From Saccharospirillum sp. (GTDB taxonomy: Bacteria > Pseudomonadota > Gammaproteobacteria > Pseudomonadales > Natronospirillaceae): a stretch of DNA of 64,000 bases. This document shows positions 1 to 64,000 of this stretch, piece by piece. The position numbers and the translations under genes were made by a program. The stretch covers positions 1 through 64,000 of the forward strand of contig JAIUML010000018.1 in NCBI GenBank assembly GCA_022565595.1. The letters run 5' to 3'. The notes beneath the pieces were generated by a model. The model was given only the letters and a program-made list of their open reading frames with translations, had not been told where the DNA came from and searched no databases. Each line of letters starts with the position of its first letter. Position 1 is the stretch's first letter.

Positions 1-98
1 ACCTGCGCCGGCGCTGAACGCCCGTTATGACTTCGATTCTCTCCACCTTGGATACTCCTTTGCACTAGGTCTATGCCTAGGTCTTTGTTTTTACCAAG

Positions 99-908
99 GT
101 GTCTGGTTTAAATGGGGGCTACTACATCAGCGGCAATCTCGATTTGTCGGTTGGATCCATGATGTCATTTTCAACAATAGTGGTGCTGGACCTGCACGAT
201 AAACTCGGTGCAGGGCTGGCCATTCCTTCCATGTATTTGATGACGCTCGGCCTGGGAGGGTTTATTGGCTTCCTGGTCGGTTATTTACGACTGAATTCTC
301 TGATTGTCACCCTCGGCATGCTCTCGGCGATACACGGCTTGACGCTGCTGTATTCCGGCGGCAAGAACATGGACATTGCCGACAAGAGCAATACCTGGTT
401 TGACTTTTTCGGTCAAGGGCAGGTATTGGGCATTCCGGTACCCATTCTGCTCTTTGTATTGCTCGCTGCATTTCTCGGCATTCTTCTGGCCAAGACCCCC
501 TTTGGCAGAAAAGTCTACGCGGTTGGTGGCAACTCTACGGCGGCGGTCTTTTCCGGTATTCCCCGAGCCCGTACTGTCTTTACCTGCTACCTCATTTCTG
601 CCTTTTGCGTTGCAACGGCGGGCTTGATCCAGGCTAGCCGATCCATGGGTAGCCAGAATACCGTTGGCCAGGGAATGGAGCTTGAGGTTCTGGCGGCGGT
701 TATTCTGGGTGGGGCGTCATTGCTCGGTGGATCCGGTACGGTATTCAAGACCGTCATCGGCGTCTTGATGCTTGGATTCATTCAAAACGGTCTTCTGCTG
801 ATGGGTTATCCGTTTTACGTTCAGTTTGTTATCACATGGATCATTATCATCCTTGCGGTATGGCTCGATATCTCAGTCAAACGTGGCAAGTTCTGGGCCT
901 CGATTTAG
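99..908 (+). CDS. Sugar-type ABC transporter permease (RbsC/XylH family), N-terminus missing
   Basis: This is an inner-membrane permease of a carbohydrate-class ABC importer. The family hallmarks are visible: 'DLSVGS' near the start, the cytoplasmic coupling segment with 'FGRKVYAVGGNSTAA', and 'GGASLLGGSGT' late in the protein. Family members are about 320-340 residues with some 60 residues before DLSVGS. Here only about 15 residues precede it, and an in-frame TAG lies at 78-80. The only start I can offer is GTG at 99. The first 100 bases are open in another frame and do not look like the missing part. The gene is therefore broken, or the window begins at an assembly joint. The second permease follows after 9 nt. 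Confidence 0.8.
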   Translation: MSGLNGGYYISGNLDLSVGSMMSFSTIVVLDLHDKLGAGLAIPSMYLMTLGLGGFIGFLVGYLRLNSLIVTLGMLSAIHGLTLLYSGGKNMDIADKSNTWFDFFGQGQVLGIPVPILLFVLLAAFLGILLAKTPFGRKVYAVGGNSTAAVFSGIPRARTVFTCYLISAFCVATAGLIQASRSMGSQNTVGQGMELEVLAAVILGGASLLGGSGTVFKTVIGVLMLGFIQNGLLLMGYPFYVQFVITWIIIILAVWLDISVKRGKFWASI

Positions 909-917
909 GAGCAGGTA

Positions 918-1919
918 ATGAATTCAATCAACGTCAAACGCCATCTGAGTAGCAGTGCAATCTGGATCTTCATTGTCTTTGAGTTGATCTTCTTCAGCGT
1001 TGTTGGCAGCTTTCTTTCCATAACCGACAGCGCCTTTATGGATACCAGCAACATGTTGTTGTTGCTTAAGCAGTCTGCACCCATCGGAATCATCGCTGTT
1101 GGTATGACACTGATCATGGTCAACGGCAACATTGACTTGAGCGTTGGAGCCGTCTTCGCAATCGCGGGCATTATTCTACTGGACAGCATGTCCTGGGCTG
1201 TCTTTTCCGGTCTGGGCGATTGGGTCATTCCGGTCAGTTGGGCATTGGCGCTTACAGCGGGTGCACTATTGGGGGCACTCAATGGTCTGATTGTCTGGAA
1301 GACCGGAGTAGATGCATTCATTGTCACTCTGGGGTCCATGTTGGGTTATCGCGGGCTGGTGTTCATGTTCAATGGAGAAAACCCGACCTCCAATCTGAAT
1401 TGGACTCTGGTCGACTTTGCCGAAGCCCAGTTCCTGGGGTTCCATACGGCTACCTGGTTTTTGGCGATGACTGTGTTAGTGGTCTGGTTAATCACTCGCT
1501 ACACCGTTCATGGTCGAAATGCCTATGCCATTGGCAACAACCGGGAAGCGGCGGTCAATGCTGGTATTCGGGTTGGTCCTCACATGTTGATCAATTTTAC
1601 GATTATAGGGTTTCTTGCTGCGCTCTCCGCTGTGGTTTTCTACTCGGAAAGTGGCTCGGTCAACCCCAATGATGGCCAGCTCTATGAGCTTTGGGTGATC
1701 ACTGCCGTTGTTTTGGGAGGCACCAAGCTGGCCGGTGGTTCGGGCTCGATCATTGGTACCCTGGGTGGGGTTTTGGCAATTCAGTTATTGCGTAAAGGCC
1801 TGGGGTATATCGGTGCTGATACTTCAACCGTGAACCTGGCTATTGGTTTGATTCTGATTGTTGTTTTGTACATTGATCGGCAAATTAATGTGAAGGGTGC
1901 GCAGGAGTTAAAAGTATGA
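918..1919 (+). CDS. Sugar-type ABC transporter permease (RbsC family)
   Basis: This is a full-length (333 residues) second permease of the same carbohydrate-class importer. Multiple hydrophobic segments are visible. It has the family's 'NIDLSVGAVFA' motif near residue 75, the coupling motif 'HGRNAYAIGNNREAA' and 'LGGTKLAGGSGS' near the end. The ATG at 918 follows GGAGCAGGTA, a good ribosome-binding site. It overlaps the following ATPase gene by 4 nt (ATGA), so the two are probably translationally coupled. Two different permeases suggest a heterodimeric membrane domain. The substrate is not readable; the binding protein must lie upstream of the window. Confidence 0.92.
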   Translation: MNSINVKRHLSSSAIWIFIVFELIFFSVVGSFLSITDSAFMDTSNMLLLLKQSAPIGIIAVGMTLIMVNGNIDLSVGAVFAIAGIILLDSMSWAVFSGLGDWVIPVSWALALTAGALLGALNGLIVWKTGVDAFIVTLGSMLGYRGLVFMFNGENPTSNLNWTLVDFAEAQFLGFHTATWFLAMTVLVVWLITRYTVHGRNAYAIGNNREAAVNAGIRVGPHMLINFTIIGFLAALSAVVFYSESGSVNPNDGQLYELWVITAVVLGGTKLAGGSGSIIGTLGGVLAIQLLRKGLGYIGADTSTVNLAIGLILIVVLYIDRQINVKGAQELKV

Positions 1920-3445
1920 CTCAGTTAATGCCTGCTCTCCGACTCGAGGGCATTGTAAAAACCTTTCCCGGTGTCAAGGCACTCGACCAGGTATCCTTTA
2001 CCGTGATGCCAGGTGAAGTACATGCCCTAATGGGGGAAAACGGCGCTGGAAAGTCGACATTGATGAAAGTGCTGGGTGGTCTTTATCAACCAGACGAAGG
2101 TTCAATTTTTGTCGGTGAAAATGCCGTTTCCATGTCGAACCCAATTGATGCAAAGAAAAAAGGTATCGTGTTTATCCACCAGGAGTTGAGTCTGGCTGAA
2201 GAGCTTTCGGTGGCAGAAAACGTCTATCTCGGCGAGTTGCCCCAAAAATCTTTTGGTAGGGTAGATTGGGAGGCTCTGTATAAGAAAACCGATGACATTC
2301 TGGCCAGGCTAAAAGTACGCTTCAAGGCTGATACACGTGTAGCGGACCTGTCGATAGCCAACCAGCAGATGGTTGAGATTGCGCGGGCACTGACAGTTGA
2401 TGCAAAAGCCGTGATTTTTGATGAACCGACAGCCTCTCTGACCGACGCTGAAAAGCGTGTCCTCTTTGATGTGATCGAAGATCTTAAAAGCCAGGGTGTT
2501 GGCATTGTGTATATATCGCACCGAATGGAAGAAATCTTCAAGATGACTGATCGGGTCAGTGTGCTTCGTGATGGACAGTACCAAGGCACCTTGCTGACAG
2601 CCGAGACGACTGAAGAAAACATTACGCAAATGATGATAGGGCGTAAGCTGGATCTTTCCCGGGCTATTGTCGAGCACGATTTGGGAGAGATCGCTATAGA
2701 AGTCAAAAATCTCAGCTGTGGCTCTTCATACAAGGACGTAAGTTTTCATGTTCGTTGTGGCGAAGTCCTTGGCTTTTACGGTTTGGTTGGGGCTGGTCGC
2801 ACGGAAATTGCTGAAACCCTTTTTGGGCTTCGTCAGCCGAGCTCTGGTTCTATTTTATTGGATGGAAAAGAAATCCACATCAGATCTCCTGCAATAGCGA
2901 TCAAGGAAGGCATCTCTCTGGTGCCGGAGGATCGCAAGAGCCAGGGACTGGTGCTTGGTATGAATTGTCGTGACAACATGACTTTGCCTCAAGTCACTGA
3001 TATGACGGCCGGGCCTTTTGTATCTGATGGAGCGGAGATTGCACTCTTTGATTTGTATCGCGATCGACTCGACATTCGCACACCGGGTTGGCAGCAGGCC
3101 GTAGGTAACCTTTCCGGTGGGAATCAGCAGAAGATTGTCATTGGAAAGTGGCTATCGATGCACCCCAGGGTGCTGATCGTAGATGAGCCAACACGAGGTA
3201 TCGATGTCGGTTCCAAGTCCGAGATTCACAAACTGATTCGTGAACTGGCGGCAACTGGTTACGCCATTATCGTTATCAGTTCGGAGATGCCAGAAATATT
3301 ACACGTCTCTGACCGGATAGTTGCCATGTACTCAGGCGAAATTATTCAGACATTTTCTTCTGAAGAAGTTACCGAAGATAAACTGATTCAGGCCATATCC
3401 GGTATTAAACCCAAAAATACAGAAATATCCAGTGCCCCGGCGTGA
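1916..3445 (+). CDS. Sugar ABC transporter ATPase, two fused nucleotide-binding domains (RbsA/MglA type)
   Basis: This cytoplasmic ATPase energises the two permeases just upstream. Domain 1 (about residues 8-245) has Walker A GENGAGKST at 40-48 and Walker B 'VIFDEPTASL'. Domain 2 (about 255-500) has the degenerate P-loop 'GLVGAGRTE' usual for this family, the signature 'LSGGNQQKIVIGKWL' and 'LIVDEPTRGID'. At 509 residues its length is normal. It overlaps the second permease by 4 nt and is followed 37 nt later by the M24-family gene, so transporter and hydrolase probably form one transcription unit. Confidence 0.95.
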   Translation: MTQLMPALRLEGIVKTFPGVKALDQVSFTVMPGEVHALMGENGAGKSTLMKVLGGLYQPDEGSIFVGENAVSMSNPIDAKKKGIVFIHQELSLAEELSVAENVYLGELPQKSFGRVDWEALYKKTDDILARLKVRFKADTRVADLSIANQQMVEIARALTVDAKAVIFDEPTASLTDAEKRVLFDVIEDLKSQGVGIVYISHRMEEIFKMTDRVSVLRDGQYQGTLLTAETTEENITQMMIGRKLDLSRAIVEHDLGEIAIEVKNLSCGSSYKDVSFHVRCGEVLGFYGLVGAGRTEIAETLFGLRQPSSGSILLDGKEIHIRSPAIAIKEGISLVPEDRKSQGLVLGMNCRDNMTLPQVTDMTAGPFVSDGAEIALFDLYRDRLDIRTPGWQQAVGNLSGGNQQKIVIGKWLSMHPRVLIVDEPTRGIDVGSKSEIHKLIRELAATGYAIIVISSEMPEILHVSDRIVAMYSGEIIQTFSSEEVTEDKLIQAISGIKPKNTEISSAPA

Positions 3446-3482
3446 GTGAGTCAGGCAGGGTATCCGAATTAAGGGGAAAACC

Positions 3483-4787
3483 ATGAGCAAGAACATCATT
3501 GTCGAGCCAAGCATCATTGATACGGAGGCACTGGATCCGCGTTGGAATTGGGATCGCCCCATTCCCGCGCCGGGCAGAATGAATGTCGATTTCGAAGAAC
3601 GTGTGGACTTCCGACGCTTGCACAAGTATCGCGTCGAACGTGCAAGACAAGCACTTCGAGAGTCCGACCTTGGTGCCATGCTGTGTTTTGATAACAATAA
3701 TATTCGTTACCTGACCAGTAGTGTTATTGGTGAGTGGAGTAGAGACAAGGTTTGTCGTTATGCGCTGTTCACCGGTAATTCCGACCCTTATCTTTGGGAC
3801 TTCGGTAGTGCTGCAGCCCACCATCGGATTCATAATCCGTGGTTTGATAATGATCATTGGCGCGCAGGCATGCTTGGTTTGCGCGGATCGGTTGCAGAAG
3901 AAGCAGGGCTTTTTGAGAACGCGGCCAAAGAAATCTACGATATTCTTCAAGGTGAAGGCGTTGCCGATATGCCAATAGGCGTGGATATCTGTGAACCTCC
4001 GATGTTGTTCGCACTGCAAAAGCAGGGGCTGGATGTTCGGGATGTACAGCAGGTCATGCTGAACGCGCGTCAGATAAAGAGCATGGATGAAATTATTCTG
4101 CTGAATCAGGCCGCATCTATGGTCGATGGTTGCTATCAACTGATTGCTGATAATCTCAAACCCGGGAAACGGGAAAATGAGCTGGTTGCTATCGCTAACA
4201 AGTTTCTTTATGACAATGGTTCAGATGACGTCGAGGCGATCAATGCGGTCTCTGGCGAGCGCTGCAGCCCGCATCCTCATAATTTCACCGACCGTATGTA
4301 TCGGCCGGGGGATCAGGCATTCTTCGATATTATTCAATCCTATATGGGCTACCGTACCTGCTACTACAGAACCTTGAATGTTGGTAGTAAAACGCCGGCT
4401 CAGGTAGATGCTTATCGCAAGGCGCGAGAATGGATTGATGCAGCCATTAATCTGGTTCGCCCTGGTATGACGACCGATAAAATAGCGGCGGTCTGGCCAG
4501 CGGCCCATGAGTTCGGGTTTCTAAGTGAAATGGAAGCTTTCGGTCTTCAGTTTGGACATGGGCTGGGTCTTGCTTTACATGAGCGTCCAATCATCAGTCG
4601 GTTGGTGTCGTTTGATAATCCTTTCGAATTGCAAGAAGGCATGGTCTTCGCGCTTGAGACCTACTGCCCGGCCGCAGATGGTAATGGTGCTGCACGCATC
4701 GAAGAAGAAGTCGTGGTAACAGCCGATGGTTGCCGGGTCTTGACTCTGTTCCCGGCGCAAGACCTTTTCGTCGCCAACCCCTATTGA
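3483..4787 (+). CDS. M24-family (creatinase/Xaa-Pro peptidase fold) hydrolase with an incomplete metal site
   Basis: This is a cytosolic enzyme of 434 residues: a creatinase-type N-terminal domain (about 45-190) and a pita-bread catalytic domain (about 205-430). Of the five metal ligands of M24 peptidases I see Asp282, His359 (FGHGLGLALHE), Glu392 and Glu407. The second Asp, expected in 'GYxSDxTRT', is Cys293 in 'GYRTCYYRT'. Creatinase itself lost metal ligands while keeping the fold, so a non-peptidase C-N or C-S lyase/hydrolase role is possible. ATG 3483 follows AAGGGGAAAACC. Its place in an importer operon suggests it acts on the imported solute. It resembles DMSP lyase DddP only at family level. 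Confidence 0.85.
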   Translation: MSKNIIVEPSIIDTEALDPRWNWDRPIPAPGRMNVDFEERVDFRRLHKYRVERARQALRESDLGAMLCFDNNNIRYLTSSVIGEWSRDKVCRYALFTGNSDPYLWDFGSAAAHHRIHNPWFDNDHWRAGMLGLRGSVAEEAGLFENAAKEIYDILQGEGVADMPIGVDICEPPMLFALQKQGLDVRDVQQVMLNARQIKSMDEIILLNQAASMVDGCYQLIADNLKPGKRENELVAIANKFLYDNGSDDVEAINAVSGERCSPHPHNFTDRMYRPGDQAFFDIIQSYMGYRTCYYRTLNVGSKTPAQVDAYRKAREWIDAAINLVRPGMTTDKIAAVWPAAHEFGFLSEMEAFGLQFGHGLGLALHERPIISRLVSFDNPFELQEGMVFALETYCPAADGNGAARIEEEVVVTADGCRVLTLFPAQDLFVANPY

Positions 4788-4809
4788 GTCAGCAACTCGA
4801 GGAAGAATG

Positions 4810-5214
4810 ATGCCCACTTACAATTATCGCGCAATCGAATCTGGGGAGATTTTCAAGATCTCTCAAGGCATGAGTGACACAGCCCTGGAGAAGCACCCGG
4901 AAACAGGGGAAACCATAGAGCGAATCATCTTGAGTGCTCCTGCGTTGCATATAAAGGGGCTCAAGAAACATGTCCGGGTAGATTATAAAAGCCCGGCAGC
5001 AACGGCCTGTGGTTGCGCATCCAATGTCGCACTTGCTCAACAGATGTACACCAATAGCCGTGAAACGCCGCTCTTTGGTTCGATACAAAGCAAAAAAACA
5101 GTGCATGGCGGTATTACTACCGGGTCAAGCAGTGGGCACAGTCATGGACAGGGTCACGGAGGAGGCTGTGGGCACAGCCATGGTTCCGGCGGGAGTTGTG
5201 GGCACAAGCATTAA
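4810..5214 (+). CDS. FmdB-like small protein without ribbon cysteines, with Cys/His/Gly-rich tail
   Basis: The first 50 residues follow the FmdB/CxxC zinc-ribbon layout: MPTYNYR, then a GEIFK turn, 'QGMSD', 'HPETGE' and 'RIILSAPA'. Both CxxC knuckles are replaced, because residues around 8-12 and 30-34 contain no Cys. Instead there is 'CGCAS' near residue 67 and a C-terminal tail (about 108-134) built of His, Gly, Ser and three Cys, ending CGHKH. The tail looks metal-binding. FmdB was named from formamide/acetamide utilisation loci, which fits a role beside an amide- or amine-type hydrolase, but that is inference. I chose ATG 4810 over 4807 because of ribosome-site spacing and the family start MPTY. 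Confidence 0.7.
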   Translation: MPTYNYRAIESGEIFKISQGMSDTALEKHPETGETIERIILSAPALHIKGLKKHVRVDYKSPAATACGCASNVALAQQMYTNSRETPLFGSIQSKKTVHGGITTGSSSGHSHGQGHGGGCGHSHGSGGSCGHKH

Positions 5215-5252
5215 TTCAGTGCCTTTCTGTGTCGGGTATCCTGGCTTTTTAC

Positions 5253-5281
5253 GGGGCTGAGACGGCTCAGCCCCTTTTTTT
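5253..5281 (+). terminator. Rho-independent terminator of the ABC/M24/FmdB-like operon
   Basis: A perfect 9-bp stem (GGGGCTGAG / CTCAGCCCC) with loop ACGG is followed by seven T residues. It lies 38 nt after the FmdB-like gene. Its T-run overlaps the stop codon of the convergent thioesterase gene. Confidence 0.9.
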
Positions 5282-5699
5282 ACCCCTTTTTAAAGGCGCT
5301 TATTACCTCCTGAGGAATGGGCTGAGCCGCAATACCACCGGGTTTGCTGTCATCACGGCCAACCCAGACCCGGGTTTCGAAGCCTTCGATGGCCAGTTGG
5401 TCGCCTTTGTACACCCTGTGTTGAACGTCGAAACTGCTGCGCCGGAACTCGGTGACCTGCGACTCGATGACAATTTCCTCGCCGTAGCGCGAGGGAATAT
5501 AGAATTTGGAGCGGGTATCCACCATGGGAATACCGACGCTGTCGAACTGCTGCGTCATTTCGTATTTCGGGTATCCAGCGAGAGCAAAAAGTCGGCCGGT
5601 ACAGTCATCAAAGTAGGCAAAATAGCGTGGATAAAACACGATGCCTGCCGGGTCACAATCGCCCCATTCAATGGTTCGGGTATGGCGGTTAACCAGCAT
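5280..5699 (-). CDS. Acyl-CoA thioesterase of the 4-hydroxybenzoyl-CoA thioesterase family
   Basis: This is a hot-dog-fold thioesterase of 139 residues. The N-terminal motif 'EWGDCDPAGIVFYPRYF' matches the 4-hydroxybenzoyl-CoA thioesterase/YbgC class, with the catalytic Asp in GDCDPAG. ATG 5699 is preceded by CAGGAG at 6 nt spacing. The longer reading to 6005 only runs into the synthetase gene. It is the last gene of the minus-strand phenylpropanoid operon, 25 nt after fcs. The likely role is to release the aromatic acid (for example vanillate or 4-hydroxybenzoate) from the aroyl-CoA left after beta-oxidative removal of acetyl-CoA. Confidence 0.85.
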   Translation of the reverse strand: MLVNRHTRTIEWGDCDPAGIVFYPRYFAYFDDCTGRLFALAGYPKYEMTQQFDSVGIPMVDTRSKFYIPSRYGEEIVIESQVTEFRRSSFDVQHRVYKGDQLAIEGFETRVWVGRDDSKPGGIAAQPIPQEVISAFKKG

Positions 5700-5724
5700 G
5701 ATGGACTCCTGTTGTTTCTCGATT

Positions 5725-7566
5725 TTATTGTTCATTTGAAATGACTCGGTCAGAGGGTGTTTTTCTGAACAGATCGGCCACAATGTCGGCCCTGTTCTCC
5801 AGCACAGAACGTTGGTTGATGGAGCCCTTGTCGGTGATCTCGTGTGCATCCAGGCGTGGCGGTTCATCCAGCAAGACAGCGCGGCGCACTCGGTTGGAGC
5901 TTCCGGTACTGGTCTCGGCCAGGTGCTTGAGCACCGCCTTGAAGCGATCGCGTACTGCAGTGCTATCCAACACTTCGGCCAGGCTGGCTTCAGCACCCAG
6001 GCCACTCAACTTGCGGCATTGTTCTTCATCGGTGAACACCATCATGGCGACAAAGGGCTTGTCCAGGCCGGCGATGACAGCGTCCTTGACCAGTGGAGCC
6101 CCGGCCTCGATAACCTTTGCTCGCAATGGGCCAACGCTGACCCAGGTGCCGGTATCGAGTTTGAAGTCTTCGGATATTCGACCATCAAAGCGCATACCGC
6201 GTTGCGGATTATCCGGATCCAGAAATTTGGCGGCATCGCCAAGCTTGTAATAACCATCTTCATCAAAGCTCTTGGCGGTGACATCCGGCTGGCGCCAGTA
6301 CCCGGGCGTGACATTGGGCCCCTTAACCCGAACTTCCAGTTTGCCACCGTTTTCGACCAGCTTGATTTCAACACCGATCGCCGGAGTACCGATCACACCA
6401 GACTGGGATTCCTCCAGCGAGGCAAACATCGCCGAAGGCGCTGTTTCTGTTGCGCCCAGGCCAGTCAACATGCCAACCCTGGCGCCAATGGTCTTGATGG
6501 CCATGGCATCAAGCTTGTCCCAGACATGCTGTGCCAGGCTGGCGCCGGCAAAAAACATCAGGTTCAGATCACGGAAGAACTTCTCGCGCAAGGCATCGTC
6601 CTGTTCCAGTTGATCCGCCAGGATCTCGAAACCCTTGGGTACATTGAAATAGATGGTCGGAGAGACATCGCGCAAATTCTGCAGAGTCTTTTCAAAGAGG
6701 GCAGGCACGGGCTTGCCATCATCAATGTACAAAGACCCACCGTTGTACAACACTATGCCGACATTGTGATTACCACCAAAGGTATGGTTCCACGGCAACC
6801 AGTCGACCAGAACCGGCGGTTCCTTGCGCATAAAGCACATATTGCTCGCCAGCATTTCCTGGTTGGAGCACAACATGCGGTTGGTGTTGATCACCCCTTT
6901 GGGCATGCCGGTAGAGCCGGAGGTGAACAGGAACTTGGCAATGGTGTCGCCCATTACTGCAGCATGCGCTTGATCGACAGTCTCTGTAACGGGTGTCTGC
7001 AACAGTTCGGTGAACGCGGTCACTTTGCCGTCATAGCCTTTTGGATCGACGGCAATGACTTCGTTGCCCTCGGCAAAGTTGTTCAAGGCGGGCGCAAACT
7101 CACTGGCGTTGTCGACCATGTAGAGCCCGGGTGTCAACAATTCGCAGATGTAGCGCGCTTTGCCGTAGTCTTTACTGACCAGACAGTAGGCAGGAGAGAT
7201 GGGCGCATAGGGAATACCAACATACATGGCGGCAAAGGCCAGCAACAAGTGCTCAATACTGTTGCCCGACAAGATCACCAAGGGCTGCTCGGCACTTAAA
7301 CCACGGTCGAGCAGGGCCTGTGCCAGAGACCGAACCTGACCCAGCGCTTGTGCATAGGTCACTTCAATCCATTCACCGGCATCATTGCGCCGCGCCACCA
7401 ACACTCGATCCGGTGCCTGCTCAGCCCAGCGGTCCAGGCACGACATGATGGCATCGGGGTAGTCACCCAATGCTTCCTTGTTGCGCAGTATCTGACTGCC
7501 GTCGGCCTGAGTGATTAACTCAACAGTGCCGACACCAATATTCACATCTTTAAACCCTACACTCAT
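5725..7566 (-). CDS. fcs: Feruloyl-CoA synthetase (hydroxycinnamate--CoA ligase)
   Basis: This adenylate-forming ligase (613 residues) activates ferulate/coumarate-type acids with ATP and CoA. The P-loop 'FTSGSTGMPKG' is at 214-224, followed by the feruloyl-CoA-synthetase hallmark 'WLPWNHTFGGNHN' at 256-268. Then come 'IYFNVPKGFE', 'TGLGATETAP' and 'YKLGDAAKF'. ATG 7566 follows AGAAGGCGATACC. An upstream in-frame extension to 7695 reads through the structured repeat at 7618-7717 and is not credible. A 422-nt gap containing two such repeats separates it from the acyl-CoA dehydrogenase gene, so its expression may be tuned separately from the upstream operon genes. Confidence 0.95.
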   Translation of the reverse strand: MSVGFKDVNIGVGTVELITQADGSQILRNKEALGDYPDAIMSCLDRWAEQAPDRVLVARRNDAGEWIEVTYAQALGQVRSLAQALLDRGLSAEQPLVILSGNSIEHLLLAFAAMYVGIPYAPISPAYCLVSKDYGKARYICELLTPGLYMVDNASEFAPALNNFAEGNEVIAVDPKGYDGKVTAFTELLQTPVTETVDQAHAAVMGDTIAKFLFTSGSTGMPKGVINTNRMLCSNQEMLASNMCFMRKEPPVLVDWLPWNHTFGGNHNVGIVLYNGGSLYIDDGKPVPALFEKTLQNLRDVSPTIYFNVPKGFEILADQLEQDDALREKFFRDLNLMFFAGASLAQHVWDKLDAMAIKTIGARVGMLTGLGATETAPSAMFASLEESQSGVIGTPAIGVEIKLVENGGKLEVRVKGPNVTPGYWRQPDVTAKSFDEDGYYKLGDAAKFLDPDNPQRGMRFDGRISEDFKLDTGTWVSVGPLRAKVIEAGAPLVKDAVIAGLDKPFVAMMVFTDEEQCRKLSGLGAEASLAEVLDSTAVRDRFKAVLKHLAETSTGSSNRVRRAVLLDEPPRLDAHEITDKGSINQRSVLENRADIVADLFRKTPSDRVISNEQ

Positions 7567-7617
7567 GGTATCGCCTTCTTGTTGTTTACCCTGGTTTGGT
7601 GGTTGAACCCGTGACTG

Positions 7618-7717
7618 GTGCCGGAGGTGGTGCTGAAGGGACGCCGTAAATACATCCATGTAGGCTTGGCGATTCCCATCCATGGGAATCGACACCCTTC
7701 AGAACCACCTCCGGCAC
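7618..7717 (-). repeat. GGA-loop structured intergenic repeat, copy 1
   Basis: The outer inverted arms pair over 23 nt with one mismatch (7618-7640 with 7695-7717). Read on the minus strand, the core holds hairpin a, a 9-bp stem with loop TGGA (CGATTCCCA-TGGA-TGGGAATCG). Hairpin b follows (TACA-TGGA-TGTA), then TTTACGGCGTCCC. It lies in the presumed leader of fcs in sense orientation, 51 nt before the ATG. Core similarity to copies 2-5 is clear, while the arm sequences differ. Confidence 0.85.
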
Positions 7718-7838
7718 CACTCACTAACCAATGCCAACAGAGTTGCTATTTCGGTTGTGTGAAAAAACCAGTACAGAGACCTGCCTCTGCTCTAGCTCTT
7801 TAAATAGTCGTAAAACTTTGTTCGTCGTTGCTGACTAG

Positions 7839-7949
7839 CGAGAGGTGGGGGTAGCCCTTTTTGAGGGCGTCTGCAGACAGGAAGTCTGCAGCCGAGCCCC
7901 CATGGAAGGGTTTACGGCGTCCCTCAAAAAGGGCTACCCCCACCTCTCG
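7839..7949 (+). repeat. GGA-loop structured intergenic repeat, copy 2
   Basis: Perfect 29-bp outer arms (7839-7867 and 7921-7949) flank a 53-nt core. Hairpin a is CTGCAGAC-AGGAA-GTCTGCAG. Hairpin b is CCC-ATGGAA-GGG, and the core ends TTTACGGCGTCCC. The plus-strand sense orientation points toward the 3' end of the acyl-CoA dehydrogenase gene (stop at 7989), so it is antisense to the operon transcript. It is divergent from copy 1, with a 121-nt spacer. Confidence 0.85.
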
Positions 7950-7988
7950 CGGGTTATATCGAAACCTAAAACCAGGCCGTCGACGAAC

Positions 7989-9728
7989 TCAAAATTGGTA
8001 ACTCAGTAAGCCACTGTCGGCTTGCTTTATGCGACACAGTTGGGCCGGGATGTCGGCCAACCAGTGCCCGCAGTAGAACTGTAACAGGGCCCTCAGATTG
8101 TCTCTGTAGGCCGGGTTGACTGTGTCATCCTCGGCCTGAATGACGGCACGGGCCAGTTGCCAGGCACCAGCCAGAGTGCCCGTTGCCTGAAGCAGGGCTA
8201 CGCTGGCCGCGTGCAGGTAGGGCTGGTCGTTGGCCTTGTCCTGAATCAGCCACTGCACATGGTTGCGCAGGGCACCCAGTTGACGGGTGATGGCTGCCCA
8301 TTGCGTCTGGCATACCGAGTGGCCGGTCAGCGGGGCTATGCTGCTTTCTACTCGGCCCAGCCAGGCGAAGAACGCCTCACCCTGGTCACGCAGTATCTTG
8401 CGGAACAGGAAATCCTGCGCCTGTATGCCCGTGGTGCCCTCGTAAATGGTGCTGATTTTCAGATCTCGGTAAAACTGGGCGACACCGGTTTCTTCAACAA
8501 ACCCCATGCCGCCGTAAATCTGGATGGCATCGGCGGTCAGCGCGCAGCCGGTTTCGGTCGACCAGGCCTTGAACACAGGAGTTAACAAGTCCAGTTCCTG
8601 TTGAGCTTCGGCCTGGTGGCGGTGGCCTTGCTGGCGTGCTTCATCGGCACGCAGGCTCAGAGTAGAGCCGAGCAATCGTGCTGCGAGTATCTGGCTGCGC
8701 ATGCGCAGTAATAAGCGTTTGATGTCCGGGTGATCGACCAGTGCAACCGGGCTCTCGCCGCTGGTAACCGAACGGCCCTGCTTGCGTTCCTGAGCCCAGC
8801 CCAGGGCACTTTGGTAAGCGCGCTCGGCAATGGCGACGCCCTGGAGGCCGACGCTTAACCGGGCTTCGTTCATCATCACGAACATGGTGCGCAGGCCCTG
8901 GTTGGGCTCGCCGACGATCTGCCCCCAACTGCCTCCAAAGGTCAGCGAGCAGGTTGGGCTGCCGTGCAGGCCCATCTTGTGTTCGATGCCGGTGCAGAGC
9001 ACGCCATTGGCGGAACCATCGTCCAGTTTATTGGGTACGGCAAAGAGCGAGATGCCTTTGCTGCCGGCTGGTGCGTCGGGCAGTTTGGCCAACACCAGGT
9101 GCAGAATGTTGTCGCTCAGGTCGTGGCTGCCGTAGCTGATATAAAGCTTCTGACCAGAGAGCCGGTAGTTGCCTTTGCCATCCGGTTCAGCGCGGGTTTT
9201 CAGCAGGCCCAGGTCGGAGCCGGCGGAGGGTTCAGTCAGCGCCATAGTGGCACACCAAGCACCGCTGACCAGGCCTTCGCCGTATTGCTCGATCAGAGCC
9301 TCGTTGCCACTGGCCAGCAGGGCTTCGACACTGCCTTCTGTGAGCGGTTGGATCATGCTGAAGGCCAGGTTGGCGCCTTGCCAGAATTCGGCGACTGGCA
9401 TGGCCAAAACCTTGGACAGGCCCTGGCCGCCGAGGCGTTCGGGCAAGCACAGGCCGGTCCAGCCGGAGTCACGAAAAGCGTGATAAGCCTCGACCCAGCC
9501 ATCCGGTGTTGTTACCTGGCCGTTTTCCAGTCGACAGCCTTGCAGATCGCCGCTCTGGTTTAGTGGTGCCAATGCCTGTTCGGCGAACTTTGCAGCTTCG
9601 TCGATGATGGCGTTAACCAGGCTCTCGTCGAGGTTTTCAAAAGCCGTCAACTGCGACAAGCGACCCTTGCCAAGGTGGTGGCGCAGGATGAAATGGACGT
9701 CTTGTGTTGGGGCTTTGTAGTGTGTCAT
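7989..9728 (-). CDS. Acyl-CoA dehydrogenase, long DmdC-like form
   Basis: This FAD enzyme (579 residues) belongs to the long acyl-CoA dehydrogenase group with an extra C-terminal helical domain, as in 3-methylmercaptopropionyl-CoA dehydrogenase DmdC. It has the FAD/substrate motif 'MALTEPSAGSDLG', the 'GLHGSPTCSL' segment, 'YGGMGFVEETGVAQFYRD' and 'YEGTTGIQAQD' with the usual catalytic region. ATG 9728 has only a weak ribosome site. It is 40 nt downstream of the SDR gene in the same operon. The presumed job is to desaturate saturated arylpropionyl-CoA (dihydroferuloyl/dihydrocoumaroyl type) so it can enter the hydratase step. The substrate is inferred from context only. Confidence 0.9.
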   Translation of the reverse strand: MTHYKAPTQDVHFILRHHLGKGRLSQLTAFENLDESLVNAIIDEAAKFAEQALAPLNQSGDLQGCRLENGQVTTPDGWVEAYHAFRDSGWTGLCLPERLGGQGLSKVLAMPVAEFWQGANLAFSMIQPLTEGSVEALLASGNEALIEQYGEGLVSGAWCATMALTEPSAGSDLGLLKTRAEPDGKGNYRLSGQKLYISYGSHDLSDNILHLVLAKLPDAPAGSKGISLFAVPNKLDDGSANGVLCTGIEHKMGLHGSPTCSLTFGGSWGQIVGEPNQGLRTMFVMMNEARLSVGLQGVAIAERAYQSALGWAQERKQGRSVTSGESPVALVDHPDIKRLLLRMRSQILAARLLGSTLSLRADEARQQGHRHQAEAQQELDLLTPVFKAWSTETGCALTADAIQIYGGMGFVEETGVAQFYRDLKISTIYEGTTGIQAQDFLFRKILRDQGEAFFAWLGRVESSIAPLTGHSVCQTQWAAITRQLGALRNHVQWLIQDKANDQPYLHAASVALLQATGTLAGAWQLARAVIQAEDDTVNPAYRDNLRALLQFYCGHWLADIPAQLCRIKQADSGLLSYQF

Positions 9729-9768
9729 TCGGTTTTGCCTGGTGTTTGGTTGTTGTTTGGTTTTCCCC

Positions 9769-10536
9769 TCACCGTGCCGCCATCCTCAAGGCCCCATCCA
9801 ATCGAATCACCTCGCCATTCAACATGGGGTTTTCCACGATGTGCTGCACGAGGCCGGCGAATTCGCTGGCTTCGCCCAGGCGTGCCGGGAAGGGCACGGC
9901 TTCACCCAGAGATTTCTGCACGTCTTCTGGCAGCACGGCCATCATCGGTGTCTTGAACAAGCCCGGGGCTATGGTCATGACACGGATGCCAAAGGCGGCC
10001 AGTTCGCGAGCAATGGGCAGGGTCATGCTAGCGATACCGCCTTTGCTGGCAGAGTAGGCGGCCTGGCCGATCTGGCCGTCGTAGGCGGCGACCGAGGCGG
10101 TGTTGATGATAACGCCCTGTTCCAGGCCGTCGTTGGCCGGAGCGTGTTGCATGGCTTCGGCGGCGAGCCGAATCATGTTGAAGGTGCCGACCAGGTTGAC
10201 GTTGATCATCTGTTGAAACTGGGCCAGGTCGTGAATGCCTTTGCGACCGAGCACGCGGGCGCCACCGGGAATGCCGGCGCAGTTGACCAGCACATTCAAG
10301 TGGCCCCAGCGGCTTTGCACCAGGTCTATGGCGGCTCTGGCCTGGCTTTCATCGGTAATGTCGGTGCGAATGAACAGGGCGTTGTCGCCCAGTTCGTTGG
10401 CGATGGCCTGGCCACGCTCTTCGTTCAGGTCGGCCAATACCACTTTGGCGCCCTGGTTCACCAGGGCGCGGGCGACCCCTTCGCCCAGCCCTGAAGCGGC
10501 ACCGGTGATCAGACAATGGCTGTGTTGTAAATCCAT
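9769..10536 (-). CDS. SDR 3-hydroxyacyl-CoA dehydrogenase (HSD17B10-like)
   Basis: This NAD-dependent short-chain dehydrogenase (255 residues) has the cofactor motif 'TGAASGLG' near residue 11. It also has 'NCAG' and the catalytic set Ser in 'NTASVAAYDG' and Tyr-Lys in 'YSASKGG'. The motif 'APGLFKTPMM' and the overall layout resemble type-2 3-hydroxyacyl-CoA dehydrogenases. Sitting between thiolase (15 nt) and acyl-CoA dehydrogenase (40 nt), it should oxidise the 3-hydroxy-3-arylpropionyl-CoA made by the crotonase. Confidence 0.9.
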   Translation of the reverse strand: MDLQHSHCLITGAASGLGEGVARALVNQGAKVVLADLNEERGQAIANELGDNALFIRTDITDESQARAAIDLVQSRWGHLNVLVNCAGIPGGARVLGRKGIHDLAQFQQMINVNLVGTFNMIRLAAEAMQHAPANDGLEQGVIINTASVAAYDGQIGQAAYSASKGGIASMTLPIARELAAFGIRVMTIAPGLFKTPMMAVLPEDVQKSLGEAVPFPARLGEASEFAGLVQHIVENPMLNGEVIRLDGALRMAAR

Positions 10537-10551
10537 GATGATGGCTCCGGC

Positions 10552-11811
10552 TTAGTTGAGGTTTTCCAGCAGAATGGCAATGCCCTGGCCGCCACCGGCA
10601 CAGGCCGAGGAGATGCCGAACTGCTCACCGCTTTCTTGCAACTGGCGCGCTACGGTATGAGTCAAACGCACGCCAGACACTGCCAGAGGGTGACCGAAGG
10701 CGATGGAGCCGCCGTGAACGTTGACCTTGTTGCGATCCAGGCCAAGTTCGCGCTCGCAGGCGATGTACTGGGCGGCAAAGGCTTCGTTGATTTCGAAGCG
10801 GCCGATGTCGTTCAGCGCCATCTGCTTGTGGGTGACCAGGGCGCTGATCGCCGGTGCCGGGCCGATGCCCATGATTTCGGGTGGCACACCCACGGTGGAA
10901 CCGGCCACGATACGAGCCAGAGGTTTCAGGCCATGCGCACGCACATAGTCGCCCGAGGCAACCAGGACAGAAGCGGCCCCGTCGACGATGCCGGAAGAGT
11001 TGCCACCCGTTTGAACCCCGCCGAATGCCGGGCGCAACTTGTTCAGTACCTCAAAGGAGCTGTTGCGCACGTGCCCATCGCGGTCCAAACGGCTGGCCTT
11101 GTCGGCCAGTTTGAGGCCACGGTCGTTGTAGCCATCGAGTGACCAGTGGGCGTTCTCGACTGGCACCACTTCGTTATCGAAATAGCCACTGTCCCAGGCC
11201 GCATTGGCTTCGGCAAAGCTGCGCGCTGCGTATTCATCGGCCTCATCCCGGCTGATGCCGTAGCGCTGGGCCAGGTTCTCGGCGGTGTTGCCCATGCCGA
11301 TTCCGGGTGCGGTGTCGATGGTCGCTTCCCACAGGAAGTCCTTGAACTCGACCTGTCCCATGCGGAAACCGGCGCGATGGGTGTAAGCCACTATGGGGTT
11401 GCGCGACATGGATTCGGCGCCGGAGCAGAGCACGACTTTGGCGCGGCCGAGTTTGATCTGGTCGGCGGCTTGCAGAATGGTCTCGAAGCCAGTGCCGCAG
11501 AGACGATGCACCTGGAGTGCCGGGCGGCTTTGCGGAACGCCTGAATAGAGGCCGATATGGCGCGCCAGCAGGTAAGCATCGTAGCTGGCCTGAGCAACGT
11601 TGCCGGCGATGATGGCGTCGACGTCTTCCGGGGGCAGGCCGGTGGCTTCAAAGAGGGCGCGGCTGGCGTAGATGCCGAGGTCTGTTGGCGATACGTCACG
11701 CAATACCCCGGCCAGATCGGCAAAGGGGGTGCGACGGCCATCGACCAGGTAGATGTCGTCGTAGTCAGCGAGCAGGGCGTGCTGTTCGGAATCCTGATAG
11801 GCAGTATTCAT
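10552..11811 (-). CDS. Thiolase (acetyl-CoA C-acyltransferase)
   Basis: This thiolase of 419 residues, slightly longer than the usual 390-400 because of an N-terminal extension, begins with 'YLVDGRRTPF' near residue 21. The nucleophilic Cys is in 'HRLCGTGFE'. The His motif is 'GGSIAFGHPLAVSG', and the second catalytic Cys is in 'SSACAGGGQG'. It overlaps the crotonase gene by ATGA. Its role is to cleave the 3-keto-arylpropionyl-CoA with CoA to aroyl-CoA and acetyl-CoA, the last CoA-ester step before the thioesterase at the operon end. Confidence 0.93.
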   Translation of the reverse strand: MNTAYQDSEQHALLADYDDIYLVDGRRTPFADLAGVLRDVSPTDLGIYASRALFEATGLPPEDVDAIIAGNVAQASYDAYLLARHIGLYSGVPQSRPALQVHRLCGTGFETILQAADQIKLGRAKVVLCSGAESMSRNPIVAYTHRAGFRMGQVEFKDFLWEATIDTAPGIGMGNTAENLAQRYGISRDEADEYAARSFAEANAAWDSGYFDNEVVPVENAHWSLDGYNDRGLKLADKASRLDRDGHVRNSSFEVLNKLRPAFGGVQTGGNSSGIVDGAASVLVASGDYVRAHGLKPLARIVAGSTVGVPPEIMGIGPAPAISALVTHKQMALNDIGRFEINEAFAAQYIACERELGLDRNKVNVHGGSIAFGHPLAVSGVRLTHTVARQLQESGEQFGISSACAGGGQGIAILLENLN

Positions 11812-12569
11812 GATTTTTTCCTGTTCAGAAATTGGCCGATTCGGGCCTGAACTTCCGGGCTGGTCTGGGTCATACCGGCGACCAGGGCTTCGGTGAAGAG
11901 GCCATCGTCAGAGGCCATGTTGGCGATGCGGCTGATGGCAGTCACCATGGCCCAGTTCGAGATGGCAGAGTTCTGGGCGATGCTTTCGGCCAGTTCTTGT
12001 GCCTTGGCTTCCCCTTCACCCACTGCGACTCGGTAGTGGGCCAGGCCCTGGCGCTCACCTTCGTCGGCATCCAGGGTGCGGCCGGTCAGCATCATGTCGG
12101 CCATGCGACCTGGCGAGATGATGCGCGCCACGCGCACCGAGGCGCCACCGCCGACAAAGATGCCGTGGCGGCCTTCCGGCAGGCGGAAATAGGTGCTGTC
12201 TTCGGCGATACGCACGTGGGCTGTGGCAGCCAATTCCAGACCACCGCCGATGACGGCGCCCTTGAGTACGGCGACAATGGGCACACCGCATTGTTCCATC
12301 TTGCTGAACACTCGATGCCACATGCGAGAGTGCTTGACCACCTCGAAGGGTTCACGAGCCTGATGTTCGGCCAGGTCGAGGCCGGCGCAGAAGTTGTCGC
12401 CTTCGCCTGTCAGTACGATGACGCGGATGTCGTCGGTCAGAGCATCGAACAGCTGTTCGAGCTCCAGAATCAGGGAGTCATTGATGGCGTTGTGCTTGGC
12501 CGGACGGTTTAATCGGACGTTGGCAATGCCGTTGTCCAGCGACCAGGTCACCAGTGCGTTGTCTGTCAT
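11808..12569 (-). CDS. Enoyl-CoA hydratase/crotonase-family protein
   Basis: This crotonase of 253 residues has the oxyanion-hole segments 'NFCAGLDL' and 'KGAVIGGGLELA', with the acidic residue in 'LPEGRHGIF'. It is the first gene of the minus-strand operon. ATG 12569 follows AAGGCGCAACC, and longer readings to 12632 have no ribosome site. It should hydrate feruloyl/coumaroyl-CoA. With a dehydrogenase and a thiolase present, a beta-oxidative route is more likely than the one-step hydratase-lyase route to vanillin, although this protein alone cannot exclude the latter. Confidence 0.88.
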   Translation of the reverse strand: MTDNALVTWSLDNGIANVRLNRPAKHNAINDSLILELEQLFDALTDDIRVIVLTGEGDNFCAGLDLAEHQAREPFEVVKHSRMWHRVFSKMEQCGVPIVAVLKGAVIGGGLELAATAHVRIAEDSTYFRLPEGRHGIFVGGGASVRVARIISPGRMADMMLTGRTLDADEGERQGLAHYRVAVGEGEAKAQELAESIAQNSAISNWAMVTAISRIANMASDDGLFTEALVAGMTQTSPEVQARIGQFLNRKKS

Positions 12570-12626
12570 GGTTGCGCCTTGCGATCGTTGTTTTCTGAAA
12601 ATCATACGGATTATTGTTGTAAAGGC

Positions 12627-12639
12627 AAACAATTTGTTT
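12627..12639. promoter_or_regulatory. Candidate operator in the divergent crotonase/TRAP promoter region
   Basis: A 13-nt palindrome (AAACAA-T-TTGTTT) lies in the AT-rich 245-nt region between two divergent aromatic-acid operons. The MarR-family gene at the end of the TRAP operon is the obvious candidate ligand. Only one clear palindrome is seen, so this is tentative. Confidence 0.35.
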
Positions 12640-12814
12640 AATTAACATTGTAAGTTCGAGCTCAAGGGCAGTGCGGATTGGTGAGTAGACTGTTGAATTT
12701 TACATAGTTAATCAATTTAATAGTTGTAAGAATCAACAAAATATGAATGATAGAGATCAAGAGGTTGCCACCTCTGCCCCGATGATAATAAATCCAACAA
12801 GAGAGGACGCTATC

Positions 12815-13945
12815 ATGCTCAAGAAATCATTGGTTCGTGGCCTGATCGCCACAGCCACCGCCGCTACCCTGTTCAGTGCTGGAGCCATGGCTCAGGAGTT
12901 GCGCTTGACCCCTGGGCTGCCGCCCGCGCACCCAGGGCACACGCCGCTCTTTACCGTTTTCCAGGAGCAACTGACTGAGCGCAGTGGTGGCTCTTTGACC
13001 GGCCGTATTCTGGGTCAGGAAGTCGCCAATATCGGTAACATGCGCACCGCCATTACCTCTGGCTTGTCCGATACCGGCATGTTCCTGCCCGCCTATTTCC
13101 CGTCCGATCTGCCGAACATCAACCTGGTGGGCGATCTGTCTTTTATGGGCAGCAACCCTCACGCTCAAGCCGCAGCGATGACGGAGTACATTGTCAATTG
13201 TGCCGACTGTCAGGCTGAGTTGAAGCGTCTGGGTGTGGTCTATACCAGCTCGCATGCCTCGGATATCTATCAGCTTCTGACCACCACGCCGGTACGCACA
13301 CCAGATGATTTGCGCGGTCTGCGTTTACGTGTAGGTGGGCCACAGTTTGCTCGCTGGGTAGAAGGCATGGGTGCAACGCCCTCCAATACCTCGGTTGGTG
13401 AGCAATTTGAGGCCATTTCACAGGGCGTACTGGATGGCAGTGTCGCCTCCTCGGCCGACATGTTGTCTTTCCGCCTGGACGATGTGGTGGGCTATGTAAC
13501 GACCCTGCCACTGGGAACCTACCAGTCGAGCATTTCGCATGCCTTCAGTGCACGCACCTGGGCTCGCTTGTCGCCTGAGCATCGCCGTGTGGTAGCGGAG
13601 TCTTCCTCCTATGCCAGTGCCATGGCCACCCAACGCTGGGGCTTCGAGCTGGCTGAAATCGCCATTAATAACGCTAGCGATAAAGGCGTCGAGTTCCTGC
13701 AGCCAAGCCCAGAGTTGTTGGAGGCTTCCGAGCGGCTGAAGACGTCTGATTTGGCGGCAGTGCCTGCCATGGCCGCCGAGCGTGACGGCATCAGCGATGC
13801 GGCCGCCAAGGTGGCTCAGTTCCAGTTGCTGGTGAACAAGTGGGAAGGCATTGCGGACGGTGTTGGTAACGACCCAGCGGCCATCGCCGAGGTGATGGAT
13901 CGCGAGATCTGGGACAAGGTCGATTTCTCAACCTACGGGCTCTAA
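12815..13945 (+). CDS. TRAP transporter solute-binding protein (DctP family)
   Basis: This periplasmic binding protein is 376 residues. ATG 12815 follows GAGAGGAC and opens a classical signal peptide (about residues 1-27, cleavage after AMA-Q or nearby). The reading from 12743 would bury that signal. DctP hallmarks are 'RTPDDLRGLRLRVGG', including the substrate-carboxylate Arg, and 'EAISQGVLDGS'. It is the first gene of a DctP-DctQ-DctM set, divergent from the phenylpropanoid operon, so it probably captures an aromatic or arylpropenoic acid. A 110-nt gap with an attenuator hairpin follows, which is common where the binding protein is made in excess. Confidence 0.92.
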   Translation: MLKKSLVRGLIATATAATLFSAGAMAQELRLTPGLPPAHPGHTPLFTVFQEQLTERSGGSLTGRILGQEVANIGNMRTAITSGLSDTGMFLPAYFPSDLPNINLVGDLSFMGSNPHAQAAAMTEYIVNCADCQAELKRLGVVYTSSHASDIYQLLTTTPVRTPDDLRGLRLRVGGPQFARWVEGMGATPSNTSVGEQFEAISQGVLDGSVASSADMLSFRLDDVVGYVTTLPLGTYQSSISHAFSARTWARLSPEHRRVVAESSSYASAMATQRWGFELAEIAINNASDKGVEFLQPSPELLEASERLKTSDLAAVPAMAAERDGISDAAAKVAQFQLLVNKWEGIADGVGNDPAAIAEVMDREIWDKVDFSTYGL

Positions 13946-14011
13946 TATAGGTTCATTCTCAGAACACGGACGTTCTGATCCTTTCTCTTTGCATTGTTCG
14001 ACTGTACTTTT

Positions 14012-14043
14012 GACGCAGACCCCGCTCTGCGTCCTTCTTTCTT
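14012..14043 (+). terminator. Attenuator-like hairpin between dctP and dctQ
   Basis: A 7-bp stem (GACGCAG / CTGCGTC) is followed by a pyrimidine-rich CTTCTTTCTT run. It lies just ahead of the dctQ ribosome site and could lower expression of the membrane subunits relative to the binding protein. Confidence 0.55.
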
Positions 14044-14055
14044 GTGAGGGTTGCT

Positions 14056-14565
14056 ATGCAGTGGCTTGAACGTCTGACCGACCGGATTGTCATGACTCTG
14101 GCGTTGCTCGGTACTTTGGGCATTATCGCAATCGTGTTGCATATCTCGCTGGACATTGTGATGCGCACCACCATTCGCGTTTCCATGCCAGCCACTCTGG
14201 AAATGGTGACACGCTATTACATGATTCTACTCGCCCTGATGCCACTGGGTTGGGTAGAGTGGAAAAACCGGATGATCTCGGTCGAGGTAGTAACGGATCT
14301 GTTCGGTGCTGCCTTCAAGCGCTGGCTGGATGTGGTCATCGCCCTGTTTTCCCTGGCGTTGTATCTGTTGTTTACCTGGGCGACCTGGGACAAGGCCGTT
14401 GACCAATACAATATTGGTGCCTATGTGACCACCCTGAACCAGCGATTGCCGGTTTGGCCAACCTATTTTGTTTTGCCCCTGTCTTTTGGTCTGGCTGCCT
14501 TTGTCTGCGTTGTGCGCATACTTCAGAGCATGACAGGCCGACCTCTGAACTCAGCTCAGGATTGA
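14056..14565 (+). CDS. TRAP transporter small membrane subunit (DctQ family)
   Basis: This is a membrane protein of 169 residues with four predicted helices (about 12-35, 50-68, 88-108, 130-152). It has the DctQ feature 'LEMVTRYYMILLALMPLGW' preceding an amphipathic 'EWKNRMISVEVV' segment. ATG 14056 follows GTGAGGG at 5 nt. It partners with the large subunit 7 nt downstream. Confidence 0.9.
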   Translation: MQWLERLTDRIVMTLALLGTLGIIAIVLHISLDIVMRTTIRVSMPATLEMVTRYYMILLALMPLGWVEWKNRMISVEVVTDLFGAAFKRWLDVVIALFSLALYLLFTWATWDKAVDQYNIGAYVTTLNQRLPVWPTYFVLPLSFGLAAFVCVVRILQSMTGRPLNSAQD

Positions 14566-14572
14566 TCCCATA

Positions 14573-15868
14573 ATGGCGGTAGATATTGGAATTTATGGAC
14601 TCATCGTCCTGCTCATATTACTTCTGTTGCGCATACCGGTAGCGCTATCCCTGATGGCCGTATCTCTGGGTGGCCTGGCCATCATGCTTGATATGGAAAT
14701 AGCCCTCAGTCTGCTTGCTGGTACCCCCTACGACTTCATTGCCAAGTGGACGCTCAGCGCCGTCCCCATGTTCCTGTTGATGGGGTTTGTTGCCTATCAC
14801 ACCGGCCTGACGGCAGGCCTGTTCAATGCGTCCAAGGTGGTGTTTCGCTGGATGCCGGGTAACCTCGCCATTTCCAGCATTTTTGCCAGCTCCGGTTTTG
14901 CGGCGGTGAGCGGCTCCAGCGTTGCCTGCGCTGCGGCCATGGGCCGAATTGCCATTCCTGAAATGGTCAACAATGGCTATAAACCCAGTTTTGCCTGCGG
15001 CACCATAGCCGCTGGCGGCACTATCGGTGCCTTGATACCGCCCAGTATTTTGATGATCGTTTATGGTGTCTTTGCGCAGGTGTCAATCACCCGGGTGTTC
15101 CTGGGGGGCATCACCATCGGCCTGCTGACGGCTCTGAGTTACATCATCGTGATTCTGGTGGTCAGTTGGTTACGGCCCGACATCGTGCCGCGCCGAACAG
15201 AAAATGTGGAACACATTTCCGGCGCCCAGGCGGTCAAGGAAATCTGGCCGGTGCTGGTATTGGGTTTCATGGTTTTTGGTGGCCTGTTCAGTGGCTTTTT
15301 TACCGCCACCGAAGCCGGCGCCGTTGGCGCAACCGGTGCCGTGCTGATTTCCCTGGTACTGCGCAGGCTGACCTGGCTGAAAATGCGCGCGGCCCTGCTG
15401 GAAACCCTGTCGACGACGGCAGCGCTGCTGTTTATCGGTGTCGGCGCTACCATGTTTACCATCTTCCTGAGCTTGAGTGGGTTGGCTGGCGCCATCTCCT
15501 CCATGGTGACCGGTTGGGATCCGACCTACCTGCAATTGATGTTGATCGTGGTGCTGATTTATCTATTTTTAGGGCTCTTTATGGAGCCATTCGGTGCCAT
15601 GTTGGTGACCCTGCCGATCTTTCTTCCGGTGTTCGAGGTCTATGACCTCAGCCTGATCTGGTTCGGGGTGCTCTTGGTCAAACTGCTGGAGATCGGTATG
15701 ATCACCCCACCGGTGGGCATGAACATCTTCGTGATTCGAGGGGTAGCGTCCAAATATGCGTCTCTTGTAGACATTTTCCGAGGCGTAGGCTATTTCCTGA
15801 TTGCCGATCTGGTGGTGGTGGCATTGATCATTTTCTTCCCGCAGATCGTATTACTGCTGGTGAACTGA
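14573..15868 (+). CDS. TRAP transporter large membrane subunit (DctM family)
   Basis: This large permease subunit (431 residues) has about 12 hydrophobic segments. Family motifs include 'GFAAVSGSSVACAAAMG' near residue 110, 'AAGGTIGALIPPS' near 145, 'FTATEAGAVGA' near 245 and 'GMITPPVGMN' near 385. It forms the sodium-dependent translocation unit with DctQ. The MarR regulator gene starts 58 nt downstream on the same strand. Confidence 0.95.
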   Translation: MAVDIGIYGLIVLLILLLLRIPVALSLMAVSLGGLAIMLDMEIALSLLAGTPYDFIAKWTLSAVPMFLLMGFVAYHTGLTAGLFNASKVVFRWMPGNLAISSIFASSGFAAVSGSSVACAAAMGRIAIPEMVNNGYKPSFACGTIAAGGTIGALIPPSILMIVYGVFAQVSITRVFLGGITIGLLTALSYIIVILVVSWLRPDIVPRRTENVEHISGAQAVKEIWPVLVLGFMVFGGLFSGFFTATEAGAVGATGAVLISLVLRRLTWLKMRAALLETLSTTAALLFIGVGATMFTIFLSLSGLAGAISSMVTGWDPTYLQLMLIVVLIYLFLGLFMEPFGAMLVTLPIFLPVFEVYDLSLIWFGVLLVKLLEIGMITPPVGMNIFVIRGVASKYASLVDIFRGVGYFLIADLVVVALIIFFPQIVLLLVN

Positions 15869-15926
15869 CGAGCCAGATGGCCTTCGGTCTGGCATCCAAC
15901 AATAATCTGAATAAAGCGACGGACTG

Positions 15927-16376
15927 ATGACAGAAGCGAATACCGACATTGATTACTCCATGCTGAACTCACTGGTCGGCTATCGCCTGAGGCGGGCCCA
16001 GCTCGCCTACTTCGAGAATTTCACCGCCACCTGCGCCGAAGAGGGGATTACCCCCGGCCTTTTTGGTATCCTGGCGATCGTCCTGAACAACCCTGGTTTG
16101 ACACAAACGGCGGTAGCCCAGGCCATCCATACCGATCGTTCGGCCATGGTGGCGGCCGTCGACAAGCTGGAGAAGATGGCCCTGATCGAACGGCGTCCGT
16201 CGGAGCGGGATCGGCGCTCCTATGCGCTTTACCTGACCAAAGAGGGGGAGCGTTTTACCAAAGCACTGCACAAGAAGGTGTTGTCACATGAGGCGCATTT
16301 TGAAGCGGTGATGAAGCAGGGGGAGAAGGAGCAGATGCTGGATTTGTTGACTCGGATTATTGAGTTGGATCGGTAA
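15927..16376 (+). CDS. MarR-family transcriptional regulator
   Basis: This winged-helix regulator has 149 residues. The helix-turn-helix and wing are in 'LTQTAVAQAIHTDRSAMVAAVDKLEKMALIERR' territory (about 55-95), with 'PSERDRRSYALYLT' as the wing. It is co-directional with and just downstream of the TRAP genes. MarR proteins that sense hydroxycinnamoyl-CoA thioesters (FerR/CouR type) control comparable gene sets, so repression of the divergent operons is a reasonable inference. Confidence 0.9.
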   Translation: MTEANTDIDYSMLNSLVGYRLRRAQLAYFENFTATCAEEGITPGLFGILAIVLNNPGLTQTAVAQAIHTDRSAMVAAVDKLEKMALIERRPSERDRRSYALYLTKEGERFTKALHKKVLSHEAHFEAVMKQGEKEQMLDLLTRIIELDR

Positions 16377-16389
16377 TCAGGCAATGGAG

Positions 16390-16474
16390 CGTCGAATTGT
16401 ATTCGACGTAGTGGGCAAAGCCCGCTAAAGCAAGGCCGGCGATGCCGGCCAGGGTCGATGGTGATATCGACCCT
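16390..16474. repeat. Four tandem hairpins between convergent genes
   Basis: Four adjacent inverted repeats fill the gap between marR and ligB: stems at 16390-16408 (8 bp), 16410-16426 (7 bp with one G-T), 16434-16450 (7 bp) and 16451-16474 (9 bp). None has a T-run. The array probably acts as a bidirectional transcription or decay barrier. Confidence 0.6.
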
Positions 16475-16479
16475 CCACG

Positions 16480-17319
16480 TCACTTATTCTCAATCAACAT
16501 CAACCCGGCCCCAGTATTAGAAATCGGCACATGATAGTTACTGTGCAGCAGCTTCAAATCCCCAGTCAAAGCGCCTCTCATCCCTAACCACATGTTCAAC
16601 TCAACACCCTGGGCACCGGCAATATCCACCAGGTCGTCGTTGCTGTAACGCGTTAAGGCTTCCGGGTTGGGGATGATCTGATCCATGCAGTATTTGTCGA
16701 AACCGGTGTTGATAAAGCCGGCACGTTCGCCATCGAGTTGATGCGACAGGCCACCGGTACCGAATATCACGACCTTTTCATCGCTGTCCCAGCTTTCGAT
16801 CGCTTTGCCGATCGACTGGCCCAGTTTGAAGCTGCGCTTCGGTGATGGCATGGGGTGACGCTCGCAGTTGATGCACACCGGAATTACCTTGATGTGTTGG
16901 TAATTATGACCGGGCCACATCAGTGACAGCGGTACCGTCAGGCCGTGGTCTACGCGCATCTCCTGGCAGACGGTGATGTCGAACTCATCGTCAATCAGGG
17001 TGTTGACCATGTGCCACGACAATTCGGTTTCACCCGTTACCGGCGGAATGGGTTTGATGCCCCAGCCTTCGTCGGCATTGTGATAAACCGGAGCGGTGCC
17101 AATGGCAAAGGTGGGTTTTTTGTCGAGGAAAAACTCCAGACCGTGATCGTTATAAAAGATCACCGCTATATCGGGTTTTTGTTCTTCCAACCAGTGCCTG
17201 ACCGGTGGGTAGGCGTCAAAAAATGTCTTCCAATAGGGTGTCTGTTCAAGCCCTTTGTCCATGGCCATGCCGATGGCAGGAATGTGCGAACTGGTAATGC
17301 CTCCGATGATGCGTGCCAT
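16480..17319 (-). CDS. ligB: Extradiol dioxygenase large subunit, LigB type (protocatechuate 4,5-dioxygenase beta)
   Basis: This is the class III extradiol ring-cleaving dioxygenase subunit (279 residues). The Fe(II) ligands and catalytic base expected from LigB are in place: His12 (SSHIPA), His59 (YNDHG), His193 (GTGGLSHQ) and Glu240 (GVELNMW). Its start shares one base with the ligA stop, so the two are coupled. It would open protocatechuate or a close relative (gallate, 3-O-methylgallate) at the 4,5 position. No other meta-pathway genes are in the window. Confidence 0.92.
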   Translation of the reverse strand: MARIIGGITSSHIPAIGMAMDKGLEQTPYWKTFFDAYPPVRHWLEEQKPDIAVIFYNDHGLEFFLDKKPTFAIGTAPVYHNADEGWGIKPIPPVTGETELSWHMVNTLIDDEFDITVCQEMRVDHGLTVPLSLMWPGHNYQHIKVIPVCINCERHPMPSPKRSFKLGQSIGKAIESWDSDEKVVIFGTGGLSHQLDGERAGFINTGFDKYCMDQIIPNPEALTRYSNDDLVDIAGAQGVELNMWLGMRGALTGDLKLLHSNYHVPISNTGAGLMLIENK

Positions 17320-17669
17320 CAGTTTTCTCCGTACTTCAGCAGTCTGGCTTTGAATTCGTCGGTGCTCATGCCGGTCTGTAAGCCACCAACGTCCTGGACG
17401 CTCAAGCCAAGCAGGCCAGCAAATTTGGCCAGGTAATAAATGCTGCCGCCGAGCTTCAGCAGCGCCAGTACATCGCGTTCTAGAATGGCTTTGGTTTGAG
17501 CTTCGGTCAGGCCGAATTGTTCGCAGTAACCGCGCTCATCTTGGCTAAAGGCTTCACGAGCGGAGGCGGCGTTGAAGGAGTAACACATCTTGTTCAGGGC
17601 ATAGCCTGCTGTTGCCATAGGGCCGTCGAATTTGACGGTACCCGGGGCTGGCTGTCTCGTGACGGTCAT
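17319..17669 (-). CDS. ligA: Extradiol dioxygenase small subunit, LigA type
   Basis: This small alpha subunit (116 residues) of the LigAB dioxygenase has 'YALNKMCYSFNAASAREAF', a canonical LigA segment that caps the active site, near residues 22-40. 'LLKLGGSIYYLAKFAGL' follows near 70-86. It is shorter than the roughly 139-residue SYK-6 LigA, mainly at the C-terminus. It is first in the ligAB transcription unit, behind an FNR-type promoter. Confidence 0.9.
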   Translation of the reverse strand: MTVTRQPAPGTVKFDGPMATAGYALNKMCYSFNAASAREAFSQDERGYCEQFGLTEAQTKAILERDVLALLKLGGSIYYLAKFAGLLGLSVQDVGGLQTGMSTDEFKARLLKYGEN

Positions 17670-17699
17670 GGTCGTCAGCTCCGTAAATCAGGTGAGCTA

Positions 17700-17741
17700 A
17701 CCATAGGGGGGAGATCGGCTGGAAAAATTGATCTGGATCAA
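17700..17741 (-). promoter_or_regulatory. FNR/ANR-type class II promoter of ligAB
   Basis: A perfect TTGAT-N4-ATCAA site is at 17728-17741, and a TATGGT -10 candidate is at 17700-17705 on the minus strand. Their centres are 32 bp apart, the spacing of a class II FNR-dependent promoter (site at -41.5). The implied start near 17693 leaves a 24-nt leader to the ligA ATG. Another CRP/FNR-family protein (DNR) could bind the same site. Confidence 0.65.
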
Positions 17742-17862
17742 GATGAGCTGATCGGGGGCTGGGACGGTGCGTTCACCGTAGCCGGGTGGGTGCAGTTGGC
17801 CTGATTTCACCGCCGATCGAGTACCGGAGTACTCGACCCTGGCGCTGATTCACTCTGCGACG

Positions 17863-18096
17863 CTAGTGACGGTGTAATAGCTGCTCCATGGTATCGACCA
17901 GCTCGGCCCACTCGGCGTCTTCGTCTCGCATTCTCGCCAGTGCCAGACGTTGTTCAAAGCTCAGAAAGTCGGCTTCGGATACATCCTCTTCCGCTTCGAG
18001 GTGATAGCGCTCAAAAAAGCGCTCTATTGCATCGTCGGAACTTTCCAAACCGAGTTGGTCAAAGAGGGTGGTCATTGTCGGCTGTTCAGTCAGCAT
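17863..18096 (-). CDS. DUF2789-family small protein
   Basis: This is a short cytosolic acidic protein of 77 residues. 'TLFDQLGLESSDDAIERFF' at the start and 'DADWAEL'-like 'DEDAEWAELVDTMEQLL' at the end match the DUF2789 pattern. ATG 18096 is preceded by AGGAGGTATCC; an upstream in-frame ATG lies inside that ribosome site. No function is known to me. Confidence 0.7.
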   Translation of the reverse strand: MLTEQPTMTTLFDQLGLESSDDAIERFFERYHLEAEEDVSEADFLSFEQRLALARMRDEDAEWAELVDTMEQLLHRH

Positions 18097-18163
18097 GGAT
18101 ACCTCCTGATTCATTCAGGCATACCTTAAGCATAGCCTGGATTTACTATGGAGCAAGCCGGCC

Positions 18164-18751
18164 TCAGGTCGCCCGGTCCAGCAACTGTTGCTCCAGCCGA
18201 CGAACATTGCGCTGGCTGCTGCGCGAAAGTGGGTGTAACTCCAGTACCTGATAGAAAACCCGGATGGCCGCAGTTGGCTCGTTCATCTCCATAAAGATGA
18301 TGCCCAGCCCGGACAAGGCGCCAAAGTGCCGTGGCTCCAGTTCAAGTGTCTGCTCGATGTCGAGCATGGCCTGGGCGTAGTCGCCGCGCGCAAAGTGCAG
18401 GGTGGCGCGTTTGTTCCAGGCTTCCGCAAACTGCGGTTCCGACTCTACCAATTCGTCAAAGTGGGTGAGCGCCCGATCCAGTTCACCGCTTTGAAAGGCT
18501 CTCATGCCACGCCGCATCAGGCGGTTTGCACTCGAATTGGGGCCTTCCATCCAGATGCTCCAGATCTGCTGCTCTATAAACAGCGCGACATTGGCATTGC
18601 CTGTGTTTCTCAGGGCAGTAAACAAGGGGTCTAGACGGTCGTCGTTCTGGTCGGCCAGGGTCAAGGGGGCTGCGATGGTCGCCATGACAATCATCAGCGA
18701 TTTGTACAACAAAACTCGGAGGAATGAGCGTACAGCCAGGCTGTCGATCAT
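18164..18751 (-). CDS. TPR-repeat protein, probably exported
   Basis: This protein of 195 residues has a hydrophobic N-terminus (about 8-32) ending 'APLTLADQ', likely a signal peptide. It is followed by at least three tetratricopeptide repeats (about 80-180), seen in 'GMRAFQSGELDRALTHFDELVESEPQFAEAW' territory, 'GDYAQAMLDIEQTLELEP' and 'MEPTAAIRVFYQVLEL'-like units. TPRs mediate protein-protein contacts. No partner is evident, and it is not clearly linked to neighbours. Confidence 0.75.
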   Translation of the reverse strand: MIDSLAVRSFLRVLLYKSLMIVMATIAAPLTLADQNDDRLDPLFTALRNTGNANVALFIEQQIWSIWMEGPNSSANRLMRRGMRAFQSGELDRALTHFDELVESEPQFAEAWNKRATLHFARGDYAQAMLDIEQTLELEPRHFGALSGLGIIFMEMNEPTAAIRVFYQVLELHPLSRSSQRNVRRLEQQLLDRAT

Positions 18752-18973
18752 AATACGCCCTCCCGATTGTGTGGAATGTTCAGGGTGTCAGGAATGGTCA
18801 ACAAATGGGCAAATCAGCATTGCCGGATGCGAGTGAACTCTAGCCACTGATGCGCAGTGGGTGCTCTCAAATTACGGCCTGGTGTCCAGTTTAGATCAAA
18901 AAATGAAATAGGGGCTGGAGAGTGCGGTATTTCTTTCCTATAGTCATGGTAGTCATTGCTTGTGAGCACCATC

Positions 18974-19759
18974 ATGTTGTCTGCTCTGGTCAGAGCCCTC
19001 TTCGTTCTGACGATACCCTTGAGTGCTGTCACGGTTTGGGCGACCGAATCCAGGGCCGTACTGGTTGGCGGCTATATCTTTCCACCCTATGTCATTGAAG
19101 AGGCGCCTGAGCGGTACAGTGGTGCAACGCTGGAGCTGATTGAACTGCTGAACCAGAGCCAGAACACCTTTCACTTTGAATTCATTTCGATCGCTGCCCA
19201 TAGTCGTCAGCACACCTGGCGAAATGAACGTTACGACGTCATTCTGTTCGAATCACCCCACTGGCAATGGCATCAAGAGGATATTGGCTTCACTCAGCCT
19301 TTCGCCGTGGATCGAGACCTTTATATTGCATTGGCTGAACCCGGTCGAGATCAGACAGTGTTCAATGCAATAGACGAGCTGCGAATCATCGGCACGCGCG
19401 GCTATCATTATGGCTTTGCTGGCTATGTGACCGACGAGGCCGCGTTGCAGGAGCGATTTCAAATTACCTTTGCGCCGACGCTTGAAGCAACCTTGAATAT
19501 GCTCGAGCGTGGGCGCGGCGATTTGACTCTGATAAACGAAAGCTATATTCGAGTGTTATCCGCCCAGGGTCGGATCGATCAATCACATCTGATTTCCGAG
19601 AAAGCAGACCATACCTATGAGCTTGGTATCGGTGTGCGGCCAGGCCAGGGCCTGGCAATAGAGTGGTTTGAAGAGCAGGTTAACAGGCTGTTTGAACAAG
19701 GGGATTTATCCGAGCTGGCCCAACGCTGGGGGTTGAACCTGCTGTTTGACCACGAATGA
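18974..19759 (+). CDS. Periplasmic solute-binding protein, family 3 (PBPb-like), stand-alone
   Basis: This protein of about 261 residues has a signal peptide (about 1-24) and the type-II periplasmic fold seen in family-3 binding proteins: 'VGGYIFPPYVIEE', 'GATLELIELLNQ', 'IGFTQPFAVDRDLYIAL' and 'GDLTLINES' with a final 'LFEQGDLSELAQRWGL'. No transporter genes adjoin it. Stand-alone versions in gammaproteobacteria are often sensors or orphan receptors. ATG 18974 is chosen because it opens the signal peptide; TTG 18956 is possible. Confidence 0.75.
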   Translation: MLSALVRALFVLTIPLSAVTVWATESRAVLVGGYIFPPYVIEEAPERYSGATLELIELLNQSQNTFHFEFISIAAHSRQHTWRNERYDVILFESPHWQWHQEDIGFTQPFAVDRDLYIALAEPGRDQTVFNAIDELRIIGTRGYHYGFAGYVTDEAALQERFQITFAPTLEATLNMLERGRGDLTLINESYIRVLSAQGRIDQSHLISEKADHTYELGIGVRPGQGLAIEWFEEQVNRLFEQGDLSELAQRWGLNLLFDHE

Positions 19760-19789
19760 AGGGTTAACCAGATCGCTGGGCCCGCCTAA

Positions 19790-20338
19790 TCAGAAGTTGG
19801 CCGGTGTCGTGGCTGATACAATCTGACAGGGCTCGTCGTAAGGGTTGCGGAAGCGATGCGGGCGAGTCGAATCAAAGTAATAGGCGTCGCCTTCCTTGAG
19901 GTGGTAGATCTCATCACCGACGGTCAGCTCGAACTGCCCGCGAATGACCAACCCGGCTTCTTCTCCATCATGGAGGTAGGGGTCCTCTCCGGTATCGGAA
20001 CCCGGCTCGTAGGTTTCGATCATGAACGCCATGGCACGACGGCCAAAGGCCTTGCCGACCAGCTTGAGTTTGACGTCGTCCACCGACAGGTCCATGAAAT
20101 CCGCAGGGCCATACACCACCGGCTGGGTTGCGCTGGTTTCGCCTTCATCGGAGAAAAATTCTACCAGAGACATCGGAATGCCCTGGAGTACCTTTTTTAA
20201 CGAGCTGACACTGGGGCTGACGCTGTTCTTCTCGATCATCGAGATGGTGCTGTTGGTGACCCCGGCTCGCTTGGCGAGTTCCCGTTGAGACAGGCCTTTT
20301 TGCTTTCGAATGACTTTAAGGCGTTCGCCGACGTCCAA
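19790..20338 (-). CDS. puuR: PuuR-type regulator (XRE helix-turn-helix plus cupin)
   Basis: This regulator has 182 residues, close to E. coli PuuR. The helix-turn-helix is at about 5-58 (QRELAKRAGVTNSTISMIE). A C-terminal cupin (about 105-180) shows 'PYLHDGEEAGLVIRGQFEL' and 'DAYYFDSTRPHRFRN'. PuuR-type proteins repress putrescine utilisation and respond to the polyamine. It is divergent from a PuuB-like oxidase, and puuB, puuC and aminotransferase genes lie within 15 kb, which supports the name. Confidence 0.85.
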   Translation of the reverse strand: MDVGERLKVIRKQKGLSQRELAKRAGVTNSTISMIEKNSVSPSVSSLKKVLQGIPMSLVEFFSDEGETSATQPVVYGPADFMDLSVDDVKLKLVGKAFGRRAMAFMIETYEPGSDTGEDPYLHDGEEAGLVIRGQFELTVGDEIYHLKEGDAYYFDSTRPHRFRNPYDEPCQIVSATTPANF

Positions 20339-20371
20339 TACCGTCTTCCTCCAAGTGATGTGCGTCTGATG

Positions 20372-20386
20372 GTTTCATTATTTTTT
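20372..20386. promoter_or_regulatory. Candidate PuuR operator, puuR/oxidase divergent promoter
   Basis: GTTTCATTATTTTTT agrees with the inverted form of the E. coli PuuR site as I recall it (AAAATATAATGAACA) at 12 of 15 positions. It lies 34 nt upstream of the puuR start, where autoregulation would be expected. A related AT-rich string occurs at 30411-30428. Confidence 0.4.
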
Positions 20387-20466
20387 ACATAGAGTAGCAA
20401 ATCTTGAGCAATGCTCCAAAGAGTTTGCCAAGAAGGCTGGCGGCGGCTTGAAATAAGCGGATAATT

Positions 20467-21810
20467 ATGTCAAAAATACCGAACATGCCGATTAATTTAC
20501 TGAGCAACCCCATGTATTTGAACCCCAGAACCCATACTGACGAGCATCCGCCTTCCTGGTATCAGGACACAAGGCGTTATACCGAAACCTACCCGCGCCT
20601 GGAAGCCGATCTGGAGGCGGATGTCTGTGTGGTGGGTGGCGGCTTTGGTGGCGTCAATACCGCCCTTGAGCTGGCCGAGCGCGGTTATTCTGTTGTGCTG
20701 GTTGAAGGCCGGCGCATAGGCTGGGGCGCTTCCGGTCGCAATGGAGGGCAGTTGATTCAGGGCATTGGCCATGGCCTGGACAAGTTCGCCAATATTCTCG
20801 GCGAGGATGGCGTGAAAGCGGTGGAGGCCATGGGTTTCGAAGCGGTGCGCATCGTGCGTGAGCGCATCGAACGCTACCAGATCGACTGTGATTTCAAACT
20901 TGGCTATTGCGACCTGGCGCTGAAACCAAGGCAGATGAAGGACCTCGAAGCCCTGAAGCGCTGGTTCGACACCGTGGGTTACGAAGCCGAGACCGAACTG
21001 GTGCCACAGCACCGCATGCACGAGGTGGTGGGCTCCAACCGCTATGTGGGCGGCCTGATTGACCGGGGCAGCGGCCATTTGCACCCCTTGAACCTGGTGA
21101 CTGGTGAAGCGAAAGCCGCCTCCGATCGGGGTGTGCGCATTTTCGAACAGAGCCTGGTGACCGAGGTAGTACCCGGCAAGCGCGTTGTTATCAGGACAGC
21201 CCAGGGATCAGTGACCGCCGACCGCGCCGTGCTGTGCGGTAACGCCTATGTGGCTGGGCTGAACCCCGTTCTGGCGGGCAAGGTGCTGCCCGCAGGCAGT
21301 TATCTGATCGCCACTGAACCCCTGGCGGAAGACGTCTGGCAACGCCTCTTACCCCAGGACATGGCCGTTTGCGACCAGAACGTGGCACTGGATTACTATC
21401 GGTTAAGTGCCGACAAGCGGCTGCTGTTTGGCGGCCTGTGCAACTACTCAGGGCGTGACCCGGACTCCATCGCCGGGGTGCTGAAACCGCATCTGGTCAA
21501 GGTGTTTCCAGAACTGGCATCGGTGAACATCGACTACCAGTGGGGCGGAATGATCGGCATCGGCGCCAACCGCTACCCGCAGATCGGGCGGCTGGAACCC
21601 AACCTCTATTACGCTCAAGCCTATGCGGGCCATGGTTTGAACGTAACGCACATGGCGGCCAGGGTGATTGCCGAACATATCCACGGCGAGAGTGAACGAT
21701 TGGACCTGTTCGAGCGCATCAAGCACATCACCTTTCCCGGCGGCCCCAGGTTCCGCTCGCCCTTGCTGGCGGTGGGGATGTTGTATCACCGCCTCAAGGA
21801 CTTTGTTTAA
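20467..21810 (+). CDS. FAD-dependent amine oxidoreductase, PuuB paralogue
   Basis: This DAO-fold flavoenzyme (447 residues) has the dinucleotide-binding motif 'CVVGGGFGGVNTALELAERG' near residue 57. The shared PuuB segments are 'GWGASGRNGGQLIQG', 'SGHLHPLNLVTGEA' and the C-terminal 'YYAQAYAGHGLNVTHMAA'. It is less similar to E. coli gamma-glutamylputrescine oxidase than the second copy at 34000, so it may take another gamma-glutamylated or free amine. It is divergent from puuR and convergent, 10 nt apart, with the fused ATPase gene. Confidence 0.85.
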   Translation: MSKIPNMPINLLSNPMYLNPRTHTDEHPPSWYQDTRRYTETYPRLEADLEADVCVVGGGFGGVNTALELAERGYSVVLVEGRRIGWGASGRNGGQLIQGIGHGLDKFANILGEDGVKAVEAMGFEAVRIVRERIERYQIDCDFKLGYCDLALKPRQMKDLEALKRWFDTVGYEAETELVPQHRMHEVVGSNRYVGGLIDRGSGHLHPLNLVTGEAKAASDRGVRIFEQSLVTEVVPGKRVVIRTAQGSVTADRAVLCGNAYVAGLNPVLAGKVLPAGSYLIATEPLAEDVWQRLLPQDMAVCDQNVALDYYRLSADKRLLFGGLCNYSGRDPDSIAGVLKPHLVKVFPELASVNIDYQWGGMIGIGANRYPQIGRLEPNLYYAQAYAGHGLNVTHMAARVIAEHIHGESERLDLFERIKHITFPGGPRFRSPLLAVGMLYHRLKDFV

Positions 21811-21819
21811 CCGCTTTTA

Positions 21820-24120
21820 TTACTCATACAGAAAACAGGCAACACCGTGATCAGAAGCGATTAACTTCCGGCTGGGTGATTCAGCCTCGGCAAAATGCAC
21901 CCAAAGTGCCTCGCCCTGGTGTGCAAAGCGAGCGGCCTCAACCAGTGTTGGCTGCCGGGCGACCATAATGGTTTTGAGCTCTGCTTCGACTTCCTCGAGG
22001 CTTTTGCCCGCTTGCGGCTGAAAGTGCACGTTCAAGCCTTCCACTGTACCTGCACCGACGGCATTGACCTGTCCATCCTGGATGCGCCATTCGCTGATCG
22101 CGGTCATCACATCCCGACCTTCCCAGCCGCAATGCGCCATGGCTTTTGTGCAGCGGGTATGGAAATTACAACCATTGGGTGGCTCCATAGCGCTGGGTAT
22201 CTCACCAGCGGACTCCAGTGGCGGCTTAACGATAGAGGGATCCGGCTCCGGGCTGGCATCAAGTAACAGTTGGGTGTAGGGGTGCTTGCGCTCGCGCACG
22301 ACTTTTTCGGTTGGCCCGATCTCGACAATTTCGCCAAGATACATGATGGCGGTCCGGTCACAGACGTAGGCAATGGTGGGCAGGTCGTGACTGACATAGA
22401 CAAAAGAAATGCCCAACTGGTCGCGGAAATAGCGCATCAAATTGAGCACGCCAGCTCGGATCGAAACATCCAGCATGGAAACCGGCTCATCGGCTACGAT
22501 GAAACGTGGCTCGGTGACAATGGCCCGAGCAATGGCAACTCGTTGGCGTTGGCCGCCCGACAACTCATGAGGAAAGCGATCGTTGTAAACGCTGGCCGGT
22601 TTTAAACCAGCGCGTTCAAGCGCCTGCACTACTCGTTCACCGATAGCCTCTTTCTGCGCCAGACGGTGAATTTTTACCGGCTCGGCAACGATGTCGTAGA
22701 TGGTAAAACGCGGATTCAGGGTCTGATAGGGATCCTGAAACATCATCTGGGCGGCCCGTCGAAAAGCCTTCATGCCCGGGCCATCCAGCTCGGCGATGTT
22801 CTGGTGGTCGAAGCGAATGACGCCCTCGGTCGGTTCTTGAAGACGCACCAGCAACTCACCCGTTGTGGTTTTGCCAGAGCCGGACTCGCCCGCCAATCCC
22901 AGTATTTCACCTTCAAACAATTCGAAGTCAATACCGTCGACGGCATGAACCGTGCTGGCTTTGCGTTTGCCGGGCATCAGGCTGGCCAGAAAGCCGGGTT
23001 CCTGACCAAAGTGTTTCTTCAGGCCTTCAACCTGAACCAGAGGCTTGTCAGACAAGACTTTCTCGAGAGAGACGTTGGCCTGAACCGTCTCACCGAGCCG
23101 ATCACCCACCGCTTGCCAGGTCGCGTTAAGAGCGGCGCGAGTGCGAAAGTCCTCGACCTGATCAGGATAGTGACAGGCCGCCTGCCGCTCGTCTCCGACG
23201 GATTGCAAAGCAGGCGTTTTACTCCTGCAGAGGTCGGTTGCAAAGGGGCAGCGCTCCGCGAAACGACAGCCAGAAGGTGGATTGAGCAAGTCAGGTGGGG
23301 TGCCAGGAATGGAAATCAACTCACGTTGGGCACCTTCGAGAGTCGGAAAGGCGTTGGTTAACCCCATGGTGTAAGGATGAAAGGGCGTTGCGAACACCTC
23401 ACGCACAGGCCCCGTTTCCATTACATGGCCGCCGTACATGACGACGACACGATCGCAAGTCTGCACGACGACAGAAATATCGTGAGTGATGAACATCAAG
23501 GCAAGGCCGCGTTCTTTGCGCAACCGGCTGAGCCTGGCCAGAATCTGTGCCTGGGTGACCACATCCAGAGCCGTTGTTGGCTCGTCAGCGACAATCAATT
23601 TCGGGTTCAGCGCCAAAGCCATGGCAATAACCGCACGCTGCTTCATGCCGCCACTCATTTCGTGGGGGAAGGCATTGAGTCGATCCGGGTCTATGCCAAC
23701 AGCTCGGAATAAGTCGGCGGCGTGGTTCAGGCCTTCTTCACGGCTGATGGTGATGTGGGCCTGCATTGCCTCCAGCATCTGATCACCCACCCGATAGACA
23801 GGGTCGAGCGCATTCATGGCTGCTTGAGATATCCAGGCGATGTCTTTCCAACGGGTGCGCCGCATGGACTCTTCATCCATGTTCAGTAAATCGCGACCCA
23901 TAAAGTCAATGTCACCCGTTGGGGTACGCCCATTGGGCGGCAACAGCCGAAGCATGGCTTTGGCCGCTGTCGTTTTACCGCATCCCGATTCTCCTACCAG
24001 CCCCAGGGCTTCGCCAGGTCTTACGTGAAAGCTGACCTGGTCTACCGCCTGCACTGGCCCGGCAGAGGTATCGTAATGAATGCTCAGGTTGTTGATGTTT
24101 AAAATGGTATCTGCACTCAT
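21820..24120 (-). CDS. Peptide-type ABC transporter ATPase, fused DppD-DppF
   Basis: This ATPase of 766 residues carries two complete nucleotide-binding domains. Domain 1 (about 5-310) has GESGCGKTT, 'HEMSGGMKQRAVIAMAL' and 'LIVADEPTTALD', followed by the Cys-rich oligopeptide-transporter tail 'CRFAERCPFATDLC'. Domain 2 (about 365-680) has GESGSGKTT, 'HELSGGQRQRVAIARAI' and 'IVADEPVSMLD', with a second tail 'CNFHTRCTKAMAHC'. About 80 further residues follow that I cannot assign. ATG 24120 overlaps the permease stop (ATGA). It powers the unusual permeases DppB/DppC-propeller upstream in the operon. Confidence 0.93.
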   Translation of the reverse strand: MSADTILNINNLSIHYDTSAGPVQAVDQVSFHVRPGEALGLVGESGCGKTTAAKAMLRLLPPNGRTPTGDIDFMGRDLLNMDEESMRRTRWKDIAWISQAAMNALDPVYRVGDQMLEAMQAHITISREEGLNHAADLFRAVGIDPDRLNAFPHEMSGGMKQRAVIAMALALNPKLIVADEPTTALDVVTQAQILARLSRLRKERGLALMFITHDISVVVQTCDRVVVMYGGHVMETGPVREVFATPFHPYTMGLTNAFPTLEGAQRELISIPGTPPDLLNPPSGCRFAERCPFATDLCRSKTPALQSVGDERQAACHYPDQVEDFRTRAALNATWQAVGDRLGETVQANVSLEKVLSDKPLVQVEGLKKHFGQEPGFLASLMPGKRKASTVHAVDGIDFELFEGEILGLAGESGSGKTTTGELLVRLQEPTEGVIRFDHQNIAELDGPGMKAFRRAAQMMFQDPYQTLNPRFTIYDIVAEPVKIHRLAQKEAIGERVVQALERAGLKPASVYNDRFPHELSGGQRQRVAIARAIVTEPRFIVADEPVSMLDVSIRAGVLNLMRYFRDQLGISFVYVSHDLPTIAYVCDRTAIMYLGEIVEIGPTEKVVRERKHPYTQLLLDASPEPDPSIVKPPLESAGEIPSAMEPPNGCNFHTRCTKAMAHCGWEGRDVMTAISEWRIQDGQVNAVGAGTVEGLNVHFQPQAGKSLEEVEAELKTIMVARQPTLVEAARFAHQGEALWVHFAEAESPSRKLIASDHGVACFLYE

Positions 24121-25862
24121 CGACGAGCCCTCAAACGCGGGTTGGCAACCAGTTCCAGTGAACGGGAGATGAAGAACACAGACAGCACTGTGATCATGAT
24201 GAATATGCCGGGTGGAATGTTCCACCACCAGGCTTCACGCCAGGCACCAGACAGCCGTGCGTTATGCAAGATGCCACCCCATGAAATCGACTGGGGTGGA
24301 CCCAGACCGAGGAAGGATAGAGTCGCCTCTGCGATGATGGAAACGCCAACGATGATTGCCAGCTCCAGGAACACCAGAGGTAAGACATTGGGGAAAATAT
24401 GCAGATACATGATGCGCAAATTCGAGGCACCAGAAACACGTGCCGCTTTCACAAAAGGCCGTTCACGCAATGAGAGAACTTGTGAGCGAATCAAGCGAGC
24501 CACTGTACGCCAGGTCAGTAGCGATACCGCCAGGATAACAATCAGCAGACTGGGCTCAAACAATAGCACCAGAATTAGCGCGAATGGCTCAAAGGGAATG
24601 CCGTACATGACATCCACTGTGCGCATCAGCACAGTTTCTGTGCGACCTCTGTAATAGCCAGCCACCAGGCCAACGTTGGCACCAATCAACACCACCAGAG
24701 TCGCGCCTAAAAAGCCAACCAGCAATGCGATGCGTGAGCCATGAACATTCTGACTGAACAGGTCTCGCCCCAGGTGGTCGGTTCCGAACCAGTGCTCTCG
24801 GGTGGGTGCGGACAAGCGGTTCACGTATCGGTCTGAGCCGAGGGCATAATAGCCTTGTGGCGTTACCATCAGGCTGCGTAAATGCCGAGAGCCGATGGTG
24901 TCAGCCATCTGCCAGATGCCATTGGGTTCGCGCTCCATGATAATGCCATGTCGACCAGCGGCTATGGCTGAGCCATCGTCGCTGATCCAGGCGGCGTTCA
25001 TTACCCGGCTGTCGGGTGCTGTTTCGGCAGCCCAGCTTCCATCCGGGCCTTCACGAACAAGCAGAGTGCCGCGTTCACCCACCACCAGTGCCGTGCCATT
25101 GTCCGCAATGCTGATCGCATTCATGCTGCGATTGGACGGCAGCCGAATCAAAGTCAGGTCACTGCTTTGCGTATCAAAGGTTAACGCCAGGCCTCGGTCG
25201 CCAACGACAAAGGCATTGCCGTTGTGGTCTCGGGCGACCGCATTCAATGAGATGCCTCGGTTAACGGGGCTGGTCAGCGTTTCGATAATCGGCGCCTGGT
25301 CAGGCTGAAACTCGATGCGGATGATGACTTCATCATCACCTACTGCGAGTGCTACCTGATCCGTTAGCCAGGCGACGCTGTTAAGGGACGCCTCGACCGG
25401 GCTATTCAGGGACTGAAGCTGTTCGCCTTCCAAAACAGCCAATTGACCAGTTTCGCCTACCAGAATGGCTTTTTGCTGGCTATTCAACGCCAAAGCATGC
25501 CAATTGGTGTCGCTGATCTCCGGCAGTCTTTGCCAATTGCCATCCTGATAGCGATAGATCAGCCCGGTTCTGGCGACGGCAAGGCCAAGGCCCTGGTGAT
25601 AGTCCGCAGCATAGAGGGTGCGATCTCCCAGTGGCGTCTGGCTTTGCCATTGGCGTCTTTCGGGGTCACCGTCAGCGCGTACCAGCAAGGTACCTTCTTC
25701 TCGTTCATTGATATGGAGAGGGTCATGAGTAGCCAGGAAGGGCGCAAAAATGGCCATTGCGATGATGGCGAAAAGAACAACAGAGCCCAACAGAGACATA
25801 CGGTCACTGGCAATGGCTCGCAGTGGTTCGGCCATGCCTTTGAATGCAGAGAGTCCTATCAT
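24117..25862 (-). CDS. DppC-type ABC permease with a large periplasmic propeller-like insertion
   Basis: This permease has 581 residues where the family has about 290-320. TM1 is at about 23-43, ending 'APFLATHDPLH' as in DppC. Standard DppC sequence resumes at 'HWFGTDHLGRDLFSQ' (357-371) and runs through five more helices and the EAA loop (VKAARVSGASNLRI). Between them, about 52-350 is inserted and should face the periplasm. It shows about seven repeats of roughly 40 residues, each with a pattern like 'MNAISIADNGTALVVGERG', with the VG(D/E) or equivalent near 98, 136, 175, 221, 262, 303 and 342. This resembles YCF48/BNR-class seven-bladed propellers. Both ends overlap neighbours by ATGA, so the frame is intact. 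Confidence 0.9.
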   Translation of the reverse strand: MIGLSAFKGMAEPLRAIASDRMSLLGSVVLFAIIAMAIFAPFLATHDPLHINEREEGTLLVRADGDPERRQWQSQTPLGDRTLYAADYHQGLGLAVARTGLIYRYQDGNWQRLPEISDTNWHALALNSQQKAILVGETGQLAVLEGEQLQSLNSPVEASLNSVAWLTDQVALAVGDDEVIIRIEFQPDQAPIIETLTSPVNRGISLNAVARDHNGNAFVVGDRGLALTFDTQSSDLTLIRLPSNRSMNAISIADNGTALVVGERGTLLVREGPDGSWAAETAPDSRVMNAAWISDDGSAIAAGRHGIIMEREPNGIWQMADTIGSRHLRSLMVTPQGYYALGSDRYVNRLSAPTREHWFGTDHLGRDLFSQNVHGSRIALLVGFLGATLVVLIGANVGLVAGYYRGRTETVLMRTVDVMYGIPFEPFALILVLLFEPSLLIVILAVSLLTWRTVARLIRSQVLSLRERPFVKAARVSGASNLRIMYLHIFPNVLPLVFLELAIIVGVSIIAEATLSFLGLGPPQSISWGGILHNARLSGAWREAWWWNIPPGIFIMITVLSVFFISRSLELVANPRLRARR

Positions 25863-26842
25863 TTGAAGCTCACCCTTGGATCCAGCATTGTATAGAGAAG
25901 ATCAACCAGTAGATTTAAGGTAATCACAAAGGCCGCCATCACCAGGAAGCTGGCCTGTGCCAGAGGAAAATCTGAAGTACGTACCGCGTTCAATATCTCT
26001 CGGCCCAACCCGGGCCATGAAAAGACCACCTCGACCACGACCTGGCCACCCGCAGCGAGGCCAATGGTGACCGCCAACTGGGTAACGACGGGAAGCAGAG
26101 CATTACGTGCCGCGTGGTTGTAGAGAATCTTGCGCTCGGGCAACCCCTTGGCGCGTGCCATTTCGATAAAGTCTTCGCCGTATACTTCGAGCATGGTATT
26201 GCGCATGATCAGCAAGGGGGAGCCAAGATAGTAGAGCGCTACGATCAGGGCCGGTAATATTAAATGGGCCAGAAAGTCGAGCGTGAAAATCTTGTCGAGA
26301 AAACCACTGGCCTCATACGGCAAGGTGCGCATCCCACTGGTAGGAGACCAGCCGAGAAAAATACCGAAGAAAAGGATGGCAATCATGCCAGTCCAGAACA
26401 TGGGTGCGGAGCGGAACATCAGGCCAATAAAGACCCCAACGGTGTCGGTACGCGAACCGCGCCGCCACGAAAGCCAGGCGCCCAGAGGTACGCCAACGCC
26501 ATAGGCAAGAATGATGGCGGGAATCATCAGCACCATGGTATTGCCCAGACGCTCCCATATAATATCTGCTACCGGTGCTCGGTAGTGAAAGGAAAAGCCG
26601 AAATCGCCTTGAACAATGTTGACCAGGTAGATGACGTATTGTTCCCACAAAGGTTTATCCAGGCCAAAGCGTGCGCGAACCATCTCGCGTTCTGCCTGGC
26701 TTAAACCTTCCGTGATTAACGCCGCAGTCGGATCAGGAAGACCCAGGCGAAATAGAAAGAACAGGAGCGTCGCAATGATAAAAAGCGCCATGGCACCATG
26801 CAGCACCCGGCGCATCATGTAACTTCTGCGTGCAGACGACAT
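25859..26842 (-). CDS. Peptide-type ABC transporter permease (DppB family)
   Basis: This permease (327 residues) has six hydrophobic helices and ordinary DppB features: 'LGLDKPLWEQYVIYL'-like 'FGLDKPLWEQY', 'GDFGFSFHYRAPV', the EAA loop 'IEMARAKGLPERKILYNHAARNALLP' region and 'VVVEVVFSWPGLG'. Its length and motifs are normal, in contrast to its DppC partner. The stop overlaps the DppC start by ATGA. It lies 114 nt downstream of the binding-protein gene, across an attenuator-like hairpin. Confidence 0.93.
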   Translation of the reverse strand: MSSARRSYMMRRVLHGAMALFIIATLLFFLFRLGLPDPTAALITEGLSQAEREMVRARFGLDKPLWEQYVIYLVNIVQGDFGFSFHYRAPVADIIWERLGNTMVLMIPAIILAYGVGVPLGAWLSWRRGSRTDTVGVFIGLMFRSAPMFWTGMIAILFFGIFLGWSPTSGMRTLPYEASGFLDKIFTLDFLAHLILPALIVALYYLGSPLLIMRNTMLEVYGEDFIEMARAKGLPERKILYNHAARNALLPVVTQLAVTIGLAAGGQVVVEVVFSWPGLGREILNAVRTSDFPLAQASFLVMAAFVITLNLLVDLLYTMLDPRVSFK

Positions 26843-26913
26843 ATTGGGTTCCGTTTAACAAAGGTTCACAGCATCCGAGAGAACGTCGGACGGGGTATGC
26901 TGTTTCTTGAGGG

Positions 26914-26935
26914 AAAAGAGCCACCGAGTGGTGGC
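26914..26935 (-). terminator. Attenuator-like hairpin between binding-protein and permease genes
   Basis: On the minus strand a 6-bp GC-rich stem (GCCACC-ACTC-GGTGGC) is followed by TCTTTTCCC. It sits just after the binding-protein stop and probably gives partial termination. A second inverted repeat (CAGCAT / ATGCTG, about 26871-26902) is adjacent. Confidence 0.5.
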
Positions 26936-26956
26936 CCTGTATTTTTCAAACTGGTC

Positions 26957-28564
26957 TTAACGCATCAGATGGCCGTCGCTATTCCAGCTATAGCCTGCTG
27001 CGCGCAGTTCTTCCCGAGCGGCTTCCATATCAAAATCGAAACGCTCGACAAAGGATTCGTGCCAGAAAGCGTTGACGGGGGCGATCACGGATGAGCCTAC
27101 TTCACCTCGGCCTTCCAGCAGTACATCCACCATGCGGTTGCGATCGATGGCACGCGTCAAGGCTCGACGAGCGGCGCGGTCGTCAAAAGGAGCTCGACGC
27201 AGATTGTACGTCATGTGGAAGTAGCCAAAGTCTGGCACGCTGACAACGTTCAAATGGCTTTGCTGCTCGGCCAGGCCAATTTGACCAGGTTCCATGCGCC
27301 ACGCAGTCATGTCAATTTCACCAGTCTGCAGTCCGGTATACACCCCTTCCATATCGGCGTAGATGATGAATTCAACACCATCAACGGCGATGTTATCGGC
27401 GTACCAGTGCTGGTCGAATTTGCTGATCGACATGTATTCGCCGCGGTCAAAACGCTCGAACTTGAAGGGACCTGACCCGACCATGGGGATATCGGAAGGG
27501 GCCAAAGCGCCGGCGTCTTCAATGCCTTCCCATAAATGCTTGGGCAGAATCGGCAACTGCGACAGGGTGATACTCCCGAACGATGCGGAAGGCTGGCTCA
27601 GATGGAAGCGTACGGTGCGGTCATCAACCTGCTCTGCATTGTCGAGTACTGCCAGGTAAGAGTTGAAGTAGTTGTAACTCTGCCCCAGGTAGTAGTTGAA
27701 CGTAAAAGCGACGTCAGCTGCGGTTACCGGTTCACCATCGTGGAAGGTCATGCCGTCGCGCAGAACCACTTCAATGGTCGTTTCATCAAGAGCGGTAACG
27801 CTTTCTGCTGCCCATGGCAAAGGTTCGACATCGGCACTCAGACGTACAAGGCGGTCGTAGTACAAGCGCATCCACTTCCAGCCCCAGACCGATGTTGAGT
27901 CGAGTGGGTTAAGGTTGTCGGGTTCTTGTGGCCCGCCGATGCGTAAGGTTTGTCGATCACCCAGAGGAACGGCTTCCATGGGGCCCCACTCACTGTATAA
28001 ACCTTCGCCTGCCATGACCTGGAAACCTTCGAAGGCGTCCTGGTTATAGGCGACCACTTCATCACGGTGGAATAAAACGACAACGGGAATATCGCTTTTA
28101 TACATATCCTGCATTTGCTGCACGATTTGCTGGCGCGACTCGTTGTTAAACTCCATGGACTGTTGATCGAAGAGATCGTCGTACTCAGCGTTCTCGTAAC
28201 CGCCCGGATTGTTGCCACCGAGGCCTGCCTGACGCGAATCCAGAGTATTCAGAAAGAACTGAGGGTCGAGTCGATCTGTGCGACCGCTCCAGCCAAGAAT
28301 TACTGCATCGAAATCCTGCTGATCGTAAAAGCGTTCCAGGGCGGTACTGAACTCAGTTGGTGACACTGTGACGTCAAGGCCAAGCTCGCGCCAACGTTCG
28401 GCTACCATGAAAGCGGCTTCGTAGCGAATAGGGTCGTAGGATTCGGTGGTGGTAATGAGGTTGATTGCAGGGACTCGTTCTTGAGCGAGGGCGGGGGTTG
28501 CCGTAATCCCTAACAGGGATACACCGACCAAGGCGGTCGACAGTAGTGTGTTATTGACTCTCAT
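26957..28564 (-). CDS. Family-5 (peptide-type) solute-binding protein with circularly permuted domain order
   Basis: This periplasmic protein has 535 residues and a signal peptide at 1-27 (ALA-Q). The family-5 fold is present in swapped order. Residues about 30-197 correspond to the usual C-terminal part: 'AINLITTTESYDPI', 'VAERWRELGLDVTVSP', 'FDAVILGWSGRTDRLDPQ', then 'DIPVVVLFHRDEVVAYN'. At about 205 the usual mature N-terminus begins (TLRIGGPQEPDNLNPLDS), followed by 'AESVTALDETTIEVVLRDG', 'VTAADVAFTFNYYLG' and 'GSGPFKFERFDRGEYM'. The protein stops after 'AREELRAAGYSWNSDGHLMR', exactly where normal members continue into the segment found here at the front. ATG 28564 has AAGGA 9 nt upstream. 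It is first in the importer operon. Confidence 0.9.
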   Translation of the reverse strand: MRVNNTLLSTALVGVSLLGITATPALAQERVPAINLITTTESYDPIRYEAAFMVAERWRELGLDVTVSPTEFSTALERFYDQQDFDAVILGWSGRTDRLDPQFFLNTLDSRQAGLGGNNPGGYENAEYDDLFDQQSMEFNNESRQQIVQQMQDMYKSDIPVVVLFHRDEVVAYNQDAFEGFQVMAGEGLYSEWGPMEAVPLGDRQTLRIGGPQEPDNLNPLDSTSVWGWKWMRLYYDRLVRLSADVEPLPWAAESVTALDETTIEVVLRDGMTFHDGEPVTAADVAFTFNYYLGQSYNYFNSYLAVLDNAEQVDDRTVRFHLSQPSASFGSITLSQLPILPKHLWEGIEDAGALAPSDIPMVGSGPFKFERFDRGEYMSISKFDQHWYADNIAVDGVEFIIYADMEGVYTGLQTGEIDMTAWRMEPGQIGLAEQQSHLNVVSVPDFGYFHMTYNLRRAPFDDRAARRALTRAIDRNRMVDVLLEGRGEVGSSVIAPVNAFWHESFVERFDFDMEAAREELRAAGYSWNSDGHLMR

Positions 28565-28700
28565 AATGGCCATTCCTTTTCTCATATTTTTATGTGCAAG
28601 GAAGGGCCACCCTAGGGCGCTGTTCGAATGGCTGTCAATTTAGACACGGTTGTATAATTAAAGCTGGCTGTAAATTATGTCTTACAGGGTTGGTGAAGTC

Positions 28701-28725
28701 GTGGGCCAGATGCTATCTGGCCCAC
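28701..28725. repeat. 11-bp hairpin between puuC and the importer operon
   Basis: A perfect inverted repeat (GTGGGCCAGAT / ATCTGGCCCAC, 3-nt loop) begins 5 nt past the puuC stop. It lacks a T-run in the puuC direction, so it may stabilise the mRNA end or terminate weakly. The sequence between here and 28564 otherwise holds only AT-rich promoter-like DNA for the binding-protein gene. Confidence 0.5.
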
Positions 28726-28729
28726 ACTT

Positions 28730-30226
28730 TTACAGCTTGATCCAGGTGGCCTTGATCTCACTGTATTTATCGAAGGCATGCAGCGATTTATCACGACCGT
28801 TACCGGATTGCTTGTAGCCACCGAAGGGCGCTGTCATGTCGCCACCATCCCACTGGTTGACCCAGACCGAGCCAGCCCGCAAGCCGCGAGCAAAGCGGTG
28901 GGCACGGCTCAGGTTGCTGGTCCAGACGGCTGCGGCGAGGCCGTAGACGGAATCGTTGGCGATGCGCAGGGCGTCGGCTTCGTCGGTGAATCGCACCACG
29001 GAGAGGACAGGGCCGAAGATCTCTTCCCGACAGATGCTCATGCCGGGCTGAACGTCTTCAAAGACGGTAGGTTCGATGAAGTAACCGCCATCGACGGTGC
29101 TCTGGCGCTGTCCGCCCAGGGTCATGCGCGCGCCTTCTTTCTGGCCGCTGTCTATAAAGCCCAGCACCCGGTTCATCTGGGCTTCGTCCACTATGGCACC
29201 GACGTTGGTGTTCGGGTCCAGCGGGTGGCCAGGCCGCCACTTGGCGATGGCGTGACGAACTTTCTCCATAAAGGTGTCGGCGATGCTGTCTTCGACCAGC
29301 AGGCGGGAGGCGGCGGTGCAGACTTCGCCCTGGTTGAAGCAGATGCCTTCGGCGGCGGCTTCGGCGGCGGCATCCAGATCGGGTGCATCGGCAAAGACCA
29401 CGTTGGGTGACTTGCCTCCGGCTTCGGTCCAGACGCGTTTCATGTTGGATTCGCCAGCGTAAATCATCAGCTGTTTGGCAATGGCTGTGGAACCGGTAAA
29501 GACCAGGGTGTCGACGTCCATGTGCAGCGCCAGAGCTTTGCCGACGGTGTGACCGAAGCCAGGCAAGACATTGAAGACGCCATCGGGAATGCCGGCTTCT
29601 TTGGCCAAGGCAGCAATGCGCAAGGCCGAGAGTGGGGACTTCTCGGACGGCTTGAGGATCACCGAGTTGCCCATGGCCAGGGCCGGGCCAATTTTCCAAC
29701 TGGCCATGATCAGCGGGAAGTTCCACGGGACGATGGCCGCGACCACGCCCACGGCTTCACGAGTAACCAGGCCCAGTTCGTTGGCAGCGGTGGGGGCGAC
29801 TTCATCGTACAGCTTATCTATCGCTTCGGCCGACCAGCGCAGGCTGCGCGCAGTGGAGGGCAAGTCGACGTGCAGGGCATGATTGATGGGTTTGCCCATA
29901 TCGAGCGTTTCCAGCAGCGCTAGCTCTTCCTTGTTTTGTTCAATCAGGTCGGCAAAGCGTAGCATCCGCTGTTTGCGTTTGGCGGGCGGCATTTGCGACC
30001 AGACGCCGCTGTCAAAGGCGGCCCGCGCTGCCTTGACGGCGCGATCGGCATCGGCCGCATCGCAACTGGCGACTTCCGTCAACAGGCGATTGTCGATTGG
30101 GCTGCGTGATTCGAAGGTGGCGCCATCAGCACTGTCTGTATAAGCACCCTGAATCCAGGCGCGACCTTCTGGTTGCAGTTGCTCGGCTTTTTGTGTCCAG
30201 TCGTTCAGGCTCATTGAGTGGCTCAT
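28730..30226 (-). CDS. puuC: Gamma-glutamyl-gamma-aminobutyraldehyde dehydrogenase-type ALDH (PuuC)
   Basis: This NAD(P)-dependent aldehyde dehydrogenase has 498 residues (E. coli PuuC has 495). The general base Glu is in 'TEAGGKSPNVVFAD' and the catalytic Cys in 'NQGEVCTAASRL'. The fold motifs 'VPWNFPLIMASWKIGPAL' and 'PFGGYKQSGNGRDKSLHAFDKY' match PuuC-type enzymes. ATG 30226 follows AAGGGGGTGCC. It is divergent from the aminotransferase across a promoter region with PuuR-like sites. It would oxidise aminoaldehydes from polyamine breakdown (for example 3-aminopropanal to beta-alanine or the glutamylated equivalent). Confidence 0.88.
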   Translation of the reverse strand: MSHSMSLNDWTQKAEQLQPEGRAWIQGAYTDSADGATFESRSPIDNRLLTEVASCDAADADRAVKAARAAFDSGVWSQMPPAKRKQRMLRFADLIEQNKEELALLETLDMGKPINHALHVDLPSTARSLRWSAEAIDKLYDEVAPTAANELGLVTREAVGVVAAIVPWNFPLIMASWKIGPALAMGNSVILKPSEKSPLSALRIAALAKEAGIPDGVFNVLPGFGHTVGKALALHMDVDTLVFTGSTAIAKQLMIYAGESNMKRVWTEAGGKSPNVVFADAPDLDAAAEAAAEGICFNQGEVCTAASRLLVEDSIADTFMEKVRHAIAKWRPGHPLDPNTNVGAIVDEAQMNRVLGFIDSGQKEGARMTLGGQRQSTVDGGYFIEPTVFEDVQPGMSICREEIFGPVLSVVRFTDEADALRIANDSVYGLAAAVWTSNLSRAHRFARGLRAGSVWVNQWDGGDMTAPFGGYKQSGNGRDKSLHAFDKYSEIKATWIKL

Positions 30227-30287
30227 GGCACCCCCTTAAATGGTCAATCTGAAGAGGGTGACACCTTACCTCAAGCACCCTCAAAGT

Positions 30288-30301
30288 TTCAATATATTGA
30301 A
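30288..30301. promoter_or_regulatory. Palindromic operator candidate, puuC/aminotransferase promoter
   Basis: TTCAATATATTGAA is a perfect 14-bp palindrome, 62 nt upstream of the puuC start in the divergent promoter region. Its TTCA-AT half resembles the PuuR half-site. Confidence 0.45.
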
Positions 30302-30443
30302 CGCCTGGCCGCGATTTTGTATGCCTACAATATCCACGATAGCCTGTTTTTATCTAGCCAGAGAAGCTGTGTTGTCATAGGGAGGGTCAGAGTCTTACGG
30401 AGGGGTTGATGTTTTATTTATTTTACATACACTGGCAGCAGTA

Positions 30444-30458
30444 TGTTCAATATAACAA
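30444..30458. promoter_or_regulatory. Candidate PuuR operator upstream of the aminotransferase
   Basis: TGTTCAATATAACAA shares TGTTCA-x-TATA character with the inverted PuuR site and with the palindrome at 30288. It lies 57 nt before the aminotransferase ATG. Confidence 0.4.
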
Positions 30459-30514
30459 ACAACCTCGAGCCTGGTACCATGCCTGGTTCAGTGTTTTGTG
30501 AGTGAGAGCGAGCC

Positions 30515-31813
30515 ATGAAAACCGATGCCTTCTGGATGCCATTTACCGCCAACCGCCAATTCAAGGCCGAACCCCGTCTACTGGTGGCGGCCGAGGGTAT
30601 GCATTACACCGATGAAGAAGGCCGCACCCTGCTCGACGGCACAGCTGGTCTCTGGTGTGTGAATGCCGGCCATGGCCGTAAAGAAATCAGTGCCGCCGTG
30701 CATCATCAGATTGATCAAATGGACTATGCCCCGACTTTTCAAATGGGCCACCCCAAGCCGTTCGAGTTCGCCGAACGCCTGATCAAGCACACACCGGAAG
30801 GTATCAATAAGGTCTTCTTCACCAACTCGGGTTCCGAGTCGGTCGATACTGCTTTGAAGATTGCGCTGGCTTACCACAGAGCCAAAGGCCAGGGCGAACG
30901 CACCCGCCTGATCGGCCGCGAAAAAGGCTACCACGGCGTCGGTTTCGGCGGCATTTCTGTCGGTGGCCTGGTCAACAATCGCAAGATGTTCGGCACCCTG
31001 CTCAACGGCGTCGACCACATGCGCCACACCCTGCTGCCGGAAAACGCTTTCAGCAAAGGCCTGCCAAAACATGGCGCAGACCTGGCCGATGACCTCGAAC
31101 GCATGATCGCACTGCACGGCGCAGAAACCATCGCCGCCGTAATCGTCGAGCCGGTATCCGGTTCCGCTGGCGTAGTGCTGCCACCAGAAGGCTATTTACA
31201 GCGCCTGCGCGATATCACCAGACAGCACGGCATTCTGCTGATTTTCGACGAAGTCATTACCGGTTTCGGCCGAGTGGGCACCCCCTTCGCCGCAACCCGT
31301 TTCGGCGTCACGCCAGACCTGATGACCACAGCCAAGGGCCTGACCAACGGCGCCATTCCCATGGGTGCTGTCTTCGCGGCCGACTTCATCTACGATGCTT
31401 TCATGAGCGGCCCGGACTCGGTCATCGAACTGTTCCACGGTTATACCTATTCCGGACACCCGGTGGCGGCCGCAGCAGGCATCGCCACCCTGGACATCTA
31501 CGAACGCGAAGGGCTGTTCGAGCGTGCTCTGGAACTCGAAGACACCTTCGCCGAGGCGTTACACAGCTTGCGCGACCTGCCCAACGTGAAGGACATCCGC
31601 AACATCGGCCTGGTCGGCGGTGTTGAGCTCGAGGCCAACGGTCAGCCAGGCAAGCGCGGTTACGAGGTGTTCCACCATTGTTACTGGAAAGAAAACACCC
31701 TGGTGCGCTGCACCGGAGACATCATCGCCATGTCGCCACCGCTGATCATCTCCGAAGCCCAGATCGCGGAATTAGTGGAGGCGTTGCGTAAGTCCATTTT
31801 GGCGGTTGGCTAG
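30515..31813 (+). CDS. Omega-amino acid--pyruvate (beta-alanine--pyruvate) aminotransferase
   Basis: This class-III PLP aminotransferase has 432 residues. It begins 'FWMPFTANRQFKAEPRLL' and has 'GTAGLWCVNAGHGR', 'FFTNSGSESVDTALK', 'IGREKGYHGVGFGGISVGG' and 'LIFDEVITGFGR', with the PLP Lys in 'TTAKGLTNGAIPMG'. All of these are diagnostic of the Pseudomonas-type omega-amino acid:pyruvate transaminase. It converts beta-alanine plus pyruvate to malonate semialdehyde plus alanine, supplying MmsA encoded downstream. It is divergent from puuC. The ATG lies 9 nt after a GAGAGCGAG stretch. Confidence 0.93.
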   Translation: MKTDAFWMPFTANRQFKAEPRLLVAAEGMHYTDEEGRTLLDGTAGLWCVNAGHGRKEISAAVHHQIDQMDYAPTFQMGHPKPFEFAERLIKHTPEGINKVFFTNSGSESVDTALKIALAYHRAKGQGERTRLIGREKGYHGVGFGGISVGGLVNNRKMFGTLLNGVDHMRHTLLPENAFSKGLPKHGADLADDLERMIALHGAETIAAVIVEPVSGSAGVVLPPEGYLQRLRDITRQHGILLIFDEVITGFGRVGTPFAATRFGVTPDLMTTAKGLTNGAIPMGAVFAADFIYDAFMSGPDSVIELFHGYTYSGHPVAAAAGIATLDIYEREGLFERALELEDTFAEALHSLRDLPNVKDIRNIGLVGGVELEANGQPGKRGYEVFHHCYWKENTLVRCTGDIIAMSPPLIISEAQIAELVEALRKSILAVG

Positions 31814-31954
31814 GCTTTAGTATTCGACACCCCCCAGCCGCTGGCCATCTCGACTAAACTCTATCTACACGCATGCAAGACAACTTGGGGGGCAGTTATT
31901 GGCGCTCCAAAGTATTTATGTGGTGTTATTGTGTCGATTAGTGAGCAGTGGATG
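31814..31954. other. Leader/intergenic sequence before repeat copy 3
   Basis: This gap holds an inverted C6/G6 pair (CCCCCCA near 31836 with TGGGGGG near 31887), then the string CTCCAAAGTATTTATG. It may be a degenerate, reversed partner of repeat copy 3, by analogy with pairs 1/2 and 4/5. No gene is seen. Confidence 0.3.
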
Positions 31955-32049
31955 CCCGGCAGGCCTTTCCGGGGGCGTCTGCGGCCAGGACGGCCGCAGT
32001 CGAGCCTACAGGGATGTATTTATGGCGTCCCCCGGAAAGGCCTGGCGGG
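31955..32049 (+). repeat. GGA-loop structured intergenic repeat, copy 3
   Basis: The outer arms pair at 20 of 21 positions (31955-31975 with 32029-32049), and flanking GCAGTGGATG / TAGCCGCTGC extends the stem. Hairpin a is CTGCGGCC-AGGAC-GGCCGCAG. Hairpin b is TACA-GGGA-TGTA within CTACAGGGATGT, 11 of 12 to the CsrA SELEX consensus RUACARGGAUGU. It lies 54 nt before the mmsA ATG in sense orientation. Confidence 0.85.
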
Positions 32050-32103
32050 TAGCCGCTGCGGACCCAGCCGACAAAAAGCCACCGAACCGAACAGAGGTGA
32101 GCA

Positions 32104-33591
32104 ATGCAACAGATTAACCATTTTGTGAACGGCGAACTGACATCCGCCAGTGACCGCCATGCACCGGTATATAACCCGGCCCTGGGTGAACAAACCGGCC
32201 AGGTGTCATTGGCCAGTGCCGATGAAGTTCGTCAGGCGATTGCCAATGCGCAGGCTGCCTTTCCTGACTGGGCAGAGACCAGCCCCTTGAACCGCTCGCG
32301 AATTCTGTTCCGGTTCAAAATGATCCTGGAAGAACGCCTTGATGAACTGGCCCGAGTGGTCAGTGCCGAACACGGCAAGGTGTTTGAAGACGCCCGTGGT
32401 GAAGTGATTCGTGGCATGGAAGTGGTGGAGTTTGCCTGTGGCATCCCACAACTGCTCAAGGGTGAATACACCGACCAGGTCGGCCGAGGTGTCGATGCCT
32501 GGTCGATGAACCAGCCTTTGGGTGTGGTCGCTGGCATCACGCCGTTCAACTTCCCTGCCATGGTGCCCATGTGGATGTGGCCGGTTGCCATTGCCTGTGG
32601 TAATACCTTCATTCTGAAACCATCGGAAAAAGACCCCAGTGCCCCTTTGCTGGTGGCGAAATGGTTGAAAGAAGCCGGTTTGCCGGATGGCGTATTGAGC
32701 GTCGTCAACGGTGACAAAGAAGCCGTCGACGTACTGCTCACCGACCCCGCCATTCAGGCCGTCAGCTTTGTTGGCTCGACGCCCATTGCGGAATACATTT
32801 ATCGCACCGCCAGTGAACACGGCAAGCGCGTTCAGGCGCTCGGTGGTGCCAAGAACCACCTGGTAGTTATGCCCGATGCGGATATTGATGGCGCGGTCAA
32901 TGCTCTGACCGGGGCAGCTTTCGGCTCAGCCGGTGAGCGTTGCATGGCCATTTCGGTTGCCGTAGCCGTTGGTGATATTGGCGATGAACTGGTAGAAAAG
33001 CTGGCCGAGAAAGCGCGCACTTTGAAGATCGGTAACGGTGCCGAGAAAGGCCTGGATATGGGCCCGCTGGTGACCAAAGAGCACCTGGCGAAGGTTAAGG
33101 GCTATGTCGACAAGGGCGTGGCAGAAGGCGCGACTCTGGTAGTCGATGGCCGCGAACTGAAAGTGCCAGGCTGTGAAAGCGGCTACTTTATGGGTGGTTG
33201 CCTGTTTGATCATGTCACCTCAGATATGGTCATCTATCAGGAAGAAATTTTTGGCCCGGTGCTATGTGTGGTACGAGTGCCGGATTATGTGTCGGCGGTG
33301 AAGCTGGTCAACGGACACGAGTACGGTAACGGTACGTCCATTTTCACGCGCAGTGGCGGTGTAGCACGTCAATACGTGCGAGACATTCAGGTAGGCATGG
33401 TAGGCGTTAACGTCCCCATTCCAGTGCCGATGGCGTTCCATTCCTTCGGTGGATGGAAGCGCTCGCTGTTCGGCAGTAATCATGTTCACGGTATGGAAGG
33501 CGTCAAGTTCTACACCAGACGCAAGGCGGTCACCGCCCGCTGGCCAGAAGGTGACCTCGGCGCTGAATTTGTCATGCCTACCTTGAAGTAG
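32104..33591 (+). CDS. mmsA: Methylmalonate/malonate-semialdehyde dehydrogenase (CoA-acylating)
   Basis: This CoA-dependent aldehyde dehydrogenase has 495 residues. It has the MMSDH-specific '[23 protein letters not shown]', the catalytic Cys in '[12 protein letters not shown]', and lacks the usual ALDH general-base context, having '[16 protein letters not shown]' instead. The ending '[18 protein letters not shown]' is typical. It turns malonate semialdehyde into acetyl-CoA and CO2, completing beta-alanine breakdown after the aminotransferase. ATG 32104 follows GAGGTGAGCA. Its leader carries repeat copy 3. Confidence 0.93.
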
Positions 33592-33620
33592 CTGGTTGGT
33601 TTGTTACATCGACAGAATAC

Positions 33621-33734
33621 GCGCTGGCAGTCGGATAGGCCCCTGGTGGGACGCTGTAAATAACTCCCTGTACGCTCGTCGGTTCCCATCCATGGGAACC
33701 GACGCCCACCAGTGGCCTACCCGACCACCAGCGC
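33621..33734 (-). repeat. GGA-loop structured intergenic repeat, copy 4
   Basis: The outer 30-nt arms (33621-33650 with 33705-33734) match at 26 positions. On the minus strand, hairpin a is a 12-bp stem with loop TGGA (CGTCGGTTCCCA-TGGA- and its complement). The second GGA site is GTACAGGGAGTT, and the core ends TTTACAGCGTCCC. It starts 30 nt after the mmsA stop and is antisense to it. It is divergent from copy 5, with a 96-102 nt spacer. Confidence 0.82.
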
Positions 33735-33830
33735 TCGGCTGGTTAACAAAATAAAATGTATAGCAACCAACCAATAATGCTTTTGTGATTAAATTCATGA
33801 TCCGACTTATAACTTAGGCTATTGACGAGA

Positions 33831-33952
33831 TGTGAGCGACGGATGCCGGTGGTACCTCTGCAGGGTAGTCCGCAGCCCGGACGGCTGCGGTCTAGGCCCC
33901 ATGGATGGGTTCACGCCGACCCTGCAGAGGTACCACCGGTAGCCGGCGCGGA
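33831..33952 (+). repeat. GGA-loop structured intergenic repeat, copy 5
   Basis: Perfect 20-bp arms (33846-33865 and 33920-33939) are extended by GCGACGGATG / TAGCCGGCGC. Hairpin a is CCGCAGCC-CGGAC-GGCTGCGG. Hairpin b is CCCA-TGGA-TGGG. The first 18 nt recur exactly at 38201. It ends 48 nt before the puuB ATG in sense orientation. Confidence 0.83.
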
Positions 33953-33999
33953 TGTTATGTACAATACACAAATATTGAGGCATTAACCAAGAGGCCACC

Positions 34000-35286
34000 A
34001 TGGTCAATAGAACAGAACATACCACCTCCTATTATGCGTCGACGTGTAATGAGGTTCAGGATCGTCCGGCGTTGGCAGAGGCCATCGAAGCGGATGTTTG
34101 CATTATTGGCGCCGGGTTTACCGGGCTTTCTACTGCCCTGCATTTGGCTGAGGCCGGGTTCAAGGTGGTGGTGCTGGAGGCCGCCCGTATTGGCTTTGGT
34201 GCCAGTGGCCGCAACGGCGGTCAGTTGGTGAATAGCTACAGCCGCGACATCGATGTGATCGAGAAAAACTACGGCACGGAGATGGGCAAGTCGCTGGGCA
34301 GTATGGCCTTTGAAGGGGCGGATATTATTCGTCAGCGCATTGCTGATTATCAGATCGATTGTGATTATCGGGACGGTGGTGTTTTTGCTGCGTTCAATAA
34401 ACGGCAGATGCACGAGCTGAGTGAGCAGAAGAAACTCTGGGAACGTCATGGTCATGATCAACTGGAACTGATGGACCAGGATCGGATTCGTGAGGTGGTG
34501 GATTCTCCGGCCTACATCGGTGGTTTGCTCGACAAGCGTGGCGGCCATATTCATCCGTTGAACCTGGCCTTGGGTGAGGCCGATGCCATTGAGCAACTCG
34601 GTGGCCGAATTTTCGAAGATTCCAAGGTGATTCGGATTGACCGAGGCGAGCGGCCGGTGGTCTATACCGAACAGGGCCAGGTGACGGCCGACTATCTGAT
34701 GATTGCCGGTAATGCTTATCTCGGTGGCCTGGTGCCCGAGTTGGCTGCCAAGTCGATGCCTTGTGGTACACAAATTATTACCACAGAAGTCCTGGGCGAG
34801 GAGCGTGCGCGGCAACTGATTCCCGATTTGTATTGTGTGGAAGACTGCAATTACAAGCTGGACTATTACCGCATGACTGGCGACTTCCGTTTGCTCTATG
34901 GTGGTGGGGTGACCTACGGTGGTGGTGATCCGGCTTCTATTGAGGCGTTTTTACGACCGCGTCTGGAGCAGACTTTTCCGCAACTCAAAGGCGTTCGTTT
35001 TGACTTTGCCTGGGGCGGTGATTTCCTGTTGACCATGAGTCGTTTGCCGCAGTTTGGTCGCATTGGTAATAACATCTATTACGCCCAGGGCTACAGTGGC
35101 CATGGTGTCACGACGACGCATCTCGCCGGTAAGCTGATTGCTGAAGCGCTCAAGGGGCAGGCCGAACGCTTTGATGCGTTCGCCAGTTTGAAACACTACT
35201 CCTTTCCGGGTGGGCAGGTGTTCCGGGTGCCTTATACTGCCCTGGGGGCTTTTTATTACGGCCTGCGTGACAAGCTGGGTATCTAA
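34000..35286 (+). CDS. puuB: Gamma-glutamylputrescine oxidoreductase (PuuB)
   Basis: This FAD-dependent amine oxidase (428 residues) is very similar in layout to E. coli PuuB (426). It has 'CIIGAGFTGLSTALHLAEAG', 'IGFGASGRNGGQLVNSYSRD', 'GGHIHPLNLALGEADAI', 'SMPCGTQIITTE', 'YCVEDCNYKLDYYR' and 'YYAQGYSGHGVTTTHLAGK'. It would oxidise gamma-glutamylputrescine (or the diaminopropane analogue) to the aldehyde used by PuuC. No glutamylating puuA is in the window. ATG 34000 follows AAGAGGCCACC. It is convergent with the TetR gene, 4 nt apart. Confidence 0.93.
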   Translation: MVNRTEHTTSYYASTCNEVQDRPALAEAIEADVCIIGAGFTGLSTALHLAEAGFKVVVLEAARIGFGASGRNGGQLVNSYSRDIDVIEKNYGTEMGKSLGSMAFEGADIIRQRIADYQIDCDYRDGGVFAAFNKRQMHELSEQKKLWERHGHDQLELMDQDRIREVVDSPAYIGGLLDKRGGHIHPLNLALGEADAIEQLGGRIFEDSKVIRIDRGERPVVYTEQGQVTADYLMIAGNAYLGGLVPELAAKSMPCGTQIITTEVLGEERARQLIPDLYCVEDCNYKLDYYRMTGDFRLLYGGGVTYGGGDPASIEAFLRPRLEQTFPQLKGVRFDFAWGGDFLLTMSRLPQFGRIGNNIYYAQGYSGHGVTTTHLAGKLIAEALKGQAERFDAFASLKHYSFPGGQVFRVPYTALGAFYYGLRDKLGI

Positions 35287-35290
35287 AGCC

Positions 35291-35872
35291 TCAAGTTTTT
35301 ACCTTTGGTTGCCAATGGGCAAGCATGCTGTCGAGATGTTGGATCAGATGAGTGTAGCTGACATCCAGGTCGGTGGGCATGGCAAAGCCCCGGCTGTTTT
35401 CCAGTGACACGAACCCATGCAAGGCGCTGCGTAGGCAGCGTGTTGCGTGAATCAGTTCTTCATCTTCCAGTTGGTAAGCCTGCAATACAGCAAAGATCAG
35501 TGTCAGCAATTTTCGACCGGCCTGATAGAGGGCGTCGCCATCCATTTCGGTGGCGGCCAGCGTCATCTGGTAGAGGGCCGGTTGCTCTCTGCCAAATTTG
35601 CGATAGGCCTGGCAAAGGGCGAAAAGAGCGTCACGCCCCGCCAACCCCATGCAGGCGTCCTGTAACCTCTGGTGCAAACCTAGCAGCCCTCTCAGCCGCA
35701 TCTCCCGTTTCAGTTCAGCCAGGTTTTTTACATGGTTGTACAGAGAGGGCGGTTTGACGCCAAAGTGTTTGGCCAGGGCGCCGAGTGTTACCGCCGTTTC
35801 GCCATCGCGCTGTGCCAGTTGCAGCGCCGCATCGACGATTTTTTCCAGAGTCAGTCCGGGTCTTTTTGCCAT
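35291..35872 (-). CDS. TetR-family regulator with WHG-type C-terminal domain
   Basis: This regulator has 193 residues. The N-terminal helix-turn-helix (about 10-58) reads 'VTLGALAKHFGVKPPSLYNHVKN'. The C-terminal part carries the WHG-domain-like 'REQPALYQMTL' and 'RSALHGFVSLE'. Its start codon overlaps the hydrolase stop by one base (TGATG), so the pair is coupled. It probably regulates its own operon through the palindrome at 36829. Confidence 0.88.
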   Translation of the reverse strand: MAKRPGLTLEKIVDAALQLAQRDGETAVTLGALAKHFGVKPPSLYNHVKNLAELKREMRLRGLLGLHQRLQDACMGLAGRDALFALCQAYRKFGREQPALYQMTLAATEMDGDALYQAGRKLLTLIFAVLQAYQLEDEELIHATRCLRSALHGFVSLENSRGFAMPTDLDVSYTHLIQHLDSMLAHWQPKVKT

Positions 35873-36801
35873 CAGGATGCCTTTGCGATAGTTGCTGCTT
35901 GCAGGAACTGCAGTATTGCCTGAGCGGTCTCGAAAGGCATTTCAGCTTGAGGGTAATGACCTGCCTTTGCAATGATGGCTGTCTGGCCCTGGGTTGCAGA
36001 GGCGATGGCTTCGGCTTCTGCTATCGGGTCTTTGAAGTCCGGGTCGGCACTGCCCATGATAATCAATGTTGGTAACTGCACTTTGCTTAGTCGGGCATCA
36101 ACCTCGGCATCGCTTCGGTCTATCATGGCTTTGACGGCATCAAAGCGACCAGGCTCGGAGAGGTTGGCGACCAGAGCGCGGCGATAGTCTTTGTAATCGG
36201 CAGGTTTTTGGTGGGTAAAGAGGGTACTGTGAAACAGGGCCCAGCCTTGCACCCGCCAGGGCCCATTGAACAGGACACCCATGGTCGTGCGTATCATCAA
36301 GCTGGGTTTGCCATGGTCGCGCACGAAGGGGCCGATCATGATCATGCTCGCGACCAGTTCCGGGTGCTCGGTGCTTAACCAGACGGCCACCCCGGCGCTG
36401 AAGGAGTTCCCCACCAGGATCGCAGGGCCGGCATCCAGATGCGCCAACAGTGCAATGACATCCTCAGCGACCGAAGTGGTTGTGTATTCCGGCCAGGGGA
36501 TACTGGAATCGCCATGTCCACGCAGATCCATCGTCACTACCCGAAAACCGGCGGCTGCCATCTCCGGCGCCAGTAAGCGGTAGCTCTGTCTCAAGTCACC
36601 CAGGCCCGGCAGCATCAACATCAAAGGGCCTTCGCCATGGTCATCGTACGACAGGGTGCCATGCGGAACTTCCAGTAGATGGGTTTGGGGGGCGGTATTC
36701 ATATTCTGGTCTCCATCAGGCAAAGATTGACAGCCCGCGATGACCAACACCAGGGCCAGCACAGTGAGCAGAGCGAGCATGGCAAGCGGGGTCTTTTTCA
36801 T
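35872..36801 (-). CDS. Alpha/beta hydrolase, predicted lipoprotein
   Basis: This protein has 309 residues with a lipoprotein signal (Cys24 in 'VIAGCQS'). An alpha/beta-hydrolase domain (about 45-300) follows: 'LMLPGLGDLRQSYRLLAPEM', 'DLRGHGDSS', nucleophile Ser in 'LVGNSFSAG', acid in 'IIMGSADPDFKD' and a late His in 'AKAGHYPQAE'. ATG 36801 is chosen because it opens the lipoprotein signal. It is first in an operon with the TetR gene. The substrate is unknown; an envelope-facing esterase or haloperoxidase-like activity is possible. Confidence 0.85.
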   Translation of the reverse strand: MKKTPLAMLALLTVLALVLVIAGCQSLPDGDQNMNTAPQTHLLEVPHGTLSYDDHGEGPLMLMLPGLGDLRQSYRLLAPEMAAAGFRVVTMDLRGHGDSSIPWPEYTTTSVAEDVIALLAHLDAGPAILVGNSFSAGVAVWLSTEHPELVASMIMIGPFVRDHGKPSLMIRTTMGVLFNGPWRVQGWALFHSTLFTHQKPADYKDYRRALVANLSEPGRFDAVKAMIDRSDAEVDARLSKVQLPTLIIMGSADPDFKDPIAEAEAIASATQGQTAIIAKAGHYPQAEMPFETAQAILQFLQAATIAKAS

Positions 36802-36828
36802 GGGTCTGTGCTCATCAATTATTGGTAA

Positions 36829-36842
36829 TAGCATATATGCTA
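36829..36842. promoter_or_regulatory. Palindromic operator candidate for the hydrolase/TetR operon
   Basis: TAGCATATATGCTA is a perfect 14-bp palindrome, 27 nt upstream of the hydrolase ATG. It lies downstream of a TTGACA -35 candidate on the minus strand. This is the usual place for a TetR autorepressor site. Confidence 0.5.
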
Positions 36843-36894
36843 ATAGTATTAGTTTAATTGTCAAGCCTGACGATTGAACCCTGGTCCACTGTGA

Positions 36895-37134
36895 CTACTT
36901 CAGGCCAACACTTCTGGTCTTGTCTGAGGCGTCGGCAGGTGTCACCTCTTGAGGTGGCGCAGGCTCGGGCTGCCAGTAAAGGGTCGTCTCGGCCCTCGGG
37001 TTGTCCAGCCCAAGGTCTTGCCTAATATGAGCACTCAAGTGTGGGATATCCAGGCGCCCTGCGCGCTGCTGCTTGAGCCAAAGTGCCAGTTCGCGTCGTG
37101 CCTTGATGCTCTGTATCAGTTGTTGTAGCCACAT
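36895..37134 (-). CDS. DUF1127-like small basic protein
   Basis: This protein of 79 residues has an Arg/Lys-rich N-terminal half and 'LSAHIRQDLGLDNPRAE', which resembles the DUF1127 'L.DiGl.r' ending. A Pro-rich tail follows. ATG 37134 follows AGAGGAACGGGCC. A MerR-type promoter with a SoxR box is directly upstream, divergent from soxR, suggesting induction by redox-active compounds. Members of this family have been linked to RNA and phosphate/carbon metabolism in other bacteria; no function is claimed here. Confidence 0.7.
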   Translation of the reverse strand: MWLQQLIQSIKARRELALWLKQQRAGRLDIPHLSAHIRQDLGLDNPRAETTLYWQPEPAPPQEVTPADASDKTRSVGLK

Positions 37135-37174
37135 GGCCCGTTCCTCTGGTTGCTGTTGGGGTTTGATTAAGGCT

Positions 37175-37205
37175 ATGCTATTTCCTGAAGTTAACTTGAG
37201 GTCAA
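37175..37205 (-). promoter_or_regulatory. SoxR-dependent promoter with SoxR box
   Basis: On the minus strand, -35 TTGACC (37200-37205), a 19-bp spacer and -10 TAGCAT (37175-37180) enclose the palindrome CCTCAAGTTAACTTCAGG, 17 of 18 to the E. coli soxS box. The overlong 19-bp spacer is the signature of MerR-family activated promoters. It drives the DUF1127-like gene. Confidence 0.85.
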
Positions 37206-37210
37206 GCCCG

Positions 37211-37654
37211 GTGTCGGATATTTCAGTCGGTCAATTAGCACAGCGTGCGGGTGTCTCTGTCGCTACCCTGCACTTTTATGAGCAAAAGGATTTGATTCAC
37301 AGCCGCCGAAACGCGGGCAATCAGCGTCGCTACAATCGGCGCATGTTGCGCCGAGTGGCGGTGATAAAAACGGCACAAAGGTTGGGCTTCAGCCTGAAAG
37401 AGATCGCTGAGATGTTCAGGGAGCTGGGGGATGACCAGGATATTGATAAAGACAACTGGCAGCGGCTGTCCGAGCGTTGGCACAAGATCCTGACCGAGCG
37501 CATCAACACCCTGGAACACTTGCGCGATGAACTGAACACTTGTATAGGTTGCGGCTGCCTGTCGATGGACAATTGCCGATTGAGAAACCCGGATGACACT
37601 CTGGGCGAGCAGGCATCCGGGCCGGTTTTATGGGAGGACGATTCCCAACGATAG
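37211..37654 (+). CDS. soxR: Redox-sensitive transcriptional activator SoxR
   Basis: This MerR-family activator (147 residues) has an N-terminal winged helix 'VGQLAQRAGVSVATLHFYEQKDLI' territory and 'RNAGNQRRYNRRMLRRVAVIK'. The [2Fe-2S] cluster Cys are 111, 114, 116 and 122 (CIGCGCLSMDNC). It is very close to E. coli SoxR in layout. I chose GTG 37211 because an ATG at 37178 would place the SoxR box inside the coding region. Two SoxR-type promoters lie within 1 kb and no soxS is present, as in pseudomonads where SoxR acts directly on targets. Confidence 0.93.
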   Translation: MSDISVGQLAQRAGVSVATLHFYEQKDLIHSRRNAGNQRRYNRRMLRRVAVIKTAQRLGFSLKEIAEMFRELGDDQDIDKDNWQRLSERWHKILTERINTLEHLRDELNTCIGCGCLSMDNCRLRNPDDTLGEQASGPVLWEDDSQR

Positions 37655-37694
37655 CCTCATGCTCAGCAAGCCTGAGGCAACCGTTTTTTAAACC

Positions 37695-38111
37695 CTATAA
37701 AGTCAGGTTCCGCTCCTCCGGAAGATCACTCAGATACTGCACAAACTCTACTTCAAATCCGTCCGGGTCGATAAAGTAGGCGTTGCGTCGGAAGGGGTCT
37801 TCGCTGCCGTGGCTGCTGACTTCGAAGCCGGCGTTTTGCAGGCGCTCTATAACGGCGACCAGGTTGTGGGTGACGTAGGCGAAGTGCGCCAGGCCGACCT
37901 GGTGGCCGGAGAGATCCCGGTTTTCACCTTCGCCGGTCTCGCTCAAGGCTATGTAGTGGTAGTCATCACCGAAGTGCAGCCAGTAGCGGGGTTTGCCATA
38001 CCACTCGCCTTCACCTTCGGCCCGAACCTGCCAGTGTGGAAAAGCGGCGCGGTAAAAAAGCAGCGCACGTTCGAGACTTTTTACGACGAGATTAACGTGT
38101 TCAAGATACAT
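37695..38111 (-). CDS. VOC-family (glyoxalase/dioxygenase fold) protein
   Basis: This protein of 138 residues shows the paired beta-alpha-beta-beta-beta modules of the VOC fold: 'YLEHVNLVVKSLERALLFYRAAF' and 'GLAHFAYVTHNLVAVIERLQNAGF', ending 'NAYFIDPDGFEVEFVQYL'. Metal-ligand positions His (EHVN), His (LAHFAY) and Glu (VEFVQ) are plausible. ATG 38111 follows AAAGGAGG at 7 nt. It is controlled by a SoxR-type promoter, so a role in handling quinones, antibiotics or other redox-cycling compounds is likely. Confidence 0.85.
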   Translation of the reverse strand: MYLEHVNLVVKSLERALLFYRAAFPHWQVRAEGEGEWYGKPRYWLHFGDDYHYIALSETGEGENRDLSGHQVGLAHFAYVTHNLVAVIERLQNAGFEVSSHGSEDPFRRNAYFIDPDGFEVEFVQYLSDLPEERNLTL

Positions 38112-38142
38112 GGGTGTGCCTCCTTTGTTATGAGCCACACCC

Positions 38143-38173
38143 ATGCTAATACCTTAGCTTAACTTGAGGTAAA
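38143..38173 (-). promoter_or_regulatory. Second SoxR-type promoter, VOC gene
   Basis: On the minus strand, -35 TTTACC (38168-38173), a 19-bp spacer and -10 TAGCAT (38143-38148) enclose CCTCAAGTTAAGCTAAGG, 15 of 18 to the SoxR box. The implied leader is about 25 nt with a strong ribosome site. Confidence 0.8.
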
Positions 38174-38200
38174 GTAGTTTTTTAGTTCAAGTTTGTACAG

Positions 38201-38218
38201 TGTGAGCGACGGATGCCG
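38201..38218 (+). repeat. Fragment of the GGA-loop repeat family (5' end only)
   Basis: TGTGAGCGACGGATGCCG is an exact 18-nt copy of the 5' end of repeat copy 5 (33831-33848), but the core and 3' arm do not follow. It appears to be a decayed or truncated element. Confidence 0.6.
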
Positions 38219-38256
38219 TTGGTCGTCAAGTACGCTCTTGGACTTGCATTTATGCG

Positions 38257-38284
38257 CAAAAAAAGGGGGCGCTGTTACGCCCCA
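38257..38284 (-). terminator. Rho-independent terminator
   Basis: On the minus strand a 6-bp GC stem (GGGGCG-TAACAG-CGCCCC) is followed by C and seven T. It lies just downstream of the 52-codon ORF at 38298-38456, which supports that ORF being a transcribed gene. Confidence 0.75.
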
Positions 38285-38297
38285 AACATACCCGAAA

Positions 38298-38456
38298 TCA
38301 TTGCTCGGGATGCCCCAGTCCCTTGTTCATGCTGTTCAGCAGATGACCATTGTCGGCATCGATCTCCCAAGCGATGTTGGGTTTTGCGGGAGCGGCCAGC
38401 AGGCCGGCATTGAGCAAAAGCCCAGCCCCGCCGAGAAGTGTCGTTTTCGCTTTCAT
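38298..38456 (-). CDS. Putative small exported peptide (52 residues)
   Basis: This short ORF starts MKAKTTLLGGAGLLLNAGLL and reads like a signal peptide (about 1-22, LLAA-P). A mature part of about 30 residues follows, with 'KPNIAWEIDADNGHLLNSMN'. A terminator follows 14 nt after the stop. The ribosome site is weak (TAGG, 9-10 nt). I do not recognise it. It could be a genuine small secreted protein or the front remnant of a larger exported enzyme. The remaining DNA from 38457 to 38731 holds no convincing gene. Confidence 0.4.
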   Translation of the reverse strand: MKAKTTLLGGAGLLLNAGLLAAPAKPNIAWEIDADNGHLLNSMNKGLGHPEQ

Positions 38457-38731
38457 TTGTGCGAACCTATCGTTTTGTATTTATTGGAAAGTGCAATGCG
38501 GTTCCTTTTGCCTACCACCCAGGTCACCGCGAAAAGCGATATCCTTCCCGGACTGGCTCGACAACCTGGCTGAGCTATAAGTCCAAATAAGGACCTATTG
38601 GCAGTTACTAGCGCCAAAATGGGGTGGTACGGAAATGCAGGCCTTTCTGGTCTGTGAGAGAGTTCGCAAAAAGTGGGGTTTTGGTGGGGTGTGGTTAGTG
38701 GTTGCAGGGCTTAAATGAATGGTGACGGCGA

Positions 38732-39100
38732 TTATTCATCGGAGTTTTTCCTTTCCTGACTCAAAACAAGGGCAAGTCCTTTGGCTAAAAGCCCTCGATA
38801 GAAGTGTTGGAAGGTAAAGATGAACACAAGCATTCCCAGCGCCTGGAAGAAGGATCGACCGACTTGCCCGGTTTCCAGCAGAATGTGAGGCCCTATTGCA
38901 ACGGCAAAACTCAATAACAGGCAGATGATCCCTAGAAAGGCGGCTTTTCCAGCAAGCCCAAGCGTCACAAAGGCGACATAACGGGCCTGTTGCAACAGTC
39001 GAGTTTGACTTGTCTTGTCCCGTTCGGCTATCTCCATGAATGGCTTTATTAGAATAACTAATGCTCCTGAGTGAAAGAGTTTATGCCCTGTTGAGTGCAC
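38732..39100 (-). CDS. Small membrane protein of unknown function
   Basis: This protein has 122 residues from GTG 39100, or 101 from ATG 39037. Two or three hydrophobic segments are visible (about 40-75 and 85-103). The GTG shares one base with the stop of the upstream lipoprotein gene (TAGTG), suggesting coupling, but neither start has a strong ribosome site. I do not recognise the family. It is probably co-expressed with the solenoid lipoprotein. Confidence 0.6.
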   Translation of the reverse strand: MHSTGHKLFHSGALVILIKPFMEIAERDKTSQTRLLQQARYVAFVTLGLAGKAAFLGIICLLLSFAVAIGPHILLETGQVGRSFFQALGMLVFIFTFQHFYRGLLAKGLALVLSQERKNSDE

Positions 39101-40077
39101 TAGTTGCCGATTAATACAGTAGCGCTGCCTGTAAGGATGGAGCCTGAACCACCGCTGGCCACTACCTGATCACCTACTCGCGCTGCGGGCATGCTGCCAT
39201 TATTTAATTGGATTAGTGAACCTTGCAGGTTCATTATGGCGGAAGTGCTCATGTTTACCCCACTGCTCCCCTGTAGCTTGAGGTCACTCAAACTAGTAAT
39301 TTCGACACTTATAGCGTCTATTTCAAGCGAGCCTGAGCTCTGGAGAGACATGTCCTGTCCTGACTCAATGCTCATGTCACCGTTGGAAGTGATGACTATA
39401 GCTCCAGTTGAATACAGGTCCAGTAAGTCGGTATCAATGCTCACCAGATTGCCATCGCTGAGGATGTCGCCCGCCGCCCAGGCATCGACTGTATCGACAA
39501 TGATGTTGGTCCCGCCACCGATGGTTGAATGGCTGGCGGATACCCTATTGTCACGGCCGCCCGTTATCGAAGCATAGGGGCTGTTGATCTGATGATTCTC
39601 ACCGACGACCAGGCCACCATAGGCACTGTACTGATGTTCGGCTCCTAAAACGAGGTTGTGGCTACCGCTTCTGTCCTTGTTGCCAAAGGCGTCCTCGTTG
39701 TAACCGATGATGATGTTCCCTGAACCATTCTGGCTCTGGGTGTCACCGACGCCATTGCGAACGGTCAGGTTGCAATTTTCGACTATGAAGTTCTGCGACG
39801 CACTGTCATAGGCCACGCAACTCAGCAAGTGCTCCAACTGCTCCAGTCGGTCATCGTTTTGCGAGCCAAGCTCTGTTGCGCTTTCCAGCGAAGTCTGGGC
39901 GGTACTCAACTGCAGCTCAAGCTGCTCATTTTTTTCTTCAAGAGCAATCAACCGATTGAGCAGCTCTTCGTATTCAACAGATGTGGATTTGTTGTCACCA
40001 TTGGAAGCTGAGTTATCGTTACAAGCCGTTGTCAGCATGGTGAAGGCAATCGCCAGTGGTATCGTCCATGACTTCAT
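39100..40077 (-). CDS. Lipoprotein with coiled coil and YadA-head-like beta-roll repeats
   Basis: This protein has 325 residues with a lipoprotein signal (Cys19 in 'LTTACND'). A heptad-rich stretch (about 35-85, 'LLNRLIALEEKNEQLELQL') predicts a coiled coil. Next come short repeats such as 'GSGNIIIGYN', 'GSHNLVLGAE' and 'SHSTIGGGTN' that resemble trimeric-autotransporter head motifs. A Ser/Asp/Gly-rich region (about 210-325) follows with no membrane anchor domain. It may form a lipid-anchored trimeric rod on the outer membrane. ATG 40077 follows AAGGAGATGATC. No homologue is recognised. Confidence 0.8.
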   Translation of the reverse strand: MKSWTIPLAIAFTMLTTACNDNSASNGDNKSTSVEYEELLNRLIALEEKNEQLELQLSTAQTSLESATELGSQNDDRLEQLEHLLSCVAYDSASQNFIVENCNLTVRNGVGDTQSQNGSGNIIIGYNEDAFGNKDRSGSHNLVLGAEHQYSAYGGLVVGENHQINSPYASITGGRDNRVSASHSTIGGGTNIIVDTVDAWAAGDILSDGNLVSIDTDLLDLYSTGAIVITSNGDMSIESGQDMSLQSSGSLEIDAISVEITSLSDLKLQGSSGVNMSTSAIMNLQGSLIQLNNGSMPAARVGDQVVASGGSGSILTGSATVLIGN

Positions 40078-40334
40078 GATCATCTCCTTTAGAGACTGCT
40101 ATCGATAAAGGGGGGCAGGCGCACAATCAGATTGGTGGAGTCGAGTGCGTTTTGAATATAGCACCCGCATGAGAAAAGACAAAACATCCTGGACACCCTG
40201 AGGTTCGCAATCGGAACCGTCAGAGGGTTGAGCCTCAATAGTCGTAAAGGACTTCACGCGACTCGCCTATATTGGCCAGAGATGTCGAAAATACGGATAA
40301 TGGTCTCTCTTAATCACCATTGCCGAGCCAGCCT

Positions 40335-40790
40335 ATGACTATCTGGGTAGATGCAGATGCCTGCCCCACCATGATCAAGGAAATCCTCTACCGTGCTGCT
40401 GAGCGCACGCGTGAGCCTCTTGTGTTGGTGGCCAATCAGCCATTGCGGACGCCACCTTCAAAGGTGATCAGCTCTGTTCAAGTAGAATCCGGTTTTGATG
40501 TAGCGGACGATGAGATTGTGCGTCGGGTTGAGCCGGGTGATCTGGTCATTACCAGTGATATTCCGCTGGCGGCGGAAGTGATCGAGAAAGGGGGTGATGC
40601 GATCAGCGGTCGTGGTGAGCGCTTTACCAAAGACAACATCAAAGGTCGGCTGAACATCCGTGATTTCATGGATACGATGCGCGCCAGTGGCATACAATCC
40701 GGCGGGCCACCGGCCTTGAATCAGCGCGACCGTATGGCTTTTGCCAATGAACTGGATCGTTGGCTGGCACGGCGGATCAAGCCAGATTGA
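40335..40790 (+). CDS. YaiI/YqxD-family protein (DUF188)
   Basis: This protein has 151 residues (E. coli YaiI has 152) and starts '[18 protein letters not shown]', with '[22 protein letters not shown]' and '[14 protein letters not shown]'. All are family hallmarks. The Asp-rich start and 'TSDIPLA' suggest a PIN-like nuclease fold, but no activity is established. ATG 40335 has a poor ribosome site. It overlaps the convergent diguanylate cyclase gene by 14 nt. Confidence 0.9.
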
Positions 40791-42480
40791 GCCGATTACG
40801 GCCTTCGGCTTTGGCTCTGTACATGGCATCATCAGCCTGTTGCAGTAGCTGATCGAGGCTGTCGCCAGGCTGAACCAGATAGCCACCAATGCTGGCTGTG
40901 ACTTCCCAGCCTCTGCCCTGCATCGCCTCTGCAATGCTCATGCACAAACGTTGGCCCAGTTGGTCCAGCGTGTTTTTGTCGCAAGGTGAGAGAATCACCA
41001 GAAACTCATCGCCACCCCAACGGGCGGCATTGTCGTAACGACGCAGGTTGCTGACCAGAGTGGATGAGATGACTTGCAGCGCCTCGTCACCGGTGGCGTG
41101 GCCGAAGCTGTCGTTCAGGGCCTTGAAGTGGTCCAGATCAATCCAGAAAATACCAAACTGGTGATTTTGACGCTGTTGCCGTTCCATTTCTGCTTCGATA
41201 ATCTCAGTGATACCCCGACGGTTGAACAGGTTGGTCAAGGGGTCGAGGCGAGTCAGCTCTTCGAGGGCTTTGGTGCGTTCCTGGACGCGGCCTTCGAGTT
41301 CTCGTGTCTGCTCGCGAATGGCCTGGGCCATGTCGGAAAAAATGCGGATCAGTTTGCCCATTTCCCCCTGCCCTTTGGGTAGAGCAACGTCATCGTAGCG
41401 CCTGTCTCGCAGAAGTTGCATGGCTTGCTCCAGGCCGGCAATGGGGTTGAGTAGCCAGCGCCTTAACATCAGGTAGAGAATCGCCAGGCTGACAACCAAA
41501 AACACCGTGAAGACCAGAACAATGGGCAGGAAGCGGTCTACAGGCATTAATACATCGAGATCAATCAGGGTAACTTCAAACCAGCCTATGGCTGGCAGAA
41601 AGGCAATACCGAGCAGGTGGCGACGGTTTTCCAGGGTCACGAAGTCGGTCAGTACGGTTTGGCTGTCATCGCTCACATCACGCAGTTGCGCCATCATATT
41701 GGCGACGCTTTGGCGGTCGGCCTCCTTATCCAGTAAGAGATCGATGGTGTTCTTCTGACCTTCGGGTTTGACCAGGCTGGCGAAGTCGATAAAGTTCTGG
41801 TCCCGATAGAGCTGGATGGCGCCGCTGTAATCCATGAAGAGTGAGGTTATGCCGGGTTCTCCGATATCCACTATGTCGCGCAGGAAGGCATCCAGTTCCA
41901 GGCCGGTGCCAACGATGCCCAGAATTTCACCGTTCTCATCTCGAATCAGCACGTCAATCCAGAGTTTGGTGACACCCAGTTCTGCATCCGGGTTGACGTT
42001 CAGGTGAAAATCGCGCCCTTCTTCAATAATCAGAAAGAACCAGGCGTCATCCGGGTTGTTTTTGTCGAGGTGATACCGCAAAGGTGCCTCGACGAATTCG
42101 TTGTCGGCATTGTTGTAGTAGTAGGCGCCGTCTTCCAGCAGGGCGACGAAATAGTTGCGATCACGAAAGCTGCGTCTGTAGCTTTCCATCTCCTCCAGGG
42201 CTTGAGCCTTGAGTGCCTCGTCCTGGCGTTGATGAGCCCAGCGCTTTAATGCAGGTGAGTCTGCCAGTTGGTGAGCCAGGGCGATTTCCCGCTCGAGTGG
42301 TTGGGATAAACGAGCGCTGTCGTAGCGAACCTGTATGGCGGCGACACGTTGGCCCCATTGCTCGACTATGTGGCTGGTTACTCGGTCAAAGGCAAGCCAT
42401 GTCGCTGTGGTAGCAAGCAATACCAGCAGGGTCGTGATCAAAATGAAGCGATTCTGCAGGCTCAAAATCCCTGTCTCCAA
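40777..42480 (-). CDS. Membrane-bound diguanylate cyclase with periplasmic Cache-type sensor
   Basis: This protein has 567 residues. TM1 is at about 12-30, a large periplasmic sensor (about 35-315) has Cache-like '[24 protein letters not shown]', TM2 is at about 318-340, then a HAMP-like linker, a short coiled coil and a GGDEF domain (about 400-567). The active site is 'RWGGDEFLV', and the inhibitory I-site RRYD sits five residues before it, so product inhibition is expected. It makes cyclic di-GMP from GTP in response to an unknown periplasmic ligand. Confidence 0.92.
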
Positions 42481-42603
42481 CTACATGAGCTTTTTCTTAT
42501 AATAAGCCAATCCCCAAAGAAGTAACAGTACAGTGGTTGCAACGCTGGTGCTCAGTGGCCATGGCGGTTTAACATAGAAACTCGGTTTGAAGAGATCGCT
42601 GCG

Positions 42604-43065
42604 ATGAGTGTTGCAAAAATCATGAATCAGGATTTCCAGACGGTAGACATGGATGACCCTCTGGAATGGATCAAGAAGCTCTTTGACGAGCAACGCTTTC
42701 ACCATGTGCTGGTGATGTCGAAAGGCAAGTTGGTGGGAGTGATTTCAGATCGTGATGTCCTGAAGAACATCAGCCCATACGTCGGCACCGTTGCTGAAAC
42801 CAGCAGGGACACTGCCACGCTGAAGAAAAAAGCGCACCAGATCATGACACGCCAACTGGTCACGGTAACCGACCTCGATACAGTGATGACGGCGGTAAAG
42901 ACCTTTAATCGTCACCGAATTTCCTGCCTGCCGGTGCTGAATGCGCGAGGGCGGCCCGTAGGCCTGCTGACCTGGCGTGACATTCTCAGAGCCATGGAGC
43001 GGATTGCCGAGCGTCGGTCACCGAACAAGGCTGGTGCAGAAGGTGACTTGCCCGGTCAGTCCTGA
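42604..43065 (+). CDS. Twin CBS-domain protein
   Basis: This cytosolic protein has 153 residues and two CBS modules: 'IMNQDFQTVDMDDPLEWIKKLF' with 'GVISDRDVLKNI', and 'IMTRQLVTVTDLDTVMTAVKTF' with 'GLLTWRDILRAM'. Such paired modules bind adenosyl nucleotides and act as energy or ligand sensors. It is divergent from the diguanylate cyclase gene; no effector domain is attached. Confidence 0.88.
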   Translation: MSVAKIMNQDFQTVDMDDPLEWIKKLFDEQRFHHVLVMSKGKLVGVISDRDVLKNISPYVGTVAETSRDTATLKKKAHQIMTRQLVTVTDLDTVMTAVKTFNRHRISCLPVLNARGRPVGLLTWRDILRAMERIAERRSPNKAGAEGDLPGQS

Positions 43066-43075
43066 GAAGAGTCCA

Positions 43076-44371
43076 TCAACCGGAGTGTTCCCTCGGTTCT
43101 GTCCGTCGCTCTTCCGGCGCTGCAATGTCATCTTCAGATTCCGGGTGCAGCGGCAGCACATTGGGTGAGGTGTGTATCATCGATACATACTGAGCTTCGT
43201 GATCCTCTGGCCGCTCGATGATGCTTGAGCGGCTCAATTGCCAGATGATGACTACGGCAAAGCCAACCAATACCAACATATAAAACCAGGGCAAAGCGGT
43301 ACCGCCCAGTCTTTGCAAGCCAACGCCGGCCAGCCCCGGGCCAATAAAAGAGCCCAGGCCGTAAAGCATCAGGAGGCCACTGGAGCCAGCGACCAGGTGA
43401 TCCTTGTGAATGCGGTCGACCAGGTGGGCGACAGAAATTGGGTAGATGGCCAGCACCATTCCGCAGAACACCATGGACAACACAGTCATGATCAACCGCT
43501 GACCTGGTATAAACCAGGCGACCAGTCCCATGGCCATGGCGAAACCGGCGGCGGCCACCAGCGTCAGCATCATCACTTTGCGTCGATCAAAGCGGTCCGA
43601 AAGACGCCCTACCGGGTATTGAATAAAGGCACCACCGAGGATGGACAGGGTGATAAAGCCAGCCAGTTGACTCTCGCTGTAGCCCAGGCTAGCGACAAAC
43701 AGAGGGGTCAGCCCCCAGAACGGGCCCATAACCAGCCCAGATATCACCACACCAGAGACGGCCACAGGCGCAGAGCGATAAAGCCGCTTGAGGTTGAGCT
43801 TGGGCATGTCGACGGCAACATGTGGCTGCTGTAGGCGCGTCCAGGAGACTGGCATGATGGCCGCGGTCACCAGCAAGGCAGCGAGACCAAAGAGGGTGAA
43901 ACTGGTGGCGCTGTCCAGGTGCAATAACTGCTGCGATGCGGCGATGGCGGTGAGGTTGACGAAGGTATAAATGGAGAACACTCGGCTGCGATACTCATCG
44001 GGTGTCTGGCCGTTCAACCAGCTTTCGATGACGGTGTACATAACGAACACCCCAAAACCGGTGAGAAAACGAATGATCAGCCAGGCGGTCGGATGGACCA
44101 CCAGAACGTAGGCAAGAATACTGCACGCCAGCATCGCCGTGCTGAAGGTAAAGCAGCGGATGTGCCCCATTCGCTTGATCAGATTAGACGCGAGCTGAGA
44201 TCCGATCAGTGCTCCCAGAAAATAGGAGGATGTCAGAAAGCCCAGGAACTGTTCAGAGAACCCCTCGTCGACACCGCGAAGAATCAATAAGGTACTGAGC
44301 AGGCTGTTGCCCAGGAGTAACAAACAGATGCCAAGAAATAGCGCAAGAATGGACAGCAGAATGGAGCGCAT
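43076..44371 (-). CDS. Major facilitator superfamily transporter (YcaD-like)
   Basis: This membrane protein has 431 residues, twelve predicted helices and a cytoplasmic tail (about 385-431) rich in Glu, Arg and Pro. Features are 'GSQLASNLIKRMGHIRCFTF' after TM2, 'YTVIESWLNGQTPDEYRSRVF' in the TM4-5 region (typical of YcaD-like carriers) and 'GRLSDRFDRRKVM' in the second half. Substrate unknown. It is convergent with the CBS gene. Confidence 0.88.
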   Translation of the reverse strand: MRSILLSILALFLGICLLLLGNSLLSTLLILRGVDEGFSEQFLGFLTSSYFLGALIGSQLASNLIKRMGHIRCFTFSTAMLACSILAYVLVVHPTAWLIIRFLTGFGVFVMYTVIESWLNGQTPDEYRSRVFSIYTFVNLTAIAASQQLLHLDSATSFTLFGLAALLVTAAIMPVSWTRLQQPHVAVDMPKLNLKRLYRSAPVAVSGVVISGLVMGPFWGLTPLFVASLGYSESQLAGFITLSILGGAFIQYPVGRLSDRFDRRKVMMLTLVAAAGFAMAMGLVAWFIPGQRLIMTVLSMVFCGMVLAIYPISVAHLVDRIHKDHLVAGSSGLLMLYGLGSFIGPGLAGVGLQRLGGTALPWFYMLVLVGFAVVIIWQLSRSSIIERPEDHEAQYVSMIHTSPNVLPLHPESEDDIAAPEERRTEPREHSG

Positions 44372-44584
44372 GGGCCTTCCAGAGACAAAGAATTACAGAC
44401 AATGAGGGTAGTGCATAGCGGCGGCGGATTCTACCGGAAAGCTCAACCGCAAGACACTGCTTTGCAGCTTGAAAATAGGGTAAACCGAACGATCAGGAAC
44501 TTTATTGGTGTAAAGCGCTCTTAACAAGGATTCCAGGCCATTTAATGAATCCTGTTCCCGGTAAACTTTGATTCAGGCAATTTT

Positions 44585-45457
44585 ATGGATACAGCAACAT
44601 TGCCAGAAACACTGGCCATCGCAATTGCCATGATTTTGGGCGTTTTCGCTTCCAGTGTGCTGCATCTGTCCCAGGGTTTGATGCGGATGGGGCTGATGAA
44701 TCTTCGCATCAACCCGCAAGATCGACGGGCCAGGTGGCGTTACATTGCTGGCTTGCTGATGAACTTTACGGCGCCACTCTGGGTAATGCTGGCCAATCTC
44801 TTTGCGCCAATAATCTGGTTTACTTCCATGTTCGCCACCGGTCTTGTGGCGTTATTGGTGTTCTCGCGATCTGTTCTGAAAGAGCCGCTCAGTTCATGGC
44901 AAGTGGCCGGCGCTGCTTTGATTCTATTGGCAACCGCCGCCCTGGCAGCTTCGTTACGAGGTGACATGGCTGGCAGTGAATCAGACATTCAGACTCTGGT
45001 GGTTGCGACTTTGATCTGGGTCATGGCGGCACCGCTTGTAGGGTGGGCCTTGAAACGCAACAGGCTGAGTCTGCAAGAGCTTTTCTTTGGCGCTCTGGCT
45101 GGCGGCTTTTTGGCACTGGACGCATTGTGGAAACGACTTGCGCAAACATCAGCAACAGGTGAGGTCAACTTGCTACCGGAGGACCCTTCTGGTTGGTTAC
45201 TGCTGCTGTCAAGTTTTACCGGTGCCGGAGGTGCTTTTCTGATGATGCAGTGGGCTTACCTGCGTCAGTGTCGTGCATCGGCTGTGGTGATCAGTTACAA
45301 CGTTATGTACGTTCTGTTGCCACTTGGGCTGACGCTGATTGTATCTGGCACTGAAGCCTTGAGTGTGGCTACGGTAGTGGCTGTCATGTTGTTGTTGGTA
45401 GGGGCTGCGATGACGGCCAATCGTCCGGCAGCAGAGGCAGCAAGAATGGCTCAATGA
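44585..45457 (+). CDS. DMT/EamA-like membrane transporter
   Basis: This protein has 290 residues and nine to ten hydrophobic helices. The drug/metabolite-transporter character is seen in 'FATGLVALLVFSRSVLKEPLSSWQVAGAALIL' territory and the repeated late 'VMLLLVGAAMTANRP'. A short basic loop 'NPQDRRARWRYIAG' follows TM1. The substrate is unknown. It stands alone, flanked by the MFS gene (divergent) and a response regulator (convergent). Confidence 0.75.
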   Translation: MDTATLPETLAIAIAMILGVFASSVLHLSQGLMRMGLMNLRINPQDRRARWRYIAGLLMNFTAPLWVMLANLFAPIIWFTSMFATGLVALLVFSRSVLKEPLSSWQVAGAALILLATAALAASLRGDMAGSESDIQTLVVATLIWVMAAPLVGWALKRNRLSLQELFFGALAGGFLALDALWKRLAQTSATGEVNLLPEDPSGWLLLLSSFTGAGGAFLMMQWAYLRQCRASAVVISYNVMYVLLPLGLTLIVSGTEALSVATVVAVMLLLVGAAMTANRPAAEAARMAQ

Positions 45458-45491
45458 CTGAAAACGACCCTCCTGCCAGAATCAGGCATTT

Positions 45492-45881
45492 TTAATGCTG
45501 GCATTGCTGCCAGATGTTGCGTATCCGGTCGCTCAGGCTCATCGGGTCGAAGGGTTTGGAGATGATGTCGGCTATGCCCAGTTGTCGGTAGCGAGCGAGA
45601 TCTTCTTCCTGCACCTTGGCAGTCATGAAGACGACCGGCGTATTCTCCAGGTGCCCCAGCTCCTTTAGAGCCTGGTAAGTTTCAATGCCATCGATACCGG
45701 GCATCATGACGTCCAGCAGGATGAGCTCGGGTTGAAAGTCCGCGACCTTGTCCAACGCCTCTTGCCCAGAACTGCATAATTCGACGGTAAAGCCGCCGAC
45801 ATGGGCCAGCGCCAGCTCACCCACCGCCTGGATATCGGCGTCGTCTTCAACGTACAGAATGCGCGTCAGAGTTGTGGTCAC
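45492..45881 (-). CDS. Single-domain response regulator
   Basis: This is a receiver domain only (129 residues). The acidic pair is in 'YVEDDADIQ', the phosphoacceptor Asp57 is in 'LILLDVMMPGIDG', with Thr in 'VFMTAKV' and Lys in 'ISKPFDP'. It has no output domain, so it passes the signal to a partner protein or to a phosphorelay. It is encoded 10 nt downstream of the sensor kinase. Confidence 0.92.
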   Translation of the reverse strand: MTTTLTRILYVEDDADIQAVGELALAHVGGFTVELCSSGQEALDKVADFQPELILLDVMMPGIDGIETYQALKELGHLENTPVVFMTAKVQEEDLARYRQLGIADIISKPFDPMSLSDRIRNIWQQCQH

Positions 45882-45891
45882 GGTCTTTTCC

Positions 45892-47661
45892 TCATTGATC
45901 CATTACAGCCGGGAACTGCACCCAGAAATGCGCACCGTTCTCATTATGGTAGCCGACCTGTCCTGCCATATGTTCGGCGATTTCCTTGCAGATAGCCAGC
46001 CCCAGCCCTGTGCCTTTGATAGCGCGGGTCGTGCCTACCTCAGCTTGAGAAAAGCGGGTAAAAAGCTCACTGACAAAGTGCTCCGGAACACCCTCTCCCT
46101 GATCGCTGACGGTGATCAACAGGTTCGGACCGTCCCGTCGAGCGCTAACCGTGACTCGACTTCTGGCCGGTGCATGCTTGATCGCGTTGGTCAGATAGTT
46201 GTCGACTATCTGTTGCAGGCGCCCGGCATCAACCTCTACCTCGATGTTTTCATCAATAGTCAAACCAAGCCGAACCTGGTAATGTTGTGCCATCATCCGA
46301 TTGCGCTCAACGCTGGCTTGCAGAATAGGCTCGACCTCGCAGCGTTGAATATTGAACTCCATACGACCGGCCTGAAGTTTATTGAAATCGAGCAAGTCCT
46401 GTATCAGCGTTTGCAGGCGCTCGGCATTACGATGTGACAACTTGACCAGTTCCTGCACTTTGTCAGGCATTTCTCCGGCAACACCAGAATTCAATAACCC
46501 CAGGGCACCATTAAGCGCTGTCAGTGGGGTGCGCAGTTCATGGCTGACGGTGGATACGAATTCTTCCTTGAGTCTGCTCAGGCGGTTACGTTCGTCCGTC
46601 AGAGAGTTGAATGCCAGGGTGAGGTCGCGAATTTCCTCAATGCCGGATACCGGCAAGGGTTCACTCAGTTCGGGGTCTCGTGCCATTTTTTGTATGCGCC
46701 GCGTTAACCGGCTAAGTGGCGTCATTGAGTGGCGCACAGCCCAATAGCCGAAGCTTGCCAGTACCAGGCAGATGCCGATGCTCAATGCCAGAAACCGCTG
46801 AAAAGAAGCACGAGCCGGTGCCAGAATTTCCGTCACCGGGTTGGCCTTCAGTATGATCCAGTTCAGAGTTGGAATGACGGCGGTGGCATAGAGTTGGCGA
46901 CTGCCATCCGGCATGGTAACCGTTCCGGTACTGATGCCTTGCAAGGCGCGGTCGATCAATGGGTTCAGGCCCGGGTCGGGCAACTCGGTAATGGACAGGC
47001 CCTGTTGATCGGGATTGCCCTGGACGTAGTAGAAGTTGTCGGCGTCCAGTATCTGGAGGCCGAGTCGCTCCATGGTCTCCAGGCTGGCTGCCGAAATCAC
47101 CGACGTTTCGGAAAGATCAACAGTGCCGCCGACAATGCCCAACAACTGCCCCTCATTGCCGAGAATGGGGTGCAGGAAAGAGATCAACGGCAGACCCGTG
47201 GCTCGGCCAATGATGGGTTGGCTGATCACTGGTGCATTGCTTCTCAGCAAACGCCTGAAATGAGGCCTGTCTGCGTAGTTGGTACCAAGACGGCCGGGCA
47301 CATGAATGTTCTCGGCGATGGCGTTGGCTTCGCTATCCAGAACAATGATGGCTGATGAAAACAGAGCTTCCAGCCGACTTCGGTTGGTCAAGGCCCGCTC
47401 CATGTTTTGCGGGTCAACGAGGCGGTAGCCATCACTCAATTCCCGGGCAAGGTTTTCCAGAGCGAACAATCGCAGCGTCAATTCGGCTTCGATCTGATTG
47501 GACAGTTGCCGTGTTTCAAAGGCCTGTTGGCGCGACAATTCAGCCTCCAGATCCCGAACCAGACTTTGATAGGCGAGCAGCAGAACAGTAGTGAGCGTGA
47601 GCAGGCTGCTCATCAGTATCACGAGGGCGAGGCGCCCGCGAAGTGAGTGGATCAGAAGCAA
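45892..47661 (-). CDS. Sensor histidine kinase with periplasmic double-Cache sensor
   Basis: This membrane kinase has 589 residues. TM1 is at about 12-32, a periplasmic dCache-like domain at about 40-285 ('DRPHFRRLL', 'GIVGGTVDLS'), TM2 at about 292-312, then HAMP, HisKA with the phosphoacceptor His in 'FVSTVSHELRTPLTAL' and HATPase with 'NYLTNAIKHAP', 'DQGEGVPE' and 'GTGLGLAICKEI'. TTG 47661 is the best start, with GGGAG 6 nt upstream; no suitable ATG precedes TM1. It pairs with the single-domain regulator. Confidence 0.92.
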   Translation of the reverse strand: MLLIHSLRGRLALVILMSSLLTLTTVLLLAYQSLVRDLEAELSRQQAFETRQLSNQIEAELTLRLFALENLARELSDGYRLVDPQNMERALTNRSRLEALFSSAIIVLDSEANAIAENIHVPGRLGTNYADRPHFRRLLRSNAPVISQPIIGRATGLPLISFLHPILGNEGQLLGIVGGTVDLSETSVISAASLETMERLGLQILDADNFYYVQGNPDQQGLSITELPDPGLNPLIDRALQGISTGTVTMPDGSRQLYATAVIPTLNWIILKANPVTEILAPARASFQRFLALSIGICLVLASFGYWAVRHSMTPLSRLTRRIQKMARDPELSEPLPVSGIEEIRDLTLAFNSLTDERNRLSRLKEEFVSTVSHELRTPLTALNGALGLLNSGVAGEMPDKVQELVKLSHRNAERLQTLIQDLLDFNKLQAGRMEFNIQRCEVEPILQASVERNRMMAQHYQVRLGLTIDENIEVEVDAGRLQQIVDNYLTNAIKHAPARSRVTVSARRDGPNLLITVSDQGEGVPEHFVSELFTRFSQAEVGTTRAIKGTGLGLAICKEIAEHMAGQVGYHNENGAHFWVQFPAVMDQ

Positions 47662-47746
47662 AGCTGTCTCCCGCGTCAGGCTTTACGTATCGTTATTCGA
47701 CACGGCAGGAGTATATAAGAGATGAAGGTAGCCTGCCTGCTGAGGC

Positions 47747-47764
47747 CGGCACATCCATGTGCCG
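47747..47764. repeat. 8-bp hairpin downstream of the DUF4397 gene
   Basis: CGGCACAT-CC-ATGTGCCG is a perfect stem, nested inside a wider GCCTGCTG/CAGCAGGC pairing. No T-run follows in the direction of the DUF4397 gene, so it is a weak terminator or an mRNA-end stabiliser. Confidence 0.45.
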
Positions 47765-47805
47765 ATTCGTTATTAATAGATTACAGCAGGCTTTGCTGGA
47801 AGTCC

Positions 47806-49212
47806 TTAATCGCTGGGAGAGTCATCAATCAGCTGCGGTTGAGGGCCGGTCTCCGTATCGCCAGGGTTACGGGCGATAGCGGTATAGATTTGGCCGGCGG
47901 CGAGGTCGTCCAGATTGACGTCAATGGCAACCGTTTTGGTTCCGGTCGGTGTGACCTTGACGTTGTAGCTGCCAGCGGCCAACGCGACGAACCCGGTTGT
48001 TGCCTTGTAGGGCACATTGGAAAAAGTCGGCTCTGCTGTCGAGATGTCGCCATCGGCAGTGACATAAATATCCACTTCTGCAGTGTCACTGGCGCCGTGG
48101 ATGATACGTACTTTCACGGCGGTGGCCACGGAGCGGCGGTCGTCGACAAAGGGTACCAGTTCGAGGTTGCCTTCAGCGGCCGTACCCAATGCGAGAACAC
48201 TGTAGGACATGCCCCGTACCAGTTCGACACCTTCTGCAGAGATGGCTGCAGTGGCACCGTCGGCGCTGACTGCGAGGTCATAACTGCCTGCTGCGACTTC
48301 GGCGTAGTTGGATACGTCCTTAAAATCGACGTCCGGGAAGACCGCTGTACCGGTCACATCAGCATCCAGGCCTTCGGTCGTGTCGGCGCCAGCGTAGACA
48401 GAAACTTCACCGACATCGCTGACCAGGTGCGCAGCACGAACGGCCGCGCCTCCGACTGCGTCGTAAATGATTGAGCTGCCTTCACCATCCAGTACGGCAA
48501 GTGCAATTGGGGATTCACCAACACCGGATGCATTAGGAATGGCGCCAATAAACAGATCCGAACCTGCGGCGAGGGAGAGGGTGCCCGAGTCAAAGACCAC
48601 AGCACTGGCATCGCCCTCGGCGGTCACTCTAATACGGTAGTCGTCACCGGCATCCAACAATACGGGGCCAAGTGCTGCGGTATCAGTGAAACGAACGGTA
48701 CCGGCAACGGTGTTGGGACTCAGGCTGTCTCCTGAAGCGGTTACATGAATATCGACATCTGGCGCGCCAGCGGTGAGGTGGGCTACCTGAACTCGAACAC
48801 GTTCGCTGTCGGTGGTGGCGCCATCATCTGCAAAAATTTTGGCCGAGATTTCATTCAGGTTATTGACGGCGACAACGGTGTAGTTCACTCCGTCCATCAA
48901 GGTAGGCATGGCTTCAATGACAGCATCTGCCGTATCACTCATGTCGGGGAGGATGCCGTACACTTCAACTTCGTACTGCTTTGCATCGATGTTGGCCCAG
49001 GCAGAGGCTTCGCCATAGTCCAACGCTTCGATCGCTGGTGTCATGGCACTATCCAGATAAACATTGACGGCGGGTGCGTTCGGGGAGGCATGAAGAACGC
49101 GAAGATTGGCTTTGGCGAGGTCATCGTCACCATTGCTGGAAGACGAAGATTCACATCCAGCCAGAACCAGGCCGCCGACTGCCATAGCAGCAATCAGGTG
49201 TTGTTTTATCAT
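47806..49212 (-). CDS. DUF4397-domain lipoprotein
   Basis: This protein has 468 residues with a lipoprotein signal (Cys20 in 'LVLAGCESS') and a Ser-rich linker. About four related beta-rich units follow, beginning 'ANLRVLHASPNAPAVNVYLD', 'VRVQVAHLTAGAPDVDIHVT', 'AVRAAHLVSDVGEVSVYAG' and 'VKVRIIHGASDTAEVDIYVT'. These are DUF4397 repeats. The protein is acidic and Ala/Gly/Asp-rich, as expected for an envelope protein of a marine or salt-tolerant bacterium. Function unknown. ATG 49212 precedes a typical short signal. Confidence 0.88.
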   Translation of the reverse strand: MIKQHLIAAMAVGGLVLAGCESSSSSNGDDDLAKANLRVLHASPNAPAVNVYLDSAMTPAIEALDYGEASAWANIDAKQYEVEVYGILPDMSDTADAVIEAMPTLMDGVNYTVVAVNNLNEISAKIFADDGATTDSERVRVQVAHLTAGAPDVDIHVTASGDSLSPNTVAGTVRFTDTAALGPVLLDAGDDYRIRVTAEGDASAVVFDSGTLSLAAGSDLFIGAIPNASGVGESPIALAVLDGEGSSIIYDAVGGAAVRAAHLVSDVGEVSVYAGADTTEGLDADVTGTAVFPDVDFKDVSNYAEVAAGSYDLAVSADGATAAISAEGVELVRGMSYSVLALGTAAEGNLELVPFVDDRRSVATAVKVRIIHGASDTAEVDIYVTADGDISTAEPTFSNVPYKATTGFVALAAGSYNVKVTPTGTKTVAIDVNLDDLAAGQIYTAIARNPGDTETGPQPQLIDDSPSD

Positions 49213-49538
49213 TGTATCTTTCCTTCTTGACAGTGGGTTGTGTAATTATCGCTGGCCAGCGCTTCGTTATACGCAGCGTTCCGGCGAGGCCGTTTCAATG
49301 AGAAATTTGAAGTGGATAGTCAAAAATTTCGGATAAAACGGAGTGATCTGTTTCGAAAATAGTTGAATTACGAGAAAAGTGCGAAGTGGGTCACACTATT
49401 GGCTGGTTGCACCTGAAGCGCAATTGGTGAAAGCTTGCCCACTTTCCCGTTCGTGCCATGAAGCGGTCGCTTCACCATGGAGTACTCACCTTATGCTGAG
49501 CCTGTACACAGACTTATGCACAGTTTCTGGGGTTAACT
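49213..49538. other. 326-nt intergenic region, divergent promoters
   Basis: No gene is seen. It holds an AT-rich part next to the DUF4397 gene and a 7-bp hairpin (TGAAGCG-GT-CGCTTCA, about 49458-49475). A single TTATGCACA string at 49514-49522 resembles one DnaA box. It presumably contains the promoters of the DUF4397 lipoprotein and the TauE-like gene. Confidence 0.5.
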
Positions 49539-50288
49539 GTGTTTACTGATTGGATGCCCGAGTCGCTGAATCTGGCCAGCTTCTTTTTTCTGGTGGGGGT
49601 CAGCTACCTGACTTCGGCGATAACAGCTGCACTGGGCATTGGTGGTGGTATAACTTTGTTGGCCATTATGGCCAATTTGTTACCCATACCGGCGGTGATA
49701 CCGGTGCATGGGGTGGTGCAACTGGGCTCCAACCTGGGGCGAGCAAGTCTGTTGCGGCGCCATGTCGATACGCGGCTATTGCTCTGGTTTGCGCTCGGGT
49801 CTTTGCTGGGCTCGGTGCTCGGCGGTTATCTGGCGGTGAATCTTACTGGCCAGTGGCTGCGCGTCGCCATGGGGGCTTTTATCCTCTACAGCGCCTGGTT
49901 GCCCGCGGTGAAATTGGCGTCCGGTCGTCGTGCTCTGGTGGGCATTGCCACAGTGACTTCCTTTGCCGGTATGGTAGTTGGCGGTGTAGCACCCTTTATT
50001 TTTGCCGTGATCAAGGATTGGTTTGACGATCGCAAAGCCCTGGTGGGAACCCTGGCGGCGATGGTCAGCTTGCAGCAGGGTTTGAAGATGCTGCTGTTCG
50101 GCTTCCTTGGTTTTACTTTCACTCCCTGGCTGATGTTGATTGCCTTGATGATCGCCACCGGTTACCTCGGAACTTTGACCGGGCGCATCTTCCTTGAGCG
50201 CGCACCGGCTCGGGTGGTACAACCCATACTCAAGGTCGTACTCACGGTCATGGGTCTGCGTTTGCTCTATCTGGGCATCTGGGGTTAA
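49539..50288 (+). CDS. TauE/SafE-family membrane protein (DUF81)
   Basis: This protein has about 249 residues and eight hydrophobic segments. The family repeats are visible as 'YLTSAITAALGIGGGITLLAIM' near residue 22 and 'TVTSFAGMVVGGVAPFIFAVIKDWF' near 140. Such proteins are proposed to export sulfite or organosulfur anions. GTG 49539 or ATG 49554 could start it; GTG lies nearer to a GGGG tract. It is convergent with cydC, overlapping by 4 nt. Confidence 0.85.
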   Translation: MFTDWMPESLNLASFFFLVGVSYLTSAITAALGIGGGITLLAIMANLLPIPAVIPVHGVVQLGSNLGRASLLRRHVDTRLLLWFALGSLLGSVLGGYLAVNLTGQWLRVAMGAFILYSAWLPAVKLASGRRALVGIATVTSFAGMVVGGVAPFIFAVIKDWFDDRKALVGTLAAMVSLQQGLKMLLFGFLGFTFTPWLMLIALMIATGYLGTLTGRIFLERAPARVVQPILKVVLTVMGLRLLYLGIWG

Positions 50289-51928
50289 AGCTGAATCTGT
50301 TGAATGCCAACGGGCAAGACGCTTTGTTCATGGGCGAACCAGACCAGGGTGCGGTCTTTTCCCCAATGCTGTAGTTGCAGCATCAGCCGCTCAGCGGTGG
50401 TGGCATCCAGGCCGCGAAAGGGTTCGTCGAGCAATACCAGGGGGGCATCCTGTAACAGGATTCTGGCCAGTGCCAGACGACGTTGCTCTCCGCCCGATAG
50501 CGGCAGGCCTCCGTCACCTACCCAGGTATCGAGCCCTCGTTCACTCTGTTCCACTCGATCAGCCAGCTCTACCCATTCGAGCACTTCCCAGAGTTGTCGG
50601 TCTGTGGCTTCCGGCTTAGCCAGCAACAGATTGTTGGCGACTGTATCGCTGAATATCTGAGTCTCTTGAGTCAGCCAGGCGATGCACTCCGGGCCATCGA
50701 CCTGAGGCCAGGGTTCGGGCGGTTTGCCGTGAATCAGAACATCACCCTCGTCAACTGTATTCATACCTGCAATCAAGCTTGCCAGGCTGGACTTGCCGCG
50801 CCCGGAAGGCCCGGTAATAACCAACCAGCCTCCCAATTCCAATTGAAAAGAGAGACCATCGAAAAGCCGTTCACCACCGCGGCTGGCGCTGAGATTACGG
50901 CAAACAAGGATTGGCATGTATGGTTGCTCAAGCCCGGTCACCTGTTGGGGAGTGAGCTCTTCCTGAAGTTCGTTGAGGCGCTCGGCCGCAAGGAGGGTGT
51001 GACCGAATTGGCTGAAGGCTTTTGGTAGAGCGGCAAAGGCTTCGGTGAGCGCCAGTGTCGCCAGTAACAGCATCACCAACACAGGGCCGCTCAAGGCGGC
51101 TTCGAGGTATCCCTGAATGCCGAGTACCAGGAGTATGACGACCAGCAGAGCCAGCAGCGCACTGGTGAGGCTGTTGATCAAGGCCGTCAAGCGTGCCAGT
51201 TTCTCCTGATTGGATTGCAGCGACTCGTGAGCCTGCCACAGACGCTGAGCATGAGCTGTCTCTTTGTGGGCAGCCTTGAGTTCTGCCATGCCCTGAAGGT
51301 GGTCGATGCCATGCCAGCGCAGTTGCTCTATCGTCTCACCCACCTGCCTGCCAAATCGGGCCCCTGATCGTGCCGGAACCCAGGTAGAGAGGATCAGCAG
51401 CCCGATCAAACCGATCAATAACAGGGCAGCGGCTTTTGGCAGCCAGATAGCGACCACGCCAGCGACAACCAGGCTACTGATCAGCGCGACGATGGGCGGT
51501 GCCAACAAACGAAGGTAGAGATTGTCGAGCGCATCGACATCCTGAGTCAGTCGGTTCAGCCACTGACCGCTGCGCTGGCGAGAAAGTCGGTTAGGGTTGA
51601 TCTGGCTGAGTTGGCCAAAGAGGTGCAGTCGTAAATCGGCGAGCAAACGAAGTATGGTGTCGTGATTGTACAGACGCTCCAGATAGCGAGAAATTGTTCG
51701 AGTCAAAGCAAAAGCACGGATGCCGGCACCGGGCACATAAACATCGAAGTAGGTGCTAATGCCAACCGCCATCACCAGTGCCGTCAGTCCTGTCGCGGTT
51801 ATAAACCAGCCCGAAAGACCCAGCAGAGCGACGGCAGCCAACACAGTACCGAGCATCAACAAAGCTCCGATCACCAGCCGCCCTTTGCGTCGCGCTATCA
51901 CACGAATCCAGGGGAAGAGGGCCTTCAT
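50285..51928 (-). CDS. cydC: ABC exporter subunit CydC (cysteine/glutathione export for cytochrome bd assembly)
   Basis: This half-transporter has 547 residues. A six-helix membrane domain (about 1-315) is followed by a nucleotide-binding domain with 'ITGPSGRGKSSL', signature 'LPLSGGEQRRLALARIL' and 'LVLLDEPFRGLD'. It pairs with CydD to export reduced thiols to the periplasm, needed for cytochrome bd maturation. Its start overlaps the cydD stop by ATGA. Last gene of the cydABDC operon. Confidence 0.92.
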   Translation of the reverse strand: MKALFPWIRVIARRKGRLVIGALLMLGTVLAAVALLGLSGWFITATGLTALVMAVGISTYFDVYVPGAGIRAFALTRTISRYLERLYNHDTILRLLADLRLHLFGQLSQINPNRLSRQRSGQWLNRLTQDVDALDNLYLRLLAPPIVALISSLVVAGVVAIWLPKAAALLLIGLIGLLILSTWVPARSGARFGRQVGETIEQLRWHGIDHLQGMAELKAAHKETAHAQRLWQAHESLQSNQEKLARLTALINSLTSALLALLVVILLVLGIQGYLEAALSGPVLVMLLLATLALTEAFAALPKAFSQFGHTLLAAERLNELQEELTPQQVTGLEQPYMPILVCRNLSASRGGERLFDGLSFQLELGGWLVITGPSGRGKSSLASLIAGMNTVDEGDVLIHGKPPEPWPQVDGPECIAWLTQETQIFSDTVANNLLLAKPEATDRQLWEVLEWVELADRVEQSERGLDTWVGDGGLPLSGGEQRRLALARILLQDAPLVLLDEPFRGLDATTAERLMLQLQHWGKDRTLVWFAHEQSVLPVGIQQIQL

Positions 51929-53595
51929 TGACTTCCTCCCAGATCGATCACTTGATCGGCTATCTCGATGAGCGCGGGGTCGTGAGTGGCAGCGATGACC
52001 AGGCGTTGTTCATCGGCCAGAACGCGCAGCAGGCCAATAACTGTGTCTCTGCTGTCCGGGTCCAGCGCTGCCGTTGGTTCATCCAACAGCACTAGCGGCA
52101 GTGACGACAACATCACCCTGGCAAGTGCGAGGCGCTGTGCTTGCCCACCGGAGAGTTGCCCTCCGCCTTCACCGACTGGGCTGTCCAATCCTTGTGGGCT
52201 TTGCTGCACCCTCTTGCTCAGCCCCAGTTGCGACAAGGCCTCGAGCATCTGTGCGTCGCTGGCTTCGGGCGACAGCAGTTGCAGATTGTCGCGCCAGGAG
52301 CCGAACAACAGAAAGGGGCGTTGGGAGAGCCAGGCCAGGGGGTGCTTGCCGGGGGTCTCACCAAATACCGTCAGTTGCCCTCGGTCTGGCGCTTGGAAGC
52401 CAGCAATCAGGCTTAATAGAGTGCTTTTACCACTGCCCGTTGGCCCACTGATCACCACCAGTTGGCCAGGCTCAAACCTGGCGTTGAGGCCCCCATAGAG
52501 TTCGCCTCTGTCCGGTAGCGTCCGGTGCAGGTCGATCAACTCCAGGCGGTTGTCGGCGGGTTTTTCTGTGATGGTCTCTTCGCCACGGATTTCCCTGGCG
52601 ACTGCGATTCCAGCCAGTTGCGCCGCTGCACCCAAGGCGGCGGCTCGATCATGATAATGCTGGGCGAGAGTGCGCAGCGGTTGAAAAAACTCGGGAGCCA
52701 ACAGCAGGATGAGCAAACCCGAGAACAAAGTCAGATCAACACTGGGGCCCCAACTGATGTAGCCGAGCAAGCCAAAGCCGATGTAAATGGCCAGCATGGC
52801 GATGGCCACGGCGGCGAAAAACTCAAGTACTGCGGATGACAGGAAGGCGATGCGCAGTGTTTTCATCGTCAGAAGACGGTATTCATCGCTGTGTTGCCCA
52901 AGGCGTTCTTTGGCGGCTCTGGTTTGTCCAAATAACTGCAGCGTGGTCAGGCCGCGGATACGATCCAGAAACTGGCCTGCGAGTCTGCCAAGGCTGGCGA
53001 AATGTTGCTGGTTGACTCGGTCCGCGCCCATTCCGACCAGTGCCATGAAGACCGGAATCAAGGGCGCAGACATCAGCAGCAGCAAGCCAGCGACCCAGTC
53101 CAGCCAGAATACCAGCAGCAGTATTACCAGCGGTACCCAAAGGGTGATCTGTAACTGAGGCAGGAAGCGGGCAAAATAGCCATCCAGCGCTTCAGTCTGA
53201 TCAATCAGTTGGCTGGCATGATTGGCAGCAGATTGTTGCGCTGTATTGATCGGGCCAAGGTGCGCCCAACTGGCCAGCAATTGCTTCCGAACGAGGCTGC
53301 GCACCCCAAGGCTGGCACGATTGGCCGCTGCTTCCTGCCAGTATTGCGCCAGGGCGCGTAGCACGATGACCGCCAGCATCAACGCCAGGGCGGGCAACAA
53401 GGCGGGGAAAGTTTTCTGGTTGATCAGCAGCGCCGTGATGACCCAGGCAAGGAGTGCCAATTGGGCGATGGTCGCCAGCCCAACCAGACTGCCTGCTAGA
53501 GCGGCCTGTCGTTGCAGGGTTCGACTGCTCTGGCCCAATTGCTTGAGCCAGATTTTTCGTTCCCTTAATGGGACTTCTGTCTCAGTGATAGCCAA
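51925..53595 (-). CDS. cydD: ABC exporter subunit CydD
   Basis: This half-transporter has 556 residues. The membrane domain (about 25-320) contains 'WVPLVILLLVFWLDWVAGLLLL'. The ATPase domain has 'ISGPTGSGKSTLLSLIAG', 'GGGQLSGGQAQRLALARV' and 'LVLLDEPTAALD'. It forms the heterodimer with CydC. Its start lies inside the end of cydB (14-nt overlap), so the oxidase and its assembly transporter are translationally linked. Confidence 0.92.
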   Translation of the reverse strand: MAITETEVPLRERKIWLKQLGQSSRTLQRQAALAGSLVGLATIAQLALLAWVITALLINQKTFPALLPALALMLAVIVLRALAQYWQEAAANRASLGVRSLVRKQLLASWAHLGPINTAQQSAANHASQLIDQTEALDGYFARFLPQLQITLWVPLVILLLVFWLDWVAGLLLLMSAPLIPVFMALVGMGADRVNQQHFASLGRLAGQFLDRIRGLTTLQLFGQTRAAKERLGQHSDEYRLLTMKTLRIAFLSSAVLEFFAAVAIAMLAIYIGFGLLGYISWGPSVDLTLFSGLLILLLAPEFFQPLRTLAQHYHDRAAALGAAAQLAGIAVAREIRGEETITEKPADNRLELIDLHRTLPDRGELYGGLNARFEPGQLVVISGPTGSGKSTLLSLIAGFQAPDRGQLTVFGETPGKHPLAWLSQRPFLLFGSWRDNLQLLSPEASDAQMLEALSQLGLSKRVQQSPQGLDSPVGEGGGQLSGGQAQRLALARVMLSSLPLVLLDEPTAALDPDSRDTVIGLLRVLADEQRLVIAATHDPALIEIADQVIDLGGSQ

Positions 53596-54586
53596 CGCCA
53601 GCCTTTACCTTGCCGCGAAACACCCAGTAGGTCCAGGCGGTGTACATCAATACAAAGGGGATGACGAACAACAGTCCGATCAGCAGAAAAAGCTGCGATT
53701 CATGAGCTGAAGCGGCATCCCAGATGGTGTAGGTTGGCGGAACGATATAGGGCAGTTTGCTGAACAAGAGACCAAGGTAGGCGAAGATAAAAATGCCCAT
53801 GGTCGCCACAAAGGGCATGCCTTCATCGCGACGTTTAAGCGCCCGTAACAAAACAGCCATCGAGATCAAAGCACCGACCGGTAGCAGCCAGATCAGGCTG
53901 ACCTGATCGAACCAGCGACTGCGCACGTCATCGTTCACCAGGGGTGTCCAGATACTGACAATCACGAAGACGGCCGCCAACGCTGCGAGCAAATACGGCG
54001 TAATGCGGTAGGCCCAATCCTGGATGTAGCCTTCGGATTTCATGATCAGCCAGGTGCTGCCCAGGAGGGCATAACCGGCGAGCATGCCGAGGCCGGTCAT
54101 GACGGTGAAGGGAGTGAGCCAATCCAGAGCACCACCAACGTAGCGGAAGTTTTCCACTTCAAAGCCCTGAATATAGGTGCCGACCACGGCGCCCTGAGCG
54201 AAGCTCGCCAGAATGGAGCCACCGGCAAAGGCCCAGTTCCATAGGTAGCGTGAGGTTTTCGCCTTGAAGCGAAACTCGAAGGCCACGCCGCGAAAAATCA
54301 GCCCGGCCAGCATCAGGAAAACCCCGAGATAGAGTGCGGGCAGAAAGACGCTATACACCAGCGGAAAGGCGGCAAGCAAGCCGGCCCCGCCGAGAATCAA
54401 CCAGGTTTCGTTACCATCCCAGACAGGAGCAACGGAGTTCATCATCACACCGCGGGCGTCTTCATCCGGTGCAAAGGGAAAGAGGATGCCCTGGCCGAGG
54501 TCGAAGCCATCCATCAGTACATACATGATGATGCCAAAGCCAATGATGCCAGCCCAAATGGGCACAAGGTCAAATACCGGTTCCAT
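53582..54586 (-). CDS. cydB: Cytochrome bd-type quinol oxidase subunit II
   Basis: This membrane subunit (334 residues) has eight to nine helices. It shows 'WAGIIGFGIIMYVLMDGFDLGQGILFPF' at the start, 'VWDGNETWLILGGAGLLAAFP' near residue 52 and 'LMYTAWTYWVFRGKV' at the end, all typical of CydB/CioB. The length is that of the CioB branch. It is 2 nt downstream of subunit I. Confidence 0.93.
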   Translation of the reverse strand: MEPVFDLVPIWAGIIGFGIIMYVLMDGFDLGQGILFPFAPDEDARGVMMNSVAPVWDGNETWLILGGAGLLAAFPLVYSVFLPALYLGVFLMLAGLIFRGVAFEFRFKAKTSRYLWNWAFAGGSILASFAQGAVVGTYIQGFEVENFRYVGGALDWLTPFTVMTGLGMLAGYALLGSTWLIMKSEGYIQDWAYRITPYLLAALAAVFVIVSIWTPLVNDDVRSRWFDQVSLIWLLPVGALISMAVLLRALKRRDEGMPFVATMGIFIFAYLGLLFSKLPYIVPPTYTIWDAASAHESQLFLLIGLLFVIPFVLMYTAWTYWVFRGKVKAGVGYH

Positions 54587-54588
54587 AA

Positions 54589-55986
54589 TCAGGCTCCTTC
54601 TTCCAGGGGAACATCGACCGCAGACAGCGGACGCTTGGCGCGGTGGCTGGGCTCATCGTCAGGCTCATGGGCCTGGTACTCGAGGCCGTCACGCAGTATA
54701 CGCATCAAGTAATAAAGCCCACCGGTGAACACCAGCGCATAGACGACGATGTAGCCGATGAGAGTGACCAGTGCCATCCAGCCTTGAAGCGACGGCGTCA
54801 GCCCTTGCTCAAAGGTCATTACGCCGTAAATCAGCCAGGGCGCTCGACCAATCTCTGTGGTAAACCAGCCAGCGATTACGGCGATAAAAGGCGTGATACT
54901 CATGACTTGCAGTACGCGCCAATACCATTGGCTTGACCAGAGTGTTCCTTTAAGGCGCAGTACCAGACCGGTGACTGCCACGGCGATCATCAACAGGCCG
55001 ATACCGACCATGACCCTGAATGACCAGAAAACCCAGGCCACTGGTGGCTGCTCTTCCGGTGCGACCTCATTCAGGCCAGGGACAACGCCATCGGCAGAGT
55101 GTTTGAGAATGATGCTGGCCAGGTTGGGAATGCCGATTTCAAATCGGTTGGTCTGATTCTCCTGGTCCGGCAAGGCAAAGAGTAGCAAGGGTACGTTGCT
55201 TTGAGTTTCCCAATTGCCCTCCATGGCGGCGACCTTGACCGGCTGGTGCTCCAGCGTATTCAGACCGTGCAGATCACCGACCCAGGTTTGCAAGGGCGTC
55301 AGAATCAGTAGCAGCCAGAGCGTCATTGACAGAGCCTTGCGGTTGGCCTCGACTTCCCGCTTGCGTATCAGATACCAGGCACTGACCCCGGCCACGACGA
55401 AGCCACCAGTCAGGAAGGAGGCCAGCCCCATGTGCGCAAAGCGGTAAGGCAGAGAGGGGTTGAATATCGCTTCCAACCAGGAGGTGACATAGATGAGTTC
55501 ACCGCGGAATTCGAATCCGGCCGGCGTATGCATCCAACTGTTGGCAGATAGAATCCAGAAGGACGAAATGAAGGTGCCGACCGCCACCAGAATGGCCGAC
55601 AGCAAGAAGATCCCCGGCGGCACCTTGCCTCGGCCAAACAACAGAACGCCGAGGAAGGCGGCTTCAAGGAAGAAGGCCGTGACGACTTCGTAGCTGAGAA
55701 TTGGACCCAGAAAATTGGCACTGATATAGGAGAAGTTGCTCCAGTTGGTGCCGAACTGGAAGGCCATGACGATACCAGAGACCACGCCCATACCGAACAC
55801 AACGGCGAACACCCTTGTCCAGAAGGATGACAACCTGGTCCAGATTGGGTTTTCGGTTTTATAGGCCAGGCCTTCCAATACGGCGATGTAGGATGCAAGG
55901 CCAATGGTGAATACAGGAAAAATGGCGTGAAAAGAAACGACGAAAGCGAATTGCAATCGCGATAGCAAGAGTGGATCCAGTTCCAT
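54589..55986 (-). CDS. cydA: Cytochrome bd-type quinol oxidase subunit I (short Q-loop, CioA-like)
   Basis: This heme-bearing subunit (465 residues) has nine hydrophobic helices. His20 in 'VVSFHAIFPVF' is the expected high-spin heme ligand region, and 'GRAPWLIYGVMTFEQG' and 'GLNTLEHQPVKVAAMEGNWET' are conserved. It is about 60 residues shorter than E. coli CydA, as in the CioA/short-Q-loop group that often resists cyanide. It oxidises quinol and reduces oxygen to water. ATG 55986 follows GGGAGGTTAT. An FNR-like site lies upstream. Confidence 0.93.
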   Translation of the reverse strand: MELDPLLLSRLQFAFVVSFHAIFPVFTIGLASYIAVLEGLAYKTENPIWTRLSSFWTRVFAVVFGMGVVSGIVMAFQFGTNWSNFSYISANFLGPILSYEVVTAFFLEAAFLGVLLFGRGKVPPGIFLLSAILVAVGTFISSFWILSANSWMHTPAGFEFRGELIYVTSWLEAIFNPSLPYRFAHMGLASFLTGGFVVAGVSAWYLIRKREVEANRKALSMTLWLLLILTPLQTWVGDLHGLNTLEHQPVKVAAMEGNWETQSNVPLLLFALPDQENQTNRFEIGIPNLASIILKHSADGVVPGLNEVAPEEQPPVAWVFWSFRVMVGIGLLMIAVAVTGLVLRLKGTLWSSQWYWRVLQVMSITPFIAVIAGWFTTEIGRAPWLIYGVMTFEQGLTPSLQGWMALVTLIGYIVVYALVFTGGLYYLMRILRDGLEYQAHEPDDEPSHRAKRPLSAVDVPLEEGA

Positions 55987-56018
55987 ATAACCTCCCGGAA
56001 GTGTAATCAGGCAGTCGG

Positions 56019-56059
56019 ACTATATTAGAATATCATAATTAAAGCTTGATCCTGGTCAA
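56019..56059 (-). promoter_or_regulatory. FNR/ANR-like promoter of cydABDC
   Basis: TTGAT-N4-GTCAA (56046-56059, 9 of 10 to the FNR consensus) is centred 31 bp upstream of a TATAGT -10 candidate (56019-56024, minus strand). This is near-class II spacing. It fits oxygen-dependent control of a high-affinity or cyanide-insensitive oxidase. Confidence 0.6.
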
Positions 56060-56192
56060 CCAGTGTAGACCTTTTGGAGATTGAACGTCGGCCTGGACTC
56101 TTCAGGGAAGCATGAAACGGCTGGCTTTTAAGGGCGCTTGAAGCGATGCGCTTTGTCATTCCGCCAGTTTTGCACTGTCCAACGTCAAACGT

Positions 56193-56222
56193 AAAAAAAC
56201 CGGGTGGTATGACCACCCGGTT
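56193..56222 (-). terminator. Rho-independent terminator of the peroxiredoxin gene
   Basis: An 11-bp perfect stem (AACCGGGTGGT / ACCACCCGGTT) is followed by a seven-T run on the minus strand, 25 nt past the peroxiredoxin stop. Confidence 0.88.
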
Positions 56223-56247
56223 CTGATGCCTTGCGCCTAGGCTCAGC

Positions 56248-56874
56248 TTAGACCTTAGTCAGGCGCAGGTAGGAGCGTACTTCGTTCCAGCCTTGCGGGA
56301 ACAGGTCCTTGGCTTCTTCGTTGGGGATCGATGGTGGAATGATCACCTCATCACCCTTGCGCCAATCGGCGGGAGTGGCAATGCGCTTCTCATCGCCCAA
56401 TTGCAGAGCGTCAATGACCCGGAGGATCTCGTCGAAGTTACGACCTACAGACATGGGGTAGGTCATGGTCAGACGGATCTTCTTGTTCGGGTCGATGATG
56501 AAAACGCTGCGCACGGCGGCGGTTTCGCTTTCTCCCGGGTGGATCATGTCGTACAGCTGAGAGATCTTGTGTTCAGCATCGGCGACGATCGGGAACTCCA
56601 GCGTAGTGTTCTGCGTATCATTGACGTCGTTGATCCACTTGACGTGCTCTTCTACGGTGTCGGTCGACAGCCCAATTGGTTTGGTGTTGCGTGCTGCAAA
56701 CTCACCTGCCAGTTGAGCGGTACGGCCCATTTCGGTGGTACACACCGGGGTAAAGTCAGCCGGGTGACTGAAGAAAAAGGCCCAGGAATCACCAATCCAC
56801 TCGTGAAAGTCGATGGTGCCCTTGGTGGTTTCGATAGTGAAGTTGGGTGCGGTATCGCCTAAACGTAATGACAT
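56248..56874 (-). CDS. 1-Cys peroxiredoxin (Prdx6 type)
   Basis: This cytosolic peroxidase (208 residues) has the peroxidatic Cys45 in 'HPADFTPVCTTE', followed by 'LSTDTVEEHVKWI' and 'VRSVFIIDPNKKIRL'. The C-terminal 'ATPADWRKGDEVIIPPSI' extension is typical of the Prdx6 branch, and no resolving Cys is present. It reduces hydrogen peroxide and organic hydroperoxides. It starts with MSLRLGDTAPNF. The promoter region contains the palindrome at 56940 and a weak Fur-like string. Confidence 0.93.
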   Translation of the reverse strand: MSLRLGDTAPNFTIETTKGTIDFHEWIGDSWAFFFSHPADFTPVCTTEMGRTAQLAGEFAARNTKPIGLSTDTVEEHVKWINDVNDTQNTTLEFPIVADAEHKISQLYDMIHPGESETAAVRSVFIIDPNKKIRLTMTYPMSVGRNFDEILRVIDALQLGDEKRIATPADWRKGDEVIIPPSIPNEEAKDLFPQGWNEVRSYLRLTKV

Positions 56875-56939
56875 AACTGTTCTCCTGTTGCTTTACAATT
56901 TCGCTCGGACTGTCCAACTCGAGCGGTTGATATGATTAT

Positions 56940-56955
56940 ATTAGTAAATACTAAT
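56940..56955. promoter_or_regulatory. Palindromic operator candidate upstream of the peroxiredoxin gene
   Basis: ATTAGTA-AA-TACTAAT is a perfect 7+7 palindrome, 66 nt before the peroxiredoxin start. Next to it, the minus strand reads GATAATGACAATTAC, about 14 of 19 to a Fur box when extended. The regulator is not identifiable from sequence alone. Confidence 0.45.
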
Positions 56956-57017
56956 TTAACAAGAGTAATTGTCATTATCACTTCTATAGCTTTTAGCTAT
57001 CACGCCTGGCCGCGTCT

Positions 57018-60116
<3,099 letters not shown>

Positions 60117-60121
60117 TTATG

Positions 60122-60161
60122 CCTGGTTACCAGGTAAAATTATTGTTTGGTAACGTTTTCA
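60122..60161. promoter_or_regulatory. LacI/GalR-type operator pair upstream of lacZ
   Basis: CCTGGT-T-ACCAGG (60122-60134) and TGGTAACGTTTTCA (60148-60161, CG-centred) are palindromes. The second fits the LacI-family pattern TGNAANCGNTTNCA in its core and overlaps a TTGAAA -35 candidate on the minus strand. The regulator is encoded elsewhere. Confidence 0.5.
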
Positions 60162-60232
60162 AGCCATTGTTGATCATCACGGCCGTAGGGTCAAACTGCT
60201 ATGATGGCTTTTTTAAGGAATGAGAAATCTGC

Positions 60233-61372
60233 ATGACGATTCTGTCTGCTATAAACAATCTATGCGGTATCGTTCAGCGACGCGGAGGCTACAACAGGGC
60301 CTTCTGGCTGAGTGCCCTGCTGTCATTGAGTGCGGTAAGCACTGCACAAACGAACAGCACCGCCACGGCGCCCTGGCTGGAAGTGATCCGGGAAACACCT
60401 TACGTCTACAGCCAGGGTTTCTACACCAATCTGTCGACCATAAGGCGCTGGGTGCTGCTTAACGAGAGCTATTGCGAGCAGCCAGATCGACACATACTCT
60501 ACGACCGGCGCGGACGCTTTCTCTCCTATTTTACCAACCTGGAGACAGTAGAGCAGAATCAGGATCGGTTGAACGAATTGAGAGACCAATTCTACCAGCA
60601 GGAGCGTGTGCACCGCTGGATCGGCGGTGACATCAACAGTACGGGATACCCCTTTGCCTTGCGCTGCGACCACCCGCACGCCAATCTGTCGACAGCCCTG
60701 GACCGCTTACTGGGCACTCACCCGGAGGACCGTGTCTGGGGCACCTGGGATGGCATGACCGCCGGCACGGAAGAAGCGCCCATTGCGCTGGTAGACCTGG
60801 TGATGATGGTGTTCGACGACAAGGCCGCACGGCAGGGCTTTGAAGTCTCGGACGATGTAAGGCGTGCCTTTCTTGGCCAAATCATCATCGAGAGCGGTGC
60901 TCGCAAGCTGAGTTTCTCCAGCGCCCGAGCCATCGGCCTGCTGCAACTGAGGCCTGAAGTCCTGAGCGATTGCGAAATCCCCGAACGTTTCTACCTGCAC
61001 CGCATGGCCCAGGTAGACTGCGCAGTCCGACTCTATCAACAAAACGACCGCAACCTCAGGCCGGCCTTCGATGAGCGCTTCGGCCATTTACCGGAAGACA
61101 AGCGAGAGCGACTCTATTCGCTGATGTTGGTGCAGGCCTACCACGGCGGCATAGGCCGCATGTTGCAATTGCTGGGCGACGAAGAACCCGGCCGTGCCGG
61201 CCATCGTTTCGCCGAGAGCCCACAACGTTACAGCGCAGAAGACATGGCCACCGGCCTCATTTACCACAACATGGGACGCATAGGCCTCGGCCTCGCCTCC
61301 CTCTACTACCTCGTCGACGTCGCCATCGCCAGTGAGGTTGTCTGTACCGCTCGGCCGGATGTGTGCCCTTGA
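60233..61372 (+). CDS. Exported protein with SLT (lytic transglycosylase)-like region
   Basis: This protein has 379 residues. A hydrophobic N-terminal segment (about 22-38, ending STAQT) suggests export. A catalytic-looking region starts at Glu220, 'IIIESGARKLSFSSARAIGLLQLRPEV', followed by 'YHGGIGRM', which parallels the ES...S..A.GLMQ and late Y/G motifs of soluble lytic transglycosylases. The first 200 residues (Cys at 81 and 145) are unassigned. It would cut peptidoglycan in the periplasm if active. It is divergent from lacZ. Confidence 0.65.
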   Translation: MTILSAINNLCGIVQRRGGYNRAFWLSALLSLSAVSTAQTNSTATAPWLEVIRETPYVYSQGFYTNLSTIRRWVLLNESYCEQPDRHILYDRRGRFLSYFTNLETVEQNQDRLNELRDQFYQQERVHRWIGGDINSTGYPFALRCDHPHANLSTALDRLLGTHPEDRVWGTWDGMTAGTEEAPIALVDLVMMVFDDKAARQGFEVSDDVRRAFLGQIIIESGARKLSFSSARAIGLLQLRPEVLSDCEIPERFYLHRMAQVDCAVRLYQQNDRNLRPAFDERFGHLPEDKRERLYSLMLVQAYHGGIGRMLQLLGDEEPGRAGHRFAESPQRYSAEDMATGLIYHNMGRIGLGLASLYYLVDVAIASEVVCTARPDVCP

Positions 61373-61389
61373 TATCCCTGGTTGCGAAT

Positions 61390-61504
61390 GGTCGACAGTG
61401 GTCCGCAGAGGCTACCGGGTACGCTCCCTGACTGGGCCTACCCGGTGGCGTCAGCGGACCAATGTCGAAAGGACCAGCGGCCTCTGCGGACCAAAGTCGA
61501 AAGG
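61390..61504 (-). repeat. Complex inverted/direct repeat, related to the GGA-loop repeat family end
   Basis: GGTCCGCAGAGGC (61400-61412) pairs with GCCTCTGCGGACC (61480-61492), and ACCGGGTA (61414) pairs with TACCCGGT (61439). A 20-nt unit GCGGACCAATGTCGAAAGGA (61454) recurs as GCGGACCAAAGTCGAAAGG (61486) and, inverted, at 61392. The minus strand GGTAGCC-TCTGCGGACC matches the 3' flank of repeat copy 3. It lies between convergent genes. Confidence 0.65.
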
Positions 61505-61526
61505 CTCAACCTTGGGATTTGACTCC

Positions 61527-61748
61527 CTAAGCCGACCACTCTATACGCCAGTTCTGATCGCGGACATAGGTGTTGAGGTCTTCGATGGTGGGTACCCAAT
61601 CGCTCAGCATGACTTCTGACTGGCGATCGGGTTTGCGGTAGACGACAATGCAGAAGCCGTCGCCGTCCGGGTCTTCACTGATGTGACAGTGACCGCGAAA
61701 GTGATTGCCTTCGAGTATTTCACCGAAGGTATTCAGGCGCACCAGCAT
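61527..61748 (-). CDS. Small conserved-looking protein, unknown function
   Basis: This protein has 73 residues with no signal or membrane segment. It contains 'GHCHISEDPDGDGFCIVVYRK', and the sequence has a beta-rich look. It starts 3 nt after the pterin dehydratase stop and so belongs to the same operon. I do not recognise a family. Confidence 0.6.
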   Translation of the reverse strand: MLVRLNTFGEILEGNHFRGHCHISEDPDGDGFCIVVYRKPDRQSEVMLSDWVPTIEDLNTYVRDQNWRIEWSA

Positions 61749-61751
61749 GGG

Positions 61752-62066
61752 TCAGGCCGACTTCGCCAGTCTGAGTTTTTCGATGCCGGCCGCGAGGTCG
61801 AAATCCTTGTACGACAGGCCACCGACATCGTGTGTGGTGAGCTGGATTTTGACCTTGTTGTAAACATTGAACCACTCCGGGTGGTGAACTTTCTTTTCCG
61901 CCAGAATGGCGACCTGAGTCATGAAGCCGAAAGCCTCGATGAAGTTCTTGAACTTGAACTCCCTGGTCAGCTTCTCGTCTTCCAGCGACCATGATTGGTC
62001 CAGACTCTGGTTCAGTTCGGCCATTGCCGATTCTATTTGGGCGGTGTCGTAACGCTTCAGTTCCAT
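61752..62066 (-). CDS. phhB: 4a-hydroxytetrahydrobiopterin dehydratase (PCD/DCoH family)
   Basis: This small cytosolic enzyme (104 residues) shows the PCD motif '[36 protein letters not shown]', with the paired His and the late His/Asp of the active site. It dehydrates the pterin-4a-carbinolamine made by aromatic amino acid hydroxylases. No phhA is nearby. It is in an operon with a DUF2237 gene upstream (14 nt) and a 73-residue ORF downstream. Confidence 0.92.
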
Positions 62067-62080
62067 GGGGGTCTCCCTGG

Positions 62081-62464
62081 TTAATTCATGTCTGCAGCAT
62101 GAGGCTTGAGAATGGATAACTCAATGATCTCCAGTGCCGCCTGATGAGTGCGAGTAAGATGCACTCTTGGGGCTGCGTCGTGCTTCCAGGCCTCGAGCCA
62201 GCGTGCCGCGCACAGGCACCACCGATCACCCGGACGTAAACCCGGGAAGCCCCACTCTGGGTGTGGGGTGGAAAGATCGTTGCCCTGGGCTTTGGAAAAA
62301 GCCAGAAACTCGGTGGTCATTTCCGCGCAGACGGTGTGAGAGCCCAGATCCTGCGCATTGGTGTTGCAACAACCATCACGAAAAAAACCGGTCAGCGGGT
62401 CTTCGCTGCAAGGCAGCAAAGGTTCGCCAAAGACGTTGACCGATGGGAATTGTTCATCGCTCAT
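62081..62464 (-). CDS. DUF2237-family protein
   Basis: This cytosolic protein has 127 residues. It is recognised by '[26 protein letters not shown]' territory, '[27 protein letters not shown]' and '[20 protein letters not shown]', the diagnostic strings of DUF2237 with its conserved Cys residues. Function unknown. First gene of the phhB operon. Confidence 0.88.
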
Positions 62465-62640
62465 GGGTGGGCCTGTTACCAGAAAAGGTGAACCTGAAGG
62501 GTAATGGATTCAGCGCCTGAGCGGTAGGGGGCATCGGTTTTCGCGTGCTTGCAAAACGAACATCGTTCAAAGACACTGGGTAACCTACCCGGAAGTCCGG
62601 TTTCCGGGGCGTCACGTACAAAAGGAGTTGAGGAGACGTT

Positions 62641-63543
62641 ATGCTAGACAGACTGAAAGACTACAGCATCATCTATTCGTTCGACCGTTCGGGTTATCAG
62701 CGCCATGCTCGGCATTTTGACAACATCGATGAGCAGTACATTCGTGGCCGACGATTTCTGATTACTGGTGGTACCAGTGGCATTGGCGCTGCTCTGGCAG
62801 AACGCCTGACAAATCAGGGGGCCTCCGTCGTTGTTACCGGTCGAGACGCCAGCAAGTTTGAACAATCCGGTCTGGAACAGGCGTCGATTGATTTCCTGAA
62901 GCTCGATATGGCTGATTTCAGCGCCTTGATGAACGAGCCCTTCGGTCAGTTCGATGGCCTGGTATGCAACGCCGGCGGCATGCCCAACAATCTGAAGCTG
63001 ATCAATGATGAATACGATCTGATTTTTGCGTCCCAGGTGGTCGGCCATTATCTGCTGATTCGGCGCTTTATTGAACAGGGGTTGTTGCCTGATGGGGCGC
63101 CCATCCACATAACCTCCAGCGGCGGCATGTATATGCAGAAGCTCGACCTGGATGACCTCTGTTGGCAGGAAGCCCCTTACGACAAGGTTAAATCCTATGC
63201 CAATGCGAAACGCGCCCAGGTGATACTCAACCAGGCGCTGCCCAACCGATATCCGGGATACCGTTTCTCCTGTTCACACCCCGGTTGGGTGGGGACTGAT
63301 GCCTTGCGTGAAGCCTTGCCGGGTTTTACTGGTCGCCTTGAAAAACGCTTGCGCACCAATGATGAAGGAGCCGACACCATTCACTGGTGCCTGGCGCAAG
63401 GAGCCTCACTTCCCAATGGTGAATTCTGGTTTGATCGGGCCCCGCGCAAGGTCTACCCCTTTTTCTGGACGCGGGAATCCGACACGACAAGGGCACGACT
63501 GCTGGCCTTGTGTGAGACGGCATGGGCTGAACAGATCGCCTGA
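62641..63543 (+). CDS. Short-chain dehydrogenase/reductase
   Basis: This NAD(P)-binding oxidoreductase (300 residues) has an N-terminal extension of about 35 residues ('YSIIYSFDRSGYQRHARHF') before 'LITGGTSGIGAALAERL'. It then has 'VCNAGGMPNN', Ser in 'ITSSGGMYMQ' and Tyr-Lys-type 'YANAKRAQVIL', followed by 'SCSHPGWVGTDAL'. The extended front and 'MYMQKLDLDDL' resemble the DHRS12-like group. Substrate unknown. It has a good ribosome site (AAGGAG) upstream. Confidence 0.88.
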   Translation: MLDRLKDYSIIYSFDRSGYQRHARHFDNIDEQYIRGRRFLITGGTSGIGAALAERLTNQGASVVVTGRDASKFEQSGLEQASIDFLKLDMADFSALMNEPFGQFDGLVCNAGGMPNNLKLINDEYDLIFASQVVGHYLLIRRFIEQGLLPDGAPIHITSSGGMYMQKLDLDDLCWQEAPYDKVKSYANAKRAQVILNQALPNRYPGYRFSCSHPGWVGTDALREALPGFTGRLEKRLRTNDEGADTIHWCLAQGASLPNGEFWFDRAPRKVYPFFWTRESDTTRARLLALCETAWAEQIA

Positions 63544-63582
63544 CAGTCTGTTCTTCTCGGTTTCTTGGCAGAATCGGAGGTA

Positions 63583-64000
63583 TCAGGGCGCTCCGGGTCT
63601 GTACCAGAGGCTGTCGTCGTCCAGTGGCGTTGCCTCTGGCAAGAGGTGGTTGTCTAACTCGATCACGCGTCGCCGATCCAGTTGCGCACGCTCAATACTG
63701 TTGCCGTTATAGCGCCAGAAAATCTCATCGAAGGTGCCGTCGGCGATCAGCCGCCGCAGGCCGGTTTCCAGCCGCTCCGCCAGCAAGTCGTCGTCCTTGT
63801 GGACAAAAAAGTAGTAGGGCCAGGGGTAATAGAGAAGCAGGTTGGACTCTATGGCCAGGCCGGGTATCTCGTCTCTGCGCGTTTCGTATTCCTGAAAAAT
63901 TTCACCCACACCACGTGGAAAATAATCGGCCCGGCCCGTTGTGATCATGTAAAACAGGCTTTCGTAGGGGGCTGTTTGCACCGTGATGTCGTTTTCCTCA
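63583..64000 (-). CDS. Solute-binding-protein-like (family 3) C-terminal part, cut by the window end
   Basis: The open frame continues past base 64000, so only the last 139 residues are seen. 'YESLFYMITTGRADYFPRGVGEIF', 'YYFFVHKDD' and 'LERLIADGTFDEIFWRYNGNSI'-like text match the C-terminal lobe of family-3 periplasmic binding proteins, which end in such a 'G.f..if..y' helix. It is convergent with the SDR gene, 39 nt apart. Confidence 0.75.
   Translation of the reverse strand, partial: EENDITVQTAPYESLFYMITTGRADYFPRGVGEIFQEYETRRDEIPGLAIESNLLLYYPWPYYFFVHKDDDLLAERLETGLRRLIADGTFDEIFWRYNGNSIERAQLDRRRVIELDNHLLPEATPLDDDSLWYRPGAP

Follow-up and report, generated by a model that had tools for sequence, protein, structure and literature searches.

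The window, by which we mean the whole 64,000-nucleotide stretch of DNA analysed here, encodes a 535-residue protein that is almost certainly a genuine, naturally occurring circular permutation of the binding-protein fold of family 5 (OppA/DppA, cluster C), with the canonical C-terminal part placed in front of the N-terminal part. Family-5 proteins are among the commonest prokaryotic binding proteins, and we consider it probable that they have been permuted repeatedly in nature, at no fewer than three cut sites, that permuted and canonical forms serve the same kind of orthologous operon in Halobacteria, and that re-tethering was possibly selected. Type 1, the order of the window protein, has its cut behind the final helix of the N part, type 3 just before that helix and type 2 in the loop after an NPxYW-like motif.

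Gene and domain order

The open frame runs from ATG 28564 to a stop codon at 26957–26959 (a start at the in-frame ATG 28585 would give 542 residues). AAAAGGAA is located upstream of ATG 28564, and a signal peptide (...ITATPALAQE) can be read by eye. The gene divides as follows.

26957..28564, (-) strand: family-5 solute-binding protein gene, read as circularly permuted, 535 aa (alternative in-frame ATG 28585)
27977..28465, (-) strand: residues 34–196, the canonical C-terminal part, now in front (from out-of-order matches)
27953..27997, (-) strand: new junction, residues 190–204, joining the old C-terminus to the old N-terminus (from profile ends)
26966..27955, (-) strand: residues 204–533, the mature N-terminal part of canonical members, which stops in the loop that follows the AREELRAAGY helix (from Pfam, phmmer and structural alignment)

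In native order the 535-residue chain matches a single Pfam family, SBP_bac_5 (252.6 bits, cut-off 32.4), in two stretches, the best of which places residues 248–531 on profile positions 2–284; the first 199 residues alone place residues 34–111 on positions 288–363. As the initial annotation had foreseen, un-permuting the chain (residues 200–535 then 31–199) leaves one continuous stretch, 49–416 on profile 2–362, at 265.6 bits. Against AppA (1xoc), phmmer aligns residues 207–532 to 24–352 and 40–190 to 366–511, which is out of order. Two stretches in native order, one after un-permuting and a swapped AppA match form the pattern of circular permutation; chance as the source of the out-of-order matches is ruled out by the Pfam results in both orders together with the same-order homologues described below. 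That annotation had set the C-terminal segment directly behind the signal peptide (residues ~30–197) and the mature N-terminus at ~205, limits which, like the C-terminal sequence it quoted, are correct to within a few residues (~34–196, then ~204–533).

Membership of PF00496 (SBP_bac_5) rests on a score over the curated cut-off and on homology of both the N- and C-terminal parts; the by-eye signal peptide and the OppB/OppC-type permease and ATPase genes of the operon also meet the criteria of the family, whereas the canonical cluster C topology, N part before C part, is a criterion that the window protein fails. Known SBP_bac_5 proteins (OppA, DppA, AppA and NikA) share with it both homologous halves, the fold of the larger part (by model) and the type of importer operon, but differ in linear order, which in the window protein is C part then N part. 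The cluster B (periplasmic sugar-binding) fold is not met either, the sole Pfam match being SBP_bac_5 and the best solved relatives family-5 proteins.

Natural permutation has a precedent outside the family. According to the report on Treponema pallidum Tp0684 (TpMglB-2; proposed 'Type Ic / Cluster Bc'), this binding protein is a natural circular permutation in which N-lobe strands found near the N-terminus in relatives sit near the C-terminus, and the authors propose a link between permutation and tethering (PMC4990184). Tp0684 resembles the window protein in being naturally permuted, itself keeping ligand binding, and differs in that it binds glucose, belongs to cluster B and not to family 5, and is cut at another site. 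We found no described circular permutation in family 5 in the open-licence literature; the initial annotation, which knew of none in the family, holds to that extent. Natural permutation is accordingly new to family 5, not to binding proteins.

Predicted structure

An AlphaFold2 model built from 54 aligned orthologues is confident (pLDDT 90.3, pTM 0.83). Foldseek and VIA-align match it to family-5 proteins over residues ~197–535, with AppA best (Z 26.1, rmsd 3.5, 328 aligned). Sequential aligners cover only this region (one match starts at 177) and little elsewhere, as expected for a permuted chain; all the Foldseek and VIA matches shown are sequential and uninformative on residues 34–196. A structure prediction had been proposed as a check, and it is met as far as a confident single-chain model goes; that the front segment occupies its canonical place rests on homology and pTM, without superposition.

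The front segment of one chain might instead complete the fold of a second, making a domain-swapped dimer the working unit. The shortness of the new linker (11–17 residues between profile ends) leaves room for this, no oligomer prediction being at hand, but both parts are modelled with confidence in a single chain (pTM 0.83), and we regard such a dimer as very unlikely.

Retaining the single permuted chain, we infer that the old C- and N-termini were fused by a short linker and that the chain gained new ends in the loop behind the final helix of the canonical N-terminal part, probably through tandem gene duplication and subsequent trimming of both ends, although no duplicated intermediate was seen in the loci scanned. 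The chain would still fold as a two-lobe flytrap and bind a periplasmic solute, which remains unshown; the permutation would shift the termini and leave the pocket in place.

Operon partners and likely role

The genes that follow encode a permease pair and a fused ATPase.

25859..26842, (-) strand: partner permease of OppB/DppB type (permB), 327 aa
24117..25862, (-) strand: partner permease of OppC/DppC type (permC), 581 aa, its first transmembrane helix followed by an inserted propeller
24837..25691, (-) strand: inserted 7-bladed beta-propeller, permease residues ~58–342 (from model and fold match)
21820..24228, (-) strand: two Opp/Dpp-type ATPases fused in one frame, listed at 802 aa (translation more likely starts at the ATG of residue 37)

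In the clade of the window protein, permB follows the binding-protein gene in 56 of 60 loci (the remaining four have 60 bases or fewer left), and an OppC-type permease and a fused double ATPase come next where the locus is long enough. By our proposal the binding protein would dock on its own permease pair and the fused ATPase would drive transport; transport is unshown. An alignment of the window with 32 loci of its clade places an insert of ~285 residues between the first and second transmembrane helices of permC. The permC model (mean pLDDT 82.5, pTM 0.65) has a DppC-like membrane part, so that the partner matches DppC/OppC permeases (8z1w_B and others) in its transmembrane part and departs from them in carrying the propeller after the first helix. 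The insert folds like 7-bladed propellers, including WRAP designs and YCF48, and by inference lies on the periplasmic side. By sequence its sole Pfam match, Beta-prop_EML_2, stays below threshold (21.4 bits, cut-off 90), and in the PDB nothing is better than E 0.035; a literature search listed no described case of a propeller inserted in such a permease.

The propeller-bearing permease can be rejected as the cause of the permutation. In ten distant type-1 loci (L086, L087, L089 and L092–L098) permC is matched only from residue 333 or later, and the frames, 303–407 aa, are too short for the insert; L090 and L091, with longer frames running on into the ATPase, were left uncounted. Given this ordinary-length permease, the permutation is probably the older of the two traits, a judgement that rests on sequence comparison alone.

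Could some permuted proteins have left transport altogether and act as sensors or other receptors? Four haloarchaeal loci of one type-1 subclade (L201, L202, L203 and L211) lack Opp permease or ATPase hits over the ~11 kb retrieved, and in that subclade a PAP2-family gene adjoins the binding protein (in L202, region 3468–8797, Pfam finds two copies; homologues are adjacent in 9/9 loci fetched, namely L184, L201–L206, L209 and L211). The gene nevertheless heads an importer operon in the window clade, and permease and ATPase genes stand beside it in the distant L106–L109, L214, L215, L219 and L220; we give a sensory role little credence.

The window protein is likely to serve an Opp/Dpp-type importer as its flytrap receptor, with the substrate unidentified and no binding or transport data to hand. 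The DppABCDF structure report has DppA Asp436 and Arg383 holding the dipeptide termini (PMC12136057). The window protein has Arg at the Asp436 position, which would speak against DppA-style dipeptide binding; the Arg383 position could not be aligned reliably. Across 50 C-first representatives the Asp436 position is Arg in 20, His in 10 and Asp in 5, and among canonical representatives it is variable too, with Asp in 11 of 40, so this residue does not appear to separate permuted from canonical proteins in general.

At 20467–35286 in the window the importer lies amid genes for a PuuC-like dehydrogenase, an AptA-type aminotransferase, a methylmalonate-semialdehyde dehydrogenase (MmsA-like) and two DAO-family oxidoreductases, a hint of amine or beta-alanine catabolism. 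The other window-clade loci examined did not show this catabolic neighbourhood. Nor did a search for a conserved metabolic neighbourhood in the clade return one: among the 45 largest gene clusters printed, the window occurs only in three, which are the operon's own genes, and 41 flanking frames from eight loci (picked by codon-position GC; two of the 43 listed were left out of the Pfam comparison) have no Pfam family in more than two members. Distant type-1 operons adjoin hydantoinase/oxoprolinase, M20 and M28 peptidase, or creatininase genes.

Distribution of the permuted order

Orthologues in the same order, another check that had been proposed, were found in many lineages. The initial genome scan returned 80 loci. 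A half-model scan of the open reading frames of 200 loci and the window gave 149 frames with C before N (115 unique), 48 unique canonical frames, 6 with the N part alone and 3 in another order; with 20 further stretches the unique frames came to 136 C–N, 48 N–C, 3 of a third kind, 6 N and 1 C. Some C-first frames are cut by contig ends, and one of the 136 (L191) was afterwards typed as type 3. C-first order is present in Pseudomonadota, Trueperaceae, Spirochaetota, Actinomycetota, Bacillota and haloarchaea. Measured in 130 of the 136 frames, the junction between profile ends spans 11–17 residues in every case (130/130), and 123 of these frames end no more than 20 residues from the profile end.

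Profile A3, which spans the new junction and tells permuted from canonical proteins, matched 18 of 20 test handles at 1e-40; the misses are the handles of L099 and L101, whose proteins gave one in-order Pfam stretch. At this threshold it matches 85 of 242 sampled genomes of Halobacteria (the class of L089), with C before N in 17/17 of the hits fetched and classed. Matches number 11/289 in Alphaproteobacteria (the class of L046), 10/249 in Bacillota (the phylum of L094; three of these are type-2 proteins), 3/246 in Actinomycetota (the phylum of L092), 10/111 in the phylum of L070 (a Trueperaceae genome) and 1/274 in the Gammaproteobacteria sample, the single match being the window's own genome. 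Only part of the first-look candidates was scored, so that these counts, which include the centre genomes, are lower bounds. In the window's genus, the five other genomes encode family-5 proteins but give no full-length match in permuted order. A tblastn search of 2900 plasmid records gave 61 with query coverage of 80% or more, which is not a count of permutants because canonical proteins joined from two pieces are included. Cytobacillus L110 and Meiothermus L111 turned out to be canonical.

An assembly join, or fused pieces of two neighbouring binding-protein genes, for which the many canonical family-5 genes of the genome might supply material, is refuted by same-order orthologues in unrelated assemblies, including complete chromosomes and plasmids, and further opposed by one open frame and by concordant trees of both halves; this leaves it next to no chance and bears out the claim of a single intact frame made at the outset. 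The permutation is an old and widespread trait of the family, no peculiarity of the window genome. Annotated records name permuted proteins plainly 'ABC transporter substrate-binding protein', and annotation blind to domain order thereby hides a trait matched in about one-third of sampled Halobacteria. As a separate observation, the haloarchaeal loci L202, L203, L204 and L205 each have two permuted binding-protein genes close together.

Phylogeny and further permutation types

Trees were built from 176 open reading frames, those with one half missing or short being excluded. The 93-row set had type-1-order permuted rows thinned at 62% and canonical rows at 90% identity; 15 more rows were dropped to leave 78, on 38 of which approximately unbiased (AU) tests were run with a simpler model. 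A tree of the two halves, put back into canonical order, collects 39 of its 40 C-first rows in one group, which also takes in the canonical row L180; a larger tree of the N half groups 49 of 50, with canonical L099 and L180 inside. Trees of the N half and of the C half each unite 16 of 17 C-first rows, the 17th (L191, type 3) falling beside canonical proteins, and the three type-2 rows fall within the C-first group in the C-half tree and next to it in the N-half tree. When the family of L191 is added, a branch with support 92 separates the 16 other C-first rows from all remaining ones. One clade for all C-first rows has AU p 0.233 with both halves together (38 rows), 0.285 for the N half alone and 0.0476 for the C half alone; such a single clade is not shown, and is strained by L191.

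Type 2 is represented by L161, L162 and L163, whose chains run N2–C–N1 and stop behind a motif that aligns to the NPxYW loop (NPIYW, NPNYW and YEDFW). Pfam again gives two stretches each, including residues 4–230 on profile 141–353 in L163, 21–252 on 136–363 in L162 and 28–257 on 144–365 in L161, and permease and ATPase genes lie near all three. Of 72 genomes from the class to which L163's genome belongs (also that of the Limnochordia locus L076), 19 match a full-length type-2 profile, 17 of them in full length and two as fragments on separate contigs. A joint clade of types 1 and 2 is not rejected (AU p 0.223, 38 rows), and whether the type-2 ancestor was canonical or type 1 stays open. Beside type-2 binding proteins in L216, L217 and L218 are OppC-like frames of 427–510 aa stop to stop, above the usual length; an insert and an unused upstream stretch cannot be distinguished there.

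Type 3 was recognized in L191, whose protein, read by eye, begins with the helix that ends type 1, placing the cut just before that helix. At 1e-60 this protein (P0002) finds matches in 30 of 242 Halobacteria: 20 genomes, its own included, have a collinear full-length match (one with an internal stop) and ten have partial matches, eight of which list both parts, with the C part immediately behind the N part on one strand. Ten stretches were fetched, five canonical (N part 42–46%, C part 48–55% identical) and five permuted (38–44%, besides the query's own). All ten have permB, permC and ATPase genes in the same layout, with permB 53–67% identical across the canonical and permuted sets, and their binding proteins form one clade (100). 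For this tree and its AU tests L191 was excluded, the same protein entering as L248, and an extra C-half match of 5.9 bits in L249 was treated as noise. Types 1 and 3 as one clade are rejected (AU p 3e-59), and type 3 would therefore be a permutation independent of type 1, as far as sequence trees can tell. The canonical five are nested within the permuted five, which would mean reversal or several events; since a single permuted clade is not rejected (AU p 0.266), we claim no direction, permutation or reversal, for type 3.

A lipobox cysteine is visible by eye in archaeal and Gram-positive members (for example L086, L087, L089, L094, L247 and L248), and in types 1 and 3 with a lipobox the membrane tether would sit elsewhere on the protein. 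Selection may favour this re-tethering, by analogy with what was suggested for Tp0684. The type-3 homologues, canonical and permuted within one operon layout, make a rare before-and-after pair for how permutation arises and for the roles of termini and tether position, and the cut sites are nature-tested positions for building sensors from the family-5 fold. In the first ATPase gene of L242, L244, L245, L246 and L248, the match to the window ATPase breaks at about residues 109–113, with ~70–90 extra residues that are probably an insert; L243 has no such break.
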